A DNA stretch of 64,000 bases from Chryseobacterium sp. LJ668 (GTDB lineage: Bacteria; Bacteroidota; Bacteroidia; Flavobacteriales; Weeksellaceae): NCBI RefSeq assembly GCF_019613955.1, contig NZ_CP080443.1, positions 2,279,001 through 2,343,000 of the forward strand, read 5' to 3'. A program made the translations under genes and the position numbers. The stretch's first letter is position 1, and the number at the start of each line of letters is the position of its first letter. The notes beneath the pieces are model-generated. The model did not search any database, was not told the origin of the DNA, and saw nothing but the letters and a program-made list of their open reading frames with translations. Positions 1 to 64,000 of the stretch are shown here, in pieces.

Positions 1-958
1 ATGAAGTTCTTTCAACAGGTTTTTTATAGTATTCAAATACATCCGGAAAATCCATAAAATGTTTAAAATTGTGAATTTTTCCACCTGGGATAATGCTGTC
101 TTTTTTACTTAAATTTAATTTCCGGATAAGCAGTTCGAGCATCGCTTTGTCCATATCCTTATCAAAAACAAATCTTGTAGGTTTTCCTTTTCGTCTGTTT
201 TTAAGCCCTTTTTCTATTTTTTCTGCAAAATTGGTTTTGATGTCGTTATCGATATCCATTTCTGCATCTTTGGTTACTTTGAATGCATTGGCAGAAAACT
301 CATCATATCCGAAATAAGAAAATATATGCGGAAGATTAAAAGTAATAACGTCTTCCAGAAGCATCACATTCTTTTCTTCCGGATCTTCCGTCGGTAAAAG
401 AACAAATCTTCCCACAAAACGCGACGGAATTTCAATAATCGCATAATTGCTGTGATATAGCCAGTCTTTTTTTCTCATTGCCACACCCAGATACAAGCTT
501 TTGTCTCTGTAGTAGGGCATTGGCGTATTTTCGTGCAGAAGAATGGGGATGACATTCGATTCTACCACTTCATCAAAATATTTTCTTACAAATTCTTTTT
601 GCTTAGCGGTCAGATTTTTTGAAGTTTTGATGAATACTTTCTGCTCTGCCATTTCAACCTGAATTTTTTTCCAGGTTTTATCAAAATCTGCCTGTTGTGT
701 AATTACGATTTCGTTGATTCTTTGAAGAATTTTTGAGGGTGGCTGATAAAAAGATTCGGCAATTACTTTTTCCTTAAAATCCATTGCGCGCTTTAAGCCG
801 GCAACACGCACTCTGAAAAATTCGTCTAAATTATTGGAAAAAATCCCAAGAAATCTGATTCTAAGATGGAGCGGCACATTTTCGTCCATTGCTTCTTGCA
901 AAACCCTTTCATTGAAGGCTAACCAGGTAATATCTCTTGGATTAAAATGTAATGACAT
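1..958 (-). CDS. ppk1: polyphosphate kinase 1, N-terminal part (cut by window edge)
   Basis: About 319 codons read on the minus strand from an ATG at 958 to the window edge without a stop. The N-terminus (DITWLAFNERVLQEA, then LGIFSNNLDEFFRVRVAGL) matches the N-terminal helical domain of PPK1, which reversibly builds polyphosphate from ATP using a phospho-histidine. The catalytic histidines lie in the missing C-terminal half, so activity cannot be judged. It is divergent from dnaK, with about 230 bases between the two starts. No upstream in-frame start looks better. The family call is firm; only completeness is unknown. Confidence 0.93.
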   Translation of the reverse strand, partial: MSLHFNPRDITWLAFNERVLQEAMDENVPLHLRIRFLGIFSNNLDEFFRVRVAGLKRAMDFKEKVIAESFYQPPSKILQRINEIVITQQADFDKTWKKIQVEMAEQKVFIKTSKNLTAKQKEFVRKYFDEVVESNVIPILLHENTPMPYYRDKSLYLGVAMRKKDWLYHSNYAIIEIPSRFVGRFVLLPTEDPEEKNVMLLEDVITFNLPHIFSYFGYDEFSANAFKVTKDAEMDIDNDIKTNFAEKIEKGLKNRRKGKPTRFVFDKDMDKAMLELLIRKLNLSKKDSIIPGGKIHNFKHFMDFPDVFEYYKKPVERTS

Positions 959-1190
959 ACGGATGAGTAAAATTTATCAAAAATAGTAATAATTAACATT
1001 CTTTTATTTAAGCTTACATTAATCTTTAATTAATTTTTTAGTCTGTTAACAAGTGTTTGTGACAGTTTTTAATACAGTATAAAAGAATTCAAATCACATG
1101 GGTGTGTCAATTTGTCATAAAAATTCTAATGGTACAGATATTGAGAATGTGAGAGTGTAATTAAATTTAAAATTAAAAAATATAAATATT

Positions 1191-3086
1191 ATGAGTAAAA
1201 TAATTGGAATTGACTTAGGTACTACCAACTCTTGCGTTGCAGTAATGGAAGGTAAAGATGCTGTAGTAATCCCTAATGCAGAAGGAAAAAGAACAACACC
1301 TTCTATTGTAGCATTTACAGAAGATGGTGAAAGAAAAGTGGGAGATCCTGCAAAAAGACAGGCAGTAACCAATCCTACAAAAACGGTATATTCTATCAAA
1401 AGATTTATCGGAACACACTTTAAAGATGATGCTTCTGAAGTTTCCAGAGTACCTTACGCGGTTGTGAGCGGACCAAACGATACCGTAAAAGTAAAAATAG
1501 ACGACAGAGAATATACACCACAGGAAATTTCTGCAATGATTCTTCAGAAGATGAAGAAAACTGCTGAAGATTATCTTGGACAAGAAGTAACAAGAGCAGT
1601 AATCACTGTTCCTGCTTACTTTAATGATGCTCAGAGACAGGCAACAAAAGAAGCTGGTGAAATCGCAGGCCTTACAGTGGAAAGAATCATCAATGAACCT
1701 ACAGCAGCAGCTTTGGCTTATGGAATGGATAAATCTCACAAAGATCAGAAAATTGCAGTTTACGATTTAGGTGGTGGTACTTTTGACGTTTCTATCCTTG
1801 ATTTAGGAGACGGCGTTTTTGAAGTATTGTCTACAAATGGTGATACACACTTAGGAGGTGACGATTTTGATGATGTGATTATCAACTGGATGGCGGATGA
1901 ATTTAAAGCTGAAGAAGGTGTTGACTTGAAATCTGATGCAATTGCATTACAAAGATTAAAGGAAGCTGCTGAAAAAGCAAAAATCGAATTATCTTCTTCT
2001 CCTCAGACTGAAATCAATCTTCCTTATATCACAGCTACAGCTACAGGTCCTAAACACATGGTGAAGACTTTGACTAAAGCTAAATTCGAGCAGTTATCTG
2101 CAGACTTAGTAAGACGTTCTATGGAGCCTTGTAAAAAAGCGCTTTCTGATGCAGGTCTTTCGATCTCTGATATTGACGAAGTGATTTTGGTGGGTGGATC
2201 TACAAGAATCCCGATCATTCAGGAAGAAGTTGAGAAATTCTTCGGTAAAAAACCATCAAAAGGTGTTAACCCGGATGAGGTTGTAGCCATTGGTGCAGCG
2301 ATCCAGGGTGGAGTTCTTACAGGAGATGTAAAAGATGTTCTTTTGTTAGACGTTACACCACTTTCTTTAGGTATCGAAACAATGGGTTCTGTTTTCACGA
2401 AATTAATTGAAGCAAACACAACCATCCCGACTAAAAAATCTGAAGTTTTCTCTACAGCTTCTGACAACCAGCCGGCTGTAAGTATTAGAGTAGGGCAGGG
2501 TGAAAGACCGATGTTTAACGACAACAAAGAGATCGGTAGATTTGACTTGACAGATATTCCACCTGCACAAAGAGGAGTTCCTCAGATCGAAGTAACTTTC
2601 GACATTGATGCAAATGGTATATTGAGTGTTTCTGCTAAAGATAAAGGAACAGGAAAAGAGCAGTCAATCAAAATTCAGGCATCTTCAGGTCTTTCTGACG
2701 AAGAAATCGAAAGAATGAAAAGAGAAGCTCAGGAAAACTCTGCAGATGATGCGAAGAGAAAAGAAGAAGTTGAAGTTTTCAACAAAGCTGACGGATTGAT
2801 CTTCCAGACTGAAAAGCAATTGAAAGAATTCGGTGATAAATTGTCTGCTGACAAAAAAGCAGCCATCGAAACAGCTCACACAGAATTGAAAACAGCTTTC
2901 GAAGCTAAAAACGGCGACGAAGTAAAAGCTAAAACCGAAGCTCTTGACGCAGCTTGGATGGCAGCTTCAGAGGAAATGTATGCAGCAGGACAGCAAGGTC
3001 AGGACGCAAATGCAGGAGCTCAGAATCAAGGAAATGCAAACGGAGCGGAAGATGTTCAGGATGCAGACTTTGAAGAAGTAAAATAA
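1191..3086 (+). CDS. dnaK: molecular chaperone DnaK (Hsp70)
   Basis: Full-length 631-residue Hsp70, an ATP-driven cytoplasmic chaperone that binds exposed hydrophobic peptides and works with DnaJ and GrpE. The nucleotide-binding domain shows phosphate motif 1 ([15 protein letters not shown], residues 5-19), phosphate motif 2 ([11 protein letters not shown], near 190) and the adenosine motif (VGGSTRIP, near 333). The substrate-binding domain and helical lid follow, and the protein ends in the conserved acidic tail DADFEEVK. The gene stands alone: no dnaJ, grpE or hrcA is in the window. A strong terminator follows at 3114. I did not find a convincing consensus promoter in the 230-base upstream region; the closest is an imperfect TCAATTTG at 1107-1114. 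Confidence 0.99.
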
Positions 3087-3113
3087 GCAGTTATAAACAA
3101 CTGATTAAATATG

Positions 3114-3147
3114 AAATCCCCGAGCGAAAGCGAGGGGATTTTTTTTG
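3114..3147 (+). terminator. Rho-independent terminator of dnaK
   Basis: A CCCC/GGGG stem, flanked by AAT/ATT pairs, encloses tandem G-A mismatches and a GAAA tetraloop. It is followed by a run of eight T, 30 bases after the dnaK stop. Confidence 0.9.
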
Positions 3148-3176
3148 TTTACTTTTGTTAATAAATATTCACGCAG

Positions 3177-3785
3177 ATGAAAGTAATTTTGATGGTTTTT
3201 CTACTTTCTTTTTTTCAAAAAGACTGTGAGATAAAAATATTGGATAAAATACTCGTAAATGATGTAGTAACCTTTGAATTCACGAATACAGGAACACGAA
3301 CATTATATCTTTTTTATGGAATAATATATTCTCATTATGAAATTGTAGATGATAATGGAACGGAAGTTCATACTGAGAATTACTCAACATGGGATACAGA
3401 AATTCCACAATATAATTTTTCTTATAATTTAATTAAAGAAACTGCTGATCTATACAATCTTGAATTAGAAGATGCGAAAAACTGGCTGACTATTAAAAAT
3501 AATTATTATCTCTTAAAGCCTGGTGAAAAGAAATATTTGAAATTAAGTTTAGACGAATATAAATATGATAGCTATCGATATATTTTAAAAAACGGAAAAG
3601 ATTATTATGCCAAAGGTGTCACATCATTTTCATCGTCAATCATTCCTGAAAAAGTTAAGGATTCTTTGAAGCAGCGTGATATAAATATCTATAACAATTT
3701 TAAAATAGATTTTAAGATTAAAGTCAATAAGCACAAGTTTTTTAAAAAAGAATGTCAAAAAAGTAAATGTTATTATATTGATTAA
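3177..3785 (+). CDS. hypothetical protein, probably exported
   Basis: A 202-residue protein I do not recognise. The first 15 residues (MKVILMVFLLSFFQK) form a short hydrophobic segment that could be a signal peptide. The rest is rich in Tyr, Lys and Asn, with short beta-prone stretches (VVTFEFTNTGTRTLYLFYG) that suggest a beta-sandwich, and ends in a Cys-containing basic tail (KKECQKSKCYY). The gene begins 30 bases after the dnaK terminator and is convergent with the next gene. Its base composition is more AT-rich than dnaK, as expected for a poorly expressed accessory gene. No function is proposed. Confidence 0.7.
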   Translation: MKVILMVFLLSFFQKDCEIKILDKILVNDVVTFEFTNTGTRTLYLFYGIIYSHYEIVDDNGTEVHTENYSTWDTEIPQYNFSYNLIKETADLYNLELEDAKNWLTIKNNYYLLKPGEKKYLKLSLDEYKYDSYRYILKNGKDYYAKGVTSFSSSIIPEKVKDSLKQRDINIYNNFKIDFKIKVNKHKFFKKECQKSKCYYID

Positions 3786-3801
3786 CTTGTCAATATAAAA
3801 C

Positions 3802-3833
3802 GACGGCGCCAAGCTAAAAGCTTGGGCGCTGTC
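3802..3833. terminator. hairpin between convergent genes
   Basis: A long stem (GACGGCGCC-AAGCT / AGCTT-GGGCGCTGTC, one bulged G, AAA loop). On the minus strand it is followed by GTTTTATA, so it best serves the minus-strand gene ending at 3845. It may also stop the plus-strand gene. Confidence 0.75.
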
Positions 3834-3844
3834 TATTGCAAAAT

Positions 3845-4249
3845 TTAATTCTTCTTAAACATGATCTCATCCAGTCTCGTCTGGTTGAGATAGATCTGCT
3901 GAAATTCTATCGGCATATATTCATACAGCGTATTCCATTGTTGAATGTCGGTGTGCTTTTTAAGGCTTCCGAATGATCTGATAAATAAGTTTTCGATAAT
4001 GTGTTTTACATTGAAAGTTCCGTTTTTGTACAACCATTCCATCATTTTGATGTTTCTGTTAACGATGTTTATTTTAGATTCCTGTAAAAGAACTTTAAGA
4101 TAATCTACGGTTGACTGAATAATGCCCGGAAAATTGTTTTGTGCAGAAAGCTGCGAAATTTCGTTCTGAATTGATGGATAAAATATTTTTAAATGCTCAA
4201 TTGCCTGAGTTTCATTAATAGTATCCGCCTCAAAATTCTTCATTGTCAA
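3845..4249 (-). CDS. hypothetical protein (possibly DUF7674-like)
   Basis: A 134-residue, probably cytoplasmic and mostly helical protein with no signal peptide or membrane segment. Visible patterns are an N-terminal helix (NETQAIEHLKIFYPSIQNEI) and a conserved-looking KMMEWLYKNG stretch near residues 68-77. It resembles small flavobacterial proteins filed under DUF7674, but I recall that family only vaguely. The start could be Met1 or Met3. It is convergent with the gene before it, with a hairpin between them. No function is proposed. Confidence 0.65.
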   Translation of the reverse strand: MTMKNFEADTINETQAIEHLKIFYPSIQNEISQLSAQNNFPGIIQSTVDYLKVLLQESKINIVNRNIKMMEWLYKNGTFNVKHIIENLFIRSFGSLKKHTDIQQWNTLYEYMPIEFQQIYLNQTRLDEIMFKKN

Positions 4250-4578
4250 AATATTTTTTTTAAAACATTCTAAAGTCTATTAAAAGTGTACCAAAATCAT
4301 CTGAAAATTTTAAAATGATAGAGGTGTTTAATTTTAAAAATAATTTTATAAATTTCAAAAAATCCTTTGTTTATCGGTGGAATAAAGCTTTCGTTATAAA
4401 AAGGATTTTTGTAAGTGTTTGATTATTAAATCTATTTGTTTGCGTTAAATTTTAGAAATATGTAGTCAAACCTTTATAATCTGTAATGAAAAAAATGACG
4501 CAGCTTTTCAAATAAATAAGTCTTAGTGACGATACTTTTAGAAAATTATTTTTTATGGTTTTTAATCATCAGATTGAA
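4250..4578. other. intergenic region, about 330 bases, no gene seen
   Basis: Very AT-rich DNA between two divergent genes. I see no open frame of note, no RNA-gene signature and no clear repeat. The only recognisable element is the promoter box at its right edge (4579-4586). Confidence 0.6.
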
Positions 4579-4586
4579 TATCTTTG
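4579..4586 (+). promoter_or_regulatory. -7 box TATCTTTG of the NA37 gene
   Basis: Perfect match to the Bacteroidota -7 consensus TAnnTTTG, 19 bases before the ATG at 4606. This rules out the upstream in-frame ATG at 4555, which would lie ahead of the transcript. The -33 element is not obvious. Confidence 0.75.
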
Positions 4587-4605
4587 CAGCCACAAAAAAT
4601 CAAAG

Positions 4606-5619
4606 ATGTTTTCAAAAATTGTAGTGCACAGAGTCGGAAATAAAATTAACGGAGAATCTCTTCTCCTTTCTCAGGAAGAGCTTGAACTGGATGAAGGAAC
4701 GGTAGAAATGTTGGAGAATTATTTTCTAGGCTCTTTTAAAACCGAAGAAACCTATCAGTTTTATAGTGATTCTTATTTGGTCAACAATCCCGTATTTAGT
4801 TCTGTTTCTGAAATTTTTGAAGACAAAGGCAAATTTTTGTGGGAATCTGAAAATTTGGCGAAACATCTTTTTGAAGCAGCAGAAAATCCTCGTGTTCAAG
4901 GCGGCGAATTGTTTATTGTTTACTTTGAAGACGATAGGGAAGGTGATGAAAAAGTAGATAAAATAGGAATTTTTAAAACCGAAAAAAGAGAATCTTTCCT
5001 GAAGATTTTTCCTAAAAATGAATCATTTGAAATCGATAAGGATCAGGGGATCAGTCTTTCAAAAATAGACAAAGCTGCGCTGATCTACAATAGCAGCAAA
5101 GAAAGCGGATACGTACTTTCAGTCGTTGACAACAACAAAAATGGCGACATGTATTATTGGTTCGAAGATTTCCTAAAAGTAAAACAGCGCGATGACGAGT
5201 ATTTTCATACGCAAGAAGCTTTGATGGTCTACAAAGACTATATTACAAAGCAGCTGCCTCAGGAATTTGAAGTTTCAAAGGCAGATCAGGCAGACTTTTT
5301 AAATCAGTCAATCAATTTTTTTAAAGAAAAAGAAGAATTTAAGCTGGATGAGTTTGCTGCCGAAGTTTTGAAAGACGAGCATGTTATCGAAAGTTTTAAT
5401 AATTTTAAAACTGATTATGAGCAGGAAATGCAGATCAATATATCAGAAGAATTTCCTATTAGTGAAGCAGCGGTAAAGAAAACTCAGAGACATTTTAAGA
5501 GTATCATTAAGCTTGATAAGAATTTCCACATTTATATCCATGGAGATCGAAAAATGCTGGAACAGGGCCAGGATGAGAAAGGTAAATATTATATGCTGTA
5601 TTTTGATAAAGAGGTTTAA
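4606..5619 (+). CDS. nucleoid-associated protein, NA37/YejK family
   Basis: A 337-residue protein of the 37-kDa nucleoid-associated family (NdpA/YejK), proteins found bound to the nucleoid whose exact job is not settled. The N-terminus (FSKIVVHRVGNKINGESLLLS) and the central KIDKAALIYNSSKESGYVLSVVD region are typical of the flavobacterial branch. The length fits the family. I chose the ATG at 4606 because a perfect promoter box ends 19 bases upstream; the longer frame from 4555 would overlap that promoter. It stands alone, with no operon partner. Confidence 0.85.
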   Translation: MFSKIVVHRVGNKINGESLLLSQEELELDEGTVEMLENYFLGSFKTEETYQFYSDSYLVNNPVFSSVSEIFEDKGKFLWESENLAKHLFEAAENPRVQGGELFIVYFEDDREGDEKVDKIGIFKTEKRESFLKIFPKNESFEIDKDQGISLSKIDKAALIYNSSKESGYVLSVVDNNKNGDMYYWFEDFLKVKQRDDEYFHTQEALMVYKDYITKQLPQEFEVSKADQADFLNQSINFFKEKEEFKLDEFAAEVLKDEHVIESFNNFKTDYEQEMQINISEEFPISEAAVKKTQRHFKSIIKLDKNFHIYIHGDRKMLEQGQDEKGKYYMLYFDKEV

Positions 5620-5825
5620 AATTATATCTTTAATAATATATGATAATCTGAGAGATCATATCTAAATTATATTAATGTTTATTTTTTTATGAAACATTAA
5701 TGATTATTATGACAGTTTCCGCATTACCTTGTTAAAATATTATTAACAAAATGTAATTTTTATTAATTATCATTACAAATAACTTATCAGATACCACAAA
5801 GTTACTTTTCGATACCAAAAATAGC

Positions 5826-5833
5826 TAACTTTG
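5826..5833 (+). promoter_or_regulatory. -7 box TAACTTTG of the phytochrome-heme oxygenase operon
   Basis: TAnnTTTG match 19 bases before the ATG at 5853. Transcription would start near 5840, which favours ATG 5853 over the GTG at 5844. Confidence 0.7.
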
Positions 5834-5852
5834 ATTTCTTTAAGTGTTATTT

Positions 5853-8060
5853 ATGAATTTTGTTGAATGTCATGATGAGCCCATCCACGTACCGGGCTAT
5901 ATACAAAGTTTTGGTTATCTGATTGGCATCAACGCAGTATCTCATTCCATCACTTTCTTCAGTGAGAATATCAAAGAGCTTTTTCAAATTGGAAATTCCG
6001 ATATTTTATTCGGAAAGAAAATCAGTGATTTTCCGGAGCTTTTTCAAAATGTAATGACTTCAGATATTTTCGAATCTCTGGAAAATCTTACCCGTAGAGA
6101 TAACGAGACGTATTTCGACAAGATTTCGATCAACGGAAAAATATATCACTTTTCTGTTTTCCGGAGTCAGGATCAGATTTTTCTTGAGTTTGAGGCACTT
6201 TTAGAAAATCCATATAAAAGAATCACCAACAAATACGATAACTTCTACATCAACGATAATGATCAGGAAATCTGGGATCAGCTTCTGGGTACACTCTTTA
6301 ATATTATCAACTATGACCGTGTCATGGTGTACAAATTTATGGAGGACGGTTCCGGAAAGGTGATTGCAGAAAAAACAAATGACAGTTTAGAAAGTTATCT
6401 TGGGCTTCACTATCCCGAATCTGATATTCCGAGACAGGCACGCGAACTGTATAAAAAGAAAAGAAAAAGAATCTTCAGCAATGTTTTCTCAGAACCGGTT
6501 AAGCTTCTCAGCAAAACTTTTGATACCATTGATCTCACCTATTCATCGGTACGAGCAATGTCGCCAATTCACGGTCAGTATCTCAAAAATTCCGGAGCAG
6601 CTTCAAGTTTTAGTGTCTCTATTATTATAGATGACCAACTTTGGGGTCTGGTTACTTGTCAGAATTCTGTCCCCAAACATATTGATCTGGAAGATCGTGT
6701 ACAGGCAGGTATTTTTACTGTTTTAGCATCTAATGCATATTCATCCTTCAAATCAAAAAGAGAGCTTGAATATCGTTTAGATTTAAATTCTAAAGCCTCA
6801 CAGCTGAAATCAGAGTTTTTAAAACACAATACCTTATTTGAATCTCTGGTTGAAAACAAATCTGCAATCAAAAATCTGCCCGAAGCGGATGGTTTAGCCG
6901 TAATTTCAGAAAATTATGTGGTAACAGACGGTATTACTCCTCAACGTGATATTATTCATAGAATTGTAGATTGGGCTTATGAAAATACGGAAGAGACCCT
7001 TTTTATAAGCCGTAGCTTTCTTAAAGATTTCGGTGATGAATTGGGTCTTGACGAAACCGCTGGCGGAGTGGTTATTTACTTTGTTGAAAAAAGTAAAAAC
7101 GAATTGCTGATCTGGTTCAGAAGAGAATTTGATGACCATATCAACTGGGCAGGAAAACCGGAAAAGAAGATTGGTATCTTTTCAAAAAATGGCGAAGAAA
7201 AAAATATCTTCTCACCACGAACTTCTTTTGAGGTATTTAAAGAAAATATTAAAGGGAATTCCAGAAGATGGAGCAGCAGAAACGAAATCGCCATACAGTC
7301 TATCCGCGATGTGATTTTGGAAACTTCTCACAGGCAATATGTGACTATTAAGAAACTGAATGAGCAACTAAAAAAAGTAAATGAAGAGCTAGACAGTTTT
7401 TCATATACCATTTCGCATGATTTGGGAACTCCATTAACGGTGATGAAACTGAATGCTCAGATGTTGCTGAAAAGCCTTTCTGATACTTCTGATAAAAACA
7501 AACATAAAATCAGCTCTATCATTAATGAGATCGACAATATGGCTGAAATGATGAATGATGTCCTACAGCTAAGCCGTGCAAAACACAGTGAAATTGAGCT
7601 TGAAAATTTAGAAACGCAACAAACGATTCAGAAAATTTCAGAAAATGCCAAACTGACTTTTGACAGTCCGAATAGTGAAGTGATAATTAAAAACTGCCCA
7701 ACTGTATTGGCAGATAAGACCATGCTGCATCAGGTTTTTTTAAATATCATCAATAACGCTATAAAATATTCTTCTAAACAGGATCACCCAAAAGTTGAAA
7801 TTGAAGGCAGAGAAGAAGAAGACCAGATTATCTATAGAATCACCGACAATGGTATCGGAATCCCGGAGGAGGAGAAGCATAGAATGTTTAAAATCTTTAA
7901 CAGGATGAACAACGCAAGAAAATTTAAAGGAAACGGAATCGGTCTTTCCATCGTACACAGGATTATGAACAGAATTGGCGGAAATGTAGACTATGAAAGC
8001 ACTGATGCAGGCACATGTTTTATTTTAACATTTCAAAAGCCTAAATTTGTGAAACCTTAA
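5853..8060 (+). CDS. bphP: bacteriophytochrome sensor histidine kinase
   Basis: A 735-residue red/far-red photoreceptor kinase. Cys6, followed by EPIHVPGYIQ, is where bacteriophytochromes attach biliverdin. The GAF domain carries the ESDIP version of the PASDIP motif near residue 187. The PHY tongue shows PRTSF near 452. The kinase core has SYTISHDLGTPL (phospho-His near 520), the N box NIINNAIKYSS (near 630), and the G boxes DNGIGIP and GNGIGLSI. The order is PAS-GAF-PHY-HisKA-HATPase. There is no receiver domain or neighbouring response regulator, so the partner must be elsewhere. It is in an operon with the heme oxygenase that makes biliverdin. Start 5853 is preferred to GTG 5844 because of the promoter position. 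Confidence 0.95.
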   Translation: MNFVECHDEPIHVPGYIQSFGYLIGINAVSHSITFFSENIKELFQIGNSDILFGKKISDFPELFQNVMTSDIFESLENLTRRDNETYFDKISINGKIYHFSVFRSQDQIFLEFEALLENPYKRITNKYDNFYINDNDQEIWDQLLGTLFNIINYDRVMVYKFMEDGSGKVIAEKTNDSLESYLGLHYPESDIPRQARELYKKKRKRIFSNVFSEPVKLLSKTFDTIDLTYSSVRAMSPIHGQYLKNSGAASSFSVSIIIDDQLWGLVTCQNSVPKHIDLEDRVQAGIFTVLASNAYSSFKSKRELEYRLDLNSKASQLKSEFLKHNTLFESLVENKSAIKNLPEADGLAVISENYVVTDGITPQRDIIHRIVDWAYENTEETLFISRSFLKDFGDELGLDETAGGVVIYFVEKSKNELLIWFRREFDDHINWAGKPEKKIGIFSKNGEEKNIFSPRTSFEVFKENIKGNSRRWSSRNEIAIQSIRDVILETSHRQYVTIKKLNEQLKKVNEELDSFSYTISHDLGTPLTVMKLNAQMLLKSLSDTSDKNKHKISSIINEIDNMAEMMNDVLQLSRAKHSEIELENLETQQTIQKISENAKLTFDSPNSEVIIKNCPTVLADKTMLHQVFLNIINNAIKYSSKQDHPKVEIEGREEEDQIIYRITDNGIGIPEEEKHRMFKIFNRMNNARKFKGNGIGLSIVHRIMNRIGGNVDYESTDAGTCFILTFQKPKFVKP

Positions 8061-8068
8061 ATCTAAAA

Positions 8069-8620
8069 ATGGTATCCGATTATCTAAAACAAAATACAGC
8101 CGAATTTCATGATGCAGCTGAAAAGCTGTTGAGCGCTGACAAAATTTTTAATAAAACTTTTACTTTAGAAGATTACAAAAAAATCATCAATACCAATTAT
8201 CTGATGCTGCTTCACAGTGAAGAAAAAATATTCAGGATGCTTTCTGAAAATTTTTCTGAGAAACTTTATTTAAACAAAAGAATAAAACTTCCGTTGATAG
8301 AAAAAGATCTCGTAAGCTTAGCATTAGAAAGTCAAATGGCAACTCGTAATCTTGAATTTGCAAATGAGTATGAAGCATTGGGGGCAATGTATGTAATCGA
8401 AGGTTCTACTTTAGGTGGAAATGTGATTGCCAAACAGCTTTCTAAAACCAAAGGTTTTGATGAGGTGACGTTCAACTTCTTCGGATGTTATCAGGAAAGT
8501 ACAGGACCGATGTGGAAGAATTTTAAAGAAGTTTTAGATGCTGAAGTGGCTGAAGAAAACTACGAGGAAGCATTGTCCGGAGCTAAAAAATTATATATGT
8601 TTTTATTAAACGTTAATTAA
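8069..8620 (+). CDS. bphO: biliverdin-producing heme oxygenase
   Basis: A 183-residue heme oxygenase that opens heme to biliverdin, iron and CO in the cytoplasm. The proximal heme ligand is probably His14 (AEFHDAAE). The glycine-rich distal helix appears as VIEGSTLGGNVI near residue 110, the signature of the bacterial BphO/HemO group. It begins 8 bases after the bphP stop, so the two are surely co-transcribed and the product is the phytochrome chromophore. The length is normal. Iron recovery is possible as a second role, but no iron-uptake gene is adjacent. Confidence 0.93.
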   Translation: MVSDYLKQNTAEFHDAAEKLLSADKIFNKTFTLEDYKKIINTNYLMLLHSEEKIFRMLSENFSEKLYLNKRIKLPLIEKDLVSLALESQMATRNLEFANEYEALGAMYVIEGSTLGGNVIAKQLSKTKGFDEVTFNFFGCYQESTGPMWKNFKEVLDAEVAEENYEEALSGAKKLYMFLLNVN

Positions 8621-8653
8621 TTTCCTTAAATAATAATTAAAATTCCTGAAAGA

Positions 8654-8684
8654 TTGCCCAATTTTTCGGGAATTTGTACATTTG
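8654..8684 (+). promoter_or_regulatory. promoter of mdh (TTG-N20-TACATTTG)
   Basis: -33 TTG at 8654-8656 and -7 TACATTTG at 8677-8684, separated by 20 bases: the full Bacteroidota consensus. The leader to the mdh ATG would be about 84 bases. An imperfect hairpin (AAATTCCTGAAA / TTTTCGGGAATTT) overlaps the spacer. Confidence 0.7.
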
Positions 8685-8774
8685 GGAAGCAAAAATTTAA
8701 ACTAAGAATAAAGAGTAAAATTATGAAACTATAAAGTTCCATAATACCAATAAAAAACAATAAATAAAAATATT

Positions 8775-9701
8775 ATGAAAGTAACTGTAGTAGGTGCAGG
8801 CGCAGTAGGAGCAAGTTGTGCAGAATACATCGCCATGAAAGACTTCTGTTCAGAAGTAGTTTTAGTAGATATCAAAGAAGGTTTTGCTGAAGGAAAAGCG
8901 ATGGATTTGATGCAGACTGCATCTTTGAACGGATTTGATACAAAAATTACCGGAACAACAGGAGATTATGGCAAAACAGCAGGTTCTCACGTAGCGGTTA
9001 TCACTTCAGGTATCCCTAGAAAACCGGGAATGACAAGAGAAGAGCTAATCGGTATCAACGCAGGAATCGTAAAAGAAGTTACTGAAAACTTAGTAAAAAA
9101 TTCTCCTGAAGTAATCATCATCGTGGTTGCTAACCCAATGGATACGATGACTTATCTTGTACACAAAACTTCAGGTCTTCCTAAGCACAAAATCATCGGT
9201 ATGGGAGGTGCTTTAGACTCTGCAAGATTCAAATACAGATTGGCAGAAGCTTTAGAAGCTCCGATCTCAGACGTAGACGGAATGGTAATCGCAGCTCACA
9301 GTGATACCGGGATGCTTCCATTATTGAGCAAAGCAACAAGAAACGGAGTTCCTGTAACTGAGTTCCTTGATGATGCAAAACAAAAATATGTAATCGAAGA
9401 AACGAAAGTAGGTGGTGCTACTTTAACTAAATTGTTGGGTACTTCAGCTTGGTACGCGCCGGGTGCAGCTGTTTCTGTAATGGTTCAGGCAATTGCTTGC
9501 GACCAGAAGAAAATGATCCCTTGTTCATTAATGCTTGACGGAGAATATGGCGAAAGCGATATCTGCTTAGGTGTTCCTGCTATCATCGGTAAAAATGGTG
9601 TTGAAAGCATCGTCAATATTTCTTTAACTGAAGAAGAGAAAGCTAAATTTGCTGAAGCTGCACAGGCAGTAAGAGATGTGAATGGTGATTTAAAGTTTTA
9701 A
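8775..9701 (+). CDS. mdh: malate dehydrogenase (NAD-dependent)
   Basis: A 308-residue LDH-like malate dehydrogenase that interconverts malate and oxaloacetate in the TCA cycle. The Rossmann motif is VVGAGAVGASCAEY (residues 5-18). Asp32 at the end of beta-2 (VVLVDIKEG) indicates NAD rather than NADP. The substrate loop IPRKPGMTREEL carries the arginines of malate enzymes, and the catalytic His sits in AAHSDTGMLPL. The length and start are normal. It is monocistronic, with its own promoter and a strong terminator at 9722. Confidence 0.97.
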   Translation: MKVTVVGAGAVGASCAEYIAMKDFCSEVVLVDIKEGFAEGKAMDLMQTASLNGFDTKITGTTGDYGKTAGSHVAVITSGIPRKPGMTREELIGINAGIVKEVTENLVKNSPEVIIIVVANPMDTMTYLVHKTSGLPKHKIIGMGGALDSARFKYRLAEALEAPISDVDGMVIAAHSDTGMLPLLSKATRNGVPVTEFLDDAKQKYVIEETKVGGATLTKLLGTSAWYAPGAAVSVMVQAIACDQKKMIPCSLMLDGEYGESDICLGVPAIIGKNGVESIVNISLTEEEKAKFAEAAQAVRDVNGDLKF

Positions 9702-9721
9702 TTATTGAAATTATATAAATG

Positions 9722-9749
9722 AAAACCGCATCGTGAGATGCGGTTTTTT
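9722..9749. terminator. terminator of mdh, usable from both sides
   Basis: AAAACCGCATC / GATGCGGTTTT stem with a short GTGA loop and a T run. The stem is flanked by A on the left, so it also fits the convergent RidA gene. Confidence 0.9.
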
Positions 9750-9770
9750 ATGTTTAAAATCTTTATAAAA

Positions 9771-10160
9771 TTACTTTACCACCGTTGCTTCCATTTCTAC
9801 TTTTAATGTTTCAAACAATGTCTTCACTTCGATTACATTACTCGCCTGCTGAACACCCAGCTTCGTAAGCCAGTCTTTCCAAATGTCAAAATTTTCGAAA
9901 AATGCCGGATGGTCTGTTGTATAAACATTCAGACGAACAATATTTTTTACTTCAAAACCAGCCTGCAGAATAACCTTCTCCAGGTTTTCAAAAGTCTTGA
10001 TGATCTGCGTTCTCATATCATCGTTGCTAGTAATTCCGTTATCGTCGATCGCGGTTTGTCCGGAAACATAAAGCGTGCTCTGCACATTTTTTACTTCGAC
10101 AGCCTGCGCATAATTTCTGTCGTCCTGCCAAGTCCAGGGATTGATGATTCTTTTTTCCAT
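9771..10160 (-). CDS. RidA/YjgF family protein lacking the deaminase arginine
   Basis: A 129-residue RidA-fold protein (chorismate-mutase-like trimer). Canonical RidA hydrolyses reactive enamines and imines with an Arg in the RSxVEV motif. Here the corresponding segment is ASNVIEV, so the Arg is replaced, as in several Rid subfamilies that are not imine deaminases. It should therefore not be called an enamine deaminase. A Crp-type palindrome and a near-consensus promoter lie upstream (10191-10236), next to a Crp/Fnr gene. Confidence 0.88.
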   Translation of the reverse strand: MEKRIINPWTWQDDRNYAQAVEVKNVQSTLYVSGQTAIDDNGITSNDDMRTQIIKTFENLEKVILQAGFEVKNIVRLNVYTTDHPAFFENFDIWKDWLTKLGVQQASNVIEVKTLFETLKVEMEATVVK

Positions 10161-10190
10161 GTTGAATATATTTTAAATTAATTAACGGAA

Positions 10191-10236
10191 CAAAGTTCGG
10201 CAGACGAAAAGATTATAGCGTGTGATGTGTGTCACA
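10191..10236 (-). promoter_or_regulatory. Crp-type palindrome TGTGA-N6-TCACA and promoter ahead of the RidA gene
   Basis: A perfect inverted repeat TGTGA(10221-10225)-N6-TCACA(10232-10236) lies 61-76 bases upstream of the RidA start. A minus-strand GAACTTTG (10191-10198), one base off TAnnTTTG, would put the palindrome centre near -44, a position used by class II Crp-type activators. The Crp/Fnr gene stop is 4 bases away. Confidence 0.65.
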
Positions 10237-10239
10237 ACT

Positions 10240-10806
10240 TTATTTTGATTCAAGACGGCTTAGAGTTTCCCGGGAAACACCTAAATACAATGCTAAAACT
10301 GTTTTGGGAATCCGTTGAATTAAGGATGGATAGAATTTAATGAATTGTTCGTACCGTTCTTTTGCATTCATGGTCATCAGTGAAAGTATTCTTCTTTGGC
10401 TGGAAATATGTCCGCCCACTGCTTTTTTCAGGAAGAAATCAGTCATTTTCGGGACATCATTCAGAAGATGGTAATATCCCTCCAGTGAAAGTTTTAGAAC
10501 TATTGTATCTTCAAGACATTGTAATGACTGAGTGGCTTTTGTCTGTGTATAAAATGCAGCATAATCACTTTCCCACCAATCTTCCATTGAGAATGAAATG
10601 ATATGTTCTTTAGCTTCATTATCTGTATAAAAAAGCTTTAATAGCCCGGAAACGATAAAATAAACATGGTTGACCTGATCATTTTCATTGATGATCATTT
10701 CACGCTTTTTGAAATGTTCTTCTGAGAAAAAAGAATAGGCTTTCTCCATCTCGATTTCAGAAAGATCAATAGTTTTCTGAATATGGTTTTTAAGAATCTG
10801 ATTCAT
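10240..10806 (-). CDS. Crp/Fnr family transcriptional regulator
   Basis: A 188-residue regulator with an N-terminal cyclic-nucleotide-binding fold (VYFIVSGLLKLFYTD near 48-62) and a C-terminal winged helix. The recognition helix reads SRETLSR (178-184), keeping Arg179, Glu180 and Arg184, the positions that contact TGTGA in E. coli CRP. No Fe-S cysteine cluster is visible, so it is not an oxygen-sensing Fnr. The protein ends right after the recognition helix, shorter than CRP but common in Bacteroidota. It starts 3 bases after the upstream lipoprotein gene and precedes the RidA gene. The ligand is unknown. Confidence 0.92.
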   Translation of the reverse strand: MNQILKNHIQKTIDLSEIEMEKAYSFFSEEHFKKREMIINENDQVNHVYFIVSGLLKLFYTDNEAKEHIISFSMEDWWESDYAAFYTQTKATQSLQCLEDTIVLKLSLEGYYHLLNDVPKMTDFFLKKAVGGHISSQRRILSLMTMNAKERYEQFIKFYPSLIQRIPKTVLALYLGVSRETLSRLESK

Positions 10807-10809
10807 ATT

Positions 10810-11364
10810 TTAACCTTCAAAATCACCACAATCGTGCTCTTCAAATTTATTGATCAAATTTTCCGGAGTATAGAATTGTGAAATCCTTTTATTTTTAAAG
10901 TCAGGTTGCTTGCCTTCAATTTTTAACTGATAAACAGGCTCTTTTTCAACTTTTGTGAAGATAAATGTAGTTTCGGCGGTGGCTATTTTCAGAATATTTC
11001 CGGAATTTTCGTAATTAAACTTTTTAAATCTTTCAAAATCATTTTCATCACAGACATTGACAATATCAAAATTTTTCTCATTGATTTTAATAACCGCGAG
11101 GTCACAAGAGTAACAGTTTCCGCTGAATTCTATACCGTACTTTTTTAAAACATCCGTGCTCTTAGAATCTTTCAGTTCAACAGGTACAAGTCTACTGTAT
11201 TGAGATAAATCAATATCCTGAGCTCGTTTTTCGGCCTTACCAGCTTTAGAAGAAGATGTTATTTCTGCAGCAGTTTGCTGTTTTCCGTTTTCTTTATTTT
11301 CAGGTTTGCATGATGAGATCCACAATGATAAAATAATCATATAAAAAAGTCGTGTAGTTTTCAT
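10810..11364 (-). CDS. hypothetical lipoprotein
   Basis: A 184-residue protein with a lipoprotein signal (MKTTRLFYMIILSLWISSC, acceptor Cys19) and then a Lys/Gln/Ser-rich linker. The mature domain has paired cysteines (NCYSC) and short beta strands. I do not recognise a family. It lies 17 bases downstream of the Cys/Gly-tailed membrane protein and 3 bases upstream of the Crp/Fnr regulator, so the three are probably one operon. No function is proposed. Confidence 0.75.
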   Translation of the reverse strand: MKTTRLFYMIILSLWISSCKPENKENGKQQTAAEITSSSKAGKAEKRAQDIDLSQYSRLVPVELKDSKSTDVLKKYGIEFSGNCYSCDLAVIKINEKNFDIVNVCDENDFERFKKFNYENSGNILKIATAETTFIFTKVEKEPVYQLKIEGKQPDFKNKRISQFYTPENLINKFEEHDCGDFEG

Positions 11365-11381
11365 ATATATTTTAATTTAAA

Positions 11382-12746
11382 TTAATCTCCACCACAACCT
11401 CCGCAGCTGCTGCAAGAGCTGCCTCCGCAAGATGAATCAGATGATGATGAGGTTCCGCAATTTCCACCGGAGCTGTCAGGTGTAGGTCTGTTCGTCAGTG
11501 AAACAAAAGAAGTTGTAAAAATTGCCGTGCCCAACAAAAAATAGTTCCATTGCCAATCATTTTCGGTATTTCTTTTTGATAAAATTTCTTTTGTGTAAGC
11601 ACCAGGTAAAACTTTTGAGCTGAATACATTGGTAAGCCGAAACAGGTAGCCAATCATCAGAAATAGTAAGACGATCACTGCTAAAGTGATCTGCACAACA
11701 GGTTTTTCACGTAAAACTCCGGTTACAATTCTTAGCAATCCGAACATTATTAATATAAGAAAAAGTGTAAAATTTAAAACAAACAGATGAGAGAAAATCT
11801 TTGATCTGTTAAAATATTTTTTAACTTCATCCATCGATCTCACGATATTTGAAAATACGGGTTTTGGGATGAGTTGATTTAAAAAATTAGAATACGAACT
11901 TTTCCCAAGATCTTCTAAGGAAGCTATAATTTGTCTGTCTTCACGAGATTTAATAAAGGTTAGATCATTTACACTGATTGTTTTATCGGCATTTATTTTT
12001 ATCGAACCATTGTCAATCAATTCATTTACGCTTCCGTTGATGACGGAAGAAATATTCATGTTTTTAAGATAAATCAATTCAAAAGGCTGAAGATCAAAAA
12101 TGATACAATTTTTATCAAATAAATGTATGGTTTGTTCAAATTTTCTCCGGTTATACCATTCCAATCCTGCAAAAAGAATGACGATTAATCCTAAATAAAA
12201 GATCATAAAGTCCGGGTTTTTAGTATTCAAATATAAAGGTTTCAATAAAAAATAGAGCGGGATTGTGAGAACAATAAATGTTACCATCCCGATGATCAGT
12301 GTGGTTTGCAATTCAAAGTTTGATTTATCTAAATGAAGACTTTCGTAGGGATTTGAATAATTCCAGATAATATCATGCTGTTTTCCAAAGTGAGTTTCAT
12401 ACAATTTGACTGTACGTTCTTTGGCATCTTTAAATTTTGTAAAATCTTTTTTATTGTGTGTAGAAGGGATATGCTGAATTTGTTTTCCTAAGATCTGGCA
12501 AAATTCGTGATAAGATTTGGTGAAAATAAGATGCTGATGCCAAACCGTATCTACAATTTCTGACGGCGAAACCATCATATCTGAAACTGCAGCCAGATAC
12601 ATAAATTTTTTGTATTCTAAAACTGCCTGTTTTGTGAAATTTTGCGTCCAGTAGTTTTCGTGGGCCAACCTGAGGCTGAAATCATAATCGCTTGGAGGTT
12701 GATCGAGATCATACTCTTCAATTTTTTTCCATAGATTTTTATTCAT
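11382..12746 (-). CDS. membrane protein with GRDP-like N-domain and Cys/Gly-rich tail (TIGR04222-like)
   Basis: A 454-residue protein. The N-terminal soluble region contains SEIVDTVWHQHLIFTKSYHEF (about residues 75-95 read in two parts), resembling the glycine-rich-domain-containing (GRDP) fold. About five hydrophobic segments follow, and the protein ends in a tail of Ser, Cys, Gly and Asp, a hallmark of TIGR04222 membrane proteins of unknown function. The ATG at 12746 is preferred over a TTG at 12779 because a TATCTTTA promoter-like box sits between them. It is the first gene of a likely operon with the lipoprotein and Crp/Fnr regulator. Confidence 0.8.
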   Translation of the reverse strand: MNKNLWKKIEEYDLDQPPSDYDFSLRLAHENYWTQNFTKQAVLEYKKFMYLAAVSDMMVSPSEIVDTVWHQHLIFTKSYHEFCQILGKQIQHIPSTHNKKDFTKFKDAKERTVKLYETHFGKQHDIIWNYSNPYESLHLDKSNFELQTTLIIGMVTFIVLTIPLYFLLKPLYLNTKNPDFMIFYLGLIVILFAGLEWYNRRKFEQTIHLFDKNCIIFDLQPFELIYLKNMNISSVINGSVNELIDNGSIKINADKTISVNDLTFIKSREDRQIIASLEDLGKSSYSNFLNQLIPKPVFSNIVRSMDEVKKYFNRSKIFSHLFVLNFTLFLILIMFGLLRIVTGVLREKPVVQITLAVIVLLFLMIGYLFRLTNVFSSKVLPGAYTKEILSKRNTENDWQWNYFLLGTAIFTTSFVSLTNRPTPDSSGGNCGTSSSSDSSCGGSSCSSCGGCGGD

Positions 12747-12804
12747 CTTGAATTCGAATATTGAACTTAAAGATAACAAAATTTAGCCCTGTAATGTAAA
12801 CAAA

Positions 12805-13713
12805 TTAAAAACAATCTGTTACCAATTCCATATTCACCATTGCTCCCGCCACATTTCCTGTCATTACCGCATTCGAAATAGAGCGCATCATCGAAGAATT
12901 ATCGCCGCACACGAAAAGTCCCGCAACATTAGTTTTCTGAAACTGATCAGTTTTAATATGACCAAAATCTGTCAATTCACAACCCAGCTTTTCCGGAATG
13001 TCGGAATGCTGATGAAAAGGAAACGCACCGTACACTGCTTCAAAATTGATTTCTTTTCCATTATCAAACATCAGACTATTTACAAAACCATTTGTGTGTT
13101 TTAATTCTGTAATCTCAGTTTCTATAATTTCGATGTGATTATTTTTAAGTTTTTCTAGCTGTTCGTCAGTGAATTTTGATTTCTCCTGAGTCAGAATCGT
13201 CACATCTTGCGTTAAATTTTTAACGAGAGAAGAAATATGTATCGCTTTATCTCCGGTAGCAATAATTCCCGTTTTCTTACCCTTGTATTCGTAACCGTGA
13301 CAATACGGACAGTGAACCAATGATATTCCCCAAGATTCTTTAAATCCTTTTATATCCGGGATTTCATCTATAATTCCTGTGGCAATAATCAGTTTTTTTG
13401 AGTTAAATTTTTCTCCGTTTTCGGTTGTGATCTCGAATCCAAAATCTGTATTTTGAGCTGAAACAGCTTTTCCGTTGTAAAACTTAATCGTTTCATATTC
13501 TCTAACCTGATTTTTCGCCAAAGTTGAAATTTTAGAAGGCGAACTACCGTCCTGTGTCAGAAAATTATGAGAATGCGGAGTTTGAATATTACAAGGCTTT
13601 CCGCTGTCGATGACCAAAGTTTTTCTCAAAGATCTTCCTAAAGACATTGCCGCAGAAAGTCCGGCATAACTCCCGCCAATAATGATGACGTCAAATTGCT
13701 TAGTTTCACTCAT
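12805..13713 (-). CDS. thioredoxin-reductase-like NAD(P)/FAD-dependent oxidoreductase
   Basis: A 302-residue two-dinucleotide-domain flavoprotein. The FAD motif is IIIGGSYAGLSAAM near residues 10-23. The redox pair CPYC lies in VHCPYCHGYEYKG near 134-146. The C-terminal FAD motif is GLFVCGDNSS. The NADPH motif is altered (GIIATGDKAIH), so the donor is uncertain. It is shorter and more diverged than TrxB, so the partner may not be thioredoxin. It is divergent from a Fur-family gene, with interlocked promoters, suggesting joint control by metal or redox state. Confidence 0.88.
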   Translation of the reverse strand: MSETKQFDVIIIGGSYAGLSAAMSLGRSLRKTLVIDSGKPCNIQTPHSHNFLTQDGSSPSKISTLAKNQVREYETIKFYNGKAVSAQNTDFGFEITTENGEKFNSKKLIIATGIIDEIPDIKGFKESWGISLVHCPYCHGYEYKGKKTGIIATGDKAIHISSLVKNLTQDVTILTQEKSKFTDEQLEKLKNNHIEIIETEITELKHTNGFVNSLMFDNGKEINFEAVYGAFPFHQHSDIPEKLGCELTDFGHIKTDQFQKTNVAGLFVCGDNSSMMRSISNAVMTGNVAGAMVNMELVTDCF

Positions 13714-13781
13714 ATTTTAATTTTTGAGGTTAGAAATTTAATTAAAATGAATTGTATCAAATCAAATTTTCATTGAATTAC

Positions 13782-13815
13782 TTGCCAAAGTTAATACAAT
13801 TTTCTATTATTGCAA
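13782..13815. promoter_or_regulatory. two interlocked divergent promoters between the flavoprotein and Fur-family genes
   Basis: Plus strand: TTG 13782-13784, 20-base spacer, TATTATTG 13805-13812. Minus strand: TTG 13813-13815, 19-base spacer, TAACTTTG 13786-13793. The two promoters occupy the same 34 bases. An 8-bp inverted repeat AATTGTAT / ATACAATT (13750-13757, 13794-13801) flanks part of it. Confidence 0.6.
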
Positions 13816-13816
13816 C

Positions 13817-14209
13817 ATGATCGCATTAATAAAAATGAAAAGAAGAAATACACCCGCAAAAGACGCCATACTATCATTGCTTACCGATACTGGAAAAGCA
13901 ATGAGTCAGGACGCAATCGAAAAAAAGATGGATATGAATATGGATCGGGCAACAATTTATCGTGTGCTTAACCGCTTTTGCGAGGACGGAATTCTCCACC
14001 GTATTGTTGCCGAAGACGGGAAGCAGTATTTCGCAGTCTGTGTGAAATGTGATGAAAAGATACTGGCAGATCATCATTTCCACTTCAGATGTACTCTTTG
14101 TAAGACAATAGAATGTCTGCAGGTTCCTGTGCAGTTTTCTTTACCGAAAGGTTATCAGGTAGAAAGAGTAAACTGTGTTTTGACGGGAGTTTGTAAAGAT
14201 TGTGCGTAG
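13817..14209 (+). CDS. Fur family metalloregulator
   Basis: A protein of 130 residues (124 if the ATG at 13835 is used) with the Fur winged helix (MNMDRATIYRVLNRFCEDGIL) and a C-terminal dimerisation domain rich in metal ligands. Cysteine pairs CVKC, CTLC and CKDC look like a structural zinc site, with ADHHFHF contributing histidines. Whether it senses Fe, Zn, Mn or peroxide cannot be told from the sequence. The promoter box at 13805-13812 suggests that MKRRNTPAKD from 13835 is the real N-terminus. It is divergent from the flavoprotein. Confidence 0.92.
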   Translation: MIALIKMKRRNTPAKDAILSLLTDTGKAMSQDAIEKKMDMNMDRATIYRVLNRFCEDGILHRIVAEDGKQYFAVCVKCDEKILADHHFHFRCTLCKTIECLQVPVQFSLPKGYQVERVNCVLTGVCKDCA

Positions 14210-14222
14210 TACTTTATTTGGT

Positions 14223-15293
14223 TTATTTAATTTGATCTGAAATAAAAACATTTTTCTTATCAATTTGAATCGAATTTTCATCCCTTGTATACCATTCAAC
14301 AAACTGATTATATTCTGTTTCATGTTTTTCTAGCCAACTTTCAAAAGCTTTGCTGTCTCCCATTTGAAAAATATAATGATTGTAAGCATTCAAAACATTA
14401 TTGTCCTGCATTTTTTTGAAATAACTTAGCAAAACATTCGGATAGTTTTGATAATCACCATTAAAATATTCTTTAACAAATAGATTACGTATGGAAGAAA
14501 GATTATCTAAGCTAAATTCATTCTGATCCATCATAGCAATAATAAAATTTTTCCCAAAGATGACGCAGAAAGGGAGTTTGTTTGTCTTGTCAAATTTTTC
14601 TATGTCAATAACCGCCTTGCAGAATTCTATTTTTTTAGTCTCCTTTGATTCGAAAATTATTGATTTTTTGTAGATTTCATATAGTAGTTCGCTGATCTCT
14701 TTCGTTCTTGCAGTTGTCCTTTCAAGATTGACAAAAATTTCACCATAAATAAGTCCTGATAATCTGTCATTAGAGTTCATATACATTTTTGCAACTCTGA
14801 AATAATTTGACGGATAATCTGGCTGTACAGAAATTCCTTTTTCATAAGTTTTTACAGCCTCAGCATATTTTTTTTCAAATTCAAACACAACGCCTTTTTC
14901 CAAGTACAGCTTCCCGGAATTCGGAAATTTTTTTAATCCGTCATCATAAGTTTTGATGGCCTGTTCAGGATTATTTAAGTAGTCAAAATTATTTCCAAGT
15001 AAAGCAAAATAACTGTCATGAATATTTTCGTAATTTTTAATTTTTTCTAATTGTGAGACCGCATTTTTATAATCCCCTTTATAAGTGTAAGCGAGAGCAA
15101 TTTCATATGGATATGTAATGTCTTTAGAATCTATTTTCTCGCACTCTTTGAGTATAGCAATTCCTTCGTCATATTTTTTTGCATCAACAAGTTTTATGGC
15201 GTCATAAATTTTCTCACATTTAAAAGTTTTTTTCTGTGCAAAAATCATTATAGACAAGTACAGAAATGCTGTGATATATAATTTAAGTTTCAT
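14223..15293 (-). CDS. tetratricopeptide-repeat protein, exported
   Basis: A 356-residue protein with a signal peptide (MKLKLYITAFLYLSIMIFAQ, cleavage near 20). Several TPR units span about residues 40-190, with typical spacing (KYAEAVKTYEKGISVQPDYPS; YKGDYKNAVSQLEKI). The C-terminal 150 residues have no recognisable domain. TPRs mediate protein-protein contacts; the partner is unknown. It stands alone, convergent with the Fur gene, whose stop is 13 bases away, with no clear terminator between them. Confidence 0.8.
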   Translation of the reverse strand: MKLKLYITAFLYLSIMIFAQKKTFKCEKIYDAIKLVDAKKYDEGIAILKECEKIDSKDITYPYEIALAYTYKGDYKNAVSQLEKIKNYENIHDSYFALLGNNFDYLNNPEQAIKTYDDGLKKFPNSGKLYLEKGVVFEFEKKYAEAVKTYEKGISVQPDYPSNYFRVAKMYMNSNDRLSGLIYGEIFVNLERTTARTKEISELLYEIYKKSIIFESKETKKIEFCKAVIDIEKFDKTNKLPFCVIFGKNFIIAMMDQNEFSLDNLSSIRNLFVKEYFNGDYQNYPNVLLSYFKKMQDNNVLNAYNHYIFQMGDSKAFESWLEKHETEYNQFVEWYTRDENSIQIDKKNVFISDQIK

Positions 15294-15365
15294 AAATAAA
15301 ATCAGATTATTTGTTTTTAGTAAATATCTGAAATTTTAAATAAAGCAGCACTAAAACAAATAATA

Positions 15366-16160
15366 TTAAACTTTTAGTTTACCAACTTCTGAAGGCGCAA
15401 TTCCAAATTCTTTCTTAAAAACAAAAGAAAAATGAGAAAGATCTTCAAAGCCAAGATCCATATAAATGTCAGTCGGTTTTTGATGCTCTTTATCCAAAAG
15501 AAAATACGCTTCCTGAAGACGTTTATTCAAAAGCCATTTTCCGGGAGTGGTATTGAAAATTGATTTGAATTCCCTTTTAAAAGTCGATAAACTTCGTCCC
15601 GTCATGTAAGCAAAACGTTCCAAACTGATGTTGAATTTAAAATGATGATTCATAAACAGTTCCAGATCAATTTTATGCGGCACATTAAAATTGAAAAAAA
15701 TATCTTTCAGATCAGGATTGTTTTTCAGTAAAATCATGAGAAGTTCTTCGCGCTTAATGTCAACAAACTGACCATCCAATTGTTCAGTCCCATTGTAATA
15801 CGGTTCTAAAGATTGGATGTAATTCTTGATCAGTTTATTTTCATTGATGAACAGAAAAGAATCATCATTGTCCGTCGGTTTGGCCTGATAAGAATGTCGC
15901 TCCAGAAATTTCTTTAAAAAAGGTTCATCAAAAGCGATAATGATTTTTTCAAAATCTCCATCTTCCTTATATTTTGTATATCGTACAAGATGATTTTTCC
16001 TTGCAATACAATAATCACCGGGTTTCAAAGTGTAGTGTCTGTAGCCATCGTACGCAACCATGGAGCCTTTCAGCAGAAACAAAAAGAAATGCTCCGGGAT
16101 AAACTGTTCCGGTGAAATTTCGGGTCCTAAATGACAGGATTGTATATTATTAAATTTCAT
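15366..16160 (-). CDS. AraC family transcriptional regulator
   Basis: A 264-residue regulator with an N-terminal cupin-like sensing domain (PGDYCIARKNHLVRY near 46-60) and a C-terminal AraC double helix-turn-helix (LERFAYMTGRSLSTFKREF; then DIYMDLGFEDLSHFSFVFKK). The second HTH has the family's conserved GF-D-SHFS-FKK pattern. The next gene upstream on the same strand is a decayed aldehyde-reductase-like gene, a common target of this type of regulator. Direct repeats upstream (16317-16354) may be its sites. Confidence 0.92.
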   Translation of the reverse strand: MKFNNIQSCHLGPEISPEQFIPEHFFLFLLKGSMVAYDGYRHYTLKPGDYCIARKNHLVRYTKYKEDGDFEKIIIAFDEPFLKKFLERHSYQAKPTDNDDSFLFINENKLIKNYIQSLEPYYNGTEQLDGQFVDIKREELLMILLKNNPDLKDIFFNFNVPHKIDLELFMNHHFKFNISLERFAYMTGRSLSTFKREFKSIFNTTPGKWLLNKRLQEAYFLLDKEHQKPTDIYMDLGFEDLSHFSFVFKKEFGIAPSEVGKLKV

Positions 16161-16316
16161 TTTTTTTCTAATTAATTTCTTTTGTCTTGAAATCGAAGAT
16201 TTGACGAAGTCAAACTTCCGCTAAAAATGATTTTTTTTCTCTAAAAATTCTAAAACTTGTGCGGATTAATCTTTTTTCTTCGTTTATTAATTTGCCCCGT
16301 GCTTCAAACAGTAGGA

Positions 16317-16354
16317 TTTCTTAACGTTCACAGAATTCGTTTTCTTAACGCTCA
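16317..16354. repeat. direct repeats TTTCTTAACGYTCA upstream of the AraC gene
   Basis: Two 14-base copies (16317-16330 and 16341-16354) with one mismatch, 24 bases apart, in the 262-base gap ahead of the AraC regulator. The spacing of about two helical turns suits AraC-type sites, but the pairing is inferred. Confidence 0.4.
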
Positions 16355-16422
16355 ATTTTCCTATATACTTTTATATTTGTTTAAGTTTAGCTGTTGGTTT
16401 TATAATGATTTGTTTAACAAAT

Positions 16423-17399
16423 TTATTGATTTCCCATCAAACTGTCTGCACTTGCCAACAAAGCTTCTTCACGGCTTCTGGGATTCCAGCTGAGGACGGT
16501 TTCTGCTTTTTCGTTGGACATCTCTTTGTAGAATTCTTTGCCGATGGGTTGCAACTCTTTTACATCTGAAATATACTACGGTCTTTCTTTTTTGAATAAT
16601 TCGGCAACATCATAAAAACTCATCACACCATCCGAAGTAGCAATAAAACGTTCTCCTGGAGCTGCGGGATGAAGCATCGCCTTTATATGAATATCCGCAA
16701 CATCTCTTACGTCAACAACACCCATTGTAAAAGGTGGGGTTTTATCCATTGATCCGTTGAGAATCCCTGAAATAGCAATATCTAAGGAAGCGGAAGTAAT
16801 TCCACCGATAACAGGACCGAAAATTCCGACCGGATTGATGACGGAAAGTTCAAGTCCGTTTCCTTCTTTTTCCATAAATTCCCAGGCAGATTTTTCAGCG
16901 ACAGTTTTTGATTTGATATATGCCGGAAGCGGAGCATTAAGGTCTGTCCAGTCTTTTTCTGTGAAAATATGATCTTTTGCATCAATACTATAACCGACTG
17001 CCGCAAAAGAGGAGGTTAGAACCACTCTTTTTACACCTTCATCACGCGACGCTTTCAAGACCCGCAAAGCTCCGTCTCTTGCGGGAACAATAAGTTCATT
17101 TTCATCCTTCGGATCGTCCGCAGGAAAGGGCGATGCAACATGGAGAACATAATCGCAACCTTTTACGGCTTCGTCCCAATTTTTGTCGGTTGTAAGATCT
17201 GCTTCAATCAAGGCGAGGTGAGAAAAATCTGTAATTCCGCCTTCCTTCAATGCTTTTAGAATACTGTTTTTTTCGCTAATGAACGAAGTGTTGTTTTCAC
17301 ATGATACCCTTGCTGCAGTAATTGCAGAATAGTGTGAATTCCCAAAAATCCTGTACCTCCCGTTACTAAAACTGTTTTCTTTGTCTGGATATTTTTCAT
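16423..17399 (-). pseudogene. aldehyde reductase / NAD-dependent epimerase-like gene, broken
   Basis: The reading frame begins at ATG 17399 with VLVTGGTGFLGIHTILQLLQ and continues as an extended-SDR of the dihydroflavonol-reductase type (YIKSKTVAEKSAWEF carries the YxxxK pair). Two lesions break it. A run of seven A near 17266-17272 shifts the frame by one base between SLAK and LKALKEGG. An in-frame TAG at 16576-16578 follows KKERP, after which the same frame continues for 50 codons (YISDVKELQP...) to TAA at 16423. The TAG could come from CAG. The remaining frame (16576-17250) is not a full enzyme. Confidence 0.85.
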
Positions 17400-17584
17400 T
17401 TTGTTTAAATTTTATTGGACAAAGTTGGGGTTTATTTTAAGTTTATTTTTTGTTGTGGAGTTCAAATTTTGTTTGTTGTAGGGTTCAAAAAGTATTTTTA
17501 TTAATAATTAAATTTAATCTGGAAATATATAATCTCTCACAGAAACCGTAAGAGATTATAACAAATGATCAGGCAAGATTTATT

Positions 17585-18322
17585 TTAGCTATTAAAGGCA
17601 CCAAATGCTCCTTCCGTTCCCGCAAAGAAATTCTGATACAGCGATTCTGTAAATCCGACCCGAACTTCATATTTATTTTCCTGAAGTGCTTTTACCAGAT
17701 CAGCGGCAACGTCAGATGGCGGAATTCCATTTTCTTTTCCTCCAATTTCTGCAGAAAAATCGGTATCAACTAATGGTGGCATCAACTCAAAAACTTTTAT
17801 CTGCGAATCTTTGGCCAGTTGATGTCTCAAAACCTGTGTATAAGAATGCAATGCCGCTTTTGAATCAGAATAGGTGGGAAGACTTGCGCCGGGAACAAAT
17901 CCTACAATTGAGGATACATTCACAATTGCAGCTTCATTTTGTTCTTTCAGCAAAGGAAGAAATTTTTCTGTTAATCTTATGGGTGCAAAATAATTGGTTG
18001 TGAACTCTTCCAATGCTTTGTCATGCGTATGAGAGTTTTCGGAAATGCTATAATAATGAGCAAAACCTGCATTATTGATCAGGATATTCAATCCACCGAA
18101 AGTCGTTTTCACTTCTTCATATAATCTTTTGACATCGCTTTCATTCGTGACATCGGCCTGAATGGTAAATACGTTTTCAAGATCTTTTGCGGCTGCATCT
18201 AGCTTTTCTTTGTTTCTTCCAACGATGATAATTTTGTTCTTCGGGCTTAATGCTTTTGCGATTTCTAAACCGATTCCTGAACCTCCACCTGTAATCAGAA
18301 TGGTGTTGTCTGTAATGTTCAT
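17585..18322 (-). CDS. short-chain dehydrogenase/reductase (DltE-like)
   Basis: A 245-residue classical SDR. The cofactor motif is TGGGSGIG (residues 11-18), followed by NNAG near 87 and a catalytic Ser and YSDSK (YxxxK). The substrate is unknown. The upstream region carries a perfect palindrome (18360-18375) also found in front of the neighbouring TetR gene, so the TetR protein probably represses it, and an electrophilic carbonyl or similar compound may be the inducer. The TetR gene sits 70 bases upstream on the same strand. Confidence 0.9.
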   Translation of the reverse strand: MNITDNTILITGGGSGIGLEIAKALSPKNKIIIVGRNKEKLDAAAKDLENVFTIQADVTNESDVKRLYEEVKTTFGGLNILINNAGFAHYYSISENSHTHDKALEEFTTNYFAPIRLTEKFLPLLKEQNEAAIVNVSSIVGFVPGASLPTYSDSKAALHSYTQVLRHQLAKDSQIKVFELMPPLVDTDFSAEIGGKENGIPPSDVAADLVKALQENKYEVRVGFTESLYQNFFAGTEGAFGAFNS

Positions 18323-18359
18323 AATGTTTTGTTTTTGTAAGTTTATGTAAATTTAATAT

Positions 18360-18375
18360 TGTACCATTTGGTACA
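18360..18375. promoter_or_regulatory. TetR operator TGTACCATTTGGTACA ahead of the SDR gene
   Basis: Perfect 7-bp inverted repeat TGTACCA-TT-TGGTACA. It lies just upstream of a TAAATTTA -7-like box (minus strand, about 18348-18355) for the SDR gene, so binding would block the promoter. It shares its half-site with 19010-19025. Confidence 0.75.
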
Positions 18376-18392
18376 TAATATGGTAAAAAATT

Positions 18393-18977
18393 TTAATTCA
18401 ATAATCTTAAATTAAGTTCAATCATATTTTTAAGGATTTCCGCAGAACTTTCCATGCGTCTTGTTACGTGTATCCCGTTCCATAGATTGGTTAAATGCCA
18501 TGCAAGAATCTCAGGATTTTCTCTTGTTTCAATTTGATTATTTTCCTGTGCTTTTTCAATAACTTCTACGAAAAGATGGTGCAGTTTTTTTAAAATTTTT
18601 ACAGAAGTCTTCTTTATTTGAGCATCTTTTTCAGATAACTGAACCAGAGAGTTTCCTAAAAAACAACCTCTTTCTTTTTCACAGTCAGGAGAATAGGCCT
18701 GACTTAAAAAAAACTGTTTGATGTATTCAATTCCGTTTTCAGAATTTTTAATTCCATCCGAAAGTTTTTTATAAAAACTTTCAGAAAACTGCTCAATTGA
18801 TTTTACATATAGTTCCTGTTTTCCTCCTTTAAAAGCCAGATAAAAACTTCCTTTTCCAATTCCCATAGCATTCAACAATTCATCTGCAGAGGCGGTGTCG
18901 TAGCCTTTGTTTCTGAAAACTTCAGTCGCTTTTTCAATTGCCTGATTTTCGTCAAATATTTTGGGTCTTCCTGCCAT
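18393..18977 (-). CDS. TetR/AcrR family repressor
   Basis: A 194-residue regulator with an N-terminal TetR helix-turn-helix (AIEKATEVFRNKGYDTASADELL; GIGKGSFYLAFKGGKQELY) and a helical ligand domain. A longer frame begins at a TTG (18998), but that codon lies inside the -7 box of a strong promoter, so ATG 18977 (MAGRPKIF) is the real start. Operators at 19009-19026 and 18360-18375 indicate autorepression and control of the SDR gene. The overall arrangement resembles electrophile-responsive TetR/reductase pairs, but the ligand is not known. Confidence 0.92.
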   Translation of the reverse strand: MAGRPKIFDENQAIEKATEVFRNKGYDTASADELLNAMGIGKGSFYLAFKGGKQELYVKSIEQFSESFYKKLSDGIKNSENGIEYIKQFFLSQAYSPDCEKERGCFLGNSLVQLSEKDAQIKKTSVKILKKLHHLFVEVIEKAQENNQIETRENPEILAWHLTNLWNGIHVTRRMESSAEILKNMIELNLRLLN

Positions 18978-18995
18978 TTCTTTATTTTGATGAGA

Positions 18996-19027
18996 CAAAG
19001 GTATACAATTGTACCAATCAGTACAAA
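18996..19027 (-). promoter_or_regulatory. TetR promoter with operator in its spacer
   Basis: Minus strand: -33 TTTG (19024-19027), 20-base spacer, -7 TACCTTTG (18996-19003). The inverted repeat TTGTAC-N6-GTACAA (19009-19026) fills the spacer and touches the -33 element, the classic layout for autorepression. Confidence 0.8.
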
Positions 19028-19046
19028 ATTAAATATCAAATATCTT

Positions 19047-19439
19047 TTATAGTTTTTGTCGATAACGTTTAAAGAAGCACATCAAAGCTTGTAACAAAGC
19101 CGTTTTGGAGGAATCATTATATAAATTTATATTGATTCCTGTAAATTGAAAACCTGCTTTCTGATTTCCGAAATCGCAGATGATCCAACCGATCAATTCA
19201 ACATTTTCAAAGGCTCGAAAGAATATCCTTGTTCAATAATTGTATTAAGTTCTTCAATATCCTCGGAATTTGTTTCCAAGATTTTCCTGTAATGTTGATA
19301 TTTTTACTTTTAAACTAAATTCAAAAGTATTCCCGATTTCAATGCTTGAAACGGAGAAGATTTTGTCTATTTCGTAACTGTTAAATTCCCAATTAAGTGT
19401 TGGGTTGGAGGTGAGTTTTTCTAGTTTTTTGATTTTCAT
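19047..19439 (-). pseudogene. decayed gene of unknown function (three frameshifts)
   Basis: Starting at ATG 19439 (MKIKKLEKLTSNPTLNWEF), the reading frame can be followed to a stop at 19047 only by jumping frame three times: at an A run after SLKVK, near the codons for QIP/EDIEELN, and before FENVELIGWIICDFG. Each jump fits the loss of one base. The final stretch (GFQFTGININLYNDSSKTALLQALM) reads well. The intact frames cover 61 residues or fewer. I do not recognise the family. It lies 23 bases downstream of the next gene, so it was probably its operon partner. Confidence 0.65.
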
Positions 19440-19462
19440 ACAATCAGCGAAATAAAATGATT

Positions 19463-20209
19463 CTATTCAATTTTAATTGGCGGTAATTCTTTTTGATTTT
19501 CAAAATTTTCCCAAATATATTCCATGCTTGGATAAAAGCAGCCGTCTTTTTCTAGATTAATATATTCAGGTGAAATGTTTTTTATGTCAAAAGATTCTAA
19601 ACCATTTTCTTTTAAAATATCTAAAGCCTTATAAATCTCTTTATCAATTTTATGGCTTGTTGTCCATGGATAATAATTGATGAAAACCTTCAATCTGTCA
19701 AAGGTAAATACATGTCTTTTTGTTTTTGATGAGAAAAATCCATCATACTTCTTATTTAATATTTTTAATTTTTCTTTATCGATATCGTTCTCAAAAAGCT
19801 GAGGTTTATAAAAAACATCAATTTCAATATCTCCAAAACTTAAAGGTCCTTCAGCAAGTTTATTCCAATTATAGAAAACACGAACCGTTCTTCCATCAAT
19901 TGTTTTAATTAAGCCTTCATATTTATCAATATATTCTTTTTGAAATCCTCTTTGTCTTAGTTCAGTGAAAACCTTTCTCTCAAATATTTTGGAATGAATT
20001 TTTTTACCTACAGAAGTACTTATCCAAACCATTATTGACACAAAAACTGTGAATATTGAAGAGAAAATAAAGCTAATCCAAAAATTCTTGCTAGAAATAA
20101 AAATAGGGATAAAAGCTATAATAAATATAATTATAGTTATTATAAAAGTTGGATTTCCACCAATAAAGTAACTTCCGTTTTCGCGTTTTTTTACAGTTAA
20201 AAGTTTCAT
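19463..20209 (-). CDS. hypothetical membrane protein
   Basis: A 248-residue protein with two adjacent hydrophobic segments at residues about 22-40 and 45-65 (FIITIIIFIIAFIPIFI; FWISFIFSSIFTVFVSIMVW), then a cytoplasmic-looking domain of about 180 residues with GRTVRVFYNWNKLAEGPLSFGDIEIDVFY. No family recognised. It is followed at 23 bases by a decayed gene on the same strand and is divergent from pafA. The intact frame suggests it is still under selection. Confidence 0.72.
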   Translation of the reverse strand: MKLLTVKKRENGSYFIGGNPTFIITIIIFIIAFIPIFISSKNFWISFIFSSIFTVFVSIMVWISTSVGKKIHSKIFERKVFTELRQRGFQKEYIDKYEGLIKTIDGRTVRVFYNWNKLAEGPLSFGDIEIDVFYKPQLFENDIDKEKLKILNKKYDGFFSSKTKRHVFTFDRLKVFINYYPWTTSHKIDKEIYKALDILKENGLESFDIKNISPEYINLEKDGCFYPSMEYIWENFENQKELPPIKIE

Positions 20210-20296
20210 CTAAATTAGATTGAATTTAAATAGTTTAGAATTTTATAAAGCTTCAAAATTAATCAAAATTTCACATACCAAAACTCCGAAAACTAT

Positions 20297-20304
20297 TAAA
20301 TTTG
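20297..20304 (+). promoter_or_regulatory. -7 box TAAATTTG of pafA
   Basis: TAnnTTTG match 19 bases before the pafA ATG at 20324. No clear -33 element. Confidence 0.6.
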
Positions 20305-20323
20305 CACCATTAAAAAGTTATTC

Positions 20324-21970
20324 ATGTTTAAAAAAATAACGATTGCTGCGGCCTCTTTTTTGTCTGTAATCACAATCAATGCGCAGAAAAATAAAAATTC
20401 TCAGGTTGAAAGACCGAAATTAGTCGTTGGTTTAGTGGTAGATCAAATGCGTTGGGACTATTTGTACCGTTTTTACAGTAAATATAGTAATGATGGTTTC
20501 AAAAGATTGATCAGTAAAGGATTTGCACTCAATAACGTCCATATCAATTATGTTCCTACCGTTACTGCTTTAGGACATACTTCTATTTATACAGGTTCTG
20601 TTCCGGCGATCCACGGAATTGCGGGTAATGACTGGAATGATAAAGAAACCGGTAAAAATGTCTATTGTACAACCGATGAAAATATGCAACCTGTAGGAAC
20701 AAGCAATACAAAAGTAGGAAGCCATTCTCCGAAAAACCTTTGGTCTACAACCATTACCGATGAGCTGAGATTGGCAACGAATTTTCAGGGAAAAGTAATC
20801 GGAGTTTCCTTAAAAGACAGAGCTTCTATTCTTCCGGCAGGTCATACGCCAAACGGAGCGTATTGGTTTGATGATTCTTCTGGGGATTTTGTGACAAGCA
20901 CTTGGTATATGAAAGATCTTCCGGAATGGATGAAAGATTTCAATGCGCAGAATTTACCGGATAAATTGGTTGCCAACGGCTGGAATACATTGCTTCCGAT
21001 TAATCAGTATACGGAAAGTTCACCCGACAATTCCTCTTGGGAAGGTCTTTTGGGAAGTGCAAAAACACCCACTTTTCCGTACAGTAATTTAGCGGCCGAT
21101 TATTTGACTAAAAAAGATAACATCCGTTATACACCGTTCGGAAATACGTTGACCTTAAAATTAGCGGAAGCTTCTGTGGAAGGGGAAAAATTGGGAGAAG
21201 ACAGCGTTACGGATATTTTAGCGATCAATTTAGCCTCAACAGATTACGCAGGACATAAATTTGGCCCGAATTCGATTGAGGTAGAAGATGTTTATTTAAG
21301 ATTAGATCAGGATTTAGCCCAGTTTTTCAGTTATCTGGATTCAAAAGTTGGGAAAGATAAATATACCGTTTTTATTTCTGCAGACCATGGAGGAGCGCAT
21401 TCTGTAGGATTTTTGCAGGAACATAAAATCACTACCGGATTTTTCGGTGAGGGAATGGAAAAAAATATGAATGATGAATTGAAAGCGAAATTCGGTGTTG
21501 ATAAATTAATTAATGCTGTTGACAATTATCAAGTATATTTTGACAGGAAATTACTGAAAGACAACAAGCTTGAATTAAATGATGTGAGAGATTTCACCAT
21601 AAAAGAACTGGAAAAGGACCCGACGGTTTTATACGCTGTTTCTGTAGAAAAAGTACAGGAATCAACCATTCCTGAACCGATTAAACAAAGAATTATTAAC
21701 GGAATCAACAGACAGAGAAGCGGTGATATTCAGCTGATTTCCCATGATTCCATGCTTCCGCCCTATTCAAAAACAGGAACGACGCACAGTGTGTGGAATT
21801 CTTATGATTCTCACATCCCTCTGATTTTTATGGGATGGGGAATTCAGCATGGTGAGAGCAATAAACCTTATAATATGACTGATATTGCACCTACAGTTTC
21901 TGCATTATTAAAAATACAGTTTCCAAGCGGAAACATCGGAAATCCAATCACTGAAGTTTTAGGAAAATAA
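20324..21970 (+). CDS. pafA: alkaline phosphatase PafA
   Basis: A 548-residue periplasmic phosphomonoesterase of the alkaline phosphatase superfamily, with a signal peptide ending at about residue 20 (TINAQ). Catalytic residues are visible and sit two positions from Elizabethkingia PafA numbering: nucleophile Thr81 (VPTVTALGH), Asn102 (GIAGND), and the Lys/Arg pair in VSLKDRAS. Zinc ligands are Asp40 (VVDQMRWD), STDYAGHKFGP, SADHGGAHS and THSVWN. PafA is phosphate-insensitive in related species and feeds organic phosphate to the cell. The gene is monocistronic with a strong terminator. Confidence 0.96.
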   Translation: MFKKITIAAASFLSVITINAQKNKNSQVERPKLVVGLVVDQMRWDYLYRFYSKYSNDGFKRLISKGFALNNVHINYVPTVTALGHTSIYTGSVPAIHGIAGNDWNDKETGKNVYCTTDENMQPVGTSNTKVGSHSPKNLWSTTITDELRLATNFQGKVIGVSLKDRASILPAGHTPNGAYWFDDSSGDFVTSTWYMKDLPEWMKDFNAQNLPDKLVANGWNTLLPINQYTESSPDNSSWEGLLGSAKTPTFPYSNLAADYLTKKDNIRYTPFGNTLTLKLAEASVEGEKLGEDSVTDILAINLASTDYAGHKFGPNSIEVEDVYLRLDQDLAQFFSYLDSKVGKDKYTVFISADHGGAHSVGFLQEHKITTGFFGEGMEKNMNDELKAKFGVDKLINAVDNYQVYFDRKLLKDNKLELNDVRDFTIKELEKDPTVLYAVSVEKVQESTIPEPIKQRIINGINRQRSGDIQLISHDSMLPPYSKTGTTHSVWNSYDSHIPLIFMGWGIQHGESNKPYNMTDIAPTVSALLKIQFPSGNIGNPITEVLGK

Positions 21971-21995
21971 AACCGTGATCGATTGTTAAAATATA

Positions 21996-22034
21996 AAGCC
22001 CCGCAAAAATTTATTTTTGCGGGGCTTATTTTGT
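21996..22034. terminator. bidirectional terminator between pafA and the barstar gene
   Basis: Perfect stem of 14 bp, AAGCCCCGCAAAAA / TTTTTGCGGGGCTT, with a TTTA loop. T/A-rich flanks on both sides fit the two convergent genes. Confidence 0.9.
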
Positions 22035-22046
22035 GTAAAATCTGAA

Positions 22047-22352
22047 TTATTCTTCTATTTCCTCTTCATCATTATCTTCAAACTGTTCAAGAAAATACGT
22101 AAATGTAAAATCTTCAACCTGATCTTCTGCGTCTTCCAAAGTGGTCAGTAAATCTTCGAAGATTTCTAATTGATCTACGCTCATATTAACAAACTCAAGA
22201 TGAAGTGGCATTTCCAATTCACCGGAAATAACATCTGAAAGTGCATCCAGATTATCCCCGAAATGCGCCGGAAGTTTTACTTTTTCTTTAAGCTGAGTGT
22301 AAAAATCTTCGTAATCTCCAAGATCAGCGAAGTCGATGTATGTTGTCTTCAT
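22047..22352 (-). CDS. barstar family ribonuclease inhibitor
   Basis: A 101-residue acidic protein of the barstar fold, the cytoplasmic inhibitor of barnase-type ribonucleases. The diagnostic helix is preserved: LPAHFGDNLDALSDVISG, with Asp36 and Asp40 at the positions that plug the barnase active site. The C-terminus adds a Glu/Asp-rich tail (EDNDEEEIEE). It has no signal peptide, as expected for an inhibitor that guards the cytoplasm. A barnase homologue with all catalytic residues lies about 700 bases upstream on the same strand, separated by a metalloprotease gene. Confidence 0.92.
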   Translation of the reverse strand: MKTTYIDFADLGDYEDFYTQLKEKVKLPAHFGDNLDALSDVISGELEMPLHLEFVNMSVDQLEIFEDLLTTLEDAEDQVEDFTFTYFLEQFEDNDEEEIEE

Positions 22353-22418
22353 AGTTTATTTAAATTTACTGTGCTAAGTTAACAGTTTATGTCATTGAAA
22401 AGGTGGAATTGTTATTGT

Positions 22419-22449
22419 CATTGCAAGAAGCTAAAAGACGAAGCAATAA
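22419..22449. repeat. degenerate REP-like element
   Basis: CATTGCAAGAAGC...CGAAGCAAT resembles the conserved elements at 49465-49495 and 61682-61712 but has several mismatches. It lies between the barstar and metalloprotease genes. Confidence 0.35.
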
Positions 22450-22453
22450 TATA

Positions 22454-23065
22454 CTACTCAAACTTCCAGTTTTTAGTTTTTAAAAAGTTCTTACAATCGT
22501 TACAAAAGTCAATTTCTTCGTCAGTATGATTTTTACCTTCCGCATCTCTCATAAAGCAAGATTTTTCCGGACAATGTTCAAGACCTTGTGTATGCCCGAT
22601 TTCGTGTATTGCCACTTTGAAAAACTGTTCATTTCTGTTGCTTCTATTTAACCTGAAATTAGATGCAACGCATGACTTTCCGGGTCGATACCCTAATCCC
22701 ATAATTCCGAAGTCTTTTATTGTGCCTTTTGTAGCGCTGATATCTTTGGTAGTTAAACCAATTTTTACGAACCCTTTTTCTGTATTTTCACTTAAAATTT
22801 TAATAATAGAATCTGCTCTGTATCGGTTTCTGTCTTTGTAATAAGCTTCTTTTGGTAATTCAATTTCATCAAGAATTTTTACATGCGGATAAATGTTTTT
22901 GATCTCATCGGCAACAAATTTCGTAGTTGTAGAATTCATATCCTTGAAAGGCTGAATCAAAATAACGACCTCTTTATTATTTTTAAAGAGATTGGTCTTT
23001 TTATCGCTGCATGAGAAAATTAATAAAAAGACAAATGTGAAAAGTAAACAATTACTGCTTCTCAA
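22454..23065 (-). CDS. archaemetzincin-like zinc metalloprotease, lipoprotein
   Basis: A 203-residue protein with a lipoprotein signal (lipid Cys at 19, LIFSC). The metzincin motif is HEIGHTQGLEHC (His154, Glu155, His158, His164), followed by Cys170 and a CNDC pair at 188-191, the extra cysteines that mark archaemetzincins and bind a second zinc. The family's substrate is unknown. It overlaps the end of the upstream barnase gene by 14 bases and precedes the barstar gene, so the three are probably one operon. As a lipoprotein it would act outside the inner membrane. Confidence 0.88.
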   Translation of the reverse strand: MRSSNCLLFTFVFLLIFSCSDKKTNLFKNNKEVVILIQPFKDMNSTTTKFVADEIKNIYPHVKILDEIELPKEAYYKDRNRYRADSIIKILSENTEKGFVKIGLTTKDISATKGTIKDFGIMGLGYRPGKSCVASNFRLNRSNRNEQFFKVAIHEIGHTQGLEHCPEKSCFMRDAEGKNHTDEEIDFCNDCKNFLKTKNWKFE

Positions 23066-23534
23066 AACTCTTATAATGATTTTTAGTTAAGTAAACCTCA
23101 CCATTTTTAGTAAAAACAATCCGGTCGCCATTTCTGTTTCCACAGTTGTAGTTGACATCGGCTTCATAGTATTTCACCTTTTTCGGTAGCTTTCCTTCTC
23201 GGTTTCCAAAGTAATCTCCGCCGATTGCTTTTCCGGGAAGGACTTCACAAAGATTTCCTTCAGAAGGATTCCATCCTGATTTCTTTGCTTCATTTTTAGT
23301 GATGTAATAATCAGGAAGCTGATGGTTTTGCTTAACGTAATTAATTACCGTTTTCTCTTTTGTAAGTTCATCAATTGCTTGCTTGTCAGATTGGCTTTTC
23401 GAAGCATTCGAGACATTCTCGGTTTTAGTTGGGGCTTTCTTCTCAGCAATGAAATTATTATAAATAGACATCACCGACATTCCGAAAAGAAGTCCTATGC
23501 ATGCAAAAAGTACCGAGCGGCTTTTAGGATTCAT
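23052..23534 (-). CDS. barnase-type ribonuclease, membrane-anchored or exported
   Basis: A 160-residue protein. The C-terminal 100 residues match barnase: LPDYYITKNEAKKSGW, GGDYFGNREGKLP, YYEADVNY with catalytic Glu124, GDRIVF with Arg138, and NHYKSF with His153 (equivalent to barnase Glu73, Arg87, His102). Cys96 and Cys131 could form a disulfide. The N-terminus has one hydrophobic segment (8-26) that is a signal peptide or anchor, then a Lys/Ser-rich linker. The ATG at 23534 is used; the longer frame from 23588 runs into an intergenic repeat. An active RNase with its barstar nearby is expected. Confidence 0.92.
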   Translation of the reverse strand: MNPKSRSVLFACIGLLFGMSVMSIYNNFIAEKKAPTKTENVSNASKSQSDKQAIDELTKEKTVINYVKQNHQLPDYYITKNEAKKSGWNPSEGNLCEVLPGKAIGGDYFGNREGKLPKKVKYYEADVNYNCGNRNGDRIVFTKNGEVYLTKNHYKSFEKQ

Positions 23535-23554
23535 AAATATAAACTTTAATGTAA

Positions 23555-23615
23555 TAATATAACAATCTAGCAATGTAACAATCCACAAGCATTGGTAAAC
23601 TAAATTGTTATATTA
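23555..23615. repeat. inverted repeat between nadE and the barnase gene
   Basis: Perfect 12-bp arms TAATATAACAAT (23555-23566) and ATTGTTATATTA (23604-23615) around a loop with AATGTAACAAT and CATTGGTAAAC. The loop shares words with 28185-28240, suggesting a small intergenic repeat family. It may also end nadE transcription. Confidence 0.45.
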
Positions 23616-23616
23616 A

Positions 23617-24408
23617 TTAACTTCTCCATTCTTCAGGAATATCACACACCGGAATCGGATTAATCTTATGCTGTGCAGCCTTATTCATTCTGCTGAAAAT
23701 CTTAAACACTTCCAAATCTCTTCCGCTGTAGTCTGCTTCTGTTTTAGTTCCCCATTCTTTCTGAATTTTCTCCAATTCAGGATAAGTGGCTCCGATCTGC
23801 ATTTCATCAGTTCTTTCAGCATCCCAAAGTCCGTCCGTAGGTATTGCTTCCTGAATGTTTTTAACCAAATTTAAAGCTTTCGCTAATGCATAGACTTCTG
23901 TTTTATAAAGATCTGCGATAGGAGACACGTCGACTCCGCCGTCCCCGTATTTGGTATAAAAGCCAATCCCGAAATCTTCCACTTTATTTCCGGTTCCACA
24001 CACCAAAAGCCCGTTGATTTGTCCGTAATAATACAAAGTAAGCATTCTCAAACGTGATCTTGTATTGGCAAATGCCAGTTTTTCATTAGGGAATTCATCA
24101 TCATGAACATCAAAAGTTTTGTACAGTTCCTCAAAAGCAGGGGTAAGATTCACAGACATCGCTTCAACATTCGGGAATTTAGATTTTAAATCATTCATAT
24201 GTTCCCAGGCTCTGTTCACTTGATCTTCTTTTTGACGAATCGGCATTTCGATAAGCAAAGTTTTCAATCCGGTCATCGCTGCCAAAGTAGAAACTACACC
24301 AGAATCTACACCACCAGAAACTCCCGATACGTATCCTTTAACTCCTGATTTTTCGGCATAATCTTTTAGCCATAGCACAATATGATCGATTACTTTTTGT
24401 GTCTGCAT
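23617..24408 (-). CDS. nadE: NAD+ synthase (ammonia-dependent)
   Basis: A 263-residue enzyme that amidates nicotinic acid adenine dinucleotide to NAD+, using ATP. The PP-loop is SGVSGGVDSGV (28-38). The C-terminal catalytic region is intact (CGTGNKVEDFGIGFYTKYGDGGVDVSPIADL in segments near 138-168). It lacks a glutaminase domain, so ammonia is the direct donor. It lies 12 bases after a GNAT acetyltransferase gene on the same strand. The length matches the short bacterial form. Confidence 0.95.
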   Translation of the reverse strand: MQTQKVIDHIVLWLKDYAEKSGVKGYVSGVSGGVDSGVVSTLAAMTGLKTLLIEMPIRQKEDQVNRAWEHMNDLKSKFPNVEAMSVNLTPAFEELYKTFDVHDDEFPNEKLAFANTRSRLRMLTLYYYGQINGLLVCGTGNKVEDFGIGFYTKYGDGGVDVSPIADLYKTEVYALAKALNLVKNIQEAIPTDGLWDAERTDEMQIGATYPELEKIQKEWGTKTEADYSGRDLEVFKIFSRMNKAAQHKINPIPVCDIPEEWRS

Positions 24409-24420
24409 TGTATATTTTTA

Positions 24421-24948
24421 TTATTTAAAATTTTCTTTTTTAAGTTCATACCAAAAGCAATGGTCTCCTTCATCAATAAAGGTTTCTTTTTTTTCAAAAC
24501 CCAATTTTCTCAAGACATGATTTGAGGCGTCATTTTCTATATCAGCGTAGGCAAAAACTTGGTCTAGCTTCATTTCATTAAAAGCATAGTTCAAAACAGC
24601 AATCGAGGTTTCTGTAGCATAGCCTTTTCCCCAATACTCCGGTGTGAAACGATAGCCAAGATCGTGAATGTTTTGATGATTGTTGATTTCTTTAATCAGT
24701 TTTAAACCGCTCCAGCCGACTAGTTTTCCGTCTTCTTTTCTGATGACCGCCCATCTTCCGATTCTGTTTTCTGTATATTGATTTCGGATGCTTTTAATCA
24801 TTTCTGCACTTTGACTGATCTCAGTTAAAGGTTGTATTCCAACATATTTTACGACTTCCGGATTGCTATCCATTGCGAAAAAAGTTTCAACGTCTTCGGG
24901 AACGATTTCCCTTAAGATCAACCTTTCTGTTTCAAGATAAATTTTCAT
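24421..24948 (-). CDS. GNAT family N-acetyltransferase (RimJ/RimL-like)
   Basis: A 175-residue acetyltransferase of the RimJ/RimL group. It starts with LETERLILREIVPEDVETF, then LGYRFTPEYWGKGYATET (acetyl-CoA loop near 95-112), and ends with NHVLRKLGFEKKETF. The substrate is not evident; relatives acetylate ribosomal protein N-termini or small amines. It is the first gene of an apparent operon with nadE and is divergent from gldB. Confidence 0.88.
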   Translation of the reverse strand: MKIYLETERLILREIVPEDVETFFAMDSNPEVVKYVGIQPLTEISQSAEMIKSIRNQYTENRIGRWAVIRKEDGKLVGWSGLKLIKEINNHQNIHDLGYRFTPEYWGKGYATETSIAVLNYAFNEMKLDQVFAYADIENDASNHVLRKLGFEKKETFIDEGDHCFWYELKKENFK

Positions 24949-25036
24949 CGTTTTATAGTCTTATTTTAAAGATTTGAATATAATTTTTATAGCCACAAAA
25001 AAATCCTTTTTCGGCATAAGTTTATATTTATATCCT

Positions 25037-25044
25037 TATTTTTG
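25037..25044 (+). promoter_or_regulatory. -7 box TATTTTTG of gldB
   Basis: TAnnTTTG match 26 bases before the gldB ATG at 25070. It supports that start rather than an upstream in-frame start at 24974. Confidence 0.55.
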
Positions 25045-25069
25045 TAAACTTAAATTTCATGTAAAAATA

Positions 25070-26056
25070 ATGAAGATTTTTAGAATTGCCGCACTTTCAT
25101 GCCTTTTAGTTTTAAGTTTAAACTCTTGTAAAAAAGAACAGGAAACTACATGGAAAGTCGAAATAAAAAATCCCGCCGAAAGGGTGGAGATGATTGATAT
25201 TTCAAAAGAATTTTACGATCAGAATATTCCTTTAGAGCAGTTTACAGCAAAGTTTCCTTGGTTTCAGGGAACTGTTTCTGACGAAGATTTTATAAAAAGA
25301 AGAGCTGATGTAGAAGAAATAAAAATCTACAAGGAAGCGGTAGCAAAAATTGATCAGAAAAGATTGCACAACGAGCTTCACGATTTATTTTCGCATATAA
25401 AATTTTATTTTCCACAGTTTAAAAGTCCAAAAGTTTTTCTTTTTTCATCAGCTTTACAGATGATTCAGGATCCTTTGTTATATGATGATAAAATGAATTT
25501 CCTTTTTATTGACATTTCAGGATTTATGGGAGAAAAAAATGCCAATTACAAAGGTTTGGAACTGTACTTTCAGAAATCTATGAATCCGAGCAATATTGTC
25601 CCTAAAGTATCAAGAATGTTTGCTGAAAATATTGTTCCATATACAGGAGATAGTCAGAAATTTATCGATTTGATCGTGTATAATGGTAAAATAATGACTT
25701 TACAGGATGCATTTCTCCCCAATACTCCGGATTACTTGAAAATGGATTATACCAAAGAACAATATGATTGGGCAGAAGCTAACGAAGCCAATATTTATAA
25801 TTATTTTGTAGAGAGTAATTTGATTTTTGGTGATGACCACCGATTGGCAGAACGTTTCATTGCTCCCGGTCCTTTTTCGAAATTTTATACAGAAATAGAC
25901 AACAATTCGTCTCCAATGGTAGGAATTTACACCGGATGGCAAATATGCAGAGAATATTTTAAAAAGAAACCCGAAACAAAGCTAGTAGATTTCCTAAAAA
26001 TGGATGCTACAGAAATATTCAATCAGTCGGGTTACAAACCAAAATTAGAAGAATAA
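25070..26056 (+). CDS. gldB: gliding motility lipoprotein GldB
   Basis: A 328-residue outer-membrane-targeted lipoprotein (signal MKIFRIAALSCLLVLSLNSC, lipid Cys at 20) of the GldB family required for Bacteroidota gliding and type IX secretion. The body shows typical GldB stretches (NELHDLFSHIKFYFPQF; TGWQICREYF). The frame can be opened further upstream, but the lipoprotein signal and the promoter box fix the start at 25070. It is followed 22 bases later by gldC, the usual pairing. Non-motile Chryseobacterium also keep these genes, so gliding is not proven. Confidence 0.93.
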   Translation: MKIFRIAALSCLLVLSLNSCKKEQETTWKVEIKNPAERVEMIDISKEFYDQNIPLEQFTAKFPWFQGTVSDEDFIKRRADVEEIKIYKEAVAKIDQKRLHNELHDLFSHIKFYFPQFKSPKVFLFSSALQMIQDPLLYDDKMNFLFIDISGFMGEKNANYKGLELYFQKSMNPSNIVPKVSRMFAENIVPYTGDSQKFIDLIVYNGKIMTLQDAFLPNTPDYLKMDYTKEQYDWAEANEANIYNYFVESNLIFGDDHRLAERFIAPGPFSKFYTEIDNNSSPMVGIYTGWQICREYFKKKPETKLVDFLKMDATEIFNQSGYKPKLEE

Positions 26057-26078
26057 CAAAGTTTATAAAAAGAGAAAA

Positions 26079-26405
26079 ATGAGAAAGACTCAGATAACAA
26101 TAGATGTAGAACTGGATGAAAATCACATTCCCGAATTGATGACCTGGAATGCTGCAGATGGCGGAGTAGAAAAAGAGGAAACAAAAGCAGTGATGATTTC
26201 CGTTTGGGATGAAAAAACATCAGAAGCTTTAAGAATTGATCTTTGGACAAAAGATATGCCGGTAGATCAAATGAAAATGTTTATGCATCAGATTTTCGTC
26301 TCGTTGGGAAGTACTTATCAGAGAGCAACAGGAGAAGAAGATGTTGCTGCCTGGATCGAGCAGATTGCAGAAGAATTTGCAGTAAAATCAGCGATAAAAA
26401 TGTAA
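26079..26405 (+). CDS. gldC: gliding motility protein GldC
   Basis: A 108-residue cytoplasmic protein that is the conserved partner of GldB. It has recognisable features MRKTQITIDVELDENHIPE, NAADGG and AMMISVWDE-like strands, ending in AEEFAVKSAIKM. Its molecular role is not known, but it improves gliding in Flavobacterium. It lies in an operon with gldB. It has no signal peptide or membrane span. Confidence comes from both sequence and gene order. Confidence 0.93.
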   Translation: MRKTQITIDVELDENHIPELMTWNAADGGVEKEETKAVMISVWDEKTSEALRIDLWTKDMPVDQMKMFMHQIFVSLGSTYQRATGEEDVAAWIEQIAEEFAVKSAIKM

Positions 26406-26419
26406 ATAAGCCATAGGTT

Positions 26420-26527
26420 GTAAGCAGTAAGCGGTAAGCTTTTTGCACGCGGCTTATCTTTTTAATAATATTTAAGTTTTAAAGCAATAAAATAAAAGCC
26501 TATTGCCTAAAGCTTAAAGCCTAAAGC
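26420..26527. repeat. intergenic short-repeat patch
   Basis: Three tandem 7-mers (GTAAGCA, GTAAGCG, GTAAGCT, 26420-26440) and two copies of GCCTAAAGC (26505-26513, 26519-26527) in the gap before the transsulfuration gene. They look like a decayed intergenic repeat family. No promoter box is clear. Confidence 0.4.
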
Positions 26528-26536
26528 AAAAATATT

Positions 26537-27676
26537 ATGAATTTCAATACAAAAGTAATACACGGTGGGCAACATCACGAATCTGCAACAGGTTCTGTGA
26601 ATGTACCTGTTTTTTTAACATCTACTTTCGCACAAAAAAGTCCGGGAGTTCATTCCGGATACGAATATTCAAGAGCGGCCAACCCTACAAGACAGGCTTT
26701 GGAAGACTCTTTGGCAAGCATAGAAAACGGAGCAAGAGGTTTGGCTTTCGGTTCTGGTCTGGCTGCTATAGACTGTGTTTTAAAATTATTAAATCCGGGC
26801 GACGAGGTTGTTGCTGTGGATGATTTATATGGTGGAACTTACAGAATGTTTACCAGACTTTTCGAAAAATATCAGCTGAAATTTATCTTTGTAAATTTTG
26901 ATGATGCTTCAAAAATCAACGACGTAATTACCGATAAAACCAAATTAATCTGGATTGAAACACCCACCAATCCTTTGATGAAATTGGTCGACATCAAAGC
27001 AGTTGTAGAAATCGCAAAAGGAAAAGATATTTTGGTTGCGGTTGATAATACATTTGCAACACCTTATCTTCAGAGACCAATCGATTTGGGAGCTGATATC
27101 GTTATGCACTCTGCAACAAAATATTTGGGTGGTCACTCAGACGTTATCGCCGGAGCTTTGATCGCTAAAGATGCAGAATTGGGAGAAAAACTCCATTTCA
27201 TTCAGTTTGCGAGTGGTGGAATTTTAGGCCCTCACGATTCTTATTTGGTTTTAAGAGGAATTAAAACATTGGCATTAAGAGTTCAGAGACATTCAGAAAA
27301 TGGAATGGCTGTGGCAAAATATCTGGAATCTCACCCTGCAGTTGCACAGGTAATTTACCCAGGATTGGAATCTCATCCACAATATGAATTGGCAAAATCT
27401 CAGATGAAAGATTTCGGAGGAATGGTTTCTTTCACTTTTAAATCTGGTAAAAAAGAAGATGCAATTAAATTCTTAGAGAAAGTAAGAGTGTTTACTTTAG
27501 CTGAATCTTTGGGTGGAGTAGAATCTTTGGCCAATCATCCTGCATTGATGACTCACGCTTCAATCCCTGCAGAAAAACGTGCAGAATTGGAAATTACAGA
27601 TGATTTGGTTCGTCTCAGTGTCGGAATCGAAGATGCAGAGGATCTGATTGCAGATTTGGAAAAAGCATTCTCTTAA
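26537..27676 (+). CDS. metB: cystathionine gamma-synthase / trans-sulfuration PLP enzyme
   Basis: A 379-residue PLP enzyme of the Cys/Met metabolism family. It shows YSRAANPTRQALE (44-56), the PLP phosphate site (FGSGLAAID) and the PLP lysine in SATKYLGGHSD near residue 196. These enzymes replace the hydroxyl ester of homoserine with cysteine (gamma-synthase) or cleave cystathionine (gamma-lyase); the sequence alone does not separate the two. Length and motifs are complete. It appears monocistronic, with a terminator 15 bases after the stop. Confidence 0.9.
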   Translation: MNFNTKVIHGGQHHESATGSVNVPVFLTSTFAQKSPGVHSGYEYSRAANPTRQALEDSLASIENGARGLAFGSGLAAIDCVLKLLNPGDEVVAVDDLYGGTYRMFTRLFEKYQLKFIFVNFDDASKINDVITDKTKLIWIETPTNPLMKLVDIKAVVEIAKGKDILVAVDNTFATPYLQRPIDLGADIVMHSATKYLGGHSDVIAGALIAKDAELGEKLHFIQFASGGILGPHDSYLVLRGIKTLALRVQRHSENGMAVAKYLESHPAVAQVIYPGLESHPQYELAKSQMKDFGGMVSFTFKSGKKEDAIKFLEKVRVFTLAESLGGVESLANHPALMTHASIPAEKRAELEITDDLVRLSVGIEDAEDLIADLEKAFS

Positions 27677-27691
27677 AATACATAAATCATC

Positions 27692-27724
27692 AACATCCGT
27701 TTTTACAGCGGATGTTTGTTTTTA
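27692..27724 (+). terminator. terminator after the transsulfuration gene
   Basis: AACATCCG / CGGATGTT stem with a 9-base loop, followed by TGTTTTT, 15 bases after the stop. Confidence 0.8.
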
Positions 27725-27737
27725 ATTGAATTTAAAA

Positions 27738-28184
27738 ATGAAAAATACAAGAAAAGCTGCGATTCAGGATTTACCTCAATTAGCCGAATTGTTCGATCAA
27801 TACAGAGTTTTTTATCATAAAGAATCTGATATTCCTGCAGCGGAAAGTTTTTTGAAAGAAAGAATAGAAAAAGCTGATTCTGAAATTTTTGTTGCTGAAA
27901 ATGAAGGAAGTCTGAATGGATTTGTACAATTATATCCACTGTTTTCGTCAACAAGAATGAAACGGTATTGGTTACTAAATGATTTGTTTGTCAACGAAAA
28001 TTATCGTGGAAGAGGTTTTTCAAAAGAATTAATTGAAGAGGCAAAAGAACTGGCAAAATCTACCGATGCAGCAGGAATTCTCCTGGAAACCGGAAAATCA
28101 AACGACGTCGGAAACAAACTTTATCCAAGTTGCGGGTTTGAATTGTACGATGAAGTGAATTTCTATGAATGGACGAATAGATAG
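27738..28184 (+). CDS. GNAT family N-acetyltransferase
   Basis: A 148-residue GNAT protein. Acetyl-CoA binding is visible at LFVNENYRGRGFSKELIEEA (about 85-104). The C-terminal LYPSCGFELYDEVNFYEW is typical of small-molecule GNATs in this group. The ATG at 27738 is used; the longer frame begins with TTG at 27726 next to the terminator. It is followed by DinB after a short repeat-like gap. The substrate is unknown. Confidence 0.85.
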   Translation: MKNTRKAAIQDLPQLAELFDQYRVFYHKESDIPAAESFLKERIEKADSEIFVAENEGSLNGFVQLYPLFSSTRMKRYWLLNDLFVNENYRGRGFSKELIEEAKELAKSTDAAGILLETGKSNDVGNKLYPSCGFELYDEVNFYEWTNR

Positions 28185-28244
28185 TGTAACAATTTACCAA
28201 TTTAACAGTTTACACATTACCAATTAATTATTACTCATATTAAC

Positions 28245-28748
28245 ATGACAGATTTTCAAAAATACATTCAAAGATATTTAGATTTAATTCCATCTGAAAA
28301 TTGGTTGGAAGAATTGAAATTGGTTGGTGAGAAAACCGTTTCTTTATTTTCATTTTTAACTGAAGAGCAATCAAAATTTGCCTATGCGGAAGGAAAATGG
28401 ACGTTGAAAGAAGTGCTTCTGCATTTATCAGACACCGAAAGAGTTTTTCAATATCGAATTTTAGCTTTTGCAAGAGGTGAAAAATCTGAATTACCCGGTT
28501 TTGATGAAGAAAATTATGCTGCTAATTCTTTTGCCAACGTTAGAAGTTTACAATCTTTACTTGATGAGTATCAATTAGTAAGAAATTCTTCTCTGATTTT
28601 GCTGGAAACATTGAGTCTTTCTGTTTTAAGTAACATCGGAACAGCTAACGGAAACCAGATTTCAGTTGAAACCATTTGTAAATTGATTGTGGGACATAAT
28701 ATTCACCATTTGAATGTGGTGGAGGAGAGATATTTGCCGGAATTATGA
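28245..28748 (+). CDS. DinB family protein
   Basis: A 167-residue four-helix-bundle protein of the DinB/YfiT superfamily. The metal-binding histidines are visible in LKEVLLHLSDTERVF (near residue 60) and in VGHNIHHLNVVEERY (near 148 and 152). Family members are metal-dependent thiol transferases or uncharacterised. Its stop overlaps the start of the next gene in an ATGA arrangement, so translation is coupled. Function beyond the fold is not known. Confidence 0.88.
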   Translation: MTDFQKYIQRYLDLIPSENWLEELKLVGEKTVSLFSFLTEEQSKFAYAEGKWTLKEVLLHLSDTERVFQYRILAFARGEKSELPGFDEENYAANSFANVRSLQSLLDEYQLVRNSSLILLETLSLSVLSNIGTANGNQISVETICKLIVGHNIHHLNVVEERYLPEL

Positions 28749-29182
28749 TGGATATAAACAAAAAAATAATAGCTTTTAATTTAGCTGTTTTCATTTCTTC
28801 TCTCTTTTTTACTGCTTTTACAGTTGTTGATTTAGGGAAGATTGAAAATTATAAATCTATTTTGATTTTTCTTTTTGGTGCAATTAGCTTTCTGGGTGGT
28901 GGAATTTTAGAATTTTTTGTTTGGTCCGCAAACATTTGGTTTTTTGTCTCAATTTTGTCCTTCTTTAAGAAGAAATATTCTTTATCAATAATATGCTCAA
29001 CAATAGCTATAATTATTGCTTCGTCATTTATTTTTTGGAATTACATTTTAATTTCTGAAAATGGAAGAGAGGGTATTATAAATACTTTAGAGACCGGCTA
29101 TTTTTTGTGGATAGCTGCTTTTTTGTCGGTCTTAATTTCTGCAGTTTACTCAAAAATTAAAATAAATAAAACAAGAATTTAG
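28745..29182 (+). CDS. hypothetical membrane protein, translationally coupled to DinB
   Basis: A 145-residue protein with four hydrophobic segments (about 8-28, 38-60, 80-100 and 118-136), with almost no hydrophilic domain. The start ATGATG overlaps the DinB stop (ATGA), so either Met1 or Met2 is used. No family recognised. The intact overlap suggests a real gene rather than a shadow. No function is proposed. Confidence 0.72.
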   Translation: MMDINKKIIAFNLAVFISSLFFTAFTVVDLGKIENYKSILIFLFGAISFLGGGILEFFVWSANIWFFVSILSFFKKKYSLSIICSTIAIIIASSFIFWNYILISENGREGIINTLETGYFLWIAAFLSVLISAVYSKIKINKTRI

Positions 29183-29222
29183 AAGTTTGTTTTATTTAAA
29201 TCTATAACAAAGCTTATTAAAA

Positions 29223-29771
29223 ATGGAAAACATCATCAACATATTAAAATCCGGCGGCACAATCCTTTATCCAACAGACACCATCTGGGGAATCGGTTGC
29301 GATGCAACAAACATAGACGCCATCAATAAAATTTTTGACATTAAGAAGCGTGAGAAAAACAAATCGATGATTATTTTAGTGGAAAATGAAAAGCGATTAC
29401 AAGATTTGGTTGACGTTCCGGAAATGGCTTGGGAAATAATGGATTTAAGCGAAAAACCGGTCACTTTAGTGTACCAGAACCCAAAAGGTTTACCAAAAGA
29501 ATTGCTCGCCGAAGACGGAAGCGTCGGAATCCGCTTGGTGAAGAATGATTTCTGCAAAAAGCTAATTACAAAACTCAACAAACCTTTAGTTTCTACTTCT
29601 GCCAATTTTAGTGGAGATAAAAGTCCGTTGAAATTTTCTGACATTTCGAAAGAAATCATTGATCTGGTAGATTTTGCGGTGGAAGAAGACCGGGAAAAAG
29701 TGTCACAATATTCAGGTTCTTCGGTAATTAAAATCTGGAGCGACAACAGAATAAAAGTGCTGCGGGAATAG
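29223..29771 (+). CDS. tsaC: L-threonylcarbamoyladenylate synthase (Sua5/YrdC)
   Basis: A 182-residue YrdC-fold enzyme making threonylcarbamoyl-AMP for t6A modification of tRNAs that read ANN codons. Motifs are GGTILYPTDTIWGIGCDA (11-28), IKKREKNKSMIILV (near 40-53) and PLVSTSANFSG (near 120). The length fits the short TsaC form without the Sua5 extension. It sits 40 bases after the membrane protein gene and may share its transcript. TsaB, TsaD and TsaE are not in the window. Confidence 0.93.
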   Translation: MENIINILKSGGTILYPTDTIWGIGCDATNIDAINKIFDIKKREKNKSMIILVENEKRLQDLVDVPEMAWEIMDLSEKPVTLVYQNPKGLPKELLAEDGSVGIRLVKNDFCKKLITKLNKPLVSTSANFSGDKSPLKFSDISKEIIDLVDFAVEEDREKVSQYSGSSVIKIWSDNRIKVLRE

Positions 29772-29830
29772 AATTCTTCATTTTTCATAGATGTACTTTT
29801 TTGCGTATTATGGCAATTTCTTTTTTATCC

Positions 29831-29838
29831 TATCTTTG
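29831..29838 (+). promoter_or_regulatory. -7 box TATCTTTG of the SnoaL-like gene
   Basis: Perfect TAnnTTTG, 25 bases before the ATG at 29864. No clear -33. Confidence 0.6.
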
Positions 29839-29863
29839 CAGAACTCAACTGTAATATATCGAT

Positions 29864-30208
29864 ATGGACCATCAAAAATTTGCTGCAGATTGGATTTCGA
29901 TCTGGAACTCACATCATCTGGAGGATATTCTTTCTCACTATTCTGATGATATTATGATCACAACGCCCATGATCGTTATGGCTACAGGAGGTAAAGAAAG
30001 TTCATTAAGCGGTAAAAATGCTGTCCGTGAATATTGGAGAAAAGCTTTGGATAAATTTCCGGATCTGAAGTTTGAGCTCATACAATCTACAGCAGGAGTA
30101 GATTCTGTAGCTTTATTTTACAAATCTATTATGGATAAACATGCCGTTGAAGTGATGTTTTTTAATGAAGAAGGAAAAATAAATAAAATGTATGCTCATT
30201 ATGACTAA
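29864..30208 (+). CDS. SnoaL-like / NTF2-fold protein
   Basis: A 114-residue NTF2-like cone-barrel protein (DWISIWNSHHLEDILSHYSD; LSGKNAVREYWRKAL; FNEEGKINKMYAHY). The fold is shared by polyketide cyclases, limonene epoxide hydrolases and many uncharacterised proteins, and no catalytic set is assignable here. It has its own promoter. It precedes the CCA enzyme by 27 bases and may be co-transcribed with it. Confidence 0.85.
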   Translation: MDHQKFAADWISIWNSHHLEDILSHYSDDIMITTPMIVMATGGKESSLSGKNAVREYWRKALDKFPDLKFELIQSTAGVDSVALFYKSIMDKHAVEVMFFNEEGKINKMYAHYD

Positions 30209-30235
30209 TATGAGCTGTTGATGCTATTGTAAACG

Positions 30236-31657
30236 ATGAAAATTAATCTTACTCAAAATAAAAATCTAAAACTTTTTAAACTCATTTCTGAGGTTGCTTC
30301 TCAAAATAATCAGTCCGTATATGTTGTCGGAGGTTACGTTCGTGATCTGTTGATGAAAAGGAAAGCGTCTACAGATATTGATTTTGTGACCGAACAGAGC
30401 GGAATTGAGCTGGCCCAAAACGTAGGAAAAGAAATTGATCCTAAAATGAAGGTTTCCATCTTTAAAACCTACGGAACGGCAATGATCAGATACAAAGATC
30501 TTGAGCTTGAATTTGTAGGTGCTAGAAAAGAAAGCTACACCGAAGACAGCCGAAAACCCGAAGTCGAGGGCGGAACGATTGAAGATGACCAAAAAAGAAG
30601 AGATTTTACCATCAATGCGATGGCAATTTCTTTAAATAAAAATAATTTCGGCGAACTCATAGATCCTTTTGACGGAATCGGAGATTTGCAAAAAGAAATT
30701 CTGAGAACACCGCTAGAACCTGCACAAACATATTCTGATGACCCATTGAGGATGATGAGAGCAGTTCGTTTTGCTTCTACTTTAAATTTCACAATTGAAG
30801 AAAATTCTCTGCAAGCGATCGCACAGGAAGCAGAAAGAATCAAGATTGTTTCTATGGAAAGAATCATGGTTGAATTTAATAAAATCATGCTTTCTAAAAA
30901 ACCTTCTGTGGGTTTAAGATTAATGGAAGAAACAGGTTTGATGAAATTGATTATTCCTGAACTGATCGAACTGAAAGGCGTAGAAGAAATTGAAGGACAA
31001 ACGCATAAAGATAATTTCTACCATACGCTTGAAGTGGTCGATAACATTTCTGAAAATACAGATAATCTTTGGCTCCGTTGGGCTGCTTTGCTTCACGATA
31101 TCGGAAAAGCCCCGACTAAAAAATTCGTTGATGGAACCGGCTGGACTTTTCATGGACACGAGTTTTTAGGTTCAAAAATGGTAAAATCGCTTTTTCAAAA
31201 ACTGAAGTTACCCCTGAGTTCTGATATGAAGTATGTTCAGAAAATGGTGAAACTTTCTTCTCGTCCGATTGCTTTGATTACAGATGACGCATCAGATTCT
31301 GCGTTAAGAAGACTTTTATTTGATGCGGGAGAAGATATGGAAGATCTGTTTACGCTTTGCAAAGCCGATATTACGACCAAAAATTCTAAAAAGCAGGACA
31401 AGTTTAAAAAGAATTTCCAGTATGTTGCCAATAAAATCAGGGAAGTTGAGGAAAAAGATCAGGTAAGAAATTTCCAGCCACCTATTTCCGGAGAAGAAAT
31501 TATGGCAATGTTTAACCTAAAACCGGGCAGAGAAATCGGAATTTTAAAAGAAAAAGTAAAAGAAGCGATTCTCGAGGGTGAAATTGCGAATGAAAAAGAA
31601 GAAGCAAGAAAATTTGTGATTGCAGAAGCTAAGAAATTAGGTGTAATACTTGCTTAA
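30236..31657 (+). CDS. cca: CCA-adding tRNA nucleotidyltransferase with HD domain
   Basis: A 473-residue class II nucleotidyltransferase that completes or repairs the 3' CCA end of tRNA. Visible motifs are VVGGYVRDLLM (26-36), the catalytic DIDFVT (near 45), RRDFTINAMA (near 121), and a C-terminal HD phosphohydrolase domain (ALLHDIGKAPT near 284). The HD domain is usual in this family. Some bacteria split CCA addition between two proteins; a single enzyme is likely here. The next gene begins 1 base after the stop. Confidence 0.93.
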   Translation: MKINLTQNKNLKLFKLISEVASQNNQSVYVVGGYVRDLLMKRKASTDIDFVTEQSGIELAQNVGKEIDPKMKVSIFKTYGTAMIRYKDLELEFVGARKESYTEDSRKPEVEGGTIEDDQKRRDFTINAMAISLNKNNFGELIDPFDGIGDLQKEILRTPLEPAQTYSDDPLRMMRAVRFASTLNFTIEENSLQAIAQEAERIKIVSMERIMVEFNKIMLSKKPSVGLRLMEETGLMKLIIPELIELKGVEEIEGQTHKDNFYHTLEVVDNISENTDNLWLRWAALLHDIGKAPTKKFVDGTGWTFHGHEFLGSKMVKSLFQKLKLPLSSDMKYVQKMVKLSSRPIALITDDASDSALRRLLFDAGEDMEDLFTLCKADITTKNSKKQDKFKKNFQYVANKIREVEEKDQVRNFQPPISGEEIMAMFNLKPGREIGILKEKVKEAILEGEIANEKEEARKFVIAEAKKLGVILA

Positions 31658-31658
31658 A

Positions 31659-31958
31659 ATGTTTTTCGGGACATTTGATTATATTGTTTTGGTAATTATT
31701 CTCATTTTCAGTTTTGGAGTTTGGAAATATAAAATAATTAAGAAATTGAATTGGATATTATATCTGATTATGCTCTTGTTTTTCGGCTTTATTATTCCAT
31801 TTTTTTCTATCGATTTTGAAATTAGTAGGGCGATCAAAGATCAAGCTAATGTTGATAATTTTACGCTACTTTATACCTATTTTAGATTCCCCATTTGGTG
31901 GTTTATCGGGATTTTAGAAGCTGTATTTCTTAGATTTCAATTAAAGAATAAAATATAA
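31659..31958 (+). CDS. hypothetical membrane protein
   Basis: A 99-residue protein with about three hydrophobic segments (IVLVIILIFSFGVW; ILYLIMLLFFGFIIPFF; FPIWWFIGILEAVFL). The ATG at 31659 is used: it follows the cca TAA by 1 base. The longer frame from TTG 31650 overlaps cca. No family recognised; it is probably co-transcribed with cca and ends at a strong terminator. Confidence 0.7.
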   Translation: MFFGTFDYIVLVIILIFSFGVWKYKIIKKLNWILYLIMLLFFGFIIPFFSIDFEISRAIKDQANVDNFTLLYTYFRFPIWWFIGILEAVFLRFQLKNKI

Positions 31959-32000
31959 AATTATCGGGGCGGTTTCGTAGAAACCGCCCCGATAATTTTT
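31959..32000. terminator. bidirectional terminator (18-bp stem)
   Basis: Perfect stem AATTATCGGGGCGGTTTC / GAAACCGCCCCGATAATT with a GTA loop and a T run on the plus side (A run on the other). It separates the cca operon from the convergent B12 locus. Confidence 0.93.
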
Positions 32001-32018
32001 ACCAAAACTTAATCAATT

Positions 32019-33080
32019 TTAGTTCTTATAAAAACCACTGGTCGCAATTCCTGTCGTTAGCGTTTTTAGTAAAGTTCCACTTGTACTGTAGATATTTACT
32101 TTGCTATCTCCCGTGAAGCTGGCATCAGAAACATAAATTCTACCGTCAATTACATTAAATCCGTACAAGTTTCCTGTCGTAGTAACAATGGGTGTTGTAG
32201 GAGTTGTCGTAGAATTTAGATTCATTGTATAAATCTTGTTGCTGCTGTCATTAAAGTAAAATTTATTAGCGTCGATTCTCAATTTCTGAGCCTGTCCGAG
32301 AGTGAGTGTAGTTGTCGTGAATGATCCGGATGTTGTGTTTACTTTGTAGATGTAAGAAGCTGTATTACTCGAAGCAAGTACATATGCATCACCATTGTAC
32401 GCAATCAAATCTCTGATAATTCCATTGCTTGGAAGTGTTATGGTGTTTGCAACGGTATTGGTAGTAGGATTGATGATAGTCAATGAGTAGCCTGTTGGCA
32501 ATTCACTGTATGGCGGAGCAGTCTCATAAGTAACACCGTCGGTTTGTACCACAATTCTGCCGTTTGCTTCCACTACTTTTTCAGCAGATCTCGGAAAGCT
32601 GATGCTGGTAACAAAGCCGTTATTAGCGGTATTATATACGTTTAATTTCATCACGTTGAAGAAATTGTTATTGGTTACATAATATTGAGATCCAGAAAAT
32701 GCAATGTATCTCGGGTTATCAAGATTTGATGTTACAGTACTCTGCTTTTTAAAAGTATAACGGTTTACGATATCGATTTTATTAGGAACGTTAGAAACCA
32801 GATAAGCATTTTCACCACTGAATCCTATCGTTTGTAGAACGTTTCCTAAAATCTCATTATTGTTGTTGTTTCCGTAGACTTTATTTTCAAATGTTCCCAG
32901 ATCATTGCTTACGAAAGAAATCTCAGAAGTTGGAGTGGTAAAAGCACCTTCATTGGTGATAAAAATACCATTTTCATAAGCCTGGTTTTTTGTTTCTTCT
33001 ACAAAGTCATCATTGCTACACGCCACGTTAAAAACTAGCGCAGAAGCGAATAAAAAAGGTAAGATTTTCTTGAAGTTCAT
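32019..33080 (-). CDS. DUF5074 / YncE-like beta-propeller lipoprotein of the B12 locus
   Basis: A 353-residue lipoprotein (FNVACS, lipid Cys at 21) with repeated strands such as NGIFITNEGAF, NNEILGNVLQTIG and YNGDAYVLASSNTAS, consistent with a beta-propeller of the YncE/DUF5074 type. In Bacteroidota such proteins sit next to TonB-dependent cobalamin receptors. It lies 12 bases downstream of a TonB receptor gene preceded by a cobalamin riboswitch, so a surface role in B12 binding or capture is likely. The residues that would contact cobalamin cannot be seen. Confidence 0.85.
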   Translation of the reverse strand: MNFKKILPFLFASALVFNVACSNDDFVEETKNQAYENGIFITNEGAFTTPTSEISFVSNDLGTFENKVYGNNNNNEILGNVLQTIGFSGENAYLVSNVPNKIDIVNRYTFKKQSTVTSNLDNPRYIAFSGSQYYVTNNNFFNVMKLNVYNTANNGFVTSISFPRSAEKVVEANGRIVVQTDGVTYETAPPYSELPTGYSLTIINPTTNTVANTITLPSNGIIRDLIAYNGDAYVLASSNTASYIYKVNTTSGSFTTTTLTLGQAQKLRIDANKFYFNDSSNKIYTMNLNSTTTPTTPIVTTTGNLYGFNVIDGRIYVSDASFTGDSKVNIYSTSGTLLKTLTTGIATSGFYKN

Positions 33081-33092
33081 ATTTTTTATGGT

Positions 33093-34928
33093 TTAAAAAT
33101 TAATATTAAAATTGATACTGTAATTTCTTTTTGGTAAAGGATAATAGGCTGTTGTTTCGTAGATTTCGTCGAAGATGTTGTTGATTTTAAATCCTACGGT
33201 ATATTTTTTCATAATGGTAGCAGAAATTCCTGCATTCATCACAAAGTAAGGCTGCAAGGCGTCAGATTTTTTTTCATTACTTTCTGTGTAGGTAAGTCCG
33301 TTGAACATTCCTTGTGCATAAATTCTGATAAAGCGATAATTGTAATCTACATTTCCAAAAATCTTGTGAAGTGGAACATACATCAGTTGTTTATTGATTT
33401 CCAGATCCTTAGATTTTGTGAAAATGTATCCTGCGTTTATTTTGAGATGGTGTTGATTGATTTGCTTTTGATAGGTCAATTGAGATTCAAGACCAAATGA
33501 TTCCACCTGATCGGTATTAAAAGGCGACCAATAACCCAGTGGAGTATTCATCCAGCGCAGCATGTCTTTTATCCGGATGTAATAAGGACTTAAAACCAAT
33601 TTAAAATCTCCCGCTTTAAATTCATGATTCATATCTGCTTGAATCGAAGTCTCAGGTACTAAGTTAGGATTTCCTCCCGGAGCCCAATACAAATCATTAA
33701 ACGACGGGAATCTGAAGTTTTTAGATAAATTTAAATTAAATTGATACCAGTTAGCCGCTTTCCATTTTCCTGAAAATGAGTATAATACCGGTGAGTCGAA
33801 CCCCTCTACAAAATCTTTCTTGATTCCGGCTTCCAGAATAATTTTTGATGACGGCATGTAGCGTAGCAAACCTGCTGCTGAAGCTATATTTCGACTGATA
33901 TCACCAATTCCTGATGTCCCGATTCCTTCAGCTTGATTGTGCTGAAATTCCCCAATCAAATTGATATTCCATTTTGGATTGATAAAATAATTAAAATCAT
34001 TTTTTACAATATAATTTTTCCCAGCGCCACCGCTTGTTCTCGGTTGATTGAGAGTAGCAAAATATTGAAAATTTTCTTCTGTATAAGCTGCTCTCAGAAT
34101 ATTATTAAACTTAGATTTTTTCCAGTCCCAGGAAAGAAGACTTCTGAGATTCTGAGTTTCATACTTCGTCTGCGTCTGGCTTTCAAAGAAAACAGGATAA
34201 TGCTGATTGCCGTCAAAAATTTCCGAGATCCAGGAAATCTGATGAAATGGAGCTATTTTATAGGCTGCTGCAAAATTAAAATTGGTATTGTAGTACTTTC
34301 CGTTTCTATTGATATAATTTCTTGATTCTGGAACTTCATATTCATTTTGACTGATCGCATGACTTGCTGTTGCTTTAAAACTAAATTTCTCGTTACTGAA
34401 AGAAGCTTTCAAAAAATTATTATACGTTCTGAATGAAGCAATCTCAGAATTGAATGCTCCGTTTAAACCTTCATTAAAGCCTAAATTGTTATTTAAATGG
34501 ATGCTTCCGCCAATAGCACCGCTCCCATAGATCACACTTCCGCCGCCGGATTTTATTTCCATCTGATCATACCCGAAAAGTGCAATATTATTGACATCTC
34601 CCTGACCCAAAAATTGTGAGTTGATATTGATCCCGTTCCAGACAAAAGCAGTTTGTTGCGCCGTTGTTCCGCGGAATGAAGGAGAGGAAACTGCACCACG
34701 GCCGTTTTCTTTAATATAAACAGGAGATTGGAAACGTAAAACTTCAGAAAGATTGGATGAGTTTTTTTGAATATCAGCAGGTATCAAACTGTTAACCTTA
34801 TGAAAAAGTTTTACCTTATTCATTTGATTGTCAAAAATATATACAGTATCTATGCTTTTCTCCTGACCACAGTAAAGAGAGAGATTGCATACGGCAAAGA
34901 CGAAGACTAAAGAACTTTTTATATCCAT
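33093..34928 (-). CDS. btuB: TonB-dependent receptor, probably cobalamin (BtuB-like)
   Basis: A 611-residue outer-membrane receptor: signal peptide, plug domain (SSPSFRGTTAQQTAFVWNGI; GSGAIGGSIHL near 120-150), then a 22-strand barrel ending in the aromatic YSINFNINF. Energised by TonB, such proteins import large nutrients. The cobalamin riboswitch directly upstream assigns the cargo as B12. The ATG at 34928 (MDIKSS) is chosen over a TTG at 34961. It is an operon with the DUF5074 lipoprotein. The symbol btuB reflects role and context, not close sequence identity. Confidence 0.9.
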   Translation of the reverse strand: MDIKSSLVFVFAVCNLSLYCGQEKSIDTVYIFDNQMNKVKLFHKVNSLIPADIQKNSSNLSEVLRFQSPVYIKENGRGAVSSPSFRGTTAQQTAFVWNGININSQFLGQGDVNNIALFGYDQMEIKSGGGSVIYGSGAIGGSIHLNNNLGFNEGLNGAFNSEIASFRTYNNFLKASFSNEKFSFKATASHAISQNEYEVPESRNYINRNGKYYNTNFNFAAAYKIAPFHQISWISEIFDGNQHYPVFFESQTQTKYETQNLRSLLSWDWKKSKFNNILRAAYTEENFQYFATLNQPRTSGGAGKNYIVKNDFNYFINPKWNINLIGEFQHNQAEGIGTSGIGDISRNIASAAGLLRYMPSSKIILEAGIKKDFVEGFDSPVLYSFSGKWKAANWYQFNLNLSKNFRFPSFNDLYWAPGGNPNLVPETSIQADMNHEFKAGDFKLVLSPYYIRIKDMLRWMNTPLGYWSPFNTDQVESFGLESQLTYQKQINQHHLKINAGYIFTKSKDLEINKQLMYVPLHKIFGNVDYNYRFIRIYAQGMFNGLTYTESNEKKSDALQPYFVMNAGISATIMKKYTVGFKINNIFDEIYETTAYYPLPKRNYSINFNINF

Positions 34929-34974
34929 ATCATTTTTTGCTTTTCCTCCGAAAGCAATCAAATTATAATGTTAA

Positions 34975-35130
34975 AAGTTTGGCAGGTCTCCTGACTTTCG
35001 CTTTTCTACGCCTTCCCGCGTTAGCAGTGGCTATTTGTAGAAAAAAATTATACGATTTACAGTTGCGGGGACAGCTTGGGATTTTCGCCCAATTCCCTAT
35101 TAATTCCAATACCTTGGAAACCAAATTTTT
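34975..35130 (-). ncRNA. cobalamin riboswitch
   Basis: Minus-strand leader of the TonB receptor. Read on that strand it contains GGGAATTGGGCGAAAATCCC, then GCTGTCCCCGCAACTGTAA, then CCACTG, and finally the B12 box AGTCAGGAGACCTGCC (34981-34996). This is the conserved cobalamin-riboswitch order. Adenosylcobalamin binding would lower expression of the uptake genes. A -7 box lies just upstream. Confidence 0.95.
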
Positions 35131-35131
35131 G

Positions 35132-35139
35132 CAAATATA
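35132..35139 (-). promoter_or_regulatory. -7 box TATATTTG of the B12 uptake operon
   Basis: Minus-strand TAnnTTTG match immediately upstream of the riboswitch. The transcript would start near 35125, at the 5' edge of the aptamer. Confidence 0.65.
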
Positions 35140-35204
35140 GGTTTTTAAAAAGAAATATAAGTTTAAAATAATATTTCTATTCGCAGATGTCTGATTTAAA
35201 ACAA

Positions 35205-35687
35205 TTACAAAAACGATGAATCAAAATAGAAAGGTAGCAGATCTTTAATAGATTTCACTTTAAATACTTCCTCATTTAGATTTGAAAAGTAAACTTCTAT
35301 ATTTTTATTTTGCTTTGTTTCATATTCCATGAGGCTTTGACGGCAAGCTCCACAGGGTGGAATCGGTGGCGTTTTTTCCGAAAATTCTCGAGGTCCACCA
35401 ATGATAAATATTTTCACTATTTTTTCATTGGGGAAATTGGCACCAATCCAGAATAGGGCCGTTCTTTCAGCGCAAAGCCCGGAAGGGAAAGCTGCATTTT
35501 CCTGATTGTTTCCAGTGTATATCTCATCATTCTCCAGCAAAACAGAGCAGCCTACCAAAAAGTTGGAGTAGGGCGCATACGCATTTTCACGTGCTGTTTT
35601 TGCTTTTTCAAAAAGCTGTTTTTCTACCTCGTTCAGTTCGCTGCTGCTTTTGAAATGCTCGTAATCAATGTGTATATCTTTTTTCAT
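35205..35687 (-). CDS. cdd: cytidine deaminase
   Basis: A 160-residue pyrimidine-salvage enzyme converting cytidine to uridine. The zinc site is preserved as CAERTALF (catalytic Glu after the first Cys, near residues 72-79) and PCGACRQ (near 110-116). FLVGCSVLLENDEIYTGNN is the substrate strand. The length is typical of the homotetrameric form with short N-terminal extension. It is divergent from the old yellow enzyme and unrelated to the B12 riboswitch operon that follows. Confidence 0.94.
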   Translation of the reverse strand: MKKDIHIDYEHFKSSSELNEVEKQLFEKAKTARENAYAPYSNFLVGCSVLLENDEIYTGNNQENAAFPSGLCAERTALFWIGANFPNEKIVKIFIIGGPREFSEKTPPIPPCGACRQSLMEYETKQNKNIEVYFSNLNEEVFKVKSIKDLLPFYFDSSFL

Positions 35688-35740
35688 TTTGTGACCGTAA
35701 AAAGGGCGATAAAAGTAATCCTTTTTATGGAAGCTGGCAA

Positions 35741-35765
35741 TATCTTTGTTACGATACTAAATTTG
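35741..35765 (+). promoter_or_regulatory. two candidate -7 boxes ahead of the old yellow enzyme
   Basis: TATCTTTG (35741-35748) and TAAATTTG (35758-35765) both match TAnnTTTG, 47 and 30 bases before the ATG. Only one may be used, or the promoter may be tandem. Confidence 0.55.
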
Positions 35766-35794
35766 TAATTTTAAACATTTAAAAATAAAATTCA

Positions 35795-36847
35795 ATGTTA
35801 TACTCTCCAATAAAATTTAGAAACGTAGAATTAAAAAACCGTTGGGTGATGTCACCGATGTGCATGTATTCTTGCGAAAACGGATTAGCCAATGATTTCC
35901 ATTATGTACATTACGGAAGCCGTGCACAGGGCGGAACAGGATTAATCATGATCGAGGCAACCGGTGTAGAGCCTCGTGGAAGGATTACCAATCATTGTAT
36001 GGGAATCTGGAATGACGAGCAGGCTATAAAACTTCAGAAAATCGTTGAATTTGTACATCAAAATTCAGATTCGAAAATAGGGATTCAGATTGCGCATGCA
36101 GGAAGAAAAGGATCTACTTGGGAAAATAAACAGATTCCTGTTGATGAAGGCTGGGAGACCATTGCTCCAAGCCCGATACCCTATCATCCGACAGAAAGAA
36201 TTCCGCATGTATTATCGGTTGAAGAGATTAAAAATTTGGTTCAAAAGTTCAAAGAAGCTGCAAAAAGAGCGGTAAATGCGGGTTTTGATGTAATTGAAAT
36301 TCATGGCGCACACGGGTATTTGGTTCATCAGTTTCTATCACCGCTATCAAATATACGAACCGATGAATACGGAGGAAGTTTCGAAAACAGAATCCGTTTT
36401 TTATTGGAGATTGTAGATACAGTAAATGAAGAATTAAATGAAAATGTAGCGCTCTTTGTAAGGATTTCCGGAACCGAATATGCAGAAAATGGCTGGGATA
36501 TCAATGACAGTGTACAATTAGCAAAAATACTCAAAAACCATTCTGTTGATCTGATAGATGTTTCAAGCGGCGGGAATATTCACGGAGCAAAAATTCCTGT
36601 TTATGATGGATATCAGGTTCCTTTTTCTTCTCAGGTTAAAAACGAAACAGGTGTAAAAACAGGAGCAGTTGGATTGATCACATCAACGGAACAGGCAGAA
36701 AAAATCTTACAGAACGAAGAAGCAGATCTGATTTTTGTAGCGAGAGAGATCTTGAGAAACCCTTATCTTGCCGTTCAGGGCTCGTTTGAAATGAAAGAAG
36801 ATAATTTTTTTCCGCATCAGTATCTGAGAGCGAAAATTTCTTCTTAA
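35795..36847 (+). CDS. namA: NADPH dehydrogenase, old yellow enzyme (YqjM/NamA type)
   Basis: A 350-residue FMN ene-reductase of the YqjM class. The thermophilic-like OYE signature MSPMCMYS has the Cys and Tyr that tune FMN in YqjM. The substrate-binding histidines are in IEIHGAHGYLVHQFLSP. The C-terminal FMN phosphate site (VAREILRNPYLA) is intact. These enzymes reduce alpha,beta-unsaturated carbonyls and nitro compounds and are often stress-induced. It is monocistronic with two possible promoter boxes. Confidence 0.93.
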   Translation: MLYSPIKFRNVELKNRWVMSPMCMYSCENGLANDFHYVHYGSRAQGGTGLIMIEATGVEPRGRITNHCMGIWNDEQAIKLQKIVEFVHQNSDSKIGIQIAHAGRKGSTWENKQIPVDEGWETIAPSPIPYHPTERIPHVLSVEEIKNLVQKFKEAAKRAVNAGFDVIEIHGAHGYLVHQFLSPLSNIRTDEYGGSFENRIRFLLEIVDTVNEELNENVALFVRISGTEYAENGWDINDSVQLAKILKNHSVDLIDVSSGGNIHGAKIPVYDGYQVPFSSQVKNETGVKTGAVGLITSTEQAEKILQNEEADLIFVAREILRNPYLAVQGSFEMKEDNFFPHQYLRAKISS

Positions 36848-36879
36848 TTTTAACACAAACAAAAATCAGAAATCATACT

Positions 36880-37161
36880 ATGAAAATTGAAGACTTTATG
36901 TTGCCATGCCCAAGCAAAAAATTCTTAGGGATAGATTGTTTCGGATGCGGTACACAAAGAGCAATCGCATTGGTTCTTGAAGGCAAATTTTCAGAAGCTT
37001 TTCATATGTTTCCGGCGGTGTATACTTTACTTTTGTTTTTCGTTTTTGTAGCGGTCAATTTTATTGATAAAAAAAGAAACTACGGACAAATTTTAATTTT
37101 TTTAGCGATTGTTAACTCACTAATCATGGTATTTTCATATTTTTATAAACATTATTTTTAA
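36880..37161 (+). CDS. DUF2752 domain membrane protein
   Basis: A 93-residue protein with the DUF2752 signature (CPSKKFLGIDCFGCGTQRA, conserved Cys and GCGTxRA) followed by two membrane segments. Family members often neighbour CCC-motif and TM2 proteins in Bacteroidota, as here. Their function is unknown. It begins 32 bases after the old yellow enzyme stop, and the next gene begins 32 bases after it, so they may form one transcript. Confidence 0.85.
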   Translation: MKIEDFMLPCPSKKFLGIDCFGCGTQRAIALVLEGKFSEAFHMFPAVYTLLLFFVFVAVNFIDKKRNYGQILIFLAIVNSLIMVFSYFYKHYF

Positions 37162-37193
37162 ATCAAAATATTAAACATTAAAAAAATCAAATT

Positions 37194-37514
37194 ATGAATC
37201 AAAAACTGCCAAATGCACAGACTGTGCTTATCTTGGGAATTGTATCAATCATCGGAACTTGTTGTTGTACGGGTTTAATAGGTGTTATTTGCGGTCTTAT
37301 CGGGTTAAACAAATACAAAAGTGATAAAGTGCTGTATGATGCAAACCCGACCGAATATTCAGATTTTAACAATTTGAATACAGGAAGAATTTTATGTATT
37401 ATCGGTCTGGTTTTAGGATCGCTTCAGCTTCTTTACACAATTTTCATCCTTGCAACTGTAGGTGTTGACGGTTATATGGAGCAGATTGAGCAATTGAAGA
37501 ACATGGGAAGATAA
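37194..37514 (+). CDS. CCC-motif membrane protein (DUF4190-like)
   Basis: A 106-residue protein with two hydrophobic hairpins and a TCCCTG motif (residues about 23-28) inside the first. This short form is called CCC-motif membrane protein in Bacteroidota. It often occurs next to DUF2752 proteins, which is the case here. The conserved cysteines could bind metal or form disulfides, but no role is known. A terminator follows the stop. Confidence 0.8.
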   Translation: MNQKLPNAQTVLILGIVSIIGTCCCTGLIGVICGLIGLNKYKSDKVLYDANPTEYSDFNNLNTGRILCIIGLVLGSLQLLYTIFILATVGVDGYMEQIEQLKNMGR

Positions 37515-37534
37515 TATTATCAATACGATAAAAA

Positions 37535-37560
37535 GAAACCGCAGCAATGCGGTTTTTTTA
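37535..37560 (+). terminator. terminator after the DUF2752/CCC pair
   Basis: AAACCGCA / TGCGGTTT stem with a GCAA tetraloop and a run of T, 20 bases after the stop. Confidence 0.88.
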
Positions 37561-37777
37561 TTTTAGAAATATAATTTATGAAGATAAAATTTATATACTT
37601 ATCAAATTAAGAATTTTTAAATCCAAAAATTTAAAATTTAGGTTGCTGCAAAATCCATATTGGTAAATATAACGTGATAACGTTTTAAATAAACGATTTT
37701 TAATTTTAGTGATTAATAAAAAAGACTTATTTTAGTTACACCAAAATAAATGTCACCAAAATATTAATATAAAATAA

Positions 37778-40273
37778 ATGGGAGTACTAGTCACCAACGA
37801 AACCGTTAAACAGCTTTTTCACATTGCGCAGTCAATTGCAAGAGAAAATTACAACGCGACTTACAGCGGACCACATATTCTTCAGGCATTGATGCACAAA
37901 GATATCGGGCTCAATGAATTCTTAAAAAACATCGACAAAGATCCCGGATATTTCTACGAATGGGCAGATGTAAGAATAGAAGATTATCCCAAAACATCTC
38001 ATCTTCCAAGTGAAGTTGGTGAGGGAGAATTTGTAGATCAGATTCTTGAAGAAGCCGATGATATCAGATTAAAATTAGGTTTAGACGAAATTACTCCTAT
38101 CTGCATTTTAACGGCAATCGTAAAACCGCAGGTTGCTTTTACTTTACAACAACTAAAATCTCTGCCGCTCCGAGAACACGAAATTTTCAATTTATACAGA
38201 AAAGATACTCCTTATGCTTCATCAGAAAATAGTGAAATTTCTTCATTGTTTTCAAATGGCTCAGACTATTCAGACAATTCTTTTCCTTCCATCAAAAGTT
38301 ACTGTGTAGACAGAACAGCTCAGGCGAAGCAAGGAACTTTAGAAAATATTATCGGACGAGACAAAGAACTGAGAATGCTTGTTGAAATTCTTTGCCGGAG
38401 AACCAAACCAAATGTGATCATCATTGGTGAGCCAGGTGTCGGTAAAACCGCTTTGGTAGAAGGTTTCGCTACCGAAATTATCAAAGGAAATGTTCCTGAA
38501 ATGCTGAAAAATGCCACACTTTTAGAACTGGACACGGGAGCATTATTAGCCGGAACTTCCTACAAAGGTGAAATTGAAGACCGCTTGAAAAAAGTCATCA
38601 ATGAATGCAAAAAAATTGAAAAAGCCATTCTTTTTATTGATGAAATTCATGCGCTTTTAGATCCTAAAGGGAGCATAGGAAATATCGGAAATATCCTGAA
38701 ACCTGAATTGGCAAGAGGCGAAATTACCGTCATCGGAGCCACCACACAGGAAGAATACCGGAAAATAATCGAGCCCGAACAGGCCTTTAACCGGCGTTTT
38801 GAAGTTCTTACCGTTAATGAACCCGATGAACAGACCTGTGTGAAAATGATTGATGTTCTTTTAGACGGTTATAAAAAGCATCACGCAATAGAAGTTGACA
38901 AAGCCGCTTTACCAGAATGTGTACGCTTGGCAAAAAGATATGCAAAAGGTAAAAAATTGCCCGATGCTGCGATCGATTTGCTTGATCGGACGATGGCGGC
39001 CATCAAAATGCTTGATGAACTTTCTGAAAAAGAACTCCAAGACTGGAAAGAAAACTACGAAAACATTCTGAAGGAAGAGTTTTTTGACGAAAAAGACAAA
39101 GCTGATGAACTGATCTGGAATTATAATTTATTAAGAGACAAAATCAGCCCGATCTTGTGGGGTTCGCTGAATGAGCAGCCACAAATCGACAATTCGATGC
39201 CTGTAGAGCATCTACAGAAAGTTATTGAAGATACTTTTGCAGAATTGATACAACATGCCTCAGTAAAAAGAGAAAAAGTAGGAAAGCTTGAACTGGCAGC
39301 AGTAATGGCCGCAAAAACCAGTATTCCCATCGGTAAAATTCAGGCGCAGGAAAAAGAGAAGCTCCTCAACATGGAATCTCTCTTACTGAATAGAGTAGTG
39401 GGTCAGGATCATGCGTTAAAAGTGCTTTCTGATGCTATCGTTGAAAATCGAAGCGGATTAAACAAACCCGGACAACCTATCGGATCATTTTTCCTTTTGG
39501 GACCGACGGGAACCGGGAAAACAGAGCTGGCAAAATCAATGGCGGAGTTGCTTTTCAATGACGAAAAAGCGATGGTGCGTTTTGATATGTCTGAATTTAA
39601 AGAAGAACATTCTGCAGCATTATTATATGGCGCTCCTCCAGGATATGTAGGGTACGAAGAGGGTGGAATGCTGGTTAATAAAATCCGTCAGCAGCCTTAT
39701 ACCGTAGTTCTATTTGATGAAATTGAGAAAGCCCATCACTCAGTTTTTGATGTGTTTTTACAGATCATGGACGAAGGAAAAGTACATGATAAATTAGGAA
39801 AGGAAGGTGATTTCAGTAATGCTTTGATTTTATTTACCTCAAATATCGGAAGCGAAGAAATTGTAAAACAGTTTGAGGAAGGAAAAGTCCCGGAGTCGTC
39901 TTCTCTGATGCAGATCATGTCGGGTTCAGGAAGATTCAGGCCGGAATTTTTAGCAAGAATTACAGAAATTATTCCTTTTGCTCCGATTACAGAATCTATT
40001 GCAGAAAGAATTTTTAATATTCAGCTAAAATCACTCCATAAATCACTTCACCGATTGGGAATGACGCTTTCTATCACTGATGAAGCTGTAAAAAACTTAG
40101 CTTTGGGTGGTTTCAGCAGTAAATACGGTGCAAGACAGATTTCCGGAGTCATCCGATCTCAGCTGGCAAGACCGATTTCAAAAATGATCGTAAGAGAAGA
40201 AGTAAAATCCGGACAGACACTTACTGTAGACTGGAATCAGGCTGAAGAAAAAATTGACTGGAAAGTCAATTAA
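37778..40273 (+). CDS. ClpA/ClpV-like AAA+ ATPase without a ClpP-binding loop
   Basis: An 831-residue two-ring Hsp100 ATPase: a double Clp N-domain (about 1-150), D1 Walker A GEPGVGKTA (near 217) and Walker B FIDEIHAL, a short middle domain (about 420-520), and D2 Walker A GPTGTGKTE (near 574) and Walker B LFDEIEKA. In ClpA and ClpC the D2 domain has an IGL/IGF loop that docks to ClpP. The corresponding stretch here (NIGSEEIVKQFEEGKVPES...GRFRPEFLARI) has none, so it is not a ClpP chaperone. It may be a ClpV/TssH-like unfoldase; type VI secretion is possible, but no Tss gene is in the window. Peptidoglycan enzymes follow. Confidence 0.85.
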   Translation: MGVLVTNETVKQLFHIAQSIARENYNATYSGPHILQALMHKDIGLNEFLKNIDKDPGYFYEWADVRIEDYPKTSHLPSEVGEGEFVDQILEEADDIRLKLGLDEITPICILTAIVKPQVAFTLQQLKSLPLREHEIFNLYRKDTPYASSENSEISSLFSNGSDYSDNSFPSIKSYCVDRTAQAKQGTLENIIGRDKELRMLVEILCRRTKPNVIIIGEPGVGKTALVEGFATEIIKGNVPEMLKNATLLELDTGALLAGTSYKGEIEDRLKKVINECKKIEKAILFIDEIHALLDPKGSIGNIGNILKPELARGEITVIGATTQEEYRKIIEPEQAFNRRFEVLTVNEPDEQTCVKMIDVLLDGYKKHHAIEVDKAALPECVRLAKRYAKGKKLPDAAIDLLDRTMAAIKMLDELSEKELQDWKENYENILKEEFFDEKDKADELIWNYNLLRDKISPILWGSLNEQPQIDNSMPVEHLQKVIEDTFAELIQHASVKREKVGKLELAAVMAAKTSIPIGKIQAQEKEKLLNMESLLLNRVVGQDHALKVLSDAIVENRSGLNKPGQPIGSFFLLGPTGTGKTELAKSMAELLFNDEKAMVRFDMSEFKEEHSAALLYGAPPGYVGYEEGGMLVNKIRQQPYTVVLFDEIEKAHHSVFDVFLQIMDEGKVHDKLGKEGDFSNALILFTSNIGSEEIVKQFEEGKVPESSSLMQIMSGSGRFRPEFLARITEIIPFAPITESIAERIFNIQLKSLHKSLHRLGMTLSITDEAVKNLALGGFSSKYGARQISGVIRSQLARPISKMIVREEVKSGQTLTVDWNQAEEKIDWKVN

Positions 40274-40294
40274 CTATGTATTTAAATTAAAAAT

Positions 40295-40331
40295 AATCAG
40301 AATGCTTTCGTAGCAAGGCATTCTGATTTAA
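40295..40331 (+). terminator. hairpin after the Clp-like ATPase
   Basis: AATCAGAATGC / GCATTCTGATT, 11-bp stem, short A/T tail. It may be a weak terminator between the ATPase and the transglycosylase. Confidence 0.5.
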
Positions 40332-40347
40332 ATGTAAGACGCTTAAA

Positions 40348-41214
40348 ATGAAAACTTATTTCGGTAAAATAATTTTTACAACCGTTTTTTTTATTTCCGT
40401 TCATCTGTCTTATGCTCAATATCTTTCGGCATCTGATACTTCAGAGAGCAGTGTAAGAAAATACAAAAATATCATCAATTCAAATAAAGAAATTGTTGAA
40501 TTCATAGAATTTACTCTCGCTAAAAAAGGACTTCCTAAACATCTGAGAAATTTAGCGCTGATTGAATCTCATTTTGACAGAAAAATTACATCCAATGCCG
40601 GTGCAGTAGGGGTTTGGCAATTTATGACGGCGCATGCCAATCAATATGGTCTTACCGAAGACAGGCGTTCAGATTTGTACAGGAGTACGCAAGTAGCTGC
40701 TGTTTCGTTAGCTAATCTTTATAAAAAGTATAATAACTGGGTAACCGTCGTTGCGGCTTATAATTGTGGAGAAGGAAATATCGCCAAAGCAATGCAGACT
40801 GCCAATTCATCGCAGTATCATGTCTTTTCTAAATATTTGCCGGCAGAGACTATCAATCATGTTAAAAAATATCTGAATGCATGTTATGCAACAGGAGAAC
40901 TCGTAAGTGTTTTGACAAATTACAATTCTTCAAGAATGAATAAGGTTTTTGATGCAAGATCAGGAACTAAAGAAGGATCTTCACTTTCTGAAACTGAAAT
41001 TAATGCAGGGTTTAGCCTGAGAATTATTGCTGAAGAACTGAAAATTGATGTTAATGAAATTCTTGCCTGGAACCCCGGGATTGAGGAAGAACTTCAAAAC
41101 AAAGGAGAAAGTATGATGTATCTTCCCACAGACTTAATGCCTGATTTTTTACTGAGAAAAAATAAAATTCTATCCAGATCTGTTAAAGAAGGTGTGAAGC
41201 CTGTTTCAAATTAA
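40348..41214 (+). CDS. lytic transglycosylase (SLT domain), exported
   Basis: A 288-residue protein with a signal peptide (to about residue 23, LSYAQ). The SLT domain shows LALIESHFDRKITSNAGAVG with the catalytic Glu near 73, VWQFM, and YNCGEGNIAKA. The C-terminal 80 residues resemble a LysM-like region (RIIAEELKIDVNEILAWNPG). Lytic transglycosylases cut the glycan strands of peptidoglycan. It lies 75 bases after the Clp-like ATPase and 215 bases before an L,D-transpeptidase. Confidence 0.9.
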   Translation: MKTYFGKIIFTTVFFISVHLSYAQYLSASDTSESSVRKYKNIINSNKEIVEFIEFTLAKKGLPKHLRNLALIESHFDRKITSNAGAVGVWQFMTAHANQYGLTEDRRSDLYRSTQVAAVSLANLYKKYNNWVTVVAAYNCGEGNIAKAMQTANSSQYHVFSKYLPAETINHVKKYLNACYATGELVSVLTNYNSSRMNKVFDARSGTKEGSSLSETEINAGFSLRIIAEELKIDVNEILAWNPGIEEELQNKGESMMYLPTDLMPDFLLRKNKILSRSVKEGVKPVSN

Positions 41215-41428
41215 AATATCTAGTTATCAAATTTCAGTTTCAATTAAGATATATACGCCTTCAAGGAATGTTGTAATTATAAAATTGGAACTGTATTAAA
41301 TTATATTTGATTTATAAATTTTTCAGCCTCAAATAAATGGGTTCTGCAGGAAATGTCTTTTATATTTTTATGTTTTTAGGTCTGATATTTGTAGGTCTAC
41401 AAAAAGCTTAATGACCACTTTTATATTT

Positions 41429-42454
41429 ATGAAAAAATTATTTTTGAAACAATCACTTTTTTACACCTTATTATTTTTTTTACTGCTTTCTTCATGTAAA
41501 AAAGACAACGAAAAGATAAACGATCAACAAGGCACATCTTCAGGAACATTATCCAATGACAAGAAGTCAGATTCTGTAGCAACAAAGACTGAAATCAAAG
41601 AATCTGTGCCTCCGGCAATGCAGGAAAACGGTTTTTACAATGCTTTTGCCATTCCCAAAGATAAAAAGATGAGAGATTCTCTTTATGCGGTTTTCAGTAA
41701 AAAATATACCGAAAGGGAACGTTATGCCATCTTGGCTCTCAACCGACTAGATTCAAAAAATAAATGGAATTCTGATACACTAGTGGTTCCTGCAAAGATA
41801 GATACAACTTTGATGGCTTATTCACCTTTCCCTCTGCAGCTTGATGTATTAAGCGATGTGAAAAAGTTTATCGTATTTTCATATCCAATCCAGGCATACG
41901 CGGTTTATTCTAATGGTGCTCTGGTAAAATGGGGCCCTACAAGTATGGGAAAAAAAGCTGCTCAGACAACAAGAGGCTTGATGTTTGCCAACTGGAAAAA
42001 GAAACTGGCCATCTCCACTGTCAAAAGCGAATGGAAGTTACCATACAATTTTAATATTCATAATACACACGGTATTGGATGGCATCAGTATGATCTTCCG
42101 GGTTATCCCGCATCACATTCATGTTTAAGATTGTTAATGAGTGATGCTATCTGGCTGTATAATTACGCAGATACCTGGATTTTAAATCCGGGAGGAGCAA
42201 CTAAAAAAGCAAATGGTACACCCGTACTTGTTTTTGGAGATTACCCGTGGGGAAAAAGAAAACCATGGAGAAATCTTCTCAATGATCCTAATTCTAATAA
42301 TATTTCTGTAGAAGAAATGACGAATATGATCAAACCTCACATTGAGAAAATGATAAACGAGCAAACCAACAGAGAAAAAGTAGCTGATTCTATTAAAGCG
42401 GCCAAAGCACTCGAAATTACCGCTGTTCCTACAGAACCTGAAGTTTCTAACTAG
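41429..42454 (+). CDS. L,D-transpeptidase lipoprotein (YkuD domain)
   Basis: A 341-residue lipoprotein (lipobox LLLSSCK). The YkuD domain is in the middle: HNTHGIGWHQYDLPGYPA, then catalytic SHSCLRL near residue 231, an SH-x-C variant of the usual HGC. These enzymes make 3-3 cross-links or attach proteins to peptidoglycan. The C-terminus is a charged tail. The frame can open at 41411 (MTTFIF), but Met at 41429 starts a standard lipoprotein signal. It follows the lytic transglycosylase, and the two may both serve wall remodelling. Confidence 0.88.
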   Translation: MKKLFLKQSLFYTLLFFLLLSSCKKDNEKINDQQGTSSGTLSNDKKSDSVATKTEIKESVPPAMQENGFYNAFAIPKDKKMRDSLYAVFSKKYTERERYAILALNRLDSKNKWNSDTLVVPAKIDTTLMAYSPFPLQLDVLSDVKKFIVFSYPIQAYAVYSNGALVKWGPTSMGKKAAQTTRGLMFANWKKKLAISTVKSEWKLPYNFNIHNTHGIGWHQYDLPGYPASHSCLRLLMSDAIWLYNYADTWILNPGGATKKANGTPVLVFGDYPWGKRKPWRNLLNDPNSNNISVEEMTNMIKPHIEKMINEQTNREKVADSIKAAKALEITAVPTEPEVSN

Positions 42455-42974
42455 ATTTTTCCTCAAACTGAAGAGTAGACTCTTCGGCAAATTTTCTAAG
42501 TTTTTTCATTTCACCTTTAGCTTTATTTTGCCCAAATCTTGCTGCAGCATAGGTTACAGCAATGCAAAACAACATTACGAATGAGGCAGTGAGTGCCCAT
42601 GGATATTCATAACTTTTGATTTGTTTCTCAACGTAGTACATTGTAAAAAATGTCATCCAGAGAATTGAAAAAAGAAAATAAAGAAACATAAAAAAAGTCC
42701 AGACTGCTGAACTTGGTCCAAAAACACCTCTTATAGCGATTTTGTCATCTTCAGCTTCTGTACGGAGGGATAATCTGGGTTTCCAGAAATGATCGTAATT
42801 GGTTTCTACGCAGATGGTTGCGACCTCGGTATTAACGTTTCCTGAAAATTCTCCTTTATGCTCGGCAAGATATTTTTTAAGGTTTTCGGCGTAGATTTCC
42901 TTGCTCAGATGAGTGTACATCTTAAATCTCGGACGGTTTCTTATTTTATCTAAGGTGGTTTCTTCTGTCTGCAT
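42447..42974 (-). CDS. hypothetical membrane protein
   Basis: A 175-residue protein: a cytoplasmic N-terminal half with a beta-rich stretch (EVATICVETNYDHFWKPRLSL), then two transmembrane helices (about 93-113 and 126-146), and a charged C-terminal helix. No family recognised. Its 3' end overlaps the L,D-transpeptidase gene by 8 bases on the opposite strand. It starts 1 base after the aspartyl protease stop, so it is in an operon with that gene. Confidence 0.72.
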   Translation of the reverse strand: MQTEETTLDKIRNRPRFKMYTHLSKEIYAENLKKYLAEHKGEFSGNVNTEVATICVETNYDHFWKPRLSLRTEAEDDKIAIRGVFGPSSAVWTFFMFLYFLFSILWMTFFTMYYVEKQIKSYEYPWALTASFVMLFCIAVTYAAARFGQNKAKGEMKKLRKFAEESTLQFEEKSS

Positions 42975-42975
42975 A

Positions 42976-44301
42976 TTATTCCTGATAGGGTATGGGGTCT
43001 TCTAATGTAAAACTCATGCGAAGTTCTTGTTTTTTTCTGAGAATTACCATATTAATTATTCTGCCTTCATCAGACTTCATCATTTCCATGATTTTTTGTA
43101 AAGTCATGTCTGATGTTTTTCTTCCGTTGATTGTTATGAGTTCATCGCCTTTTTTTAAACCTGCCTTATATGCAGGTGAATCTTTTCTGACTCCGGCAAT
43201 CGAAAATAATGGTTTTAAAACAAATTTATATTGTAGAGTATTACTGATTATGTTAACACCTTCTGAAGATTTTTCTTTGTTTTTACTTTCAAGGCTTATC
43301 ACATCTTTTTCCCATTGCATTCCATCTTGTTGGAAATCTAAACCGCTCATATTAAAATGAAAAGGATCGTTGTAACTTCCGTTTTTCTTGAGATATAATT
43401 TTTGGTTCGGATAATCAAAAGCTGTCGTAAACCTTCTTAAAATTTCACCTCCTACGGAGCCCTTTCGTTCCCCCACTAAACTTACATGCTGAATAGAATA
43501 TTCATCCGGCATTGCTGTCAGTGGTTTTTCAAATTTAAAATCACCCAGATAAAAATTGTGAATTCTACTTCTCTTACCATAAATATCACCATTAAATCCT
43601 CTGCCTAAATAATCCTCAATATTCGGACGGTTGTATACAAAGTTTTTTATCAGAGCGGGAAAAAGCCAGATCGCATCACTATTTCCAAGATCAATCAGTA
43701 ATTTTGAACTGTTTTTCTCATTGGTCATTTCAACATCTGCAAAAATATAGGGCTTATTCCGTTCGACAGAAATGGGCAGTTCGATGAACTTTTTTATTTT
43801 ATTTTTAAATAATTCAGCATCATTGTATACTGTAATTTTTTTAGAACGATAATCGATGACAACGGGATGATTTTTAAAGAAATGATATCCGATAATTCCG
43901 TTAACAGGGATGCCGACATGAGAGGAAATATTAAAATCCTGGTCGAGGATCATGAAAAGAGTAAAAGAAGTATTGATAAAATGGTTACCGATTTTTCCTA
44001 TGTTATGATCAGATTTGAAACCTTCGATGCTTGCGCTGCCACCAAGTCCGGAAAATTTCATTTTTTCGAGTGGTGCAAGTTTCATTTCTTTATTTTCAAG
44101 ACTGAAAATGGTTGTTTCAGCCACTCCCGTATCCAGCATAAATGTAAGTTCGGCACCATTTATATTGATGGGGATGAAAATTAAATTATTGATAAACTTA
44201 AACGGAATAACTATTTTTTTAGCATCTTTTATTTCAAAACTATTCTGAGCATGTACAAAAATGCCTAAAAGGAATGTCAACAAAAATAAATTAAATTTCA
44301 T
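42976..44301 (-). CDS. retropepsin-like aspartyl protease with PDZ domain
   Basis: A 441-residue exported protein (signal to about residue 18). Two half-sites of a pepsin-like protease: FMLDTGVAETTIF (catalytic Asp in DTG near 56) and LLIDLGNSDAIWLF, where the second site has DLG instead of DTG, so catalysis is uncertain. A PDZ domain follows (GVRKDSPAYKAGLKKGDELI, near 370). Similar two-domain proteins are common in Bacteroidota. It is co-transcribed with the membrane protein downstream. Confidence 0.88.
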   Translation of the reverse strand: MKFNLFLLTFLLGIFVHAQNSFEIKDAKKIVIPFKFINNLIFIPININGAELTFMLDTGVAETTIFSLENKEMKLAPLEKMKFSGLGGSASIEGFKSDHNIGKIGNHFINTSFTLFMILDQDFNISSHVGIPVNGIIGYHFFKNHPVVIDYRSKKITVYNDAELFKNKIKKFIELPISVERNKPYIFADVEMTNEKNSSKLLIDLGNSDAIWLFPALIKNFVYNRPNIEDYLGRGFNGDIYGKRSRIHNFYLGDFKFEKPLTAMPDEYSIQHVSLVGERKGSVGGEILRRFTTAFDYPNQKLYLKKNGSYNDPFHFNMSGLDFQQDGMQWEKDVISLESKNKEKSSEGVNIISNTLQYKFVLKPLFSIAGVRKDSPAYKAGLKKGDELITINGRKTSDMTLQKIMEMMKSDEGRIINMVILRKKQELRMSFTLEDPIPYQE

Positions 44302-44333
44302 CTACTGAAATTAGTAAAATATTTCTTACAGAA

Positions 44334-44365
44334 ATAAAAAACATTCTCAAATTGTTGAGAATGTT
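44334..44365 (-). terminator. terminator of the esterase gene
   Basis: Minus-strand ACATTCTCAA / TTGAGAATGT hairpin with a 4-base loop, followed by TTTTTT. Confidence 0.85.
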
Positions 44366-44389
44366 TGAAATAGATGCATGGGATATCTT

Positions 44390-45028
44390 TTATTTCGAAA
44401 AGAATTCCATTAAATCTATATAGTTCTTCTGATTCACACCGTGACCACTCATATATTCTCTAAACGTAAAATAACAATTTAAATCGTACAAAAGTTCTGC
44501 CGCTTTTCTTCCCCATTCCATAGGGATAATTGCATCATCGGTGCCGTGAGATACGAAGAAGCGAAGTTTTTCAAGTTTCTTTTTATCTTTCACAATATCT
44601 GTCAACAGCTTTTCCTCAGGATAACTGCTGAGACAGGCTACATAATTAAATAAATCAGGATATTTTAAGGCTAAACTGTAACATAAAATTCCACCCTGGC
44701 TAAAGCCGCAGAGATGCGTTTTGTTTTCTGTAAGACCATATTTGTTTGTGATGGCCATGATGTTTTTAAGAATACTTTCCAAAACCTCTTTTGCCTGACT
44801 GACATTGATAAACTGCTCAGGATTATTAAAATCTATATCAAACCACGAATATCCCTCATATTGTGTTTCTCTTGGTGCGCGAAAACTTACCAAAATCCAG
44901 TCAGCAGGAAAGCTTTCTCTGAAACTGAAAAGATCCTGCTCGTTACTTCCATACCCATGAAGCATAAAAAGAATAGGAGTTTTTGGGTTGATATTTTCCG
45001 GTTCGCGAACGATATAATCTAAATTCAT
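44390..45028 (-). CDS. alpha/beta hydrolase (carboxylesterase/phospholipase type)
   Basis: A 212-residue serine hydrolase of the phospholipase/carboxylesterase family. Visible are the oxyanion stretch LHGYGSNEQDL, the nucleophile elbow GFSQGG (Ser near 114), the acid in GTDDAIIP, and the catalytic His in MSGHGVNQ. It has no signal peptide, so it should be cytoplasmic. The substrate is probably short acyl esters or lysophospholipids. It is monocistronic with its own terminator. Confidence 0.88.
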   Translation of the reverse strand: MNLDYIVREPENINPKTPILFMLHGYGSNEQDLFSFRESFPADWILVSFRAPRETQYEGYSWFDIDFNNPEQFINVSQAKEVLESILKNIMAITNKYGLTENKTHLCGFSQGGILCYSLALKYPDLFNYVACLSSYPEEKLLTDIVKDKKKLEKLRFFVSHGTDDAIIPMEWGRKAAELLYDLNCYFTFREYMSGHGVNQKNYIDLMEFFSK

Positions 45029-45251
45029 AGAGCAAATATAATTAATAAAACAGCTATAGAGAAAATTTTAGATACTAAACAATGATGAAATAAACGAACA
45101 AATTTCAAAGATCAAAGCTTCTATCCAAAAGATTAAAATATGCGCTTTTTTACGATAGCTAGTATTCTTTTATGTATTGTTGATTTGATATTGATTGCAA
45201 ATCTTTATTGGAAAATTTTCATAAAAGTTATTTTTATATTGATAAAAATCC

Positions 45252-45259
45252 TATATTTG
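45252..45259 (+). promoter_or_regulatory. -7 box TATATTTG of the small lipoprotein gene
   Basis: TAnnTTTG match 25 bases before the ATG at 45285. No clear -33 was found. Confidence 0.6.
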
Positions 45260-45284
45260 AAACATTAAAAATCTATTTGGAGAA

Positions 45285-45722
45285 ATGAAGCAAATTTACA
45301 AATCAAAAAGTTTACTTAAACTTTCATTTTTATTCGCAGTATTATTTTCAGTTGTATCTGTAATGAATTCTTGTAAGGATGACGATGACGAAGACGAGTT
45401 TATAGATCACCTGGTGCAGTTCGAAGTAAAAGCAGTGAAGGGTACAGGACCGGGAACCCCTGCTATAAAAACTATTGTAACACAGGTAGGAACAAGCCAG
45501 AACACAATTTTTGATCCTGCGGGAGTCACTTGGTCAAGTGGTGAGTTTTTTGTGAATTCTAGCCAGTCTCAGCTAAATTTAGACGCCAATGCAGTTTTAC
45601 CAAATGCAGATTCTCAATTAATTGTTACACTTTACATTGACGGAGAAGTTGCTAAATCTGATACCGCTACAGGATCAGGAACTCAGGATGCATCAATTGA
45701 CCACAGCTTTTTAGAGTTATAA
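45285..45722 (+). CDS. small hypothetical lipoprotein
   Basis: A 145-residue lipoprotein (VVSVMNSCKDDDDEDE, lipid Cys at 30, acidic residues after it, which favour export to the surface in Bacteroidota). The mature part is a small beta-sandwich-like domain (FEVKAVKGTGPGTPAIKTI; LIVTLYIDGEVAKS). No family recognised. It has its own promoter and a terminator and stands alone between the esterase and tyrS. The stretch before it is AT-rich and carries nothing else. Confidence 0.75.
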   Translation: MKQIYKSKSLLKLSFLFAVLFSVVSVMNSCKDDDDEDEFIDHLVQFEVKAVKGTGPGTPAIKTIVTQVGTSQNTIFDPAGVTWSSGEFFVNSSQSQLNLDANAVLPNADSQLIVTLYIDGEVAKSDTATGSGTQDASIDHSFLEL

Positions 45723-45740
45723 TCAACTACATAAATAAGA

Positions 45741-45770
45741 AAAACCGCCTATTGGCGGTTTTTTTGTTTT
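45741..45770. terminator. bidirectional terminator
   Basis: AAAACCGCC / GGCGGTTTT stem, TATT loop, T run. It also fits the convergent tyrS gene. Confidence 0.9.
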
Positions 45771-45785
45771 GTATATGGTTGAAGG

Positions 45786-47081
45786 TTAAATTACTTTCAT
45801 GATAAAATAATTTCGTTTACCTTTTTGAAGAACTAAGAATTTACCATTAATTAAATCGCTTTCATTAGCGGTATAGACATCATTTACTTTTTCTTTGTTT
45901 ACAGAGATTGCGTTTCCTTTCAATTCTCTTGTTGCTTCACTTTTGGATTTTAGAAATCCCGATTTTTCAGAAAGTAAATCAACAATATTTACTCCTAAAA
46001 TATCAGATTTAGCAATTTCTTTTTGGGGAACACCGTCAAAAACATCGAGAAATGTTTGTTCATCTAAATTAACCAAATCTTCAGAAGTTGATTTTCCAAA
46101 AAGTATTTCAGATGCTTTTACTGCTCTTTCGTATTCTTCTCTTCCATGAACCCAAACCGTAATCTCTTCAGCTAATTTTTTCTGAAGTTTCCATTCATGT
46201 TCAGCTGTTTTATGTTCAGCAATTAAATTTTCAATTTCTTCTTTGCTTAAAAAGGTATAGAATTTAATAAATCTTTCCGCATCAACATCCTTTGCATTTC
46301 GCCAAAATTGGTAGAATTTATAAGGCGAGGTTTTCTTTTTATCCAGCCAATAATTTTCACCGCTTTCAGATTTGCCAAACTTTGAACCGTCTGCTTTTGT
46401 AATCAAAGGAACCGTCAAAGCAAAAGCTTCTCCCTGTGCTTTTCTACGGATCAATTCGGTTCCTGTAGTAATATTTCCCCACTGATCAGAACCTCCCATC
46501 TGAAGTTTTACACCATTGTTTTGGTATAGATGTAAAAAATCATACCCTTGAATTAATTGGTAAGTAAACTCGGTAAAACTCATTCCGTCAATGCCCGCTT
46601 CTCCGGAAAGTCTTTTCTTTACAGAATCTTTCGCCATCATATAGTTGACCGTGATGTTTTTCCCTACATTTTTGGCAAAATCAAGGAATGAAATTTTCTT
46701 CATCCAATCGTAATTATTTACCAATTCTGCTTTGTTGGCTTCATTTCCTTCAAAATTTAAAAATCTTGAAAGTTGATTTTGCAGACAATCAACATAATGT
46801 AAAAGCGTTTCTTCGTCAAGAAGATTTCTCTCGGCAGACTTTCCTGAAGGATCACCAATCATTCCTGTTGCTCCTCCCACCAAAGCAATCGGCTTATGAC
46901 CGTGCTGCTGAAAGTGAGCCAGAATTTTGATCTGAATAAGACTTCCTATATGTAAAGAATCTGCGGTAGGATCGAACCCGATATAGGCAGTGGTCATCTC
47001 CTTATTCAGTTGCTCATCAGTTCCTGGCATCATGTCAGAAAAAAGACCCCGCCATTTCAGTTCTTCAATAAAAGAATTCAT
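45786..47081 (-). CDS. tyrS: tyrosyl-tRNA synthetase
   Basis: A 431-residue class I synthetase that charges tRNA-Tyr. The HIGH-like motif is [12 protein letters not shown] (near 36-47). The KMSKS-like motif is [11 protein letters not shown] (near 231). An S4 RNA-binding domain closes the protein. A minus-strand TATCTTTG (47107-47114) lies 26 bases upstream of the start. It is a housekeeping gene, complete and monocistronic. Confidence 0.97.
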
Positions 47082-47106
47082 TATTTTTTGTTTAAAATTT
47101 AATGTG

Positions 47107-47114
47107 CAAAGATA
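47107..47114 (-). promoter_or_regulatory. -7 box TATCTTTG of tyrS
   Basis: Minus-strand match to TAnnTTTG, 26 bases before the tyrS start. A TTTC about 17 bases farther upstream may be the -33. Confidence 0.65.
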
Positions 47115-47218
47115 AGTAAAATATGGAATGCGAAATAAACACTCTGTCCTGGAGCTGCATTCAAATCTTTATAACCAATTTCTTTAAAATTTTTCATTCT
47201 TTAATCTTTAAATTTTAA

Positions 47219-47226
47219 TAAATTTG
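47219..47226 (+). promoter_or_regulatory. -7 box TAAATTTG next to the sigma factor start
   Basis: TAnnTTTG match only 6 bases before the ATG at 47233. If this is the promoter, the message has almost no leader. Confidence 0.5.
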
Positions 47227-47232
47227 TTAGTA

Positions 47233-47793
47233 ATGAAAGACGAACAATTATTTTCCCTCATTCAAAATGCAAAGGAAAAAGACCAGAAAGCACAGACAAA
47301 ACTCATCAATATTTTTTGGGTAGATGTTTTTTCTTTTGTGATGAAAAAAGTGCAGGACGAAAATGATGCAGATGAAATTACCGTTAATGTTTTTTCAAAA
47401 GTTTTGTCGAAGCTGGATATGTACGATCCTCATTTTCAGTTCAAAACGTGGGTTTTGACGATTGCCCAAAATACAATGATCGATTTTTGGCGAAGAAAAA
47501 GCCGTGAAAATCAGGATCCTACAGAAAATTTGGAAGAAGTTAAAAATCATTATGCCAAATCGCCTGAAGAACTGATGATTTCTGCCGAAGAGCAAAAGAA
47601 GATCATCAAAACAATCGAATCTTTGGATGCCAATTACCAGGATATTATTAAACTTAGATTTTTTGAAGAAAAAAGCATCAAAGAAATTGCTGAAGAATTG
47701 GGAATTTCGGTTGCCAATACCAAAGTAAGGGTGATGCGTGCTAAAAAGGTTCTGGCAGAACTCCTGAAAAATAATGATTTTAACGATCAATAA
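47233..47793 (+). CDS. ECF-type RNA polymerase sigma factor
   Basis: A 186-residue sigma-70 family factor with region 2 (FSKVLSKLDMYDP, FKTWVLTIAQNTMIDFWRRK) and region 4 (YQDIIKLRFFEEKSIKEIAE, GISVANTKVRVMRAKK). It directs RNA polymerase to its own promoter set. No anti-sigma or sensor gene is adjacent, which is unusual for ECF factors. The ATG at 47233 is used; a promoter box ends 6 bases upstream. It is convergent with a hypothetical gene. Confidence 0.93.
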   Translation: MKDEQLFSLIQNAKEKDQKAQTKLINIFWVDVFSFVMKKVQDENDADEITVNVFSKVLSKLDMYDPHFQFKTWVLTIAQNTMIDFWRRKSRENQDPTENLEEVKNHYAKSPEELMISAEEQKKIIKTIESLDANYQDIIKLRFFEEKSIKEIAEELGISVANTKVRVMRAKKVLAELLKNNDFNDQ

Positions 47794-47808
47794 TCACTAA
47801 TACAAATC

Positions 47809-48447
47809 TTATAGATAAACTTTTTCTTTCGTTTTTGGCAATATAATTTCTCTCTGTTTTTCCCGGTTTCTGTTTTGAAGATTGATTTTCATTCCTTTTT
47901 TAATAAATATTTCTTTCACAGACTTTCCGTTATCAGGATTATCTGTGCTTTCAACCTCTTTTTCATAGATAATCTGCCCTGTCGAAAGATTAAAATCAAC
48001 ATCAACCCAATAATCTCCGGGTCTTCCGTAAGTGGATGAACAGCCAATCAGCTCAAAATGGCCATTCTGAAATCGGTATTTATCGGTAATGCCCCATTTC
48101 CAGCTGCTTCCGCCCGATTGTGAAATAATTAAAATACCTTTTTCGACTGTAGTTTCACCATAAGGATCACCCATCATTCCGCCGTCCTGACTTTTTAAAA
48201 TTGCATTTCTTGATTTTTCTAAGACGGTCCATTTTCCGTTTACATTTTTCAGAATCTGAATTTCACGGATGTTTCCGAAATCAGTTGTATCTTTTGTATT
48301 GTAAACAATTACTTTCTCCAGGATTTTATCACCGTCCAAATCTCCATCTACCGATTCAATAATTTCTGAACCTGCCGGTTGAAACTCTTTCTGAGCAAAA
48401 TAAATACTGCTAAAAATAACCGCTAAAAAACAAAGTGTATTTTTCAT
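47809..48447 (-). CDS. hypothetical exported protein
   Basis: A 212-residue protein with a signal peptide (MKNTLCFLAVIFSSIYFAQ). The mature part has VDGDLDGDKILEKVIVYN, resembling an FG-GAP/calcium-type loop, and a conserved-looking SQSGGSSWKWGITDKYRFQN. Related proteins occur across Flavobacteria but I cannot name a family. It is convergent with the sigma factor and divergent from lipA. Confidence 0.75.
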   Translation of the reverse strand: MKNTLCFLAVIFSSIYFAQKEFQPAGSEIIESVDGDLDGDKILEKVIVYNTKDTTDFGNIREIQILKNVNGKWTVLEKSRNAILKSQDGGMMGDPYGETTVEKGILIISQSGGSSWKWGITDKYRFQNGHFELIGCSSTYGRPGDYWVDVDFNLSTGQIIYEKEVESTDNPDNGKSVKEIFIKKGMKINLQNRNREKQREIILPKTKEKVYL

Positions 48448-48505
48448 ACATAGATTTTAAGATTTAAATATAAAGAATATCTGTTTCATCAATGCACCTG
48501 TTCGA

Positions 48506-48534
48506 TTGTTTCGATAAAAAATTCCTTAACTTTG
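48506..48534 (+). promoter_or_regulatory. promoter of lipA (TTG-N18-TAACTTTG)
   Basis: -33 TTG 48506-48508 and -7 TAACTTTG 48527-48534. The ATG follows 19 bases later. Confidence 0.7.
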
Positions 48535-48553
48535 GAGTCAATTTTAGAAATAA

Positions 48554-49420
48554 ATGGAGAATTTAGTTCAGGAAACTACCGTTCAAAAACCAAAATGGAT
48601 TCGTGTAAAACTTCCTACAGGAAAAAATTACAGAGAACTCCGTACTTTGGTGGATAAATATAAATTAAATACAATCTGTCAAAGCGGAAGCTGCCCAAAT
48701 ATGGGAGAATGTTGGGGGGAAGGCACAGCAACATTCATGATTCTAGGAAACATTTGTACCAGAAGCTGCGGTTTTTGTGGCGTAAAGACAGGTAAGCCAA
48801 TGGATGTAAACTGGGACGAGCCCGAAAAAGTAGCCCGATCAATTAAATTAATGAAAATCAAACATGCAGTTTTAACTTCAGTTGACCGTGATGATTTGAA
48901 AGATATGGGTTCAATTCTTTGGGGAGAAACCGTGAATGCAGTAAGAAGAATTTCTCCCGGAACAACAATGGAAACATTAATTCCTGATTTTCAGGGATTG
49001 ACAAAACATCTGGATAGAATGATTGATGTTGCTCCGGAAGTAATTTCTCACAACATGGAAACCGTAAAACGACTGACCAGAGAAGTAAGAATTCAGGCAA
49101 AATATGAGAGAAGCCTTGAAGTTTTAAGATATTTAAAAGAAGCCGGGCAAAGAAGAACGAAAACTGGTTTGATGTTGGGCTTAGGTGAAAATAAGGACGA
49201 AGTTTTTCAAACCATTGAAGATATCCGTAATGCGAATGTAGATATTATTACAATGGGACAATATCTGCAGCCAACTAAAAAACATTTGCCTGTGAAAAAA
49301 TTCATTACCCCGGAAGAATTTGATGAATTTGGAGATTTTGCAAGAAATCTGGGATTCAGACACGTTGAAAGTTCGCCTCTGGTAAGAAGTTCTTATCACG
49401 CGGAAAAACATATTCATTAA
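48554..49420 (+). CDS. lipA: lipoyl synthase
   Basis: A 288-residue radical-SAM enzyme that inserts two sulfurs into octanoyl groups on lipoyl domains. The auxiliary cluster cysteines are Cys42, Cys47 and Cys53. The SAM cluster is CTRSCGFC (68-75). The conserved C-terminal serine motif is RSSYHA. It is complete. Its partner lipB is not nearby. A strong promoter and terminator make it a single-gene unit. Confidence 0.97.
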
Positions 49421-49432
49421 AAAAATATATAC

Positions 49433-49460
49433 ATCGCTCCAGTTTTGGAGCGATTTTTTA
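49433..49460 (+). terminator. terminator of lipA
   Basis: ATCGCTCCA / TGGAGCGAT stem, short GTTT loop, then TTTTTT, 12 bases after the stop. Confidence 0.9.
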
Positions 49461-49464
49461 TAGC

Positions 49465-49495
49465 CATTGCGAGGAGCGGAGCAACCAAGCAATCT
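49465..49495. repeat. REP-like intergenic element
   Basis: 31-base element CATTGCGAGGAGCGGAGCAA...AAGCAATCT, differing at only three positions from 61682-61712. It lies downstream of the lipA terminator. Confidence 0.7.
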
Positions 49496-49608
49496 TATAA
49501 CGGTAAATCTGTTTTTTTAAAAGTAAAATTAGAATCCAAAACCGCCGTGGCAAAAATTTCAAAGAAGTTTGCCACACCTCCAAAAGAGGGCAATTTTTAA
49601 TGCCCAAA

Positions 49609-50463
49609 TTACTCTTTAACTTTATTCAAATGCTTTTTCTTAAAAGCTGTGGGTGTTTCACCAATGTAATTTTTAAATAATTTATTGAAGTAAGAGAGAC
49701 TTTCAAAACCGACCAGAAAAGAAACTTCAGTGATACACAAATTCTGTAGAAGCAACATTTTTGCCTGATTGAGCCTGTAATTGTTTACAAAATCGGTAAA
49801 TGTCATGTTCGTCTGCTTTTTAAAATATCTGCAAAAAGCAGGTGTACTAAGGCTCACCATCTCTGCAATGGTATTAACATTTGGGTTTTTATCGTAATTT
49901 TCGTTAATATAATCATATATGGTTCCCATTCTGATTTTATCATTTAAAAACCATTTTACCCGCGTATCTTCTTTGTTTAATTCTATGACTTCGGTTGATT
50001 GGGAAAGGATTTGCAGAACTTCCATTAAGGCCATAAGCGACTCAAAAGAATTCATTTCTTTGATTAAATGCAGCTTTTCGGCAACGATTTTTTTTGTCTC
50101 TCCATAAAATGATAAACCAAGGTAAGAGCGCTCTAATAGTTTTTTAATATCATCAAACTCTGGAACAGGCAGAATAATTTGCTCCGGAAAATTTTCTTTA
50201 AATTGTAGAACCAGCTGTTTATACTCAGTTTTAATTCCGTAATCAAAATTAAGATGCGGAACATTGGAGCCTACTAAAAGAAGATCACTTTCCATAAAAC
50301 CGGAAATATTTTTACCAACATGACGGATTCCGTTTAATGCTTCTACGTAAACCAATTCGATCTCGGGATGATAATGCCAGAAAAAGCGGTGCTTCATTGA
50401 GGGTTCAAATATTTTAAAAGATTTGCCTTTTTCGAAGTTAATAATCTCTTTCTGGATTTTCAT
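49609..50463 (-). CDS. AraC family transcriptional regulator (cupin type)
   Basis: A 284-residue regulator with an N-terminal cupin (FFWHYHPEIELVYVE, metal-like His near 29-31) and a C-terminal AraC DNA-binding domain (NTIAEMVSLSTPAFCRYFKK; SFLVGFESLSYFNKLFKN). This type often senses sugars or aromatic ligands. It is divergent from an MFS exporter, its likely target; the shared 128-base region carries a minus-strand TAAATTTG (50492-50499) but no clear repeats. Confidence 0.92.
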   Translation of the reverse strand: MKIQKEIINFEKGKSFKIFEPSMKHRFFWHYHPEIELVYVEALNGIRHVGKNISGFMESDLLLVGSNVPHLNFDYGIKTEYKQLVLQFKENFPEQIILPVPEFDDIKKLLERSYLGLSFYGETKKIVAEKLHLIKEMNSFESLMALMEVLQILSQSTEVIELNKEDTRVKWFLNDKIRMGTIYDYINENYDKNPNVNTIAEMVSLSTPAFCRYFKKQTNMTFTDFVNNYRLNQAKMLLLQNLCITEVSFLVGFESLSYFNKLFKNYIGETPTAFKKKHLNKVKE

Positions 50464-50591
50464 TAGGTTCTGTTTTGATTAATTATTAATACAAATTTAT
50501 TTAAAATAGTCAATATAGAGCAATAATCAATCATCTCAGAACAAATAAAAACAATAATTTCTCTCCAATTTTGCACTGAAATAGAGAAAAA

Positions 50592-51788
50592 ATGTTTGAT
50601 AAACGAATTTTGCCTTTGGCAATAGGTGGTTTGGCTATCGGAACTACAGAATTTACGATTATGGGATTACTTCCCGACATGGCAAAAACTTTACAGATTA
50701 CCATTCCACAAGCTGGTCATCTGATTGCGGCTTATGCTTTGGGAGTTGTCATCGGAGCACCGATTTTAATTGGATATTCTGTAAAGTTTCCGCCTAAAAA
50801 AGTATTGACGGTGCTCATGATAATTTTTACAGTTTTTAATGCACTTTCTGCGATTGCACCAGATTATAATTCAATGCTGATCATTAGATTCATGTCGGGT
50901 TTACCACATGGAGCATTTTTCGGGGTTGGAACTGTAGTCGCATCAAGAATAGCAGGAAAAGGGAAGGAGGCGTTATATATTTCTTTGATGTTTACCGGAT
51001 TGACGGTCGCAAATCTTGCAATGGTTCCTCTAGTTACCTATATCGGGCATGCATTTCATTGGCGTTGGTATTTTGCCATTGTCGGTGTGATAGGAATTGC
51101 AACTTTATTGGCTTTAAAGCTATGGCTTCCTGCAATGGAAAAAAAGGAAGACACCCATTTTTTGGAAGAACTAAAATTTCTGAAAGGCAGACAGGCCTGG
51201 CTTGTTTTAATGATTACGGCGATAGGATTTGGGGGATTGTTTACATGGTTTAGTTATATTACACCACTGATGACTATTGTTTCAGGGATTGAAAGCAGCT
51301 TTATGGCATACGTTATGATTCTTGCGGGTGGCGGAATGGTTTTAGGAAACTTAGCCGGAGGTTTTTTGTCGGATAAATTGGGTCCGGAAAAAACGTGCAG
51401 TGTATTACTGTTCTTAATGATGTTATCTTTGACGGGAGTGTTTTTTCTTTCAGAATATCAGAGTATCTCTTTGGTTCTGACATTTATATGTGGAGCATTA
51501 TCAATGTCGGTAGCCTCGCCGATCAATATTATGATGATGAAAGCTGCCCCAAAAAGTGAGATGATGGCTGCAGCTTTTATGCAGGCTGCGTTTAACATTG
51601 CCAATGCAATGGGAGCTTTCCTGGGAGGAATTCCTTTAGAACGTGGCTTGCCCTTTAATTATCCTTCGCTCGTAGGTGTCGGAATGACCATTATAGGATT
51701 GTCTATCAGCATTGTTTATTTTTATATGTACCGGTCACCACGTGTAGAAAAAGAAAAAATTGCGGGAGAATGCATTACCTGTGACTAA
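50592..51788 (+). CDS. MFS transporter (AraJ/sugar-efflux type)
   Basis: A 398-residue major facilitator with about 12 transmembrane segments and no long soluble domain. It opens with LAIGGLAIGTTEFTIMGLLP, as in AraJ-like sugar-efflux and drug-efflux carriers, and keeps motif-A-like GFLSDKLGPEK. The substrate cannot be told. It is divergent from an AraC regulator. A CAATTTTG (50566-50573), one base off the consensus, is the best -7 candidate. The symmetric hairpin at 51791 ends it. Confidence 0.9.
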   Translation: MFDKRILPLAIGGLAIGTTEFTIMGLLPDMAKTLQITIPQAGHLIAAYALGVVIGAPILIGYSVKFPPKKVLTVLMIIFTVFNALSAIAPDYNSMLIIRFMSGLPHGAFFGVGTVVASRIAGKGKEALYISLMFTGLTVANLAMVPLVTYIGHAFHWRWYFAIVGVIGIATLLALKLWLPAMEKKEDTHFLEELKFLKGRQAWLVLMITAIGFGGLFTWFSYITPLMTIVSGIESSFMAYVMILAGGGMVLGNLAGGFLSDKLGPEKTCSVLLFLMMLSLTGVFFLSEYQSISLVLTFICGALSMSVASPINIMMMKAAPKSEMMAAAFMQAAFNIANAMGAFLGGIPLERGLPFNYPSLVGVGMTIIGLSISIVYFYMYRSPRVEKEKIAGECITCD

Positions 51789-51790
51789 TA

Positions 51791-51819
51791 AAAAAGAGAA
51801 GCAATTGCTTCTCTTTTTT
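51791..51819. terminator. bidirectional terminator (perfect palindrome)
   Basis: AAAAAGAGAAGCAATTGCTTCTCTTTTT: fully symmetric stem, with a T run on both strands, between two convergent genes. Confidence 0.92.
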
Positions 51820-52200
51820 CTAATCTTCGACTTCGTTACCGTTTTGACACCAATATAAAGCGTTGTAAAGATTTTCTTTCGGAAAAGATTTAAATTCTCC
51901 CGGCATTACCACACTGAAAATATCTGTGAACTTCTGCACACCTTCTTTATCAGTTACGATGGCTGCGCGGTTCCATTTTGTAATATTCTTTATTCCTAAA
52001 AATGCATCCTGAAGCCAAGCGCCCATGCTGAAGTTACTAAGATCTGTATCCAGATAAAGCAAATAATTTAATTCATTATACTGCTCTACTTTCTTTTTTA
52101 CATGTGGAATCACAAGATTTTCAAAATCTTCTTGGGTAACATCGCCTGTAGCATTAAAAGCTGCTACGTTTTCCGGAGCATCATTGATAATTGATATCAT
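51820..52200 (-). CDS. STAS/SEC14-like (SpoIIAA-fold) protein
   Basis: A 126-residue cytoplasmic protein of the SpoIIAA-like/STAS-SEC14 group: MISIINDAPENVAAFNATGDVTQEDFE, LLYLDTDLSNFSMGAW, WNRAAIVTDKEGVQKF. These folds may bind small ligands or lipids, but their role is unknown. The length is typical. It is convergent with the MFS gene and divergent from the flavoprotein. Confidence 0.82.
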   Translation of the reverse strand: MISIINDAPENVAAFNATGDVTQEDFENLVIPHVKKKVEQYNELNYLLYLDTDLSNFSMGAWLQDAFLGIKNITKWNRAAIVTDKEGVQKFTDIFSVVMPGEFKSFPKENLYNALYWCQNGNEVED

Positions 52201-52311
52201 AATTTATATATTAATGGTTTGGTGGTTTTACTTTATCAATAATTAAACCATAAATGTAGAAATAGAGGGTGCAAAGGCGCAATTCTTGATTATGTTTTTG
52301 AAAAATAATCT

Positions 52312-53517
52312 ATGGACCTGAAATCTAACGAACCTTTCTGGCTTTTGAAAAATGGTCTTATTTATTCCTATCCTTCCCTGAAATCTGATAAAGAATGTGA
52401 CGTTCTTATTATCGGAGGCGGAATTACAGGAAGTCTCATAGCCCATCAAATGATAAAAGACGGATACCAAACAATTTTGGTTGATAAACGCGAAATCTGC
52501 AACGGAAGCACATCTGCAACAACTTCAATGCTGCAATATGAAATTGATACACCGCTTTACAAATTGAAAGAAATGATTGGTGAAGAAGGCGCATTAGAAA
52601 GTTATAAAGCATGTTCAAAAGCAATTGACGATATTGAAAAATTAGTAAAAGAAATAAAATCCAGATCAGGTTTCAAAAGAAAACAATCTTTGTATTTTGC
52701 TACGAAAAAGAAAGATTCACTTTGGCTGGAGAAAGAATATGAAGCAAGGAAAAAAGCAGGGTTCGAAGTGTCATGGCTAGGTACGGAAGATATTGAAGAA
52801 AGATTCGGGTTTCAAAACACATATGGAGCGATCTTATCCAAACAGGGCGCAAGTATTGATGCCTTCAAATTTGCACACGAAATATTAAAATTTAACGAAA
52901 AAAAAGGATTGCTGATTTATGATAAAACAGAAGTGAAATCTGTAAAATATCTGAGAGATCATAATCTTGCATTAACTACCGACGGCTTCAGTATCAAAGC
53001 AAAAAAAATTATATACTGCATCGGTTACGAAAGCAAAAATATGATTAAAGATGATTTTGTACATCTTAAATGCACTTTTGCTATAATTTCTGAGGTGGAT
53101 AGAAGTAGATTTAAAAACCTGGAGCATACTTTATTCTGGAATACCGATCAGCCATACACCTATATGCGTTCCACCGATGACGAGAGACTTTTAATTGGAG
53201 GTGGTGACGAAGATTTTTCTAATGCTCAAAAACGTGACCTGCTTTTGGATAAAAAAGAAAAAAGCATTCTCAAATTCATGAAAAGAATAAACCCGGATTA
53301 TCAATTTTATCCTGATTTTGTCTGGGCGGGAACATTTGGCGAAACAAAAGACGGGCTCCCGTATATCGGTACGCACGATCATTTTAAAAACTCCTATTTC
53401 GTTTTAGGTTTTGGAGGAAACGGAATCACCTTTTCTGTGACCGGAATGGAAATGGCTTCCGCTTTTATGAAAAATATAAAACATCCACTTGCTGAATATT
53501 TTAAATTTGGCAGATAA
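52312..53517 (+). CDS. FAD-dependent oxidoreductase (DAO family)
   Basis: A 401-residue flavoprotein of the D-amino-acid oxidase-like group. The FAD motif is DVLIIGGGITGSLIAHQM (near 28-45), followed by the substrate-facing GSTSATTSMLQYE. The C-terminal region has TKDGLPYIGTHDHF and LGFGGNGITFSVTGM. The substrate is unknown; relatives oxidise amines or amino acids. It is a lone gene with a strong hairpin after it. Confidence 0.88.
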   Translation: MDLKSNEPFWLLKNGLIYSYPSLKSDKECDVLIIGGGITGSLIAHQMIKDGYQTILVDKREICNGSTSATTSMLQYEIDTPLYKLKEMIGEEGALESYKACSKAIDDIEKLVKEIKSRSGFKRKQSLYFATKKKDSLWLEKEYEARKKAGFEVSWLGTEDIEERFGFQNTYGAILSKQGASIDAFKFAHEILKFNEKKGLLIYDKTEVKSVKYLRDHNLALTTDGFSIKAKKIIYCIGYESKNMIKDDFVHLKCTFAIISEVDRSRFKNLEHTLFWNTDQPYTYMRSTDDERLLIGGGDEDFSNAQKRDLLLDKKEKSILKFMKRINPDYQFYPDFVWAGTFGETKDGLPYIGTHDHFKNSYFVLGFGGNGITFSVTGMEMASAFMKNIKHPLAEYFKFGR

Positions 53518-53556
53518 TTACTTTTACATTCATGAAATTTTAAGTGTTCTGGAAAA

Positions 53557-53591
53557 AGTTTCGGGGTTCGGCGAAGCCGAACCCCGAAACT
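53557..53591. terminator. 16-bp perfect hairpin between convergent genes
   Basis: AGTTTCGGGGTTCGGC / GCCGAACCCCGAAACT with a 3-base loop. A T5 tract follows on the minus strand, so it ends the VWA operon; it should also affect the plus-strand flavoprotein gene. Confidence 0.85.
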
Positions 53592-53658
53592 GGAAACAAC
53601 ACTAATACTAATTTTTCTAAGCTAAAAATATCATTTTCAAATTTTGTCAATTCCGGCT

Positions 53659-54852
53659 TTAAAAACTATATCCATTTTTTTTCGCCAGTTCAATAATAGA
53701 TTTCTCAATTGCCTTTCCTAAATCATCACTATCAGAACTTCCTCGTTTTTTCATTTCAGAATCAATAAAAGTCTGTCTCTGCTTTGCAAGAATTTCAATT
53801 TCTCTCTGAATTTTATCCCGGTCTGCAGACTTTTGGGCAACAATTTTATTGATTTCATCTTTGCTTTTTCCTTTTAGTTCAGAAGGCAATTCCTCTTCTT
53901 TTATGGTAGAAATATAGGCCTTGTCTTTTTCTACTTTATCTACCAGATCCCAATGGTCGTTCTTGTAGGCATTTTTCTTAGATTTGCTTACTGCACGCTC
54001 TACAGCGTTTGATGCGGACTGCATTTCGGCATTAGAATCTTGGGTGATTTGCTTGCTTTTGTATTCTGCACCCTTATATCCGAAAGTGATGTACGTGTCA
54101 TTGAGTTTAGAATTGTATTGCGAAATTTTTATATCATAAGGCGTTTCAATATAAATCACTTTCTGATCACTATCGATATTGAAAAATTTTCCGTCTCCAA
54201 GACTGGCTCCATTTTGCCAAAAGGTTTGAATTCCTTCATTACGGTTTCCACAGAAAATGGTATTGGTATAAATGTTTTTACTCTTCGCTTTAGCAATTGC
54301 CTCTTTATAATTGATCTTTCCTTGGTCAAAAGGTTCGTTTCCTGCAATATAAATCAGCTTCATGCTTTTTTCATTTCCGTCCCAGTTCAGATTCATAGAA
54401 GCATCACGAATTACGGCGCCGCAGTATTCACTTCCACCATTTGTTCTGAGAGCAAATAGCTTTTCTGAAACCATATCCAAATCTTGGGTAAGAGGAGTCA
54501 CTTGCCGGATATAGTTTTCATCTTTCAGACCGTCATTTCCGTATTCATATAAAGCAATTTCAACTTGCGGAGCTTGTCCGTTATATTTCAATGTGGTCAA
54601 TGTATTGACGATATTCCATAATCTTGATTTTGCCTGATCAATAAGGCCATCCATACTGTTTGACGTATCCAAAAGCAATGCAACCTGAATTTTATTTTCT
54701 TTGGAAACGATCATGGGTGATTGCGGAGAAATATGACTTTCAACACTTTTTCTATCAGCAGCTTTAGTGCTGCAACGGATGTCGGAAATTTTTCCTGCGC
54801 TTAAAAAAGCAGTTACGCTTGTTGCTAAAGCTAAAATTTTTAATGTGTTCAT
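53659..54852 (-). CDS. VWA domain-containing exported protein
   Basis: A 397-residue protein with a signal peptide (TAFLSAGK, to about 20). The von Willebrand A domain carries the metal-binding site LLLDTSNSMDGL (Asp62, Ser64, Ser66), and the C-terminal third is a coiled-coil-like region rich in Lys and Glu. Such exported VWA proteins are usually adhesion or complex-assembly factors. It is the second gene of an operon with the MuiA-like gene and would be controlled by the same upstream repeats. The biological role is not established. Confidence 0.9.
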   Translation of the reverse strand: MNTLKILALATSVTAFLSAGKISDIRCSTKAADRKSVESHISPQSPMIVSKENKIQVALLLDTSNSMDGLIDQAKSRLWNIVNTLTTLKYNGQAPQVEIALYEYGNDGLKDENYIRQVTPLTQDLDMVSEKLFALRTNGGSEYCGAVIRDASMNLNWDGNEKSMKLIYIAGNEPFDQGKINYKEAIAKAKSKNIYTNTIFCGNRNEGIQTFWQNGASLGDGKFFNIDSDQKVIYIETPYDIKISQYNSKLNDTYITFGYKGAEYKSKQITQDSNAEMQSASNAVERAVSKSKKNAYKNDHWDLVDKVEKDKAYISTIKEEELPSELKGKSKDEINKIVAQKSADRDKIQREIEILAKQRQTFIDSEMKKRGSSDSDDLGKAIEKSIIELAKKNGYSF

Positions 54853-54890
54853 AGCGTATGTTTTTAATTAATTTAAATTATATTTAATTT

Positions 54891-54915
54891 CTCTAAAACT
54901 CTAAAACTCTAAAAC
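54891..54915. repeat. tandem 8-mer (CTCTAAAA x3)
   Basis: Three perfect copies of CTCTAAAA in the 63-base gap between the MuiA-like and VWA genes. Confidence 0.6.
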
Positions 54916-56514
54916 CTATCTGCTGTAATACTGAATCTGCATTTCCTTAGGATATTTCACTTCATAAGAGAAATTGATTTTATCTGAAGCTCCGCTGTTG
55001 ATTTTTCTGTTCCAAAGAATGCTTCCGGTTTTTTCGTCATAGATTCCATTTCCGATTTCTAAAGATTTCACCGTAATCTTTGAATTTTCACTTAAAGGAA
55101 GCTGATCAAGAATTTCCAGTTCGATGTTTTCCTTCGTATTGTTTCTCACCGTAATTTCATAAGACTCTGTTTCCCATTTATTAGAGTTGAGTGTTTTATG
55201 TGAAGTTTTGTCTTCAATCTTGATTCTTTTCACCACAATTCTTTCATCAACACCAAGAGAAATTGGGAATTCATCTTTTACATAAGTGCTTTTTATATTT
55301 GTTTTTCCGATGTAGTTATCTTCAAAATAAATATTGGCTTCTCCTGAAATGAGGTTTAGGTTTTGCCAGTTTTTCACAAAAGCCATCAGGAAAACCTGAT
55401 TATTCAGCTTAGGCACGGTGTGATATTTATACGTTGCATCCACTTCTTTTTTATCCAAAATCACATATTGCTCTTTTTCCTGACTGACGATGGTTTGATT
55501 AAATTTCAGCTCATACAAAACATTCATCTGATTATCCGAAACCGTCGCTACAGGAATTTGGCTTGTAGCTGCAACTTCTTCAGCGCGCATTTGGTAAGAG
55601 TTTGTCAAATCAGCTTTTGCTTTTTTTTCATATCCAATTTTCACATCATCGTAATTGTGAGCCGTGTATTCTGCAACGTAGAGTGGTAACAAAATAGGTC
55701 TGTCCTGATTGTAAGATGGGCGGTAAGTAGAAACGAAAAGCTTAACATTGTTCCAGTCCTGTCCGGTTTTCTGATAAATTTTTCCTTTGTAGACAATCTC
55801 AAGAGGTCTTTTGGTTGATAAAGCACGCAAATCGTAAGATGGAATCCAACCCGCATTGGAAACAATGTAACTTACTCCAAGATTCAAATTCATTTCGTTT
55901 TCGGCGAGAATTTCCAAAATAAGCTCTTTTTTATTTTGATTTTTATGGGTCTGCTCTTCCGCAAACTGCTTGTCGATTTTAGCAATGCTTTCATCCAATA
56001 CAGTTTTTTGTTCGCTGAGTAAAAACACCTGGTTATCAATTTCAAGCATTCTTTTTCTGTAAAATTCTGTCAGTTTTATCAGCTGTTCCTGCGGGGTTGA
56101 TTTGTCGTTGGTAGAAACTTTGAGATTATCGTTGATGATATTTTGTTCGCCAGTAAGATTTTTAATCTGAATATTCAACAAATTAACCTGTCTTAGAAAT
56201 TTCTTCTTTTCATCATTCAGTTTTTTTTCTCCGTCAGAAAGCTCATCATCTTTAAGATAATTGCTTTGTGGGGTAATTGAGAGAAGTGTTGTGTTCTTTT
56301 CAAGATTGATTTTGTAGGTGTTTTCATCAAGATCATTAGGCAGATTGATTATTTTCACTGTATTTTTTCCTTTTTGCAGAGTCACATTTGTACTTCCAAA
56401 AACTTTAGCGCCCTGTAGAAAAACGGTTGCCTGTTTTATATCTATTTCCTTTTTTATTTCCTGAGATTTTAGAAATGAAACTGAAAGAATTAATATTAAA
56501 AAATAGTGTCGCAT
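54916..56514 (-). CDS. mucoidy inhibitor MuiA family protein (DUF4139)
   Basis: A 532-residue exported protein. A signal peptide is followed by a DUF4140-like N-terminal part (KQATVFLQGAKVFGS), a long helical/coiled-coil region (about 75-190), then the DUF4139 domain (LGVSYIVSNAGWIPSYDLRA onwards) and the C-terminal WNRKINSGASDKINFSYEVK. Members are known as mucoidy inhibitors, but their mechanism is unknown. It heads an operon with the VWA gene. The direct repeats at 56577-56607 lie 62 bases upstream. Confidence 0.9.
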   Translation of the reverse strand: MRHYFLILILSVSFLKSQEIKKEIDIKQATVFLQGAKVFGSTNVTLQKGKNTVKIINLPNDLDENTYKINLEKNTTLLSITPQSNYLKDDELSDGEKKLNDEKKKFLRQVNLLNIQIKNLTGEQNIINDNLKVSTNDKSTPQEQLIKLTEFYRKRMLEIDNQVFLLSEQKTVLDESIAKIDKQFAEEQTHKNQNKKELILEILAENEMNLNLGVSYIVSNAGWIPSYDLRALSTKRPLEIVYKGKIYQKTGQDWNNVKLFVSTYRPSYNQDRPILLPLYVAEYTAHNYDDVKIGYEKKAKADLTNSYQMRAEEVAATSQIPVATVSDNQMNVLYELKFNQTIVSQEKEQYVILDKKEVDATYKYHTVPKLNNQVFLMAFVKNWQNLNLISGEANIYFEDNYIGKTNIKSTYVKDEFPISLGVDERIVVKRIKIEDKTSHKTLNSNKWETESYEITVRNNTKENIELEILDQLPLSENSKITVKSLEIGNGIYDEKTGSILWNRKINSGASDKINFSYEVKYPKEMQIQYYSR

Positions 56515-56576
56515 TGTTTATTATTTTTTTGATTTCTACAGTAAAATTACTTTGTATCTCAAACGTAATTTTGCAG

Positions 56577-56607
56577 ACTTGGTAAATAGTAGACTTGACT
56601 TGGTGAA
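56577..56607. promoter_or_regulatory. LytTR-type direct repeats ahead of the MuiA operon
   Basis: ACTTGGTAAA (56577-56586) and ACTTGGTGAA (56598-56607), 21 bases from start to start, 62 bases before the MuiA start. A matching pair lies at 58420-58450. A minus-strand TACGTTTG (56560-56567) is a candidate -7 box. Confidence 0.6.
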
Positions 56608-56628
56608 TGAAATATGTATTAAGATTAA

Positions 56629-57771
56629 CTAGTAATCTGTCAAAATATGGAATCTGTCTTGTGACACATTCATTTTTTTGAAATCGACCGCTTTAGCGTT
56701 GATTTTCTGGTTTTTAAAATAAAATGTAATCGTGCTGTCTTTCTGATTTTTCAATAGTTTATGTTTGGACATATTGTGGTTATCATCTTTGAGAATTATT
56801 TGATTATCAACAGAAATATCATAATGAAATGCACTCATTTTCTCAGAAGATTTATCCATAAAAATCAGGTATTGGTCTTTATGAAAAAATAAATATTGAT
56901 ATGGACTTTCGGGAGAAGATACATGATAAGCTCCGACTAAATTCAATGGATTTTTTTCATCTTCTTTATTGAAATAGGATATTCCTAATTTGATAAATAA
57001 AATTCCTACAATTAAGATTTTTAAAAATGCTTTATAAGGAAGAAATGTAGCTTGGTCAAAATAAGTTTTTCCAGGAACACGGATAATTATCAAAATAAGC
57101 TTCCATCCAGTTTCTCTCACCAAAAAAATGCTCATCAAAAGTAAGATCAAAGAGAAAAATTTCACAGAAATATCAAACCCGATATTGATAATGAAAATTT
57201 GACTAAAACTGATGATTGATAATAACAATACTAGGAATAGAGAACGTTTGAATAGCAATAGAATGCCCGTAAAAAATTCGATAGATCCGATAATCAAATT
57301 ATATATTTTTGAAGTTCCAATGATACTCCAGAATAAGATATCTTGATCTAAATTTCCGAATCGGGTAAATAAAATATTTGATTCAGGCGTCGGAAACTGA
57401 GTTTGAAAAATTTTGTCGACTCCATATTTTATTAAAATAACTGAGATATAATTTATACATACATATTCTATCATTAATAAAAACTTCTCTGCTCGTTTTT
57501 TCTTTATAATGAAACTCAAAACTGCAGAATTGAACAGCAGAATAATTATCAAAATCAACATTGAAATACTATCGGAACTATAATCTATTCTGATATTTTT
57601 CTTATTGAAAAAATTTTCTGAAAGAAGTTGAGTGAAATCTCCAAAAATGAAATGAGTAATTTTCAATTGATAATCATTCAAAAAAGTCAATGGAAAAAAA
57701 ACTATAAATTGTAGAAAAAACACACCAAAAAATAGGCTGGATTTTTCTAAAAGAATTGATGTGTTACACAC
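56629..57771 (-). CDS. DoxX-like polytopic membrane protein
   Basis: A 380-residue protein with about eight transmembrane segments in the first 270 residues and a soluble C-terminal domain of about 100 residues (YQYLFFHKDQYLIFMDKSS). The SIEFFTGILLLFKRS stretch is DoxX-like. Similar proteins sit beside respiratory or envelope genes in Bacteroidota, but a function is not known. It is 11 bases downstream of the small exported protein, so the pair is an operon. The LytTR-type repeats lie ahead of that operon. Confidence 0.75.
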   Translation of the reverse strand: MCNTSILLEKSSLFFGVFFLQFIVFFPLTFLNDYQLKITHFIFGDFTQLLSENFFNKKNIRIDYSSDSISMLILIIILLFNSAVLSFIIKKKRAEKFLLMIEYVCINYISVILIKYGVDKIFQTQFPTPESNILFTRFGNLDQDILFWSIIGTSKIYNLIIGSIEFFTGILLLFKRSLFLVLLLSIISFSQIFIINIGFDISVKFFSLILLLMSIFLVRETGWKLILIIIRVPGKTYFDQATFLPYKAFLKILIVGILFIKLGISYFNKEDEKNPLNLVGAYHVSSPESPYQYLFFHKDQYLIFMDKSSEKMSAFHYDISVDNQIILKDDNHNMSKHKLLKNQKDSTITFYFKNQKINAKAVDFKKMNVSQDRFHILTDY

Positions 57772-57782
57772 TCTTTTAAGTT

Positions 57783-58358
57783 TTAGGGGTGTTTCTTATA
57801 GATAAAGAGAAAAGCAAAAACAGCAATACTTAAAACCAATAAAGACATCATTTCCTCAGTAGGCCTGCCGTTTTTTATTTCTGCATTTTTTATCGCTTTT
57901 TTAATCGGTAATGGTTTGTATTTTTTAGTTTTAGCATCATATTTTAGAAATACGGTACTGTCGATATCATTTTGAAAATTATAATCTTTCTTAAGTATAT
58001 CTTTTACACTATCTATATTCCTGCTCGAAAAAATAGCATGATTATACACGGTATCTCTTCCGGCTTTCCATTTTTCTGTATTTCCGTTTCTTCTGTTTTT
58101 GCAGAATAATGAAGTGATCATTACGCTTTTTTTGTTATCGATGATAATGACGCTGTCTAATCTCGAATTGGTTACAAATCGTTCCGGTGCAACTCCAAGA
58201 TTAGAATAATTGGTGTTGTAGTGATCTTCTAAAATACTTTTTTCAAAATATTTCATATCACCGCTGTGACTTTTGTAGGAGATTAATTTGGTTTGGGAGA
58301 AAGCATTGCAACTCCATAGTAATAATACAGATTGAATTAAAAAGGATAGATTTTTCAT
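57783..58358 (-). CDS. hypothetical exported, C-terminally anchored protein
   Basis: A 191-residue protein with a signal peptide (LWSCNAFSQ, to about 22) and a C-terminal membrane helix (MMSLLVLSIAVFAFLFIY). The middle is a small soluble domain with VMITSLFCKNRRNG. No family recognised. It is in an operon with the DoxX-like gene, behind the direct repeats (start 61 bases from the nearest repeat) and a TAAGTTTG -7 box (58384-58391, minus). Confidence 0.75.
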   Translation of the reverse strand: MKNLSFLIQSVLLLWSCNAFSQTKLISYKSHSGDMKYFEKSILEDHYNTNYSNLGVAPERFVTNSRLDSVIIIDNKKSVMITSLFCKNRRNGNTEKWKAGRDTVYNHAIFSSRNIDSVKDILKKDYNFQNDIDSTVFLKYDAKTKKYKPLPIKKAIKNAEIKNGRPTEEMMSLLVLSIAVFAFLFIYKKHP

Positions 58359-58383
58359 GATAAATAAGTTTAAAATTAGGATA

Positions 58384-58391
58384 CAAACTTA
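58384..58391 (-). promoter_or_regulatory. -7 box TAAGTTTG of the DoxX-like operon
   Basis: Minus-strand TAnnTTTG match 25 bases before the start at 58358. Confidence 0.6.
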
Positions 58392-58419
58392 GCTTCATAA
58401 CCAAAGGCTGAAAGGGTAA

Positions 58420-58450
58420 ACTTGGTGAAATCCATTTTCCACTTGGTGAA
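58420..58450. promoter_or_regulatory. LytTR-type direct repeats between the DoxX-like operon and the kinase
   Basis: Two identical copies of ACTTGGTGAA (58420-58429 and 58441-58450), 21 bases apart. The site lies 61 bases from the minus-strand start and 39 bases from the kinase ATG on the plus side, so it could serve both directions. Confidence 0.65.
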
Positions 58451-58456
58451 AAGTTG

Positions 58457-58485
58457 TTGGCGAATTATATATATGTATATCTTTG
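58457..58485 (+). promoter_or_regulatory. promoter of the kinase (TTG-N18-TATCTTTG)
   Basis: -33 TTG 58457-58459 and -7 TATCTTTG 58478-58485. The ATG follows the -7 box by only 4 bases, so the message should be leaderless or nearly so. Confidence 0.7.
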
Positions 58486-58489
58486 TTTT

Positions 58490-60262
58490 ATGAAAACACT
58501 CCGGGTTTTTACGCTTCTTTTTATTCTGGTTTTTGGGAATATTCTCTATTCTCAGACTACGAATGTTGTAAAAGAAGTTCAGGCAGAGACTAAAAAACTG
58601 AGTAAAGCAGTTGACAGCAAAAACGAATCTGCAGAAGCCGACTCTTATTACAATATCGGTGAAACTTTTTACAACAACGGCAACTTTCCGAAAAGTGAAG
58701 AATATTTTATAAAATCAAAAAATATTTACGAAAAGCTCAATGATAAACAGAATCTCGAAAAGGTAACGAGAAAACTGGCACAATCTCAGGAAAACCAAAA
58801 TAAACTGAGATCTGCACTCAATAATTACGAAGTGGCATCGAATATTGGATATTCAAAATCAAAAAAAGTTTTAAACGCCAATGATGTATCTAGGCTTTCA
58901 TCGCCGTCAGTTGCTCAAAAAGCAGAAGCCATTCAGAATAATATCAACATCAGCGAAAAAGAAAATAACAAAGAAGATCTCGCAGCAAGCTATAGCCAAA
59001 TGGCGGATGTAAATATGGAGCAGAAAAATATTCCGAAAGCCGAGGAAAACCTGAACAGTGCATATCAAATTTCTAAAAAAGATGCTCCTCAGCAGGCATT
59101 GGAAATCAATCAGAAACTGACTGATTTTTATGTCGGAAACAAAAATTTCGACAAAGCCATTGAGGCTAAAAAAGAAGTTCTAAAGGAAGATTTTGTAAAA
59201 GACAATTCTCAGAAAAAAGTAGAGCAGATCCAGGAGCTTGCAGAGATTTACATCAAAAAAAATGATCCTGAAGAAGCCATAGTTTTATTAAAAAACGCCT
59301 ACGATATTGCTTTAAATAAAGGTCATACATTAGAAGCCCAGAAAAGTGTAAAAAAACTCGACAGTTTATATGCAATTTCTGAAAATACAACAGCTTCGGT
59401 GAATCTTTACCGTGATTTTTTAAAAAGACTGCCCGATTTGGTTTCTAAAGACCGGAGTTTGGTAGACAATAAGATCCTTGAAGATACCGAACAGCGGATT
59501 TCACAGCTAGAACAGGAAAAAAAGCTGAAAGATGAGCTGATTCGGAAGAAAAATATTTTCAATTACAGCCTGATCGCAGTTTTAGTATTATTGTCTTGTT
59601 TGGTTTTTTTTATTTTCAGAATGCTAAAAAAAGTTCAGATCAAAAATAAAAAAATAGCCTTACAATCGCTGCGTCGTGAGATGAATCCGCATTTTATTTT
59701 TAATAGCTTAAATTCTGTCAATCAGTTTATCGCAACTAATAATGAGCTGGAAGCGAATCAATATTTAACCAAATTCTCAAAATTGATGCGTGGTGTTATG
59801 GAAAATTCTGCCGAAGATTTTATTCCGTTTCATCAGGAATTAGATTTGCTTCAGAATTATCTGGCTTTAGAAAAAACACGTTTTGCTGAAAAATTTGATT
59901 ATGAAATTATCGTTGATGAAAATTTAAACCGGCAAAATCTCCAGATTCCGGGAATGATGGTTCAGCCGTTCTTAGAAAACGCAATTTGGCACGGACTGCG
60001 TTACAGAACTGAAAAAGGATTTTTGAAGCTTAGTTTTAAAAAAGAAAATCAACATTTGAAAATCTGCATCGAAGACAACGGAATCGGAATTGAAGAAAGC
60101 AAAAAGCAGAAAACCATCCACCAAAAAAACCGGGAGGGGCGCGGAATGAAAAATACTTTAGAACGAATCAGGCTCCTCAATGACTTGTATCAGAAAGGTA
60201 TTACCTGCTCAGTTAAAGATTCTGAAAAAGGAGTGATGGTCGAGATTTTGATGATGATTTAA
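58490..60262 (+). CDS. TPR-containing LytS-type sensor histidine kinase
   Basis: A 590-residue sensor. A signal peptide is followed by a periplasmic region of TPR-like repeats (about 30-330), one transmembrane helix (about 355-378), and a His_kinase/HATPase module. The phospho-His lies in RREMNPHFIFNSLNSV (near 402). The N-type box MMVQPFLENAIWHGLRY and G boxes DNGIGI and GRGMKN follow. LytS-type kinases signal to LytTR regulators, and one lies 75 bases downstream. The ATG at 58490 fits the promoter; the longer frame from 58454 does not. Confidence 0.93.
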   Translation: MKTLRVFTLLFILVFGNILYSQTTNVVKEVQAETKKLSKAVDSKNESAEADSYYNIGETFYNNGNFPKSEEYFIKSKNIYEKLNDKQNLEKVTRKLAQSQENQNKLRSALNNYEVASNIGYSKSKKVLNANDVSRLSSPSVAQKAEAIQNNINISEKENNKEDLAASYSQMADVNMEQKNIPKAEENLNSAYQISKKDAPQQALEINQKLTDFYVGNKNFDKAIEAKKEVLKEDFVKDNSQKKVEQIQELAEIYIKKNDPEEAIVLLKNAYDIALNKGHTLEAQKSVKKLDSLYAISENTTASVNLYRDFLKRLPDLVSKDRSLVDNKILEDTEQRISQLEQEKKLKDELIRKKNIFNYSLIAVLVLLSCLVFFIFRMLKKVQIKNKKIALQSLRREMNPHFIFNSLNSVNQFIATNNELEANQYLTKFSKLMRGVMENSAEDFIPFHQELDLLQNYLALEKTRFAEKFDYEIIVDENLNRQNLQIPGMMVQPFLENAIWHGLRYRTEKGFLKLSFKKENQHLKICIEDNGIGIEESKKQKTIHQKNREGRGMKNTLERIRLLNDLYQKGITCSVKDSEKGVMVEILMMI

Positions 60263-60337
60263 GAAAGATACTGATGAAATTATTTAGAAATATAACGACT
60301 TATTTAATGTCTTCAATAGTAATCTCAAACTAAAAAG

Positions 60338-61072
60338 ATGAAAATAAAATCCATCATCGTAGACGATGAAAAAATTGCAAGAGATGTTCTCAGAAATTAT
60401 CTTTCAAAATACTGTCCGCAAATCGAGATTTTGGGTGAGGCTGAGAATATAAAAGAAGCTGTTCCTTTGATTGCTGAAATGCAGCCACAATTGGTTTTTC
60501 TCGATGTCGAAATGCCTTTCGGAAATGCTTTTGATGTGTTGGAAGCTACCAGTGAATATACCTATGAAACAATTTTTATTACCGCATTTTCTCAATATTC
60601 TCTTCAGGCTTTGAATAAATCTGCAAGTTATTATATTTTAAAACCTATTGATATTCAGGAGCTTATTTTATCAGTAAATAAGGTGGCAGAAAGCATTGAG
60701 AAGAATGAAGAACTCAACCGGAATAAAATTCTTCTTGAAAATTTAAAATTAAAACCCGAAAAACAACAGCTGATTCTCCCGACTTTGCAGGGTTTTGATG
60801 TAGTGAAAACAGAAGATATCATGAGACTTCAGGCGGATGGAAATTTTACACAGGTTTATCTCACAGACCATTCAAAAAAGATGGTTTGTCGGTTTTTAAA
60901 GCATTTTGATGACCTGCTTGAAAATCCTTTTGTAAGAGTCCACCGTTCACATATCATCAACACAAATTTTGTAAAATCTTACCATAAAAGCGGTACTGCA
61001 ACGCTGTCTGATGACACCGAAATTGAAGTTTCTTCAAGCTTTAAAGATCAGTTTTTGAAAGTTTTTTCTTAA
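60338..61072 (+). CDS. LytTR-family response regulator
   Basis: A 244-residue regulator. The receiver domain has the phospho-acceptor Asp56 (VFLDVEMP) and Lys102 (ILKPID). The LytTR DNA-binding domain occupies about 140-244 (VRVHRSHIINTNFVKS). LytTR proteins bind direct repeats about 21 bp apart. Such repeats (ACTTGGTRAA) lie upstream of the MuiA-VWA operon and between the DoxX-like operon and the kinase, so these are its likely targets. It is the cognate partner of the preceding kinase. Confidence 0.93.
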   Translation: MKIKSIIVDDEKIARDVLRNYLSKYCPQIEILGEAENIKEAVPLIAEMQPQLVFLDVEMPFGNAFDVLEATSEYTYETIFITAFSQYSLQALNKSASYYILKPIDIQELILSVNKVAESIEKNEELNRNKILLENLKLKPEKQQLILPTLQGFDVVKTEDIMRLQADGNFTQVYLTDHSKKMVCRFLKHFDDLLENPFVRVHRSHIINTNFVKSYHKSGTATLSDDTEIEVSSSFKDQFLKVFS

Positions 61073-61140
61073 TCTGAAGATAGAAAATTGCCAAGCAGGG
61101 CATCATTTTTGAATCTAATTTTCACACAAAACCTTATTCT

Positions 61141-61680
61141 ATGAAAACTTTTCAGAAAATAGCTATTCCGGTTTCTTTGGGCATTATCGGATTGTTGTTA
61201 TTCAGTTCCTGTTCGGTGGGAATTACAGAAGGTGCAACGGCCGTCAAAAATTTTAATTCGGAAAAATATCTTGGTAAATGGTACGAAATTGCTCGTTTCG
61301 ACTATAAATTTGAGAAGAATCTGGATAATGTTACCGCCGATTATTCTCTCAATCCTGATGGTACAATCAAAGTTCAGAACAGAGGCTACAATTACATTAA
61401 AAAAGAATGGAAAGAGTCAGTAGGAGAGGCAAGATTCGTCAATGATAAATCTGAAGCAAGATTGAAAGTTTCATTTTTTAAACCTATTTGGGCTGGTTAC
61501 AATGTAATCGATATTGATGACGACTATCAGCACGCTTTGATTGTCGGCCATAGCACAAAATATATTTGGATTTTATCAAGAAATAAAGAAATTCCAAACA
61601 GCATCAGAGAAAGATTTTTAGCAAAAGCTAAGAAATTGGGTTTTAATACGGATGATTTAATTTGGGTAAAACATAATTAA
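61141..61680 (+). CDS. blc: lipocalin (Blc-type lipoprotein)
   Basis: A 179-residue lipoprotein (LLLFSSCSVG, lipid Cys at 24). The lipocalin GxW motif is LGKWYEIARFD (near 44-54). The barrel continues with DYSLNPDGTIKVQNRGY and ends with LSRNKEIPN. Blc-type lipocalins bind lipids in the envelope, often under membrane stress. It follows the two-component genes by 68 bases but no shared operator is seen. The following inverted repeat may act as terminator. Confidence 0.92.
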   Translation: MKTFQKIAIPVSLGIIGLLLFSSCSVGITEGATAVKNFNSEKYLGKWYEIARFDYKFEKNLDNVTADYSLNPDGTIKVQNRGYNYIKKEWKESVGEARFVNDKSEARLKVSFFKPIWAGYNVIDIDDDYQHALIVGHSTKYIWILSRNKEIPNSIRERFLAKAKKLGFNTDDLIWVKHN

Positions 61681-61681
61681 T

Positions 61682-61712
61682 CATTGCGAGGAGCGAAGCA
61701 ATGAAGCAATCT
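61682..61712. repeat. REP-like intergenic element
   Basis: 31 bases differing at three positions from the element at 49465-49495, in the gap after the lipocalin gene. Confidence 0.7.
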
Positions 61713-61730
61713 CAAATAATTTAATATTAA

Positions 61731-61812
61731 GTTTGTCATTCTGACGAAGGAAGAATCTCTACAATTAAAAATAGATTCTTCACTCCATTTCTTTTCGTTC
61801 AGAATGACAAAC
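61731..61812. repeat. long inverted repeat after the lipocalin gene
   Basis: Left arm GTTTGTCATTCTGA-CGAAGGAAGAATCT (61731-61758) pairs imperfectly with AGATTCTTC ... TCAGAATGACAAAC (61773-61812). It is a second repeat family beside the REP-like one and may terminate both convergent genes. Confidence 0.65.
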
Positions 61813-61813
61813 T

Positions 61814-62302
61814 TTATGTTTTATTTAAATTCCTATACTTTTTCCACTCCAAAAAACGGAGATCAATAATCTGTTTCATCACATCATAATTTTCATAAGT
61901 GTCTTCAATATGATAAAAGGTCTCATATTCAAAATCACTTTCTTCAGCCATAGAATCAAAAATATTGATATAATCCGTAGCAAATGAACTGAATTGATCT
62001 GCAAAATCTGTTTCATCAACATAATAATCCTTCGCAAAAGCATTTCCCATATCATTCAGATTATATTCGGAAAACTTTCCTTCTAAGGCCTCGATGACAA
62101 AATCTGCACCGGTTATTTCGCGTTTTTTTAGACTTTTAATTTTATTTTCGTGGGCTTCATTAAGCTCATTGGAATATAAACTATTGTTGATACACCAATT
62201 CAGGAACATTCCGGTATGTGTTGCGCTGTTCTTTTCGGGGAGCCCTTCGGGAAAATCTTCGCTATGGTGCCATGAAGCATCATCATAAGTAGTCATAATC
62301 AT
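61814..62302 (-). CDS. hypothetical protein (DUF7832-like)
   Basis: A 162-residue cytoplasmic protein, acidic and mostly helical. TYDDASWHHSEDFPEGLP and ATHTGMFLNWCINN resemble a family I recall as DUF7832, in which the DDASWH and ATHxGMFL motifs are conserved; its function is unknown. Related proteins sometimes occur in immunity-protein clusters, but no toxin is nearby. A minus-strand TATCTTTG (62328-62335) lies 25 bases upstream. Either Met1 or Met3 could be the start. Confidence 0.72.
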   Translation of the reverse strand: MIMTTYDDASWHHSEDFPEGLPEKNSATHTGMFLNWCINNSLYSNELNEAHENKIKSLKKREITGADFVIEALEGKFSEYNLNDMGNAFAKDYYVDETDFADQFSSFATDYINIFDSMAEESDFEYETFYHIEDTYENYDVMKQIIDLRFLEWKKYRNLNKT

Positions 62303-62327
62303 TATTATAGTTGCAGACAGTTCAAAT

Positions 62328-62335
62328 CAAAGATA
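62328..62335 (-). promoter_or_regulatory. -7 box TATCTTTG of the DUF7832-like gene
   Basis: Minus-strand TAnnTTTG match 25 bases before the start at 62302. No clear -33. Confidence 0.6.
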
Positions 62336-62414
62336 TAAAAAATCATTTTCTTTTGCTTACCACAAAGATTTTAGCGTCATTTGTAATGAATTTTTTCTCT
62401 CAAAAATCAAAAGT

Positions 62415-63665
62415 ATGCAAAACGCAGTTCTTATCACCATTGGTGACGAAATTCTTTCTGGAAATACCGTTGATACCAATTCAAATTTCATTGCTACGGA
62501 GCTCAAAAATATAGGAATAAAAGTTGTACAGATTTTCACCATTTCAGACGAGATTGAAATTATCAAAAATACATTGAAATCTGCCTTTGAATTGGGCAAT
62601 TTGGTTATTACTACAGGCGGTTTAGGACCAACAAGAGATGATAAAACCAAGAAAGCTTTAGCCGAGTTTTTTGATGACGAAATTGCTTTGGATGATGTCA
62701 CTTTTAAACATCTTAGATCATACATGGAAAAACGAGGCCGCATCGAAATCTTAGAAAGAAACCGCGAGCAGGCTTTCGTGCCTACAAAATCCAAAGTTTT
62801 TCAAAATCATTACGGCACTGCACCTTGTATGATGATGGAACAGGACGGGAAATTATCTTTTAGTTTACCCGGTGTGCCTTATGAAGTAAAGCCTTTGATT
62901 AAAGATCAGATTGTTCCTTTTTTAAAAGATAAATTTAACCTGAATTTTATTACAACGAGAATTGTTTCTGTAGTGGGTATTCCAGAGAGCATTTTAGCAG
63001 ACCAAATTGAAAACTGGGAGTTGTCTTTGCCTGAAAACCTTGCCCTTTCATATCTTCCAGTCGGAACAAGAGTGAAATTGAGGTTGACTGCAACGGGAAC
63101 AGATGATAATGTATTGCAAAGCCAGTTAGAAGAAGAAATTCAAAAATTGATTCCGATCATCGGAGATAATATCATAGCTACCTCAGAAGATAAAATTGAA
63201 AAGATTTTAGGCGAAATTCTAAGCCGAAAAAAGCTTACGATTTCAATGGCAGAAAGCTGTACCGGCGGACAGTTATCGCTTCTGTTAACTGCAATTCCCG
63301 GGAGTTCAAAATATTTTTTCGGAGGCGTCGTTGCGTACGAAACTCAGAAAAAAATCGACCTTTTGAACGTTTCCGAAAGTTCAGTAGAACGCTTTACAGT
63401 TGTGAGCGAAGAGGTCTCAAGTGAAATGGCTAAAGGCTGTCAGAATTTATTTAAAACGGATATTGCACTTTCCACTACAGGAGTTGCCGGCCCCGGAAAA
63501 GGAGAAGATGGTAAAGAAGTTGGTCTGGTTTATTATACGATCAGAGTCAAAAATGAATCTGAAACTTTCAAACTATTTCTCCCGCATCTGGAAAGACAGG
63601 ATTTTATTTATTTTGTCTCTCAGAAAATCATTCAGGATTTGGTAGGAATTTTAATTCGAAAATAA
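62415..63665 (+). CDS. cinA: CinA family protein (competence/damage-inducible)
   Basis: A 416-residue two-domain protein. The N-terminal MoCF-like domain shows ITIGDEILSGNTVDTNS and TTGGLGPTRDD (ADP-ribose/FAD-pyrophosphatase type in studied members). The C-terminal domain (MAESCTGGQLSLLLTAIPGS near 279-298; TTGVAGPG) is the nicotinamide-nucleotide amidase, which recycles NMN for NAD. Both domains appear complete. It is followed by the M13 peptidase. Confidence 0.94.
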   Translation: MQNAVLITIGDEILSGNTVDTNSNFIATELKNIGIKVVQIFTISDEIEIIKNTLKSAFELGNLVITTGGLGPTRDDKTKKALAEFFDDEIALDDVTFKHLRSYMEKRGRIEILERNREQAFVPTKSKVFQNHYGTAPCMMMEQDGKLSFSLPGVPYEVKPLIKDQIVPFLKDKFNLNFITTRIVSVVGIPESILADQIENWELSLPENLALSYLPVGTRVKLRLTATGTDDNVLQSQLEEEIQKLIPIIGDNIIATSEDKIEKILGEILSRKKLTISMAESCTGGQLSLLLTAIPGSSKYFFGGVVAYETQKKIDLLNVSESSVERFTVVSEEVSSEMAKGCQNLFKTDIALSTTGVAGPGKGEDGKEVGLVYYTIRVKNESETFKLFLPHLERQDFIYFVSQKIIQDLVGILIRK

Positions 63666-63772
63666 AAAAAATAAATTATTATTTTTTTGAAAAATCCGAT
63701 TCATAAAATAAATTAACTTTCTCGTAACAAAATTTAAATTAAATATACATATTATATAAAATTATTATTAGA

Positions 63773-64000
63773 ATGAAAAAATTAACTCTTTCTTTGGCTT
63801 TATTAGCTGGGATAGGTTCACAAACAGTGAACGCACAAGCTACAGATAAAGGTCTGGATCTTAGCTTGATGGATAAATCAGTTCGTCCACAAGATGATTT
63901 TTACAATTATGTGAGCGGAACTTGGATGAAAACTGCTAAAATTCCTTCTGATAAACCAACTTGGGGAAGCTTCAACAAACTGGCTGATGATACAGACAAC
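63773..64000 (+). CDS. M13 family metallopeptidase (N-terminal part, cut by window edge)
   Basis: 76 codons from ATG 63773 to the window edge. A signal peptide (LLAGIGSQTVNAQ, to about 22) is followed by VRPQDDFYNYVSGTWMKTAKI, the N-terminal signature of M13 (neprilysin/PepO) peptidases. The zinc motif HExxH lies beyond the window. Exported oligopeptidase activity is likely if complete. Confidence 0.9.
   Translation, partial: MKKLTLSLALLAGIGSQTVNAQATDKGLDLSLMDKSVRPQDDFYNYVSGTWMKTAKIPSDKPTWGSFNKLADDTDN

Follow-up and report, generated by a model that had tools for sequence, protein, structure and literature searches.

The window examined here is a 64,000-nucleotide stretch of the Chryseobacterium sp. 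LJ668 genome, and the locus of interest within it (Table 1) carries genes for a MuiA-family protein, a VWA-type protein, a membrane protein and a small exported protein on one strand, and genes for a histidine kinase and a response regulator on the other. The initial annotation, made by reading the sequence alone, had recognised a TPR-LytS kinase and a LytTR regulator beside two pairs of direct repeats, and both proteins do score above the Pfam cut-offs (for the regulator, 59.6 against 30.2 bits for the receiver domain and 46.9 against 22.6 bits for the LytTR domain). Its other gene labels fared unevenly: MuiA stands, as the protein exceeds the NCBIfam subfamily cut-off of the MuiA family (TIGR02231), but Pfam gives the VWA and DoxX labels little backing. 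The homologue of the VWA-type protein in another genome of the family (G137), 58% identical, scores 22.8 bits against the Pfam VWA cut-off of 23.8. No Pfam DoxX match to the membrane protein was obtained with E up to 10 (the HMMER filters drop most matches above 0.1), and 'DoxX family protein' is the source name carried by several of its relatives. The regulator is neither a BtsR nor a LytR equivalog, as its best NCBIfam models, BtsR (YehT) with 104.2 bits against a cut-off of 246 and LytR with 89.2 against 375, remain far under their cut-offs.

Table 1. Genes, repeat pairs and predicted promoter elements of the locus (positions in the window)
Feature	Position	Strand	Evidence or remark
VWA-type protein, 397 aa, second gene of the presumed muiA operon	53659..54852	-	VWA_2 E 0.00047, 21.2 bits, under the curated cut-off of 27
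MuiA-family protein, 532 aa	54916..56514	-	TIGR02231 254.7 bits against a cut-off of 112.6; DUF4139 and DUF4140 above cut-off
Predicted -7 element TAATTTTA, muiA promoter	56542..56549	-	offset 58, counted from operator 1 (far edge)
Operator 1 (putative), ACTTGGTAAA-N11-ACTTGGTGAA direct repeat	56577..56607	+	exact match; upstream of muiA-VWA
Membrane protein, 'DoxX-like' in some databases	56629..57771	-	no Pfam family above cut-off
Exported protein, 191 aa, hydrophobic C-terminal segment (read from the sequence)	57783..58358	-	ORF; no Pfam family above cut-off
Predicted -7 element TAAGTTTG, exported-gene/DoxX-like promoter	58384..58391	-	offset 59 from operator 2
Operator 2 (putative), ACTTGGTGAA-N11-ACTTGGTGAA direct repeat	58420..58450	+	exact match; between the divergent exported gene and kinase gene
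Predicted -7 element TATCTTTG, kinase promoter	58478..58485	+	operator 2, offset 58; 4 nt separate it from the ATG
TPR-containing LytS-type histidine kinase, 590 aa	58490..60262	+	PF06580 77.7 bits against a cut-off of 25.2; TPR_12
LytTR response regulator, 244 aa, putatively binding operators 1 and 2	60338..61072	+	PF00072 59.6 bits, PF04397 46.9 bits

At the edges of the locus, two converging genes have between them a perfect inverted repeat (53557-53591; 16 bp, 3-base loop) that is probably a two-way terminator, and the regulator is followed by a lipocalin gene (61141-61680), for which the window scan found no exact site of its own and which is present in 78 of the 81 loci of the genus set described below.

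The two pairs of the 10-mer ACTTGGTRAA had been reported with starts 21 bp apart, at 62 bp from the start codon of muiA and 61 bp from that of the exported gene; coordinates, spacing and distances were all found to be exact. Operator 2 lies in addition 39 bp from the kinase ATG at 58490 and, being placed between two divergent genes, faces the exported gene and the kinase simultaneously. The initial reader had noticed no other pair, and an exhaustive scan of the window with spacers of 9-13 bp gave no third exact pair, the exact single 10-mers being four, all of them halves of both pairs; a repeat finder limited to lengths of 12 or more listed none of the direct-repeat type in the window. Such pairs could in principle be chance matches or members of a dispersed repeat family, and single copies with at most one mismatch are indeed common in the window (21 against 11.7 expected), but 100 dinucleotide shuffles of the window contained 0 exact pairs. 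Searching the whole genome (3,469,496 bases, 2 contigs) for ACTTGGTRAA-N11-ACTTGGTRAA, as had been proposed, returned two exact matches, both at the locus, rather than many unrelated copies. When up to 3 mismatches were tolerated, one match with 2 mismatches and three with 3 joined these two, 6 in all, and the reversed control pattern gave 4.

Within the genus, the pairs are conserved. All 36 of the 36 genus genomes of our 'relatives' sample (that of LJ668 included) match with at most 2 mismatches, which rules out a site private to one strain; outside the genus, 3 of the 23 genomes of this sample match at the same threshold. For a closer view we used a genus set of 81 loci, namely the best 80 of 565 confirmed regulator candidates, hence the closest relatives, plus the window (bases 50000-63900); 78 of the 80 are titled Chryseobacterium. 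This set contains 217 sites with at most 3 mismatches (81 exact and 116 with one mismatch; one site with 3 mismatches, L039 8134, overlaps a better site), and all 217 share the orientation of the kinase. Half-sites with at most one mismatch each are separated by an 11-bp gap in 200 pairs and by all other gaps from 0 to 40 bp together in 5. A single spacing and a single orientation over these 81 loci refute the chance reading, which we regard as practically negligible; shuffles, genome scan and gap counts together rule out chance matches and dispersed repeats.

The genes behind these sites are also recurrent in the genus set. The initial annotation proposed looking for the repeats next to orthologous loci, and a site is present at most 450 bp upstream of the kinase in 81/81 loci, 56-63 bp before muiA in 39 of the 40 loci in which the muiA N-terminus is present, and 30-130 bp before the SIMPL (DUF541) gene in 74 of the 75 loci that have one. 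SIMPL, not found in the window by tblastn, is the commonest site-preceded gene in the set apart from the kinase. The exported and DoxX-like genes are found in 11/81 loci and the VWA gene in 63/81; the 81 include loci cut off by a contig end or by the fetch limit. As a particular case, L043 encodes two SIMPL (DUF541) proteins of 224 and 321 aa (4476-5150 and 5256-6221), each preceded by its own site, the 224-aa protein being the type with relatives in 75 of the 81 loci.

The sites also keep a fixed distance to -7-like elements, which we express as offsets measured from the promoter-distal edge of the 31-bp site. On the kinase side, an exact TAnnTTTG at offset 58 or 59 is found for 55 of the 217 sites of the genus set; on the side away from the kinase, the exact element stands at 58 or 59 for 42/217 (37 of these at 59), and with at most one mismatch at 58 for 135/217 and at 59 for 42/217. 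SIMPL promoters read TAATTTTA, like muiA, and the exported-gene type reads TAAGTTTG; the predicted -7 elements match the promoters of the Bacteroidota primary sigma factor (TTTG / TAnnTTTG). In Flavobacterium johnsoniae, transcription starts 4-5 nt after the end of the -7 element (PMC6847099), and by this rule the sites would span about -70 to -40. At the kinase, the arrangement TAnnTTTG-N4-ATG occurs in 55 of the 81 loci of the genus set (it was not found in the other 26), so that in these 55 the kinase mRNA should begin at the ATG itself and is predicted to be leaderless; leaderless messages are a minority in F. psychrophilum, at 5.5% of the mRNAs with mapped leaders (PMC9723704). A transcribed RNA element was considered and rejected, since transcription is predicted to start downstream of the sites.

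This geometry bears on the sign of the regulation. Some 28 bp separate the sites from the -7 element downstream, so that they overlap neither this element nor the predicted start, a position usual for activators, and no clear -33 element was seen at muiA, as expected if that promoter depends on an activator. The opposite sign, in which the same regulator would use the repeats as operators to block RNA polymerase until released by a signal, has precedents, since AgrA represses bsaA and some LytTR proteins repress some of their targets (PMC4227749), and geometry does not measure the sign of an effect; given the position of the sites and the muiA promoter, we consider repression unlikely and favour activation.

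Using a motif threshold of at most one mismatch and a regulator orthologue threshold of E below 1e-100, we tallied the distribution of both across 296 genomes of the family. They agree in 293 (both in 144, neither in 149), the motif being alone in 2 and the regulator alone in 1. Within the genus, 140 genomes have both, 8 neither, 1 the motif only and 0 the regulator only; the corresponding numbers for family genomes outside the genus are 4, 141, 1 and 1. In the genus member with the motif only (G128), the kinase gene hits the contig end just before the expected regulator. G065, outside the genus, has a one-mismatch match, probably due to chance, with neither the regulator nor the other genes, in a genome that is 83% complete. 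G137, the genome with the regulator only, carries a variant, AATGGGTAAA-N11-AATGGGTAAA, midway between the VWA gene and the kinase, and TAGCTTTG stands at the usual offset towards VWA (by reading).

The initial annotation had also considered that the repeats might be absent where the genes are kept. None of the 81 genus-set loci showed this, but a genome outside the genus (G061) shows it in part: its site stands before muiA on one contig and its kinase-regulator pair, on another contig, has no site in front. SIMPL-VWA pairs placed far from the kinase, at 2.0 Mb in G252 and 209 kb in G314, keep a site of their own. The 8 genus genomes without the motif have also lost the close MuiA (in 3 of them there is a homologue, roughly 30% identical, that lacks a site), which indicates that the module was lost together, and co-occurrence therefore cannot separate the regulator from its targets. 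It follows that another DNA-binding protein, encoded elsewhere, could bind the repeats, the two-component system being simply one more target, as a distant regulator lost simultaneously would leave the same picture; among candidates, other LytTR regulators encoded in these genomes might bind them. Against this stand the agreement in 293 of 296 genomes and the architecture, which is that of LytTR sites (PMC4847170), as well as the comparison of regulator clades given below.

We then considered other genera of the order, in the family of G037, where a regulator homologue with E below 1e-60 is found in 89 of 199 genomes (one per genus). Fifty of these 89 loci were fetched, 48 of them 45-50% identical, and 47 were analysed, L189 being left out as its kinase ORF was not found. 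A VWA-type match lies upstream of the kinase on the opposite strand in 37 of the 47 and is the next gene in 28 (by reading). A motif-free scan upstream of the kinase (at least 8 of 10 bases repeated) detects a period of 21 in 39/47 loci; the other periods from 12 to 44 give 1-12 loci, except 42 with 21 loci because of a third repeat copy, and in dinucleotide-shuffled sequence period 21 turns up in 6.5 of the 47 loci on average and in 14 at most. This untrained scan is the independent test for the order-level repeats, as the half-site profile, by which 45 of 47 loci exceeded the null, had been trained on the very sequences it scored and is partly circular. The half-site in these genera is AATGAGTRAA; G037 and G415, whose loci are nearer the window's regulator, have mixed half-sites, for example AATGGGTCAA and ACTTGGTGAA.

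On the side away from the kinase, the order-level loci have a -7 element with at most one mismatch at offset 59 in 31/45 and an exact TAnnTTTG in 1/45 (L210 and L236, without a convincing repeat, were left out). On the kinase side, 28 loci have a -7 element of the same tolerance whose end is 17-19 bp from the ATG, and not at the 58-59 offset of the genus, which makes the VWA-type gene look like the older target. Whether it stands by itself or within an operon, this gene appears to be the oldest of the targets, and the predicted autoregulation of the kinase is not universal, as G061 and the other order genera deviate from it.

At the level of the class, 47 of 295 genomes have a match to the VWA protein. 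There were 30 loci among the matches listed, and 27 remained once our own, same-genus and G037 loci were left out (in one of them, L250, hardly any upstream DNA is available). Of these 27 loci among the matches listed, 14 show a distinct period of 21, where other periods from 15 to 29 give 1-5, and the other 13 have no period-21 repeat at the threshold used. Thirteen class-wide loci passed a GC filter, and 8 of them have a -7-like element 58-60 bp from an in-register repeat (by reading). The repeats of L265 and L271, two genomes from a different family within the class, read TTACCAAGT, the complement of the window's half-site.

Across these comparisons the half-site differs between two regulator clades and the layout is unchanged, which argues against a binder encoded elsewhere; taken with the co-occurrence and the architecture, it makes that alternative quite unlikely, and the adjoining LytTR regulator is the binder that we favour. 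In the regulator tree, neither of the two other clades stands out as the sister of the clade to which the window belongs, and the residues of the LytTR domain differ between clades at many positions, too many to tie single residues to half-site bases. A paralogous regulator of the genus, 43-45% identical, was looked at in five loci: its kinase was read as 959-960 aa in 4 of the 5, there was no VWA match, and the DNA upstream of the kinase held weak, imperfect repeat-like motifs only, a comparison that is not a specificity test.

As a kind, LytTR sites are already known. They generally consist of repeats of 9-11 nt with spacers of 11-13 nt and share no common sequence (PMC4847170), and the likeness to this architecture drawn in the initial annotation is confirmed by the 10-bp direct repeats with an 11-bp spacer before a predicted promoter; in the genus set, the 11-nt spacer is found in 200 of 205 pairs of 10-mers, at a fixed offset to the predicted promoters. 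Two known systems offer a comparison. The YpdB operator of Escherichia coli has an 11-bp spacer and belongs to a sigma-70 promoter, and the agr kinase of Staphylococcus aureus is a quorum-sensing kinase, of another type than the LytS-type kinase at our locus. Like the pairs described here, the operator of YpdA/YpdB, itself a LytS/LytTR system, is a 10-mer direct repeat (GGCATTTCAT) bound by the LytTR regulator, but its half-site sequence is different and the passages on this operator describe no shared divergent promoter pair (PMC4847170). The agr P2-P3 region likewise combines a LytTR regulator (AgrA), direct repeats and an intergenic region with two promoters; the promoter-proximal AgrA repeats centre near -60, and each promoter has binding sites (PMC4227749), whereas at our locus one pair is equidistant between two promoters. 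No LytTR operator in Bacteroidota and no paper on this regulon appeared among the top-ranked open-licence titles and abstracts, and the top matches to the literal half-site text look unrelated by title. A paper on a Riemerella two-component system lists a von Willebrand factor A gene among the down-regulated genes, in passages that do not mention LytTR (PMC5399024).

Taking these observations together, we consider it very probable that the LytTR regulator binds both repeat pairs and activates an envelope regulon along with its own kinase. In such a scheme, the membrane kinase, with a predicted periplasmic TPR part and a cytoplasmic LytS-type catalytic part, would sense an envelope signal and phosphorylate the regulator, which would then sit head-to-tail on both 10-bp half-sites, two helical turns apart and on the same face of the DNA. 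Bound just upstream of -33 (about -70 to -40), it would contact RNA polymerase and help the primary sigma factor to start from -7 promoters of the TAnnTTTG type, often with a poor -33. Operator 1 would serve muiA-VWA, and operator 2 the exported-gene/DoxX-like operon in one direction and, as a leaderless mRNA, the kinase-regulator operon in the other, which would create a positive feedback. As a direct repeat is asymmetric, two divergent polymerases would meet different faces of the dimer, mechanistically unusual if true. We infer that the genes of the locus form one regulon, and its composition is best read as the MuiA, VWA-like, SIMPL and DoxX-like envelope genes, joined in the genus by the system's own kinase.

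A broader proposition, for which we see the case as evenly balanced, is that of an envelope-sensing regulon spread over the class Bacteroidia, in which the distance from repeat to promoter would be kept to nearly the base pair as half-sites drift with the regulator (ACTTGGTRAA, AATGGGTAAA, AATGAGTRAA, TTAGGGAA) and in which, in the genus, one operator would switch on two equidistant divergent promoters, including that of the leaderless kinase mRNA. What is new here is a proposed regulon with unusually strong comparative support. MuiA, SIMPL and the VWA-type protein are widespread and poorly understood, and a common, tightly conserved operator would tie them into one response and offer a route to its signal and to their function. 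The fixed geometry with drifting half-sites makes a natural data set for DNA recognition by LytTR domains, and an operator common to two divergent promoters would allow a clean test of a head-to-tail dimer acting both ways.

Two minor observations concern the order-level loci. L188, L193 and L195 have three half-sites in a row, with a 21-bp period, before the kinase, and in these genera a third regulator subunit may sit on the operator. In at least 8 genomes of the G037 family, the distance between the regulator and the beginning of its contig is about 4.7-5.1 kb, a hint that a repeated element, for example an rRNA operon, may lie beside the module.
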